Part shown: positions 1-24,120 of the stretch, piece after piece
Layout: every line of letters begins with the position of its first letter
Numbering within the stretch: the first letter of the stretch is position 1
Virus record (IMG/VR): IMGVR_UViG_3300034196_000270
Coordinates: 1-24,120 of that record
Source of the DNA: a virus
Length of the DNA stretch: 24,120 nucleotides
Direction: 5' to 3' (one strand)
The notes under the pieces: generated by a model
Database searches by the model: none
Told to the model about the DNA's origin: nothing
The model's input: the letters and a program-made list of their open reading frames with translations, nothing else
Position numbers and translations under genes: made by a program

Positions 1-690
1 CTTACCCGTGGCAACGATTGAGCTGTCAGCGAGTACAGCACCTTCAATATCGAAGCTACCGTAATCGGTACCGATCAAGTCTAAGCCTGATGTGGGTGTG
101 GGCTTCCACTTATAAAACTTCAGCATCCACGGTTTACCGGTTGAGTCGTTAATACCGTCAACAACCACACTGACCGTTTTGCCTGATTCCGTTAATGCCT
201 GCAACGCATTACCCGCTTGGCTGGTGTAGCCAATGGTTAATGCTTGACCTGCTGTAATGGTGCCAGTCGATAACGCGCGGATACCTGCGGCACTGACAAC
301 ATAATCTTCATCAAGCACATAAGTCACATCACCCGCTTCATTTTTAACAACAGGGGCGATACTGGTATCAATCATTTTTGCGGTTTGCGCTAAGCCATCG
401 AGCACAGCAATAATTTCTTCATCTGCGACGGGTGTTGCAGTTAATACATCAATCTTACCGCGCATAGCTAGCGCTAAGTTTTCGTTGTTAAAATCGTAAA
501 AGGTCGCACTTAATTTTACAGATTTAATCAACGTGACTTCATCGGCATAACCTCCGCCACCACGGTAGTTGGGCAAGGATTTGGTTTCTTGTTCGATAGC
601 GAGCTTTACGCCGCTAACGTTGCCACAGTCACGGCCATCGATATAGACGATCGCTGAGCCGATGTAACTTTCGGTTACTATTTCACTCAT
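1..690 (-). CDS. Major tail tube protein, gpV-like (3' end outside window)
   Basis: Open reading frame entering from the left edge; 230 codons are visible and no stop is seen, so the C-terminus is missing. The ATG at 688-690 overlaps the stop of the upstream gene in an ATGA arrangement, which fixes the start and implies translational coupling. The protein begins MSEIVTESYIGSAIVYIDG and continues as a beta-rich, glycine- and threonine-rich sequence. Lambda gpV is 246 residues and follows gpU, as here. The role would be to polymerise into the tail tube through which DNA is ejected. Assignment rests on gene order and composition more than on a diagnostic motif; a minor tail protein is the alternative. 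Confidence 0.7.
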   Translation of the reverse strand, partial: MSEIVTESYIGSAIVYIDGRDCGNVSGVKLAIEQETKSLPNYRGGGGYADEVTLIKSVKLSATFYDFNNENLALAMRGKIDVLTATPVADEEIIAVLDGLAQTAKMIDTSIAPVVKNEAGDVTYVLDEDYVVSAAGIRALSTGTITAGQALTIGYTSQAGNALQALTESGKTVSVVVDGINDSTGKPWMLKFYKWKPTPTSGLDLIGTDYGSFDIEGAVLADSSIVATGK

Positions 691-1112
691 AGTGAGTCTC
701 CAAATTTAACGGTATTAACAAGGGATAAGGTGAACACCGCTAGGCCGTGTTCTTCATGGGCTTCGGGCATGATGTACTTGCAGGGCTCTGTCTCTTTAAA
801 GCTGATCACCGAGGGCAACCAGCTAGGTTTTTCAGGGAAGCGTTCATCTTTATAGAATGCACTTCGGATAGCGCGCACGAGGTTGATTAACTCACTGGTT
901 GGTTGCGGATTTTTAGCGAGTTTTACGCCAGCAACCACTTGCAGCACCAGATCATCCTTATATTTATCAATGCCATTTTTAGCGTCAAAGGCATCGGTAT
1001 AAGGCTGCAAAAAGATGAACTTGCTTTCTTTGGCAATGGACTGCACATAAAAACCTTCACGTACAGTGGCGCCGTCAACCAGCCCGAGGCGGTCTAAGAT
1101 TGCTTGGATCAT
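687..1112 (-). CDS. Tail terminator protein, gpU-like
   Basis: A 141-residue soluble protein beginning MIQAILDRLGLVDG, between the Z-like and V-like genes. Lambda gpU is 131 residues, sits in the same slot and caps the tail tube at its final length before head joining. No catalytic motif is expected or seen. The stop at 687-689 overlaps the next start by ATGA. Function is inferred from position, size and general resemblance to tail-terminator proteins of lambda-type phages. The identity as a tail completion protein is likely, but the exact family is not certain. Confidence 0.6.
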   Translation of the reverse strand: MIQAILDRLGLVDGATVREGFYVQSIAKESKFIFLQPYTDAFDAKNGIDKYKDDLVLQVVAGVKLAKNPQPTSELINLVRAIRSAFYKDERFPEKPSWLPSVISFKETEPCKYIMPEAHEEHGLAVFTLSLVNTVKFGDSL

Positions 1113-1128
1113 TGGGGTTGTCTCTTAG

Positions 1129-1698
1129 TTAACGGCTAGCGTGGTGGCCGTAGCGTTCGCGTAGATGCTTAATAATTGGTGGCTCAATATCTTCTTCCAC
1201 GCCTCTGAAAGCTTGTAAGACAGAAGGGCCATATTTAGCCTTAATCCCTTTATCTTTGGCTTGTTTAAAGGTGCGCCACTTTTCGCCTCGATGACGCTCG
1301 TACATTACAAAATTGCCATTTCTACCTATAAAGGTAAAAGTGCCTTTAAACCAGTGTGGTTCATTGCGCAACGAACGGATGATGTGACCATCAGCTCTTG
1401 ACCTCCCATTTTTACCTATCCGTTTTTTGCCTGAAGCAAAGCGGGTTAAGGAACTCGAGCGGTAACGGGCTGTAACGAAACCCTTTAAATTTCGAGGGTC
1501 TACACTGTAGCTAATCAAGTTTTCTACATAGCTTTTTGAATTGAAACCATACTTGTTGAAGATCGCATCGACTGCCGCCTTTTCACCAAACTTAACTGCG
1601 TCCTCAATCGCCCGTTTAATCGCTGGCGCTTGTGCATCACGAATGCGGTTAAGTTCCTTTGTTACTGCCTCCATGCCTTCAATCTTTATGCGTGCCAT
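1129..1698 (-). CDS. Minor tail protein Z-like
   Basis: A 189-residue basic protein; lambda gpZ is 192. It starts MARIKIEGMEAVTKELNRIR and carries an N-terminal alpha-helical half followed by an Arg/Lys-rich section (about residues 75-105) with SSSLTRFASGKKRIGK. This pattern is typical of the prophage minor tail protein Z family, which acts at the head-proximal end of the tail and is needed for correct DNA positioning at the connector. It follows the FII-like gene with only a few bases between them, so it is part of the same operon. Confidence 0.75.
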   Translation of the reverse strand: MARIKIEGMEAVTKELNRIRDAQAPAIKRAIEDAVKFGEKAAVDAIFNKYGFNSKSYVENLISYSVDPRNLKGFVTARYRSSSLTRFASGKKRIGKNGRSRADGHIIRSLRNEPHWFKGTFTFIGRNGNFVMYERHRGEKWRTFKQAKDKGIKAKYGPSVLQAFRGVEEDIEPPIIKHLRERYGHHASR

Positions 1699-1701
1699 TA
1701 G

Positions 1702-2046
1702 CTAGGCCTCAAGCGGAATATAGATAAAAGTCACGCTGACCGAATCCATGCTTACCCGTTGGGTGAGGCGTCCTTGCTGGGCGCTAATGCCCTCACCTAT
1801 CGCAAACTCATCACCAGAATTTACCGCCCCTTCGGATTGTAAAAACTCGGCACGACTGATTAGCTCGGGGACATATTCATTAGACGAGGCCGCAATTTCA
1901 GCGCCGTTATCATCCAAACTCACCAGACGAGTAAATGGCGCTGAACCATCGCTTGGGGTAAAAAGGCACGGATCAGCCAAACGCTGAAACAGCCGCACCA
2001 TTTTACCCCGCACGCGATCGGCAAAGTGGTTGCCAACGTTAGGCAT
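1702..2046 (-). CDS. Head-tail attachment protein, gpFII-like
   Basis: A 114-residue protein (lambda gpFII is 117) in the position between the capsid genes and Z. It starts MPNVGNHFADRVRGKMVRLF and is predicted mostly beta, as the FII fold is. FII-type proteins bind the head connector after DNA packaging and provide the tail docking surface. The ATG at 2044-2046 overlaps the stop of the decoration gene (2039-2041). No FI-like gene lies between the capsid genes and this one, unlike lambda. Identification is by order, length and overall character. Confidence 0.65.
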   Translation of the reverse strand: MPNVGNHFADRVRGKMVRLFQRLADPCLFTPSDGSAPFTRLVSLDDNGAEIAASSNEYVPELISRAEFLQSEGAVNSGDEFAIGEGISAQQGRLTQRVSMDSVSVTFIYIPLEA

Positions 2047-2362
2047 TGATCTTCACCCAGACGCTGGTAGATGGATTTGCCGCAGCAGCCCATACTTTGC
2101 CAGCTAAGGTATTGCCCGTGGCGAGTGATGTGATTTCGTTAGCGGTGTCGTCCCAATACACGGCTGCGCCAACTGCTAGCACATCTGTGGATTTTTTAGG
2201 GAGTTCAAACACGCCTTCAGTTACACCTGTACCTTCAGTATCGACGGCAATGGCGCCAATAGCCACAACTAACAATGTGGCTAGTAATACCGCTTCACCA
2301 CTGGCAACTGCGGCGGTGGGCGTAAAGCTGATGGTCTTGCCATCTTGTACATAGTTTTTCAT
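2039..2362 (-). CDS. Capsid decoration protein, gpD-like / DUF2190-type
   Basis: From the ATG at 2362 the product is 107 residues (lambda gpD is 110), beginning MKNYVQDGKTISFTPTAAV. I chose this start because AGGA lies 8 bases upstream; the longer frame to 2422 only reads through a terminator hairpin. The sequence is rich in Ala, Val, Thr and Gly, with PKKSTDVLAVGAAVYWDD near the middle, a pattern I associate with DUF2190 capsid-stabilising proteins that trimerise on the head surface. In lambda the order is C-D-E; here the gene lies after the capsid domain, so the order differs. Confidence 0.7.
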   Translation of the reverse strand: MKNYVQDGKTISFTPTAAVASGEAVLLATLLVVAIGAIAVDTEGTGVTEGVFELPKKSTDVLAVGAAVYWDDTANEITSLATGNTLAGKVWAAAANPSTSVWVKINA

Positions 2363-2394
2363 AAGAATGTTCCTGCTTAAAAACAAAACTGAAT

Positions 2395-2420
2395 AAAAAA
2401 GGGCTATCGTTTGATAGCCC
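2395..2420 (-). terminator. Rho-independent terminator between capsid and decoration genes
   Basis: On the minus strand an 8-bp perfect stem (GGGCTATC with GATAGCCC, 4-base loop, 2401-2420) is followed directly by six T residues (2400-2395). It lies 23 bases past the stop of the protease/capsid gene, inside the structural operon. It may trim transcription after the capsid gene, or be overcome by Q-type antitermination. Confidence 0.75.
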
Positions 2421-2442
2421 ATTTATGTCGGTTTAGCGCTGT

Positions 2443-4509
2443 TTACACGCCTGTTGATTTCACCAAGCCACGGTAATCGAGCGGCGCCACACCCGCATCG
2501 ATACGCACTTTGGTGGCGACGCCGTCAATGGTGAAGCCTTGTTGCTGCTCAATGTAAGGCGTGTCGATGCCATCAAGGTAAGCCACCTCAATGGTGTCAC
2601 GGCCTTGGCCCGCAGAAAGGAACCACTGCACCGCGCTGTTATCATCTAAACGAGGCTCAGCAATCACTTCGGCAAAGTTTTGGATTGGGTTAGCAATACC
2701 TGAATTCACATCGGCACCTTTAACAGAACTGGACTTAATGATCTGGTTAAACGTGGTTTCAAGCGCTACAGGGCACAGTACAAACTCAGGGCGAATATTC
2801 AGGTGGCGATTACCCGATTTTTGCTTACGCATTAACATGCGATTGGCATCGAGAGCCGCCACACTTGGCGCACCGGAACCTAAGTTGCCGTGTTCATTAT
2901 GGAACAGCGTTTTGCCATCAGCCATTGCGGGGTTTTTGGTTAATACCGCATATACCAAATCGCCAATGGTACCTTTGGCGGCAAAGCCCATTTTCATTGG
3001 AATATCAGTCAACATACTCATATCGTCGTTGATAATGGCCTGACGAGTAATGCTGAACAACTCGCCATAGGTAGCCAGCGCGATTTGTTGTGCATGGTCG
3101 CCAACGGTGACGTACTTGTATTCCGCACCTTCACGTACTTGGCGCAGGCTATTAAAGTCACCAAGGCCGATACGTTTGGCTATATTAAAGTTGCCTAGTT
3201 GACCTTTTTTGGTCCAACGCTCGAAGGTTTCTTCGGCGGTTTCCCAGCCCATTAACACTGATTTATTAGCTACATCTAACAGGATATTGCCAAAGTCGCT
3301 TGAGCTGTGTGTAAAGGCTAAGCCGACCATATCCATTTTGTTGAATCCAGCGCAGCCGATACCGCGATCTAACAGTGAGGCGCGCGCCAACTCAAGCATG
3401 GTGTAGCTCGAATAGTTGTTGCTAGCTTCAGCTTTTGTATGGCCGGAACGCGCCATTAACTGAGCGCGAATCGAGTCACCAACGATATTGCCGTTACCCG
3501 CATAAATAGTCGTGCGAGGTAACGTAGCGCACGGTGTAGTGTTCTCACCCAACTTTGCCAAGATCATGTCTTTGGCTTTATCAGCATTGATGTTGGCATC
3601 GGCAATACACTGATTACGTAACTCGGCTAACTCAGGAAAGAAAGTAAATGCCGCATTGATACCGTTCATACGCTCAGTATTAAACGCAATCGCAGCCGCT
3701 TGAATAGCTGTGGTATCAGGTTGTGTTGCTGCAGGCGCAGGCAACTGAGCATTAGGTGCTGCTGGTGCTGGCACGAGTGGGTTGGGAGCACTGTTACCCT
3801 GCGGTGCAAACAGGTTTTTGAGAGCTTCAGGCATATTAGTAAAATCCTTAAGACGTTTTGAATTAAGTGATGCCGCCATTTGCAGCGGATCGGTGAGGGT
3901 GTTGGCAAAACCTTTTTCCACTGCTTCGCGGCCTGTTAACCAAGTTTCAGCGGCTAATAAGGCGTGAAGTTCATCTTCTGACAAGCCTGTTTTGTGTTGG
4001 TAGGCGCCCACTAAATTGCCTTCAACCTTATCGAGCAAGTCGGCGTATTTGCGCATATCTTCGGCATCACCGAGAGTTCCGCCCCAAGGCTTATGCACCA
4101 TCATCATGGCGTTTTCAGGCATGATGACTTCATCAAAAGCCATGGCAATCACACTGGCCATCGAAGCAGCAAGGCCATCGATGTAGCAAACTTTGTGCGC
4201 TGGATGGCCTTTGATCATGTTGTAAATCGCCATACCTTCGAATACATCGCCGCCTGGCGAATGAATACGGGCGGTAATGGTACCCACTTTGCCTAGGGCC
4301 TGTAGATCACGGGCGAACTGTTGCGCACTAATGCCCCAGCCGCCAATCTCGTCATAGATCATTAACTCGGCATTACCGTTTTGGGCTTTGAGGCTATACC
4401 AGCTATTGGCGGGTTTATTACTCTGGTTCAGCGTTGCGACGGGCACGCTCAGCGCTCCGCTTGGCAGCATTGCGCTTAGCATTACTGATGCTATTGGGGT
4501 CTTTTTCAC
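2443..4509 (-). CDS. ClpP-like prohead protease / major capsid protein fusion
   Basis: A 688-residue protein that joins two functions separate in lambda (gpC protease and gpE capsid). Residues about 45-225 form a ClpP/S14-type serine protease: GGDVFEGMAIYNMI, the nucleophile region GLAASMASVIAMA, the histidine in MMMVHKPWGG and an acidic residue in the following KYADLLDK helix. A Pro/Ala-rich linker (about 240-275) and a helical scaffold-like stretch lead into a gpT-type major capsid domain (about 345-688). The protease would cut itself away during prohead maturation and leave the shell protein. The start overlaps the portal gene by 92 bases. NCBI lists protease/capsid fusion proteins, so the architecture is known but uncommon. 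Confidence 0.88.
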   Translation of the reverse strand: MKKTPIASVMLSAMLPSGALSVPVATLNQSNKPANSWYSLKAQNGNAELMIYDEIGGWGISAQQFARDLQALGKVGTITARIHSPGGDVFEGMAIYNMIKGHPAHKVCYIDGLAASMASVIAMAFDEVIMPENAMMMVHKPWGGTLGDAEDMRKYADLLDKVEGNLVGAYQHKTGLSEDELHALLAAETWLTGREAVEKGFANTLTDPLQMAASLNSKRLKDFTNMPEALKNLFAPQGNSAPNPLVPAPAAPNAQLPAPAATQPDTTAIQAAAIAFNTERMNGINAAFTFFPELAELRNQCIADANINADKAKDMILAKLGENTTPCATLPRTTIYAGNGNIVGDSIRAQLMARSGHTKAEASNNYSSYTMLELARASLLDRGIGCAGFNKMDMVGLAFTHSSSDFGNILLDVANKSVLMGWETAEETFERWTKKGQLGNFNIAKRIGLGDFNSLRQVREGAEYKYVTVGDHAQQIALATYGELFSITRQAIINDDMSMLTDIPMKMGFAAKGTIGDLVYAVLTKNPAMADGKTLFHNEHGNLGSGAPSVAALDANRMLMRKQKSGNRHLNIRPEFVLCPVALETTFNQIIKSSSVKGADVNSGIANPIQNFAEVIAEPRLDDNSAVQWFLSAGQGRDTIEVAYLDGIDTPYIEQQQGFTIDGVATKVRIDAGVAPLDYRGLVKSTGV

Positions 4510-5992
4510 TGTTAGGATCTCCTAGCGAGGGGTCGGGGTCATTGGCCGTGACCATGTTGTTTTCGCGGTTGTAATCCACCTCACGCTTACGCTGGCGTTT
4601 TACTTCTGCAGGATTACGGCCACGGGCGCGAGTCCAATCGGCTTCGGTTGCGACGTTGGCAGCGATCATCATTTCCCAGCCTTCGGCCTCTTTGCGTGGG
4701 TCAATCCATGGCATGGTGGGCCCGTAGTACACGGCATCAAATAAGGTGCGCATGTCGAGATCAGGCGGTAGCACTAATGGGTCCTGCTTGTTGTGCATTT
4801 CCATTTTGAGAAAATTGCGGAATACAGGCCGCGACCAGCCAGCACAAAACCACTGCTGCATAATGCGGTTGGATTCGTCTTGCTCAACCAGCTCTTGGCG
4901 CTGGCTTGAATAACTGCCTTTGTAGTCACGGGCAATGCTGGAATAGCTGCCACGGGTACCAGCTGCGGCGGCTTTTAATTGGCCGTTACGAAAATCAACT
5001 AAGTGCACATTAGGGCGGTTTGATTCAATCATGCCCACATCTTCACCGGGCTTGAGATCATCGAAGGTCATGCCAGGTGCAATGGGGATTTCGCGGCTTG
5101 ACGATTCACCACTTGAGTCAGGAACAAACATGGCGGCATCGCCGCGCTTGATGTAGAACGCCAGCGCGGCTGCAATCCTTGCCGCTACTCGCTCAGATTC
5201 CTCATAGTCTTTAATATCGCCAAGGCGGGTTAAAATGCCGTGGAATAACGAAGCGCCACGCAGCTGGTGCAAGCGTTTAAATAAGCCTAAGTGCATCATG
5301 CTCGATGCGGGTATCACTTTGGTTTTGTAGCGAAAGCCGACTTGATCCGCAGGGTGATCAAGCAATACGTGATAGTTAACCACTTGGCCCCAGCTGTTTA
5401 TCTCTAACCCTTGGCGTACCCGCTTTGCTGGTTCGTTTAACTCGTAGGGGATAAAGTCGGCTTCTAAGGCTTCAATACTGTATTGAGTGCCTTGCTCATT
5501 TGGGTGGCCGAACTTAGCCACTTTACCCATCACATGCTGGCCGAACACATCACCATCACGCAGGGCGCTACGTAACACCAAGCGTTCTAATTCAGGGCGA
5601 CTAAAGCGGCCAGTAACGTCACACTTAAGCGACCATGCACCGAAACGGCGTTGAATATCGTTGGCTAAGTCATCAAGGATTTCACCGCTAATACTGCGCG
5701 GCTGCGGTTCGACCACAATCCCTTGGGCACCGATCACCCGTTCTTCCATGCGGTCGAGAATGCCAATGCTGAGATCATGATTTTCATCTAACCAGCGCGC
5801 TTGCTCACGCAGGCTTTTACCTGCCGCAAATACCGCTTGGTTGGCGCCGCGACTTTCCTTTTTAGCGCGATGCGTGCGGCTTGGGCTGGCGGCTTCATAC
5901 CCTTTCAGGTTGCGGTAGCTCATTGCGGCCGCTTCACGCTGTAATGCTAAACGCGGGGCAAATATCGCCAGCGCATCATTGATAATGCTCAT
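4418..5992 (-). CDS. Phage portal protein, lambda gpB family
   Basis: A 524-residue protein (lambda gpB is 533) beginning MSIINDALAIFAPRLALQRE. It carries hallmarks of the lambda-type portal family: an N-terminal YRNLKGYEAA segment, RSALRDGDVFGQHV near residue 145, and a C-terminal basic, charged tail ending RSAERARRNAEPE. It forms the dodecameric ring at one vertex through which the terminase pumps DNA and to which gpW and FII attach. It lies directly downstream of the gpW-like gene, and its 3' end overlaps the protease/capsid gene by 92 bases in another frame. Confidence 0.9.
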   Translation of the reverse strand: MSIINDALAIFAPRLALQREAAAMSYRNLKGYEAASPSRTHRAKKESRGANQAVFAAGKSLREQARWLDENHDLSIGILDRMEERVIGAQGIVVEPQPRSISGEILDDLANDIQRRFGAWSLKCDVTGRFSRPELERLVLRSALRDGDVFGQHVMGKVAKFGHPNEQGTQYSIEALEADFIPYELNEPAKRVRQGLEINSWGQVVNYHVLLDHPADQVGFRYKTKVIPASSMMHLGLFKRLHQLRGASLFHGILTRLGDIKDYEESERVAARIAAALAFYIKRGDAAMFVPDSSGESSSREIPIAPGMTFDDLKPGEDVGMIESNRPNVHLVDFRNGQLKAAAAGTRGSYSSIARDYKGSYSSQRQELVEQDESNRIMQQWFCAGWSRPVFRNFLKMEMHNKQDPLVLPPDLDMRTLFDAVYYGPTMPWIDPRKEAEGWEMMIAANVATEADWTRARGRNPAEVKRQRKREVDYNRENNMVTANDPDPSLGDPNSEKDPNSISNAKRNAAKRSAERARRNAEPE

Positions 5993-6041
5993 GTGTTGCT
6001 CCGACTTATATTTTTAGACATGCCCTATTAATGCGGCTTGA

Positions 6042-6248
6042 TTAGTTAAAGCTGGCTAACTTGACGCCACCCTGTGGGCGGCTAAAGGCATTTAAACGGC
6101 GCTCCCATTCGAGGCGACCTTTGCGGATTTCGCCTAGGTCCTCTGTGGTCATTGTTTTGCCGTTGATCGTGGTTTGCTTGCCTGCCAACACATCAAGCTC
6201 AGCATTAAAGTACGCATCGATCATCTGTTGGCATTGGGTTTTGGTCAT
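6042..6248 (-). CDS. Head-tail connector gpW-like
   Basis: Exactly 68 residues, the length of lambda gpW, and in the same slot between the large terminase and the portal. It starts MTKTQCQQMIDAYFNAELDV, has a short helix-hairpin-helix character and contains NGKTMTTEDLGEIRKGRLEWERRL, typical of the gpW family. The protein plugs the portal after packaging so that FII and the tail can bind. ATG at 6246-6248. Confidence 0.88.
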   Translation of the reverse strand: MTKTQCQQMIDAYFNAELDVLAGKQTTINGKTMTTEDLGEIRKGRLEWERRLNAFSRPQGGVKLASFN

Positions 6249-6276
6249 GCTGTTATCCTTGGCTTTATGGCATTAA

Positions 6277-8274
6277 CTACAGCCAACCGCCAGAACTGCC
6301 ACCACCGCCACCGTTTAGGTAAGCAGCATTCGCATTGGCCTGTTTTGCGGCTTTGGGTTTAGGTTCTTTGGGTTGGTCGCTTGATATGGCTATCGGGGTA
6401 ACTTGTGAAAGTTTGTCGAGGTTAATGCCGAATTTCTCAATCGCGATATACAGCGCAGCGAGTGCGTAAACGAAACAATCTAGTGCCTCGTTGCGGCGCT
6501 TTTGGTTGTCCCATTTATAGATGATCCGTCCGTTTTGGCGCACTGGCACCTTGCGTTCACTGGTGAGCTGTTGCAGCTCAACGTCATCACATACCGCTTC
6601 GTTGAGCGGAAAGTGAATCGCACCAGGTTTGCGCACATCCACATCAGGGGCAATCCGCAACATCGACATCAACAACTCTTTGGCGTTGTCGGTACCGACC
6701 TCCGTTAAGTACACGCCTTTGGCGGTTCGCTTACGGGGGAAGTTGGCGATCGGCTTGCCGTAAACGTTGGCACCTCTAATGGGTATAACCCGCATTAGTC
6801 CAAGCTTTTTACTCATGGCGTAAACGTCATCGGTATAGTGGCCGCCTGAGTCCCAACCCACTACGCCAATATTGAGCACAACACCATCGGCACGGGCATA
6901 GCTTTGCGCAATACGCTCAGCCACTTTGTCTTTAAGAACTTGATCAGCGGGATCACCATGGAGAATAAAGCGGTCAATTAGCGCCGCCTCTTTACCCGCA
7001 CCCCAACCCCAAACACGGCCTTCGTAACGGTTATCTTGGGTGTCGATGCCGCAAGTTAAATACACCACCCAGTTAGGCACTTTGCCACTCGGGTACATTT
7101 CGCGGCGCTTAGCTAATTCTTCCCACTCTAAGCGTTCGCCGTTGTCGTTATCCCACGGTTGGCCTAACTTAGTGTTGACGAAAGTCTGCAGCTTTTCTTT
7201 ATCGCCTTTGGCTTTAAAGAACTCAGTAACCAGTTTCGCCCAGCTGTTGAGCGAGTTATAGGCCGACCAGATATGAATCGAGATATTGGGCGGCGTGGTG
7301 ATGTCGTTTCCGTCGGCATCATAAAAATCTAAAAAGTCTTTAGTGCGGATGCCGGTGTTTTCGCATATCCAAACTGCGCTTGGGTGCAGTTCCATATCAT
7401 CGAGCTGATTGTTTTCGATACAGCAACCACAGTGCTCACACAGATAATAGGCTGTGCTTGGATCGTGCTCGCCCTTGGCATTTTTATGCCACTTAATCCC
7501 AAAGGCTTCTTCGGGGCCGCCCCACTTTAAATCCTGCAGTTCGTCGCAGTGTGGGCAAGGTAAGTTGAACCTAAAATAGTGCGGTGATTCGCTGCAGGCT
7601 TTTTCAATCTGGCAGGTACCGAGCACTTTAGGCGTTGAACCGCGAATCGACTTAGGAAACATCGACAGTTCGATACGAGTATCACCGAGCGATGTGGCGT
7701 TACCTTCGTGCTCGATGGATTCATCAAAACCCGCTAGCTCATCGTAGATCACATCATCGGTGGAGATTTCGCGATAGTTAGCTGCAGCGGTACCACCGCG
7801 CACCATCAGCGTTTTGCCATTGGTGAATATTTTATCTTCTAGCGTGCTGTCTTTATGTTTGCGCCCCATCCAAGGTGCAAGCGCGCGCCAAACAGGGATG
7901 TCACGAATCGCCGTTTCAACGTGCTTTTTCATGAAGGTTTTGGCTTGACCATCACGAGGCTGATAGATCAACACGTTGCGCTTTTTGTGTTCAATCTTGT
8001 AAGCAGCGTTAGCCATCAGCATTTTGGTGTAACCGACACGCGCTGACTTCATTAAGTTAAGCGTGCTGATTTGGTCGTTACCCATGGCATTAAGAATGCC
8101 AATTTGAAACGGTAAACTTTCCCACTTACCCTCGGTGTAAGAGGACTCCGACGACATGTAAAAGTGCTCGTCGGCATATTCAGAACAGGTGAGCATGGGT
8201 GGGCGATAGAACGAACGCAGCCCAGCAGCAACGGCGGCTTTCAGATTTTTAATCTGCGCTGCCGATATACTCAT
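6277..8274 (-). CDS. Terminase large subunit, gpA family
   Basis: A 665-residue protein (lambda gpA is 641). The N-terminal ATPase has the variant Walker A loop KSARVGYTK and Walker B DDVIYDEL, followed by a cysteine-rich zinc module (CPHCDEL and CEHCGCC). The C-terminal nuclease half has GIDTQDNRYEGRVWGW and GWDSGGHYTDDVY with the expected acidic residues. The enzyme cuts concatemeric DNA at cos and drives packaging into the prohead through the portal. The C-terminus is glycine-rich. It overlaps the small subunit gene by 26 bases. Full motif set makes this one of the safest calls in the window. Confidence 0.95.
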   Translation of the reverse strand: MSISAAQIKNLKAAVAAGLRSFYRPPMLTCSEYADEHFYMSSESSYTEGKWESLPFQIGILNAMGNDQISTLNLMKSARVGYTKMLMANAAYKIEHKKRNVLIYQPRDGQAKTFMKKHVETAIRDIPVWRALAPWMGRKHKDSTLEDKIFTNGKTLMVRGGTAAANYREISTDDVIYDELAGFDESIEHEGNATSLGDTRIELSMFPKSIRGSTPKVLGTCQIEKACSESPHYFRFNLPCPHCDELQDLKWGGPEEAFGIKWHKNAKGEHDPSTAYYLCEHCGCCIENNQLDDMELHPSAVWICENTGIRTKDFLDFYDADGNDITTPPNISIHIWSAYNSLNSWAKLVTEFFKAKGDKEKLQTFVNTKLGQPWDNDNGERLEWEELAKRREMYPSGKVPNWVVYLTCGIDTQDNRYEGRVWGWGAGKEAALIDRFILHGDPADQVLKDKVAERIAQSYARADGVVLNIGVVGWDSGGHYTDDVYAMSKKLGLMRVIPIRGANVYGKPIANFPRKRTAKGVYLTEVGTDNAKELLMSMLRIAPDVDVRKPGAIHFPLNEAVCDDVELQQLTSERKVPVRQNGRIIYKWDNQKRRNEALDCFVYALAALYIAIEKFGINLDKLSQVTPIAISSDQPKEPKPKAAKQANANAAYLNGGGGGSSGGWL

Positions 8275-8791
8275 CTAATAAACCCTCAATGCCCTCCGCA
8301 AGATCGGCGGCGGTGTTTTGGCTTTTAATCACCTCCGCTTTGATAGCGTCGATTGTGCGTTCTGGAATGTCGGGGAATTTGCGTTTTACCCGTATATGTA
8401 TTTGATCAAGCACTGGGGCAATTTGCGCAGCAATGCGATTTAGCACAAAGGTGGCAAAGAGCACTTCGACCACTTCTTTACGGTCTTTTTCGTTTTTAAG
8501 CTCTTGACCGTCGGCTTGTGCTCTGGTTAAGCGCCAGCGTTCGAAGTCGATATTTGGCGCATCTGGATCATCTTCATCTGGTTTAGTGATGGTTTTTTTG
8601 CGCTCGTTGGCAAGTCTGTTACCCACCACATCGGCCATTTTGTATAAACACACGCGACCGAGCTTGCTGTGCACAGGCACGTCCCACTTATCAAACGCTT
8701 GGGTGCTGATCTCAAGGCTTTTGCATAGGTCGGTTTTACTCAGTAGAACAGGCTCGGGTGGTGATGGTTGAATGCGTGCCATGGTGTTCAT
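8249..8791 (-). CDS. Terminase small subunit, Nu1-like
   Basis: A 180-residue protein (lambda Nu1 is 181) immediately before the large terminase. Residues about 15-60 form a winged helix-turn-helix (LSKTDLCKSLEISTQAFDKW) expected to bind the cosB sites; a charged helical region and C-terminal segment would contact the large subunit. The frame begins MNTMARIQPS at 8791, with an alternative ATG at 8782. It overlaps the 3' end of the holin gene by 56 bases. In lambda cos lies just upstream of this gene; here the best cos candidate is about 2.6 kb away (near 11370). Confidence 0.85.
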   Translation of the reverse strand: MNTMARIQPSPPEPVLLSKTDLCKSLEISTQAFDKWDVPVHSKLGRVCLYKMADVVGNRLANERKKTITKPDEDDPDAPNIDFERWRLTRAQADGQELKNEKDRKEVVEVLFATFVLNRIAAQIAPVLDQIHIRVKRKFPDIPERTIDAIKAEVIKSQNTAADLAEGIEGLLDEYIGSAD

Positions 8792-9071
8792 CTACCTGTT
8801 TTAACAGTGCTGCTTTCAGCTGCATCTCCGCTCGGTGTAACTCTTGGGCGCGTAGTTCGTCCTTATCTGTTTGACGTTGCTCACGGCGGCGGCGCAACTC
8901 CTGATAAAAAACGTTGGCTAATAGGGTGACGAGCGCGAAGAATATCCCGAGCAAAATGGCGATTTCATTCAACGTAAACGCACCTCCAATTGTGCTCATG
9001 AGCGACGATACATAAGCGCTAAACGTCAGCGATTTTTGAGTGGTCACATCATTAATGTATGGATTGTTCAT
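8736..9071 (-). CDS. Holin-like small membrane protein
   Basis: From the ATG at 9071 the protein is 111 residues: a polar N-terminus, a hydrophobic segment (FTLNEIAILLGIFFALVTLL, about residues 32-52), then a highly basic stretch ELRRRREQRQ and a charged helical tail. One clear membrane span plus a basic cytoplasmic tail is typical of class II/III phage holins (HP1-like), which time lysis. The 5' end overlaps the stop of the Rz1-like gene at 9052-9054 and the 3' end overlaps the small terminase gene. The longer frame to 9119 lies inside Rz1 and is unlikely. The lysis context supports the call; the exact holin family is not certain. Confidence 0.7.
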   Translation of the reverse strand: MNNPYINDVTTQKSLTFSAYVSSLMSTIGGAFTLNEIAILLGIFFALVTLLANVFYQELRRRREQRQTDKDELRAQELHRAEMQLKAALLKQVDEHHGTHSTITTRACSTE

Positions 9072-9339
9072 GCTGTTTTTCCGTTCGCCATGTTTCGATG
9101 TTATGCAAATCGGTATCACACTTGGTGATCACGGCTAAAAGTTGAATGATGCAATCGGGCAGATCGGCATTAGCGTCTGAACTACATTCGGCTGGCAGGC
9201 ACTGGCTCATTAATGATTGCGGCGGTAACACATATTGGGTCTGCTTGGTGACTACGGTGCGCGCAATAGGCGACGTGCTTGAGCAGCCGCTTAACATCAT
9301 CAGGCACAGCAGTATTAGCCCAACTTCGGGTTTGTTCAT
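9052..9339 (-). CDS. o-spanin, Rz1-like lipoprotein
   Basis: A 95-residue protein with a signal sequence ending in a lipobox (LMMLSGC; lipidated Cys19), then a polar region with further cysteines. It starts inside the Rz-like gene in a different frame (158-base overlap), which is the classic Rz/Rz1 arrangement. The mature lipoprotein would sit in the outer membrane and pair with the i-spanin to fuse both membranes in the last step of lysis. Several extra cysteines suggest disulfide bonds. Lambda Rz1 is shorter (60 residues). Confidence 0.85.
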   Translation of the reverse strand: MNKPEVGLILLCLMMLSGCSSTSPIARTVVTKQTQYVLPPQSLMSQCLPAECSSDANADLPDCIIQLLAVITKCDTDLHNIETWRTEKQHEQSIH

Positions 9340-9685
9340 TAGCTGAGGTCCTTAGTTTTTTTATGGCGTCTCGCTGATCGGCCAGCTGGCGATCAATCTC
9401 GGCCTTGGCTTTAGCGGTTTGTTCATTGAGCGCTAAAGCAAAGGCGTAATCCTTAGCAAGCCTCTCACGTTCGATGGCCTGCGCTTGCAGTTCATCTGTA
9501 ACAACCGTGAGATCATCTTGCAGAATGCGCTGGTTAACGGCGGCGGTTTCTAGCTGCGAGTTTTTTAACGCGAGGTCAGCTTTAACGGCGGTGAGGCTAA
9601 GGCCAAGTAGCGTTATCACTATGATGAGCGCTGCGATTAAATACAGGTACAGCGAGCCCGTGGCATTAATGATTTTGTTCCACAT
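9182..9685 (-). CDS. i-spanin, Rz-like
   Basis: A 167-residue protein with one N-terminal membrane span (LYLYLIAALIIVITLLGLSL, about residues 13-32) followed by a long coiled-coil periplasmic domain rich in Ala, Glu, Gln and Lys (about 35-125). This is the topology of inner-membrane spanin subunits. The C-terminal part overlaps the start of Rz1. It lies directly downstream of the lysozyme gene, with its start inside the last codons of that gene. Confidence 0.85.
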   Translation of the reverse strand: MWNKIINATGSLYLYLIAALIIVITLLGLSLTAVKADLALKNSQLETAAVNQRILQDDLTVVTDELQAQAIERERLAKDYAFALALNEQTAKAKAEIDRQLADQRDAIKKLRTSANEQTRSWANTAVPDDVKRLLKHVAYCAHRSHQADPICVTAAIINEPVPASRM

Positions 9686-10199
9686 ATAAATCCTTTAAGC
9701 AGATTTTACGTTCTTTTTTGCGGCGTTCGACTAAGCCAGGCAACTTGATATCAGCGGCATAGACAAAACCATTACAGCCGTGTTTACCGCATGCATCGGT
9801 GAGCTGGTGACAAGCGGCCACCCTTTCTCCGCGCAGTAACAGCTTGCGCAAGGTGGAGGTTTGAAAGTTACCCGCACCAAAGTTGTAAATCAGACTGAGG
9901 TAAGCAGCGTGTTCACCTTCAGTAAGTTGCACCGGATACGTTAGCCGCCGCAGTTGGCGATCGGCTTTACCTAAATCCTTGGCGAACATGTCAATGCATT
10001 GCTGCTCGCTAAAAAACTGGTTTAGCTCAAGCTCGGTGCCAGTGTGCCCAAAGCAAGCGGTGATAATATCCACCGGATCAAGATAGGTGTGCAGAATGGG
10101 CTCGCCGTTCGGCGCTTCAGCGGGGGCAATCAAATTAGCCCCCGCCAGCGCGACAGCAGAAGAAAGCCCCAGTGCCATGAGCTTTTGCTTTAATGACAT
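9666..10199 (-). CDS. Phage lysozyme (GH24), SAR-endolysin type
   Basis: A 177-residue muramidase. The N-terminus has a weakly hydrophobic, Ala/Gly-rich segment (LMALGLSSAVALAGANLIA, residues 7-25), typical of signal-arrest-release endolysins held inactive at the inner membrane. The catalytic region shows TYLDPVDIITACFGHTG (Asp41, Thr47), then YNFGAGNFQTSTLRKLL. In P21-type enzymes the catalytic Glu lies nine residues before the Asp; here that position is Gly32 and the nearest Glu is Glu33 at eight, so the active-site loop is slightly shifted. It cleaves peptidoglycan and is first in the lysis cassette on the minus strand. Confidence 0.87.
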   Translation of the reverse strand: MSLKQKLMALGLSSAVALAGANLIAPAEAPNGEPILHTYLDPVDIITACFGHTGTELELNQFFSEQQCIDMFAKDLGKADRQLRRLTYPVQLTEGEHAAYLSLIYNFGAGNFQTSTLRKLLLRGERVAACHQLTDACGKHGCNGFVYAADIKLPGLVERRKKERKICLKDLYVEQNH

Positions 10200-10433
10200 A
10201 GGTCAGTCTCCTTTAAAATGAGGTTAGCCTTAGCGCGGCCAACGGTTAGATCAACGGTGAAGGTAGCCGCCTCTAACAGCTGATGTTTTTAGTGTCTTTC
10301 AACGTCCGTAGCGGTCATGTCAAACACCACGGCAAACATACCCACCACGACCACCATTGCAGCGGCCGCTTTTGTTCAGCAGGGGTTAGCTAACGAACAG
10401 CTATTTGGATGTTTGCGAACAAGAAATAGCGCC

Positions 10434-10463
10434 AAATAAAAAGGGCCCCTAAAAGGAGCCCTT
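10434..10463 (-). terminator. Rho-independent terminator ahead of lysis genes
   Basis: On the minus strand a 10-bp stem (AAGGGCTCCT with AGGGGCCCTT, one G-U wobble, 3-base loop) runs into a T-rich tract (positions 10440-10434). It separates the secreted-protein gene from the lysozyme gene and is placed like lambda tR', the terminator that Q overrides. Confidence 0.75.
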
Positions 10464-10540
10464 GGCAGAGAAATAACGTGCGACTGAATAAATGTAACCT
10501 TAGCAAGCGTATACAAATGTACTCGATTTTAAGGGCCTTG

Positions 10541-10580
10541 AAAGCGCCAAAAGTGTCGCTAAAAGCGACAAAAGTGTCGT
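10541..10580. repeat. Operator-like dyad and direct repeats
   Basis: The 10-base word AAAAGTGTCG occurs at 10549-10558 and 10570-10579, 21 bases apart (two helical turns). The sequence between contains a 7-bp inverted repeat, TGTCGCT/AGCGACA, with a 3-base centre (10554-10570). The regular spacing and symmetry suggest a protein-binding site on one face of the DNA, possibly for the Q-like or PrtN-like regulator; the binding protein is not identifiable from sequence. Confidence 0.5.
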
Positions 10581-10656
10581 TTCGGAATTTGTAAATATGT
10601 GATACGTGAAAACTTAATCACAGAGGATTTATCATTTTACTTATCACTTAAGTGAT

Positions 10657-11151
10657 TCAATCCAGAAATGAAAAACTGTTGGATTGTACCTCGCCATTTT
10701 CAATCACCTTTGAGTCAATCACTTGATAGGTGGTTTTTGTTTTCTCATCTCGTTCGAGAACCTCGATTGAAGTTATACCGTCTTTAGAGCTGGTACTAAG
10801 TACACCACCGCATGCATTAAGAGCTTTTGAGAACTTTCCATCACCACCAGTAATCTTCACTACAGATAATACTTCAGCGCAAGCACTGCCACCTGTACCA
10901 CCTGCCACCAAGACATATGCAGATGTTTCATCACCACCGATCAATTCCGCAGTTACCCCCAAGAGCATTGTTTTACCCAATACCACACCATCAACCATGT
11001 AAGTTTGCTGACCATATATAGTGCTATCTTCTTCTAGAACAGTTTCAATAACAAAAAGCCCAGCTTTAGTTTCAACCTGGGTAATTTCAGTTTTTGCATG
11101 CACTACATTAGATAAAAGAAGGGCTAAAAGTAGGGGGTAAGATCGGGACAT
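10657..11151 (-). CDS. Secreted protein of unknown function (lysogenic-conversion candidate)
   Basis: A 164-residue protein from the ATG at 11151, chosen because AAGGA lies 6 bases upstream; the ATG at 11157 is too close to that site. It has a Sec signal peptide (basic start, LLLALLLSNVVHA, cleavage after about Ala19 in this numbering). The mature part is beta-rich with a glycine-rich turn GGTGGSACAE and two cysteines likely to form one disulfide. No family recognised. It is isolated between cos and a terminator and would be the first gene of the packaged chromosome, a typical place for a moron gene that alters the host envelope. Confidence 0.7.
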   Translation of the reverse strand: MSRSYPLLLALLLSNVVHAKTEITQVETKAGLFVIETVLEEDSTIYGQQTYMVDGVVLGKTMLLGVTAELIGGDETSAYVLVAGGTGGSACAEVLSVVKITGGDGKFSKALNACGGVLSTSSKDGITSIEVLERDEKTKTTYQVIDSKVIENGEVQSNSFSFLD

Positions 11152-11157
11152 TTTCAT

Positions 11158-11340
11158 TCCTTGAAGTTAACGATCAAAAAAGATCTAAAGTTGTGGTAAT
11201 TATCAAGTCCAGATGATAGCAACAATTGGTTAACATACAAGTCTTTTTCAAGGGCTATCAGATAGTTAGTTGTCGAATATTGAGGATCAGAAAGTAGAAA
11301 ATTTCATAAGCATAAAACAACAACCAACCTCCCCAAAATT
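11158..11340 (-). promoter_or_regulatory. Candidate cosB region (terminase-binding side of cos)
   Basis: AT-rich, no gene. It lies on the terminase-gene side of cosN, as cosB does in lambda. Visible repeats include the 11-base palindrome CTATCAGATAG and related CAAC/GTTG-containing words (AACAACAACCAACC, ACAATTGGTTAAC). An AT-rich segment with AAAATTCTCATATG next to cosN matches the place and look of the lambda IHF site. Lambda R sites themselves are not recognised. Confidence 0.4.
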
Positions 11341-11410
11341 CTCATATGTAGTGAAGCATTGCGCGTCACCGCCCCCGCAGTGAATCGAGCCGGAAGGACC
11401 CGTGATGATA
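11341..11410 (-). other. cos site (cosN and cosQ), lambda-like
   Basis: On the minus strand GGGGGCGGTGACGCGC (11376-11361) resembles the lambda cohesive end GGGCGGCGACCT, and 25-35 bases upstream lies CACGGGTCCTTCCGG (about 11404-11390), nearly identical to lambda cosQ (GGGTCCTTTCCGG). Downstream, TATGAGAATTTT matches lambda TATGAAAATTTT at a similar distance. Spacing from the cosQ motif to cosN is 27 bases versus 30 in lambda. The predicted cut would leave a 12-base end GGGCGGTGACGC (11374-11363). Orientation is toward the terminase genes as in lambda, but the lysis genes lie in between. Lambda sequence is recalled from memory. Confidence 0.82.
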
Positions 11411-11462
11411 ATAGGTCGCATCCAGCTCTGATGGTAGCCATTCTCATTTGAACAGACCGCGC

Positions 11463-12077
11463 CTAACCTATTGACAAAGATGATATTTCACAACCAAACA
11501 ACTCGTCGCGATAGTACTTGAGTTCCGCTATCGACTCCCGAATATCGGCTAAGGCTTCATGCTGATACTGCTTAGCCTTAATCGCATTACGCTCAACCTC
11601 AGGCGCCCAAGCTCTAGCTGCGAGCCCTAGTGCTGATATGTCTAGCTGCCTGTAATGCATGTACTCATGAAGCTCAGGCATTTGGCACATGATAAACGAA
11701 CGATCAAACATGATTGAGTTACCCGCAAACACCACACCAGTCTTAGCTTTACGGTCATGCTTAGGTATTCCCAGTGCTTTCAGGTGTTCGAGTACCATCT
11801 GCTCAGCCTGTGCTAACGATACTGATGAGGCACGAACAGCAGCTAACAACCCACTCTTGGTATGCACATCTATCGCCCACTCATGTGACCTTGCAATGTG
11901 TTCATCGTCTTGATGCACAACAATGTGCAGCGCTTCACCCACTTGGTTTAGCTCACTATCAGTCACGATAAAGGCCAGCTCAAAGATAGGGTAATACTCC
12001 ATACCCAGCATCCCATTGTCTAAGCGGCCGTTCAGCCCACCCGTTTCTAAATCACCAAACAAAAAGAATTGCTCCAT
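11463..12077 (-). CDS. DEDDh 3'-5' exonuclease, RNase T/DnaQ superfamily
   Basis: From the ATG at 12077 (GAGGTG ribosome site just upstream) the protein is 204 residues. It has ExoI FGDLETGG near the N-terminus (Asp and Glu metal ligands), ExoII FAGNSIMFDRSFI (Asp), and ExoIII HEALADIRESI (His and Asp), so the DEDDh set is complete. The C-terminal half, with FMCQMPEL-type spacing and the KYYRDELF helix, resembles oligoribonuclease. It would degrade short RNA or single-stranded DNA 3' ends. It is the last gene before cos, so it lies at the right end of the packaged chromosome. Phage role not known; nucleotide salvage or recombination is possible. Confidence 0.8.
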   Translation of the reverse strand: MEQFFLFGDLETGGLNGRLDNGMLGMEYYPIFELAFIVTDSELNQVGEALHIVVHQDDEHIARSHEWAIDVHTKSGLLAAVRASSVSLAQAEQMVLEHLKALGIPKHDRKAKTGVVFAGNSIMFDRSFIMCQMPELHEYMHYRQLDISALGLAARAWAPEVERNAIKAKQYQHEALADIRESIAELKYYRDELFGCEISSLSIG

Positions 12078-12085
12078 CACCCACC

Positions 12086-12439
12086 TCACTTTGCTAATTG
12101 AATCTCTGCCCTTCTCAACCAATACACATACGACTTCTTGCTATCGAACCCCATCAATGCCCACTGGCCTTTGCACACGTAACAGGTGCGAATCGCCCGA
12201 ATACAGTTTGGCGATAACCGCTCAATCATCCTATCGAACTGGACCACCTGCTTAGGAACGCTCAACTCCCTAACCAACGCACATCCATAAACTTGCACCT
12301 CACCTAGCTTATCGCAAGCACTGCGAGTGGCGAAGCCCTTGCCGAGTTCTTGGAACGCCCAATAACGCCCCCAGGCATTGAGCCCAGCACGAAGGGCTTT
12401 CATGTTAATAACCTGCTCTTGCGCATCACATACTCGCAT
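12086..12439 (-). CDS. Q-like antiterminator candidate
   Basis: A 117-residue basic protein starting MRVCDAQEQVINMKALRAG; GGAGG just upstream supports the ATG at 12439. It contains ALRAGLNAWGRYWAFQEL, then a middle section and a C-terminal helix-turn-helix-like part (WALMGFDSKKSYVYWLRRAEIQL). The first segment and overall plan (tryptophan-rich start, sigma region 4-like end) recall phage Q/antitermination proteins. Position also fits: end of the early operon, ahead of the late genes. Two CxxC-spaced cysteines near residue 88 are unusual. The family match is suggestive rather than firm; an unrelated small regulator is possible. Confidence 0.5.
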   Translation of the reverse strand: MRVCDAQEQVINMKALRAGLNAWGRYWAFQELGKGFATRSACDKLGEVQVYGCALVRELSVPKQVVQFDRMIERLSPNCIRAIRTCYVCKGQWALMGFDSKKSYVYWLRRAEIQLAK

Positions 12440-12644
12440 TAGCCACCTCCGTGATCTGGTCTATCGATAAATGGAATACATCATCCACTATTGAGCGCAG
12501 GTGGTTATAAGGCACGTTACTCTTACCATTCTCCCATCGCTGATAAGTTCGGCGGCTTATCCCGTAAAACGCCGCTACTTCGTCCTGAGAAAGCCCCTTG
12601 ATCGCCCTGCCTGTTTTTAGAATTTTTGCAGCTGGATGACTCAT
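12426..12644 (-). CDS. Small XRE-family helix-turn-helix protein
   Basis: A 72-residue protein. Residues 8-62 are a Cro/C1-type HTH: LKTGRAIKGLSQDEVAAFYG then ISRRTYQRWENGKSNVPY, with the recognition helix at RRTYQRWE. AAGGTGG upstream of the ATG at 12644 is a good ribosome site. It lies between the recombinase and the Q-like gene with a short overlap to the latter, so it probably tunes late-gene onset. Target site unknown. Confidence 0.82.
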   Translation of the reverse strand: MSHPAAKILKTGRAIKGLSQDEVAAFYGISRRTYQRWENGKSNVPYNHLRSIVDDVFHLSIDQITEVANASM

Positions 12645-12699
12645 AAAACCACCTTATTTAGTGCTATTGCATACTCTTGTAAGGCTGATGCAACGATCA

Positions 12700-13956
12700 T
12701 CACAGCCACCCACTCGCACCAAGGGTTTGAGCACTCCCAACTTTCGCAGACGATCTAGGGATTATCTCGGGCGCAACCTCACTAAAACCGAGCGAAATTA
12801 AATGCGCGTGATACGCATCAAGCGCACTCAACATACCCTTATCCAACGTCGAATGAACATAGGTACGCAAAAGCACAGGCAGGGCATGATTAAGCAACCG
12901 CTCACCCACCATAGTATCGACACCCATATCTTGGATAATCGTGCGGCAAAGCTTGCGCAGATCATGTGAGGTAAACTCTTTAAACCGAATCGTCTCACTC
13001 CAATAATGCGCAGTGCGCTGGCTAATAGCGCCCACATCACCCGCAAACAAAAACGCCCGCTTACCCACATTTTTAAGCTGCCACTGAAAATAATGATGAA
13101 TAAGCGCCTTAGCCGTAGGGGTTAACGGTAGCCGGTGCTCTTGGCGGTTCTTCGCGTTCGCCGCAGGAATAAACCAAAACTCACCCGCAAAATGCTCCCA
13201 TCGTGCCAAACGGGTTTCACCAATGCGCGTCCCAAACATCAGCATCAACATAAACAACATCGCCACCGGCATAAATGCATCCCGCAACGCCACAAACAAC
13301 GGCCCTAAGTCCGACTCCATCAACCGCGTATCAGGCTTAGGTGATAAGGTTAAACTCATCGTCACTCGATACCCCATCAGAGGATTAAGCAATAACAACC
13401 TAAAATCCGCCGCCAAACTCAACGCCCGCTTAAGCACATTCACACTCAAACGAATGTAATGCGGCGCATAACCCTCATTCAGCATCAGCTTCACCAACGC
13501 ACTATCCACCACCAAAAACGACAACTCAGCCAAGGCCACATCCCCCAACTTAGGCAACAACTGCTTACGCATAATCGACCTACAGTTATCGCGCCAGCTC
13601 GGGCTTAACGTCGTATTGCCATCCAAATAATCCCCATACCACAACAGCAAATAAGTCACAGTCGCAAACTCACCGCGCAACACATCCGCGCCCGCACTGC
13701 GCTTAGCCAGCATCACAGGTAAATCCGCTAAAAACGTCTTAATACACATACTCGGCCACACGCCTTGCTTCTTCCAAACCGTTTTATCGCCCTCATTAAT
13801 CACCAAATGCACGCTCGCCTTCGTCCTATCCGCCGTCGCCCGTAAACGCAGCTCAGGAAACTGCGGGTCCCTAAAATCCCGCGTCAAACCGCCACGTAAC
13901 CAACGGCGCAGCGCGGCATCGTTCAACTTACCAATCTCAACCCCGCTAGCAGCCAT
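12700..13956 (-). CDS. Tyrosine recombinase / integrase
   Basis: From the ATG at 13956 (AAGGGGG site upstream) the protein is 418 residues. The C-terminal catalytic domain has the full pentad: Arg in GTRIGE (about 244), Lys in NAKNRQEHRLPL (269), His/Arg in SHDLRK (331, 334), His in LLNH (357) and the nucleophile Tyr in LRTYVHS (366). The N-terminus looks like a P4-type arm-binding domain followed by a SAM-like core-binding domain. It could integrate or excise this phage, or resolve dimers. Its place inside the leftward replication operon, between the helicase loader and the regulators, is unusual: lambda int lies on the other early operon beside attP. The start overlaps the P-like gene. Confidence 0.88.
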   Translation of the reverse strand: MAASGVEIGKLNDAALRRWLRGGLTRDFRDPQFPELRLRATADRTKASVHLVINEGDKTVWKKQGVWPSMCIKTFLADLPVMLAKRSAGADVLRGEFATVTYLLLWYGDYLDGNTTLSPSWRDNCRSIMRKQLLPKLGDVALAELSFLVVDSALVKLMLNEGYAPHYIRLSVNVLKRALSLAADFRLLLLNPLMGYRVTMSLTLSPKPDTRLMESDLGPLFVALRDAFMPVAMLFMLMLMFGTRIGETRLARWEHFAGEFWFIPAANAKNRQEHRLPLTPTAKALIHHYFQWQLKNVGKRAFLFAGDVGAISQRTAHYWSETIRFKEFTSHDLRKLCRTIIQDMGVDTMVGERLLNHALPVLLRTYVHSTLDKGMLSALDAYHAHLISLGFSEVAPEIIPRSSAKVGSAQTLGASGWL

Positions 13957-14632
13957 CGTTTGCCCCCTTAAGCCCAAGGTTTGCCCGTAAATTAGCAATA
14001 ATCGATTTCGCCTTGGCCGCCTCAGTCGGCCGCGTCACCGTTTCAGGTAATGCCTTTGGCAACTCAACATCGGTCAACTCGCCACAGCTAAAGCGCCGAC
14101 ACAACACTTTGTAATTGCGCTCAAACGTCATTAACACGTCCTTTTCGAGCCCAGTCGCAAACATCCAACTGCCCGTCTCACGCACCGCTAAGCGCACCAC
14201 ATCATGGCTCCACGTATGCTTATCAGGGTGATGGTAATGGCGCGCAGCCTCCTTGAATGCCGCCTCTAACGTGGGCAGCCCTAAATCACAGGCCGTGGGT
14301 TGGCACCATAGCGCAAACTGGCGCGGTGTCGGCCAAAACTGCCTATCGCCCTGCTCGCGTCTCGCGCGATTTAGCCCCGCTTGCACTTGTTCGCGGCTCG
14401 CAATCCCTTGCGCCGCCAAGGTTTTAAGCCACTCACCTTTGTGGGTTGCTTCATCCTCCAGCCGTGGCGCACTCACAGGGAACAACACCCGCAACTTGCT
14501 AAACACGCTGTCCACAATCGCCATGTCCATTGCCGTGGGCTCGGGTTGCGTCACCCGTTCGCCCTGCCCAACCAGCGGCTGGCGGATTAAGGTCTGCAGT
14601 GATTTCATGCTCGCATTTTGGTTGGCCGTCAT
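13946..14632 (-). CDS. Replication protein P-like helicase loader
   Basis: A 228-residue protein (lambda P is 233) directly downstream of the O-like gene, coupled by an ATGA overlap. It contains FPVSAPRLEDEATHKGEWL, then ARREQGDRQFWPTPRQFALW and YHHPDKHTWSHDVVRLAVRE, which I recognise as the conserved core of the lambda P family. It would capture the host DnaB helicase and deliver it to the origin inside the O gene. The C-terminal 50 residues are variable. Confidence 0.85.
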   Translation of the reverse strand: MTANQNASMKSLQTLIRQPLVGQGERVTQPEPTAMDMAIVDSVFSKLRVLFPVSAPRLEDEATHKGEWLKTLAAQGIASREQVQAGLNRARREQGDRQFWPTPRQFALWCQPTACDLGLPTLEAAFKEAARHYHHPDKHTWSHDVVRLAVRETGSWMFATGLEKDVLMTFERNYKVLCRRFSCGELTDVELPKALPETVTRPTEAAKAKSIIANLRANLGLKGANDGC

Positions 14633-15378
14633 ATCAAGGGGTCCTCAGGATCATACACCGCATAACTCCAATCCACTTGCCCAACGGCGGTTGCCATCGG
14701 TCTTGGCAACGGCGTTAACCAGTGGCGTTCGCGGATAAACTTGGTAATGCCGAGCACAAACTGGCCATTAGCACTAAAGCCCCAACTCGTATCCAGCGCC
14801 GCAGCATCCTTCAACCAGCTCACCGCCAACACGCAATCGGCGTCGGTCAGCTTTTCACCCTTCCACGCTTTCCACGCAGCCGAATCCGAGCCGCCTTTGC
14901 GATGGGCGGGATACGCTTTGAAAAACGCATTGAAAACCGACTTAGCACTCGTTGCTGGACAACTATCTTTTAAAGATTCCTTGATAGGTTCAAAAGAGTG
15001 ATAGATTCCGGTGCTATCTGGTGGCACAGGGGGTATGCTATCTGGTGGCATACCTATGCTATCTGGTGGCACCCCTTCGGTGCTATCTGCTAGCACAGGG
15101 GGTGCTACCTCGTAGCAGATTGAAATTGTGTAAATATTGGTTAAATTTCCCTTAGGTCCCTTACGATTTTTAATCGTCACAAAACCCATATCAACCAAGG
15201 CCGCAATATGCTTTCTCACAGTGCTATGACCAATCTCGCACTGATCTGCAATATGCTGATGGCTCGGCCAACATTCACCATTATCGTTCGCGTTGTCGGC
15301 CAGCTTAATCAACACCAGCTTACGCAGTGGATTACCCACCTTGGCCTTCATCGCTTTTACCATCAATTCCATGCTCAT
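14629..15378 (-). CDS. Replication initiator, lambda O-like (contains the origin)
   Basis: A 249-residue protein (lambda O is 299). Residues about 15-75 form a winged helix-turn-helix (NPLRKLVLIKLADNANDNG, HQHIADQCEIGHSTVRKHIA, with a wing at KNRKGPKGN) that would bind the iterons. The middle (about 95-125) is a low-complexity PPDSTG/PPDSIG repeat encoded by those same iterons. The C-terminal domain (AWKAWKGEKLTDADCVLAVSWL, GQFVLGITKFIRERHW) resembles the O-type part that contacts the P-like loader. The gene both encodes the initiator and carries its binding site, as in lambda. The ATG at 15378 overlaps the stop of a 22-codon leader. Confidence 0.85.
   Translation of the reverse strand: MSMELMVKAMKAKVGNPLRKLVLIKLADNANDNGECWPSHQHIADQCEIGHSTVRKHIAALVDMGFVTIKNRKGPKGNLTNIYTISICYEVAPPVLADSTEGVPPDSIGMPPDSIPPVPPDSTGIYHSFEPIKESLKDSCPATSAKSVFNAFFKAYPAHRKGGSDSAAWKAWKGEKLTDADCVLAVSWLKDAAALDTSWGFSANGQFVLGITKFIRERHWLTPLPRPMATAVGQVDWSYAVYDPEDPLI
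15011..15118. repeat. Replication origin iterons (5 dyad repeats)
   Basis: Five copies of a 17-base dyad, consensus GTGCTATCTGGTGGCAC with a GTGCTA-N5-TAGCAC symmetry: 15011-15027, 15035-15051, 15056-15072, 15080-15096 (perfect 6+5+6 dyad) and 15102-15118 (one mismatch). Start-to-start spacing is 24, 21, 24 and 22 bases, about two helical turns. They lie inside the O-like gene, as lambda ori does. An AT-rich flank at about 14960-15010 could be the unwinding element. Confidence 0.88.
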
Positions 15379-15443
15379 AAGCCACCGCCTAACTGCGCGA
15401 CAGCCAGCACAAAATTGACGAAATCATCATGTATACGTAACAT
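15375..15443 (-). CDS. 22-residue leader peptide coupled to the O-like gene
   Basis: A short frame with an AGAGAGG ribosome site just upstream of the ATG at 15443, product begins MLRIHDDFVNFVLAV and ends at a TGA overlapping the O-like ATG. The good site and ATGA overlap suggest it is translated and feeds ribosomes to the initiator gene. No function can be assigned. Confidence 0.5.
   Translation of the reverse strand: MLRIHDDFVNFVLAVAQLGGGL
15415..15443 (+). promoter_or_regulatory. Sigma-70-like promoter opposing the replication operon
   Basis: TTGACG (15415-15420), 17-base spacer, TAACAT (15438-15443). The -35 is 5/6 and the -10 4/6 of consensus. It points rightward, against the O/P operon, and starts about 25 bases before a terminator (15466-15503). 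This is the position of lambda pO. Confidence 0.55.
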
Positions 15444-15449
15444 GTAATC

Positions 15450-15503
15450 GCCTCTCTTAGGTATTAAGCCCGCGCTCAGTCGCCAAACTTTAGCGGGCTT
15501 TCT
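15450..15503 (+). ncRNA. Candidate OOP-like short antisense RNA
   Basis: Predicted from the promoter at 15415-15443 and a hairpin terminator: AAGCCCGC (15466-15473) pairs with GCGGGCTT (15493-15500), followed by TCTTATTT. The RNA would be about 50 bases, transcribed against the early leftward operon just upstream of the O-like gene. Lambda OOP (77 bases) arises at the same place and represses cII by antisense pairing. Start point is an estimate; read-through would feed the gene at 15537. Confidence 0.42.
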
Positions 15504-15536
15504 TATTTCAAAAACTCACATAGCAAAGGAACTGCC

Positions 15537-15815
15537 ATGACTAAAGCCCACCGAACGAAAGAACACTACGAAGCAAACAAAAAGCTTCATTCAGAAATTG
15601 GCCAACAAGCCTACTCGCTAGACGTATTTGGTGACGAACTGGCCGAACGCGAAAAATATAAAGGAGTGACAGGCATAGACGCTGTACACCTGTATATCTG
15701 CTTAAAATTTTGTTGGAAGCCAAGCGATGTTCGAGCAATGACCGAGCAAGATCTTCGATTCTTACTGACTCAAGAAATGCACAATTGGACTTTGCCAAAA
15801 GAAGCGCGCGTGTAG
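15537..15815 (+). CDS. Hypothetical protein on the opposite strand of the early operon
   Basis: A 92-residue soluble, charged protein beginning MTKAHRTKEHYEANKKLHSE, with AAAGGA 6 bases before the ATG. It is the only rightward frame inside the leftward early operon and lies just past a small promoter-terminator unit, so it may be expressed by read-through. No family recognised; the tail half (DAVHLYICLKFCWKPSDVRAM) looks like a genuine fold. The leftward frame 15541-15942 competes for the same DNA; I favour this one because of its composition and compact length, but not strongly. Confidence 0.5.
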   Translation: MTKAHRTKEHYEANKKLHSEIGQQAYSLDVFGDELAEREKYKGVTGIDAVHLYICLKFCWKPSDVRAMTEQDLRFLLTQEMHNWTLPKEARV

Positions 15816-15942
15816 ACTCGCAATCCGTCGTCTCGGCCTGTGACTTTAAACAGGCCGCTTTACAGCGCAGGATGGCAATATCACTACCAACCATCGGTTC
15901 TAAATCCGCCAAACACTTATCACTTAACTGATTTGTGAACAT
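15541..15942 (-). CDS. Competing leftward frame, possibly a truncated early gene
   Basis: From the ATG at 15942 the frame has 133 codons. AAGGAG lies just upstream, one of the best ribosome sites in the region. The first 43 residues (starting MFTNQLSDKCLADLEPMVGS) read like real protein and lie outside the opposing gene; beyond residue 43 the frame is antisense to the gene at 15537-15815 and becomes Leu/Arg-rich and unconvincing after about residue 78. It may be the 5' remnant of a leftward gene truncated by insertion of the opposing unit. Confidence 0.35.
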   Translation of the reverse strand: MFTNQLSDKCLADLEPMVGSDIAILRCKAACLKSQAETTDCESTRALLLAKSNCAFLESVRIEDLARSLLEHRLASNKILSRYTGVQRLCLSLLYIFRVRPVRHQIRLASRLVGQFLNEAFCLLRSVLSFGGL

Positions 15943-15985
15943 GTCATTCACTCCTTCTTTCATTTCAACAAGTCATTCAAACAAG

Positions 15986-16312
15986 TCATTTCAACAACTG
16001 CCACTTATGCCCATTGGCACACACGGCGCGTTTTGAGCCCGACTTAGTTTGCTTTAAAGCCAAACCGCACTGGCCACACGGCACATCAGCTACCCGCTTA
16101 AGCATCACTGCATTAATCTGTGCGCTGTGATTAGCGCGTTTAGGCCGATAACCTAACGCCCGCGCCACTTTCACATACTCTTTCGCAATCCATTTGCCAT
16201 CGGGTTCTAAGTGCAAACCGTCGCCGATCATGTCGCCCAAGCGGATCAACTGTTGATGCAGCTCAGTTTTAGCACTGGCGATAACATTGATGTTAAGGTT
16301 CGATTGCGGCAT
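15986..16312 (-). CDS. Small zinc-ribbon-type protein, unknown function
   Basis: About 108 residues from the ATG at 16312; a GTG at 16321 overlapping the upstream stop is an alternative start. The C-terminus has CGQCGLAL and a later lone Cys followed by GHKW, resembling a small zinc ribbon with an incomplete ligand set. The N-terminal part is helical (TELHQQLIRLGDMIGDGLHL). It follows the 207-residue gene directly and belongs to the early leftward operon. Related small early phage proteins exist in my recollection, but none with a named role. Confidence 0.6.
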   Translation of the reverse strand: MPQSNLNINVIASAKTELHQQLIRLGDMIGDGLHLEPDGKWIAKEYVKVARALGYRPKRANHSAQINAVMLKRVADVPCGQCGLALKQTKSGSKRAVCANGHKWQLLK

Positions 16313-16317
16313 CGCGG

Positions 16318-16941
16318 TCACTTCTCGGCCGCGAATTGCGCCGCCTTACCGCCATGACTCGCTAAATACGGATAGGCCAGCTCTAACGCCGCCATGCTCG
16401 CTTGCGTGGTTGCCGCCGACTCTTTTAATTCACGGTGCGCCGCCAGTAACTGCTCGCGCTTGGGCTCACTGCCTAAATGGATCACCGCCACTTGCGCCTC
16501 GGCGTTCTCTTTGGTGAGCGACGCCGCCATATCGGCCACATGCAACACATGGCCGTCATTCATGCGGTCGGCAATGACCGTCACCCCAGTACAACCAAAT
16601 ACATCGTTGAGATACTGCACCCGCAAATGCTCAGGCAGTGCCGCCACCAGTGCTTGCTCAACATGAAACAAGCGATCCGCCTGCGGATGCTGGCCCTCGT
16701 ACTGGCCAAGCCAGCGGAACAGCTTTTGCGCATTGATCCGCGCATCGTTATGCACGTCTTGAGTGCTCGCAAAGCTAATGCCCTCCGCCGCTAACACCTC
16801 GCTTAGCCCAAGGCGCTCAACCGCCGCAACAAAATCTATCGCCAGCGCAAAGCGCGTCATCTTGGGTAACTCCAACACCCGATGAATTGTTTTCATCAAC
16901 AAATTCAAACGGCTGTCGTTTTTACGTGAATGGGTTTTCAT
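16318..16941 (-). CDS. Early regulatory-region protein in the cII position, unknown function
   Basis: A 207-residue, mainly helical protein starting MKTHSRKNDSRLNLLMKTIH. GAAGGAGGG upstream of the ATG at 16941 gives a strong ribosome site. It is second in the operon after the Cro-like gene, the slot of lambda cII or Rac ydaT, but I see no CII or YdaT signature. Features: a helical N-terminal domain (VLELPKMTRFALAIDFVAAVERLG), ADRLFHVEQALVAALPEHLRVQYL in the middle and an Ala-rich helical C-terminus. A role in the lysis-lysogeny choice is inferred from place only. Confidence 0.65.
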   Translation of the reverse strand: MKTHSRKNDSRLNLLMKTIHRVLELPKMTRFALAIDFVAAVERLGLSEVLAAEGISFASTQDVHNDARINAQKLFRWLGQYEGQHPQADRLFHVEQALVAALPEHLRVQYLNDVFGCTGVTVIADRMNDGHVLHVADMAASLTKENAEAQVAVIHLGSEPKREQLLAAHRELKESAATTQASMAALELAYPYLASHGGKAAQFAAEK

Positions 16942-16972
16942 GTGTACTGCCCTCCTTCAAACTAAAGTGAAC

Positions 16973-17176
16973 CTAAGCCACACTCGCCGGCTCAGGATTA
17001 TCTAAAACAACGACGGGATTAACTTTGAGTGCGCCATCAGTTAGGTGCTCAATTTGATAAGCACGGAGTTCGGGAACGTCTTCACCCCATTGGCTAATTG
17101 CAGAAGGTTTGATGTTCAAAGCCTGAGCGAGCTTGGTTTGAGAACCATAAAATTTGACGGCATCATCTTTTGTCAT
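16973..17176 (-). CDS. Cro-like repressor (YdaS type)
   Basis: A 67-residue HTH protein (lambda Cro is 66). MTKDDAVKFYGSQTKLAQAL is followed by NIKPSAISQWGEDVPELRAY, a typical Cro/YdaS helix-turn-helix with the recognition helix at PSAISQWG. It is divergent from the CI gene, shares the operator region, and heads the leftward early operon from the promoter at 17214-17242. It would shut off CI synthesis and favour lytic growth. GGAG precedes the ATG. Confidence 0.87.
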   Translation of the reverse strand: MTKDDAVKFYGSQTKLAQALNIKPSAISQWGEDVPELRAYQIEHLTDGALKVNPVVVLDNPEPASVA

Positions 17177-17201
17177 GGGTTGATCTCCACACTGAACAGA
17201 T

Positions 17202-17235
17202 AAGTTTTCTTACACAATAGAAAGAAAGGAAACTT
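17202..17235. promoter_or_regulatory. oR operators: two AAGTTnnCTT-type half-palindromes
   Basis: AAGTTTTCTT (17202-17211) and AAGGAAACTT (17226-17235), start-to-start 24 bases, in the Cro-CI intergenic space. The second lies in the spacer of the leftward promoter and the first just downstream of its -10, so a bound repressor would block it. The same palindrome recurs twice at 20984-21022. Confidence 0.65.
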
Positions 17236-17242
17236 ATGTCAA
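17214..17242 (-). promoter_or_regulatory. pR-like promoter for Cro and the early leftward operon
   Basis: Minus strand TTGACA (17242-17237, perfect), 17-base spacer, TATTGT (17219-17214). The -35 overlaps the first codons of CI. Operators lie in and next to the core promoter. Confidence 0.78.
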
Positions 17243-17958
17243 CAAAAGATAAGATCACTTACATGAAAACACTCGGTCAGCGCATACGCGAAAAGCGTAA
17301 AGAATTAGGTATCACCCAAAAAGCACTTGGTGCTTTAGTTGGGGTTTCTGCTGTTGCAGTAACTCAGTGGGAAAAAGATGAGACAGCCCCAAAGGGCGCA
17401 AATTTATTTGCTTTAGCGAAATCATTGAAATGTGATCTCAGCTGGCTTCTAAATGGACAAGTCGCTGCGAAACCTGAGTCGAATGCTGAATGGGCTGGCG
17501 GTTTTGATCTATGGGACAACGATAGTCCACTGGGTGATGATGAGGTTGAAATCCCCTTTTACGTGGATATCGAACTCTCAGCGGGCGAAGGCATTGCAGA
17601 AGGTGTTGAGTATAAAGGTCCTAAGCTACGCTTTGCCAAAAGCAGCCTTAAGCGCCAAGGCGTAAACACGGATCGTGCTGCCTGTGTCAAAGTGAATGGC
17701 AACAGCATGGAGCCCGTATTACCCCACGGTTCAACTGTGGGTGTCGATACCTCAGCCACCGAAATCGTTGACGGTAAAATGTATGCCATTAACCACGATG
17801 GCATGATGCGCGTCAAAATGCTCTATAAACTCCCCGGCGGCGGCTTGCGTCTGCGTAGCTACAACACCGATGAGTGGCCAGACGAGCACATCAATAACGA
17901 ACAACTGAAAAACATTAAAGTGATTGGCAAGGTATTTTGGTATTCAGTTCTAGTTTAG
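17236..17958 (+). CDS. CI-type repressor with LexA-like S24 self-cleavage domain
   Basis: A 240-residue protein (lambda CI is 237). Residues 13-72 are an XRE helix-turn-helix (GITQKALGALVGVSAVAVTQW). The C-terminal domain has the cleavage dipeptide Ala116-Gly117 in ELSAGEG, the catalytic Ser157 in NGNSMEP and Lys194 in MMRVKML, so RecA-stimulated self-cleavage and SOS induction are expected. AAGGA five bases upstream supports the ATG at 17236. It keeps the prophage silent by binding the palindromes at 17202-17235 and, by inference, 20984-21022. Confidence 0.93.
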   Translation: MSTKDKITYMKTLGQRIREKRKELGITQKALGALVGVSAVAVTQWEKDETAPKGANLFALAKSLKCDLSWLLNGQVAAKPESNAEWAGGFDLWDNDSPLGDDEVEIPFYVDIELSAGEGIAEGVEYKGPKLRFAKSSLKRQGVNTDRAACVKVNGNSMEPVLPHGSTVGVDTSATEIVDGKMYAINHDGMMRVKMLYKLPGGGLRLRSYNTDEWPDEHINNEQLKNIKVIGKVFWYSVLV

Positions 17959-17995
17959 AAAATGTACTAGATAAATAGCTCTTATATTTCCTAAC

Positions 17996-18039
17996 AACCT
18001 CAATATTTAAAACATTAGCTCTAGCTATTGAGGTTCGTT
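17996..18039 (+). terminator. Stem-loop after CI, possible terminator
   Basis: AACCTCAATA (17996-18005) pairs perfectly with TATTGAGGTT (18026-18035) around a 20-base loop, then CGTTTT. The stem is AT-rich and the T tract short, so termination would be weak. It separates CI from the convergent PIN-domain gene. The rest of 17959-18137 is AT-rich with no gene. Confidence 0.4.
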
Positions 18040-18137
18040 TTAGGAGTTAAATAACTCTATAAAAAAGTAATACACTAGTAAAAATAATAAAATTTAGCTG
18101 GAAGAAGTAAGGCACAATAAACTGATTTTATTTATCG

Positions 18138-19532
18138 TTAGGCGAACTCACCATCATCATCTTCATCATTTTCATCATTTTCATCATTTTCATTGTTTAA
18201 ATTGTTTTCATCAATATCACCTACAACCTCATCTAACCGCTCTAAAAGCTTATCTAAATCGTTATTTTTATTTAAATCATTACGAATATTAAAGTATTCA
18301 TATAATGCCATTATTCTACTCCCATGCTCATCTAGTCGTAATTCTTTAGCTATATCATGATCATGCTGTTTCTGAATTTCAATCTTATTTAACATGTCTA
18401 TATATTCTGAAATGCTTGTAGGCTGACTGATACCTCGTTTAGACTTAGGAAAAAAACGATTATTATTACTTTTTTCAATGCTGTCCCAATAACTAGATAT
18501 AGCTCCCCCATATTTGGAGTTGGTATATAAATTTTCGAGATTCGAACCCGCTGAAGCAACAGTTCTAAATTTAAAATGCAACTTCCGGTCCACATTTGAT
18601 GTTTTTGCATCTATAATTGAATTTTTATCAACATCAACAGCCATATACGCTTTGCCATCTTCCATAAACATAGACGTGCTATACATATGAAATGCTGTAA
18701 TATTTGATTTTGAATATATTTCAGCTTGCAACTCTGCTAAAGGCCCGACAACTTTATTACCGTTTGAATTTATTTTATACCACCAATCATCTTTAGCATC
18801 ATCGGTCACAAAAATAACATTTTCAATATCATTTTCATTTGCCTTTTCAATCAACTGTTTCCAAATGATTAAATCTCCATACTGTCTTTCATAGTTCAAA
18901 CCATCATAATAGAAATGAGTTTCTTCTTCTTTTTTGGATTTATCAAAATCCTTAAATCCTGGTGGGATTTTCTTCACAAATCGATCTGCCCCTTCCTTAT
19001 AGAGATTATCAAGCCAAGTTTGATCTTCTGGTTTATGTCCGACTTTACCTTCAAATAAATTATTAATTCTATCTCTAATCGAATCATGAGAACGAACACA
19101 AGGTTGTTGATTATTCCAATGCAAAACTGACTTTTTATAACTGTTGATGCTTTTGTTAATTTCTTTCTCCAATTTTTCAGTATTTTCAAATAGCTTTGGG
19201 AAACGACGTTTTAATGCTAACTTTTCAAAGTCACCTTTAAATACATTTTGAATTTTACTCAAATTACTATCTACATCATTAAAAATACTTTTCTCATTCT
19301 TAACAACAGTCAACCTTCTTCTTTGATATTCAAGACCTACATGATAAGGTATCCACAAATTATTAGAGATTGAATCCATAATCCTAAAGAAATCATCTCT
19401 GGTTTGTATGGCATATCCATATAAGTTAAGCAGTACATTTGTATCGAAAACAAAAAGTGTTTTATTATTTTTCCATATATTCTCTAACTCAGGCTGAGTT
19501 ATATTATGAAATCCTTTAAATGTTTTTTTCAT
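18138..19532 (-). CDS. PIN-like (PIN_8/DUF4935-type) nuclease, defence or exclusion candidate
   Basis: A 464-residue protein from the ATG at 19532 (AAGGG upstream). The N-terminal part is a PIN-like RNase fold: LFVFDTNVLLNLYGY (Asp30), WIPYHVGLEYQRRR (Glu68), YGDLIIWKQLIEKA (Asp220) and VIFVTDDAKDDWW (Asp244/245), a full set of acidic metal ligands with the long helical insertion typical of PIN_8. The C-terminus is helical and ends in an Asp/Glu/Asn repeat. Base composition is clearly more AT-rich than the phage genes, a sign of separate origin. It lies between the two repressor operator pairs, where lambda keeps rex, so expression in the lysogen and a role against other phages are inferred. 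Target RNA unknown. Confidence 0.78.
   Translation of the reverse strand: MKKTFKGFHNITQPELENIWKNNKTLFVFDTNVLLNLYGYAIQTRDDFFRIMDSISNNLWIPYHVGLEYQRRRLTVVKNEKSIFNDVDSNLSKIQNVFKGDFEKLALKRRFPKLFENTEKLEKEINKSINSYKKSVLHWNNQQPCVRSHDSIRDRINNLFEGKVGHKPEDQTWLDNLYKEGADRFVKKIPPGFKDFDKSKKEEETHFYYDGLNYERQYGDLIIWKQLIEKANENDIENVIFVTDDAKDDWWYKINSNGNKVVGPLAELQAEIYSKSNITAFHMYSTSMFMEDGKAYMAVDVDKNSIIDAKTSNVDRKLHFKFRTVASAGSNLENLYTNSKYGGAISSYWDSIEKSNNNRFFPKSKRGISQPTSISEYIDMLNKIEIQKQHDHDIAKELRLDEHGSRIMALYEYFNIRNDLNKNNDLDKLLERLDEVVGDIDENNLNNENDENDENDEDDDGEFA
18140..18198. repeat. Short tandem repeat in the acidic tail
   Basis: About three to four copies of a 9-base unit (TCATCATTT on the plus strand, near 18155-18192) encode repeated Asn-Asp-Glu triplets at the C-terminus of the PIN gene. 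The unit length is a multiple of three, so slippage would change tail length without shifting the frame. Confidence 0.6.
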
Positions 19533-19538
19533 ATACAC

Positions 19539-19853
19539 CCTTAATTAAAACGCAAGTTTCGTTAGCGCATTACACCACATTTAATAAACTATTAATTTAT
19601 CAATAAAATCAATATACTCCGACAAAAAACATCTTGCCATAGCCTTCCACCCTTTAACTTTCACATTACAAAATACTCTACACGTTTTTATACGATAATA
19701 ATTACAACTGTAAGTTATATGATTAAGAATCACATCAAATTTTTACTGCAATCACCATGATAATAAAATCAACCATAACCCTGAACTTCAACCTATTACT
19801 TTATATCATCACTGACTCAAAAAACCATCCATTACTAAATTAATATGTACTAA
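19539..19853. other. AT-rich intergenic region, no gene
   Basis: About 315 bases of strongly AT-rich sequence between the PIN gene start and the end of the zinc-ribbon gene. No open frame of note, no clear hairpin with T tract and no strong promoter. A weak promoter for the PIN gene (for example TGTAAT near 19570 on the minus strand) must lie here. Confidence 0.5.
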
Positions 19854-20819
19854 CTATTTTAATAAAAACAAAAAAATAATAACACCTATAACCCACCATA
19901 TTGCTGATGAACTACTCATTTTAGGACTTTTTACTTTTACTCTTTTAGGCAATGTTTCATCATGTTCAATACTTACATTAATTACGTGGTCTCGTTCTGA
20001 ATTAGATTTTACATCTTCACTTTCCCAACTTGGTTTAAACTCCCCAATTACGTATCTATTTATTTTTTTTATAATCGGTTTTATTCCAACAGCAACTTCT
20101 TTATAGTCACCATTTATTTCTTCAAAGCTTGTCCGATACTGCCAATTACTGTCAACTTTCGGATTGATACTATCAGGTAGTTTATCAATTGTTTCAATCA
20201 CTTGCTCCTTGTTAAGCGCTGGGCATAATTCGTTATCCTTCAATATAAGTTCAAGCTCATGCCTTATTCGTTTTTTGTCGAAGTGCCAAACGCCTGCGCC
20301 ATCAAATTCACCAAAATCAAGCCAACCACCACCCTATTCATTGATAGGCATGTTTAGTCTCTTACAACCCCAAATATTCGCTTCATATTCTTTATCACCA
20401 AAACAGAACTGCACAGGCTTATATGCCTTTTGCCTGTTTCTATAACAACCAACACCATGATAAATTAAATCTTTCTTAGTGGCAGCATGCCCGTTAATGA
20501 GTAGTTGAGACGACTTCCAGCTACCGACCAATTCAAAAAGATTGATTATCAATTCAACTTCAGTAATAGGTAAAGTAATCTTATGTTGAGCTTGCTTTCC
20601 TTCGCCAGAGATTGAGTAAGTTGGAATATTTTTGCATATATCTATAGCTTTACCGAAGTGTATAGAGGAACTTTCACCAAACTTAATATCAACATTTGCT
20701 ATATGTGAATCAGTAATAGGAACAATAACTCGATCCGCATCAGTGACAGGATCACCACACTGTGGGCAGAATTTTGCCCCCTCATTTATACCTGCACTGC
20801 ATTTGTCACATATCAACAT
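19854..20819 (-). pseudogene. Zinc-ribbon, tail-anchored membrane protein split by an in-frame amber codon
   Basis: Two open frames are really one: from the ATG at 20819 (AAAGGA upstream) the frame runs to a TAG at 20336-20334, then continues in the same frame without another stop to 19854. The N-terminus is a zinc ribbon (MLICDKCSAGINEGAKFCPQCG, Cys pairs at residues 4/7 and 19/22). The middle looks globular. The part after TAG begins GGGWLDFGEFDGAGVWHFDK and ends in a hydrophobic anchor (AIWWVIGVIIFLFLL). Full length would be about 321 codons with the stop at codon 162. A nonsense mutation is most likely; read-through or a deliberately short product cannot be excluded. Function unknown; place suggests immunity or exclusion. 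Confidence 0.7.
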
Positions 20820-20983
20820 TGGATTTGTTCCTTTAATCATTCTTTTATTCAACTTTACAGCGATACATTAAGAAACGGCTTACATAAATGGATAGCCAAA
20901 AATCTGTAAATTCTAGTTAGTTCAACCGCTTACTTCACTTTAACACTCGTTCAAAAAAGCATCAAAACAAAAACACCAAAAAT

Positions 20984-21022
20984 AAGTTAACTTTTTAATT
21001 GACGAAAAAGATAAGTTAACTT
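20984..21022. promoter_or_regulatory. oL operators: two perfect AAGTTAACTT palindromes
   Basis: AAGTTAACTT at 20984-20993 and 21013-21022, start-to-start 29 bases. They match the operator type beside CI (17202-17235). This links the rightward operon to the same repressor and fixes the outer limit of the immunity region. Confidence 0.72.
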
Positions 21023-21027
21023 ACCTT
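20999..21027 (+). promoter_or_regulatory. pL-like promoter of the rightward early operon
   Basis: TTGACG (20999-21004), 17-base spacer containing an operator, then TACCTT (21022-21027), a weak -10. Operator overlap suggests repression by CI. Start site about 21034. The rest of 20820-20983 shows no gene. Confidence 0.5.
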
Positions 21028-21058
21028 CTAACCTGTGCCCACTACCGAGGACAGGGAA

Positions 21059-21412
21059 ATGATTCTAGCGAAAGTTCACACCACACCTAAGCAACGCGAT
21101 GAGTTTCGTCTACTGGTTGCAATACGTTTTGCCTGCTTGATGGCGCTGGCCAAGGGCCACACTGACCCGATGGATTGCCCACGGGTGCAATCCCGATGCG
21201 CCGAACTGGTAAAGCATTTTGCCTATCACCACCCAAGCCCTGCGTTTTACCGCCAGTTCATCCGTCACACGGGCGAACTCGGGCTCAACTTCTGCCTGCG
21301 CTTCACTGAGCCCCAGCAAGGTTTGTACGGCAAGGTGATGGTGTGGCGTAACGAACAGGCGGCCACTAACGTGCATCCGCTGCAACTCACCCAAGCGGAG
21401 CAACCAACATGA
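21059..21412 (+). CDS. First gene of the rightward early operon, unknown function
   Basis: A 117-residue basic protein from the ATG at 21059 (AGGACAGGGA upstream); the longer GTG frame at 21035 would begin at the transcription start. It starts MILAKVHTTPKQRDEFRLLV. No family recognised. It occupies the slot of lambda N, but lacks an obvious arginine-rich N-terminal RNA-binding motif. Ends in ATGA overlap with the next gene. Confidence 0.68.
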   Translation: MILAKVHTTPKQRDEFRLLVAIRFACLMALAKGHTDPMDCPRVQSRCAELVKHFAYHHPSPAFYRQFIRHTGELGLNFCLRFTEPQQGLYGKVMVWRNEQAATNVHPLQLTQAEQPT

Positions 21413-21669
21413 ACGGCATCAACACCGCGTTTTTACTTATGGCCCAGTTCAACAAAGTGATAGTGCCACTGGATCAAATCAGCAAAGAGTATTTTGGCCT
21501 CGAACCGCGTACCGCGGCCAACTATGCCAAAGCCGGCCGCTTGCCCTTAGCCGCCTTTCGCACCAGTAACAGCAACAAAGCGCCTTGGATGGTCAATGTC
21601 ACCGACCTTGCCGAATACCTCGACAAGCAACGCGACGCCGCCAAACAAGATCAAATCAACTTAGCGTAA
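21409..21669 (+). CDS. PrtN-like pyocin activator family protein
   Basis: An 86-residue protein. FLLMAQFNKVIVPLDQISKEYFGL, then AKAGRLPLAAFRTSNSNKAPW and VTDLAEYLDKQRDAAK match what I recall of the PrtN (Pyocin_act_N) family: a short HTH-like protein that activates pyocin and some prophage genes by binding upstream boxes. It overlaps the preceding gene by ATGA. In this phage it could activate late genes or be a target of SOS control through CI. Confidence 0.75.
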   Translation: MNGINTAFLLMAQFNKVIVPLDQISKEYFGLEPRTAANYAKAGRLPLAAFRTSNSNKAPWMVNVTDLAEYLDKQRDAAKQDQINLA

Positions 21670-21694
21670 TCAGCGGCTCAGTGGGGAGGTATCT

Positions 21695-22042
21695 ATGTTT
21701 TTTGTTTACGGCGTGTCCATGACCTTAGCGAAAAATCAAGCGGCCAAGAAATGCAGCACCTCAGTCGGCGCGCACCCTAACCGCCGTCAACTGAGCCCCG
21801 ACGAGTACCAAGCTAAGTTGGATGATATGGCGAAGCACTTGTTTGAAACCATGAAGCCACAACGCCTGTCGCATTCGTTATCGACGCCTGCGCTGTGCCA
21901 GCAATACATCGTGTTAGCCATGACCCAAGAAGCCCACCGCGACGTGCATATTCGCTATCACAAGCTGTCGGACAAGGTGAACCCCAAAACCAAGAAACCC
22001 ATCATCAATCTGGTGGTGTTTAACGGCGAAGCCGCAGCTTAG
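21695..22042 (+). CDS. Hypothetical early phage protein
   Basis: A 115-residue protein, with GGGGAGG upstream of the ATG at 21695; a second ATG at 21719 would drop eight residues. It has a basic middle (KPQRLSHSLSTPALCQQYIVL, then HIRYHKLSDKVNPKTKKP). No family recognised. It is part of a compact operon of short genes and is likely a host-interaction or DNA-related accessory protein. Confidence 0.65.
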   Translation: MFFVYGVSMTLAKNQAAKKCSTSVGAHPNRRQLSPDEYQAKLDDMAKHLFETMKPQRLSHSLSTPALCQQYIVLAMTQEAHRDVHIRYHKLSDKVNPKTKKPIINLVVFNGEAAA

Positions 22043-22072
22043 CCCTGCTGATTCAAAAGGAAGGAATAGCGT

Positions 22073-22366
22073 ATGAACCACTTACTCCCAGGCTTTGAAT
22101 CACAAGAGCGCGTTGCGTTATTGCTATCGCTCACCCGCATTAGTTCGCCCGAGGTGATTGCCGCGTTAACGCTGCATTACACCAGCGCCCTGCCCGCCGA
22201 ACGCGCGGCCGCTCGCCACGGTATTGAACTGTCGAACTTTATGCGCGGGCAAAAGAAGCTAGAGCAAATCGCCGCCACGGTCGAGGCCATTAAAGCCATC
22301 GACTGGGCCAAGCTGCAATCAAACCCTTTGCTAACAAGCCCTTTGCAACCGAATCTGGTGGCCTAA
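22073..22366 (+). CDS. PapB/TrfB-like helix-turn-helix regulator
   Basis: A 97-residue protein; AAGGAAGGAA precedes the ATG. Residues about 12-66 (LLSLTRISSPEVIAALTLHY, then SALPAERAAARHGIELSNFM) follow the pattern of PapB/FaeA-type regulators: paired helices, with the recognition helix after an Arg-Ala-Ala turn. Such proteins bind AT-rich DNA and control phase-variable genes; related TrfB/KorA proteins are plasmid repressors. Family assignment is moderate. Stop codon directly abuts the next ATG. Confidence 0.55.
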   Translation: MNHLLPGFESQERVALLLSLTRISSPEVIAALTLHYTSALPAERAAARHGIELSNFMRGQKKLEQIAATVEAIKAIDWAKLQSNPLLTSPLQPNLVA

Positions 22367-22645
22367 ATGACTCAGTCAGCGGCGTTTCGCCATCTGTTAA
22401 ATCATTACCGCAGCCATAAGTTGAGCCTGTTACTCAAGGCAACAACGGGCGACAGCATCAAAATCGCGCTGGCGCTAGGCGCGTTAGATTGCCTGTACTG
22501 GCAAGCATTGGGCAACGGCTTAACCAACTTAGCCAAGGGCATTAGCCGCACCATAGTGTATTCGTACCGATATCACCCAATGCGCCTGTCCTGCCACCCG
22601 CCAGTCAGCCAAACCAGCGACAACCAAAACAAGGAGGCGGCATGA
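22367..22645 (+). CDS. Hypothetical early phage protein
   Basis: A 92-residue basic protein beginning MTQSAAFRHLLNHYRSHKLS, with a hydrophobic-looking but not clearly membrane-spanning middle (IKIALALGALDCLYWQALG). It starts immediately after the upstream stop and ends in an ATGA overlap with the next gene, so it is translationally coupled on both sides. No family recognised. Confidence 0.62.
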   Translation: MTQSAAFRHLLNHYRSHKLSLLLKATTGDSIKIALALGALDCLYWQALGNGLTNLAKGISRTIVYSYRYHPMRLSCHPPVSQTSDNQNKEAA

Positions 22646-22872
22646 ATACGTTTAGCACCAAAGATGGCGTGGTCACGCTATCTAAGCCCTACTCCACCTT
22701 GATGTGCGATCAGCAACAAATCGAAGTGAAGTACACCCCCAACAATTACCACGGCTGGGGCATTTGTAAGTCTTTTAACGCCATCGAGTGCAGCGACTTC
22801 GGCCAAGCCGACGCCGAAGTATTCGCACTCAACGCAGAATCAAAACTCAGGATAAAAGGAGAAGCAGCATGA
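22642..22872 (+). CDS. Hypothetical early phage protein
   Basis: A 76-residue protein starting MNTFSTKDGVVTLSKPYSTL with AAGGAGG upstream of the ATG. It reads as a small beta-rich fold with NNYHGWGICKSFN in the middle and two cysteines. ATGA overlaps at both ends link it to its neighbours. No family recognised. Confidence 0.62.
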   Translation: MNTFSTKDGVVTLSKPYSTLMCDQQQIEVKYTPNNYHGWGICKSFNAIECSDFGQADAEVFALNAESKLRIKGEAA

Positions 22873-23189
22873 ACCCAATACAAGCAGCAACAGTAGAACG
22901 TGAAGAAGGTTATTGGACCCATCCAGATTTGCCCGAGTGGGACGAAGGTGTGACCCGCGCAGAGTGTGAAGCATGGGCAGCCGAAAACGGTGGAGAGTTT
23001 GTGGCGATTTGGTTTGAACTCGATGCCACTGAACATCAGATCGAGCGCTACTTTGACGAGGGCGACACCGATATCAGCGATTGGCAACCCGTTTGCGACA
23101 AGGCCGGCTCATTCTTGCTAAGTATTCACGACACCGAAGATGGCCCCGTCGCGCTGTTCTTCGCGCCGAAGGACAGAGAGGTGGCGTGA
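22869..23189 (+). CDS. Acidic hypothetical early protein, last gene of operon
   Basis: A 106-residue, strongly acidic protein from the ATG at 22869, chosen because of the ATGA overlap and AAAGGAG upstream. It has HPDLPEWDEGVTRAECEAW and later YFDEGDTDISDWQPV. I recall related small proteins in other gammaproteobacterial prophages with no known role. Its acidity would suit a DNA-mimic or protein-binding inhibitor, but nothing proves that. It ends 8 bases before the hairpin at 23197-23237. Confidence 0.62.
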   Translation: MNPIQAATVEREEGYWTHPDLPEWDEGVTRAECEAWAAENGGEFVAIWFELDATEHQIERYFDEGDTDISDWQPVCDKAGSFLLSIHDTEDGPVALFFAPKDREVA

Positions 23190-23254
23190 CGTCCAAAGCA
23201 TCGCCCCTGCGAGGTCCTGCCCCACAGGGGCGATGCTGCCTTTGCTTGTTAAAT
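23190..23254. repeat. Partial attC-like half-site with 13-bp hairpin at the phage/cassette border
   Basis: AGCATCGCCCCTG (23197-23209) pairs with CAGGGGCGATGCT (23225-23237) around a 15-base loop. On the minus strand the next gene's stop is followed by ATTTAAC (23254-23248), which matches the attC R'' core RYYYAAC, then AAGC as in the complete site at 23579. No GTTRRRY core is found on the other side. It could be an attC whose far half was lost at the junction, or simply a terminator shared by two converging operons. Confidence 0.5.
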
Positions 23255-23256
23255 GC

Positions 23257-23580
23257 TTATACTTTGATGGTGCCATTGGACCACCCCTCTACTAGCTGGC
23301 CAATATTGGTTGCAACCTTTTGAAACCTACCCTCAATTGGATAGAAAGCCCAAACCCCAGGCTTATGGATACGGTAACAAAACTCAATACCATCAGCACC
23401 GGCATGACCAATAACCAAGTGCTGATGTTCATTGCTTATAGTGACATCAGTTAACGGAAGCACTAACTGCAAGAAAGACTGCTCATCATAATGGCCACCC
23501 TCGTACCTTGATAAGTACTCAGCGCAATCATAATTTTCATCTAAGAATCTCTTGGCAAACACTCTGATTCCTTGGGGCAT
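23257..23580 (-). CDS. Integron cassette protein, unknown function
   Basis: A 107-residue protein starting MPQGIRVFAKRFLDENYDCA. The ATG lies inside the attC core (GTTAAATG), so the gene begins at the recombination point, as many cassette genes do. The C-terminal half (HLVIGHAGADGIEFCYRI, GVWAFYPIEGRFQKVA) suggests an alpha/beta fold with some resemblance to SMI1/KNR4-type immunity proteins, but I would not assign it. It lacks an obvious ribosome site, as is common for cassettes. Confidence 0.72.
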   Translation of the reverse strand: MPQGIRVFAKRFLDENYDCAEYLSRYEGGHYDEQSFLQLVLPLTDVTISNEHQHLVIGHAGADGIEFCYRIHKPGVWAFYPIEGRFQKVATNIGQLVEGWSNGTIKV

Positions 23581-23681
23581 TTAACGCCCCAATAAGGGGC
23601 TGATAATGCTTGGCTAAACTGTGAAGCGGAGCGAAACTGAGCCAAGCTTTAGCAGTCCCGCACTTAATTGGCTTGTTAGGT
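23579..23681 (-). repeat. attC recombination site (103 bp)
   Basis: Read on the minus strand: ACCTAAC (RYYYAAC, 23681-23675) starts the site and GTTAAAT (GTTRRRY, 23585-23579) ends it. Between them a long imperfect palindrome folds: GGGACTGCTAAAGCTTGGCT pairs with AGCCAAGCATTATCAGCCCC, and the outer arms AACAAGCCAATTAAG and CTTATTGGGGCGTT pair with an unpaired extra base. Core boxes, orientation relative to the upstream lipoprotein stop and the downstream start are all as expected of an integron cassette junction. Confidence 0.88.
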
Positions 23682-23684
23682 GTA

Positions 23685-23987
23685 TTATTGCATGCACATT
23701 ATAGAATCCGAACTATAACTACCATGTTGTTTTTTATAATGTATTTCAAAGTTTTGACCACAAACATTACTATCTACAAAATTTTCACAGAAGAAATAAT
23801 CCCCGTCGTGATTTACATACCAATGCGTAATGTTTTTTTTATTTTTTGATTGCAATGACACTGGAATGTCTATCACCTTATTCCAACCGTTAAGATCAAA
23901 CTCACACCCTTTTGGTGGAGTTGATGAACAGCCAATTAAAACAAAAGAAAGTAATGATATTCGCCACACTCTAGATACACCTAACAT
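23685..23987 (-). CDS. Integron cassette lipoprotein, unknown function
   Basis: A 100-residue protein with a short basic signal segment and a lipobox (LLSFVLIGCSSTPPKG; lipidated Cys about residue 20), so it is probably anchored in a membrane facing the periplasm. The mature part has several cysteines (CEFD, FFCENF, NVCGQNF, IMCMQ) and aromatic residues. The ATG (23985-23987) overlaps a GTTAGGT core, and the stop is followed within four bases by the attC at 23681, the normal cassette structure. No family recognised. Confidence 0.72.
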   Translation of the reverse strand: MLGVSRVWRISLLSFVLIGCSSTPPKGCEFDLNGWNKVIDIPVSLQSKNKKNITHWYVNHDGDYFFCENFVDSNVCGQNFEIHYKKQHGSYSSDSIMCMQ

Positions 23988-24044
23988 GGAAGTGAGCGGC
24001 CTGCGCGGCTTTTCGCGCAGGTCCGCTCGACTGCAAGATTATGT
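23979..24044 (-). repeat. Degenerate attC-like site at the right end of the cassettes
   Basis: GTTAGGT (23985-23979, minus strand) is a perfect R' core next to the lipoprotein start. A GC-rich stem (GAGCGGCCTGCGCG at 23994-24007 with CGCGCAGGTCCGCTC at 24014-24028, one extra base) follows. The far end reads ACATAAT (minus strand, 24044-24038) where RYYYAAC is expected: 5 of 7. This may be a worn attC or part of attI. No intI is in the window. Positions 24045-24120 hold no supported gene. Confidence 0.5.
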
Positions 24045-24120
24045 TTCACGTTCACCGGAGCGCCTTTGCCTTGGCTTCAAAGCGAGCAGCAAGATCACTA
24101 TCGGTGGCACCAGCAGCTAA

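Follow-up and report, generated by a model that had tools for sequence, protein, structure and literature searches.

Integron gene cassettes beside the early operon of a Shewanella temperate phage

The early operon and the adjoining cassette array

We analysed a single 24,120-bp contig from IMG/VR, referred to here as the window. Late genes (tail protein, head protease/capsid, portal, terminase and endolysin; PHROGs) occupy positions 1–10199 on the minus strand, and a tyrosine recombinase of the replication region lies at 12700–13998, also on the minus strand. The recombinase matched PF00589 and phrog_1 only, with no match to TIGR02249, indicating that it is not an integron integrase. A CI-like repressor with HTH and S24 peptidase domains (domain search) is found at 17236–17958 on the plus strand, and the early operon, e1–e7, at 21035–23189 on the same strand. 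The presence of late genes, repressor, replication region and early operon, with a CII regulator alongside the CI-like regulator, identifies a temperate phage (PHROGs, Pfam). The interval between repressor and early operon (17959–21034) is the second of two variable slots in this phage family; it contains a PIN_8 gene and two small genes in the window, and an attI site with cassettes in four relatives. The PIN_8 gene (18138–19538; 466 aa, E 5e-66) had no PADLOC match and is possibly another defence moron. Apart from a short match to a replication gene, the phage and its cassettes had no match in INPHARED, and an Rfam search returned no match.

The last gene of the early operon, e7 (22869–23189, plus strand; phrog_1372), has 346 relatives among viral contigs and is the immediate flank of the array. 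Directly past its stop codon the genes run leftward, with attC sites between them. The gene of cassette 2 (23257–23580, minus strand) encodes 107 aa; the protein had no relatives in Pfam or NCBIfam, and its predicted structure was uninformative (pLDDT 40). The gene of cassette 1 (23685–23987, minus strand) is an open reading frame encoding 100 aa, probably a small lipoprotein, with a lipobox (LIGC) read by eye; the protein belongs to no family in Pfam, PADLOC or NCBIfam, and among viral contigs it was found only within this same array. Cassette 0 is represented by the 3' end of its gene (the last 22 codons, read from the sequence; 24052–24120, minus strand), which is cut by the end of the record, before the start of the array. 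The records of the window and of a close relative, G002, share their end point, which coincides with the stop codon of a predicted open reading frame; this fits trimming at a gene border and not a biological end.

To identify attC sites, we built a covariance model, R1, from 15 non-phage attCs, which came from chromosomal loci of Shewanella and from a plasmid with a class 1 integron; the window contributed none. A broader model, R2, was built from 28 sites, because R1 alone missed divergent attCs. A first-pass annotation had placed a 103-bp attC between two minus-strand genes and had proposed a covariance-model search; our own models, run on the 24-kb window, support this call. The site, attC_b of cassette 1 (23579–23681, minus strand; R'' ACCTAAC, R' GTTAAAT), is of the Shewanella type, scored 40.7 bits with R1 (E 2.7e-9) and 40.8 bits with R2, and was the sole R1 match in the window. 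Neither model found an attC in 39 control loci (585 kb) from non-Shewanella phages and prophages with an e7 relative. Pattern-based attC scans gave some background, and our attC calls therefore rest on the covariance models. Copies related to attC_b, mostly attC_b itself at about 70–95% identity, occur in 84 of 129 Shewanella genomes. As expected of an attC, the bottom strand of attC_b folded better as single-stranded DNA than the top strand (z -2.9 and -1.4, respectively, against shuffled sequences).

The sites on either side are more divergent. Upstream of cassette 1, attC_a (23979–24044, minus strand), which belongs to the preceding cassette 0, combines an R' box (GTTAGGT) and a degenerate R'' box (ACATAAT) with a long hairpin containing an unpaired A (z -4.6 to -5.2). 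Its R'' box is too divergent for the covariance models to have scored it; over 54 bp, the site is 96.3% identical to the attC of a class 1 integron cassette that lies beside intI1, blaGES-5 and aac(6')-Ib4 on a Citrobacter plasmid. The fit of the genes to the core sites that had been described earlier also holds, with the start codon of cassette 1 overlapping the R' box of attC_a. The terminal site, attC_c of cassette 2 (23184–23254, minus strand), has a good R'' box (ATTTAAC) and a perfect stem that lacks an unpaired base (hairpin z -5.4), and scored 4 bits. Only its 5' half is intact; its R' box (GTCACGC) is made by the last codons of e7 (GCGTGAC). The array directly adjoins e7, in agreement with its earlier placement against the 3' end of the early operon, and the e7 stop codon is likewise spanned by attC sites in two relatives, L005 and L010. 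The degeneracy of attC_c may mean that the last cassette has lost its mobility. Single-strand folding supported all three hairpins. The array therefore has at least two attCs, each after a cassette gene and in one orientation (attC_b by covariance model, attC_a by identity, and the degenerate attC_c), and the record contains no integron integrase, its sole tyrosine recombinase lacking a TIGR02249 match; this combination defines a CALIN, a complete integron requiring intI.

Cassette 2 also occurs in another context. Behind a chromosomal attI of another Shewanella species (genome G086), a homologue with 63% identity forms the second cassette, at a locus with host genes on both sides. The attC downstream of this homologue is genuine (27.8 bits, E 7e-4), and its 5' part matches attC_c. 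Judged from this relative, cassette 2 is a real mobile cassette. At the G086 locus (L298; G086:C1:3473212-3474460), the first of the two cassettes has an FRG-like motif, recognised by eye, and we found no intact intI in the genome.

Arrays and attI sites in related phages

We compared the window with relatives whose e7 is at least 80% identical, counting partial records. Cassette arrays were present in 10 of these 20 close-family records (the window, G002, G011, L005, L010, G010, L009, L017, L018 and G001), three of which are not independent, since the array of the window is also that of G002 and G011. All lie at one of two fixed places, either after e7 or between the repressor and the early operon. 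In L005 and L010, quite different cassettes start at the same base as in the window, the e7 stop codon. The two cassettes of L005 (L005:8318-10203) encode AbiGi (E 8e-56) and a member of the candidate defence family PDC-S42 (E 6e-120); an array led by attI in L018 (L018:2471-4590) includes the gene of a type II restriction enzyme (E 8e-38), next to one for a DNA methyltransferase that we identified from its motifs, and the cargo of L009 includes a GNAT acetyltransferase. In a further relative, an insertion sequence interrupts e7 (L011:8291).

The window and G002 are 97% identical across 10.6 kb. The cassette block is 99.8% identical between them (929 of 931 positions), as compared to 93.2% for the adjoining phage DNA (1034 of 1110; Fisher p 2e-18). 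Similarly, the block is 99.8% identical between the window and G011, as compared to 95.4% for the adjoining DNA (p 6e-8). The far greater similarity of the block indicates that it has a different recent history from its flank. The occurrence of identical cassettes in these three backbones can equally be explained by ordinary homologous recombination between phages.

We next consider attI (AAACGCRCATGCGCACTAA) in the family. In L009, L017, L018 and G001, the slot between repressor and early operon contains an attI of the Shewanella type, with one to about six cassettes behind it. With G010, where attI lies in the e7 slot, five family prophages carry an intact Shewanella attI, and none has an IntI within its record. 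Among 2.9 million viral contigs scanned, seven contain the attI motif, that of L292 in an unrelated sequence context, and none of the seven encodes IntI within the sequence of its contig. Matches to a relaxed attI pattern in L292 and L007 were ignored as unrelated sequence, as was a second match inside the intI–attI region of some integrons; G075, which has an attI beside a right-end gene and no early operon match, was not counted. Over about 110 bp, the attIs of the phages can be aligned with those located beside intI. For the four phages with an attI in the early slot, the 150 bp before the crossover point, G|TT, are 89–98% identical in every pair, and the 150 bp after it are at chance level. 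On sequence grounds, this break in identity is the signature of integrase-mediated insertion into attI.

Integron integrases are common in the potential hosts, with IntI above the cut-off in at least 77 of 129 Shewanella species genomes. Based on this frequency and on the attI signature, we consider it likely that the phage carries an integrase-less integron array that was loaded in trans by a host integrase. These Shewanella phages would thus probably borrow the integron enzyme of the host to gain new genes. In the proposed sequence of events, a lysogenised host would supply the integron integrase, which would act on a phage-borne attI; in the window this attI is presumed to lie just beyond the end of the record; in G010, an attI is present in the e7 slot. 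The loaded array would then be copied along with the phage genome, and could reach other phage backbones by recombination and new hosts by lysogeny. The cassette genes would be read towards the early operon, presumably from a promoter on the attI side or from promoters of their own. Neither G010 nor G011, the hosts with arrays at the e7 place, has an integron integrase above the cut-off, indicating that any loading happened elsewhere. The first-pass annotation had suggested that the phage carries cassettes and can move them. Several independent prophages bear out the first part of this suggestion; the second part applies conditionally, since neither the window nor the attI-bearing records encode IntI, and site-specific movement would need that of a host. 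A stronger proposal, which we advance tentatively, is that the phage lineage keeps attI as a reusable cargo port and, having no IntI of its own, may swap cassettes, including anti-phage defence genes, by means of the integrase of each host, ferrying them between hosts with and without integrons.

Alternatively, the cassettes could be a static moron, captured once by illegitimate recombination and then distributed by homologous recombination between related phages, with no involvement of an integron integrase. Consistent with such a history, a single array with an identical junction is common to the window, G002 and G011, its terminal attC is degenerate, the phage has no intI, and two hosts of array-bearing prophages also lack it. 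By contrast, other relatives have entirely different cassettes that begin at the same base of the e7 junction, and identity falls to chance exactly at the G|TT of the phage attI, which homologous recombination does not predict. We therefore regard a single capture as unlikely.

Position of the cassettes within prophages at dusA

In Shewanella genomes, sister prophages carry a tyrosine integrase at their left end. About 200 bp from this gene is a repeat, a second copy of which lies within the 5' part of dusA at the right end. We identified the dusA flank from its sequence and from a published description of dusA as a site at which prophages and islands are known to attach (PMC4482086), rather than by family search. 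The repeats that form attL and attR are 27 bp long in G025 and 87 bp long in G012, and the cassette region lies between them. Between e7 and attR, the sisters have a variable region followed by a conserved, leftward right-end gene, called DUF4124-like by resemblance and not by family search. The variable region of G010 consists of attI and three cassettes with attCs; that of G025 has one weakly supported cassette, with a marginal attC (17 bits, E 0.42). The dusA-type integrase is present in G002, G011, G010, G025 and G012, and in the window would fall outside the record. The tyrosine recombinase at 12700–13998 of the window is additional to this integrase, which the phage family has at its left end.

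For the window's own array the evidence on position is indirect, and comes from G011 (Shewanella hafniensis), where the same array (529 of 530 bases) is on a contig that continues the genome's only e7-type prophage. This prophage is split over contigs, with dusA attL through the repressor on C9 and the right-end gene with attR on C15; attL and attR are each present as a single copy. On our preferred reading, which includes the proposed loading in trans, the window corresponds to the right half of a temperate, siphophage-like prophage that integrates at dusA in the Shewanella baltica/hafniensis group, and its array likely lies inside the prophage and not in a host integron.

The first-pass annotation had offered, as one of two options, that the prophage entered an integron. 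If the prophage had inserted into a resident integron or CALIN, the cassettes would be host DNA beside attR; the record does end in cassettes, the attC boxes and a phage gene meet exactly, and attC sites have been reported on the flanks of a Vibrio prophage (PMC9892861). However, the attB of the family is dusA, and the cassettes, attI and right-end gene lie to the left of attR, with the cassette region between attL and attR in two genomes. Moreover, different cassettes and a dusA attL occur together in single prophages, and in the records of G002 and G008 the opposite end carries the dusA integrase. Insertion into an integron is therefore very unlikely, and the annotation's option finds no support. 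We give almost no credence to a reading without cassettes, in which chance hairpins or transcription terminators lie beside ordinary phage genes: the perfect stem of the terminal site could end the early operon transcript, but the E-value of attC_b (2.7e-9), its close homologues in 84 of 129 Shewanella genomes and the relative of cassette 2 beside a chromosomal attI all argue against it.

Relation to known integrons and phages

Integron cassettes are thought to spread mainly on plasmids and transposons that carry whole integrons. If our preferred reading, loading of phage-borne attI by a host integrase, is correct, a phage family that retains only attI and cassettes would provide a means of transfer for cassettes of sedentary chromosomal integrons, defence genes among them; this would account for cassettes in strains that lack an integrase, and would let phages change their cargo in modular fashion. 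Whether phages borrow the host integron would also become a question that can be tested with laboratory lysogens. The chromosomal integrons of Shewanella share the attC class and the attI, including about 110 bp of conserved sequence upstream of it; in them intI lies next to attI, whereas the phage copies lost intI or never had it.

Phage-borne CALINs have been published, including one in a Shewanella prophage with attI and intI, and attCs from other phages were recombined by IntI1 (Qi et al., 2023; PMC9892861). As in those CALINs, the window has attC cassettes in a phage genome with no adjacent integrase. The published cases are single and scattered, in virulent phages or cryptic prophages (Qi et al., 2023; PMC9892861), whereas here one temperate family repeatedly carries different arrays, in two fixed slots, with an intact attI in five members. 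The same Shewanella-type attI heads the CALIN of vB_SspM_M16-3 (MZ568829, Peduoviridae), a P2-like cryptic Shewanella prophage that encodes IntI; by contrast, the phage of the window has a different set of head and tail genes, belongs to a family found in dusA, and has no IntI that we could see. Known dusA prophages and islands are similar in having the integrase at one end and in inserting into the 5' end of dusA (PMC4482086), and the papers we searched contained no description of cassette cargo in them. As far as those papers show, it is new that arrays recur within a single family of dusA phages, that they occupy two fixed slots, and that attI occurs without intI.

Two further loci combine integron and phage sequences. 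In G025, a complete integron with intI, attI and more than 10 cassettes (L282; G025:C2:1639660-1651022) adjoins the half of a related prophage that comprises its early and replication genes, and is followed by a second attI-like stretch and UmuDC-like genes. We rejected this integron (intI at 1639660) as a case of one inside an intact prophage; late genes are missing on its other side, placing it beside a prophage remnant. A 10.9-kb viral contig, L295, contains two copies of attI (1174–1300 and 2826–3400), the second followed by a single cassette-like gene.
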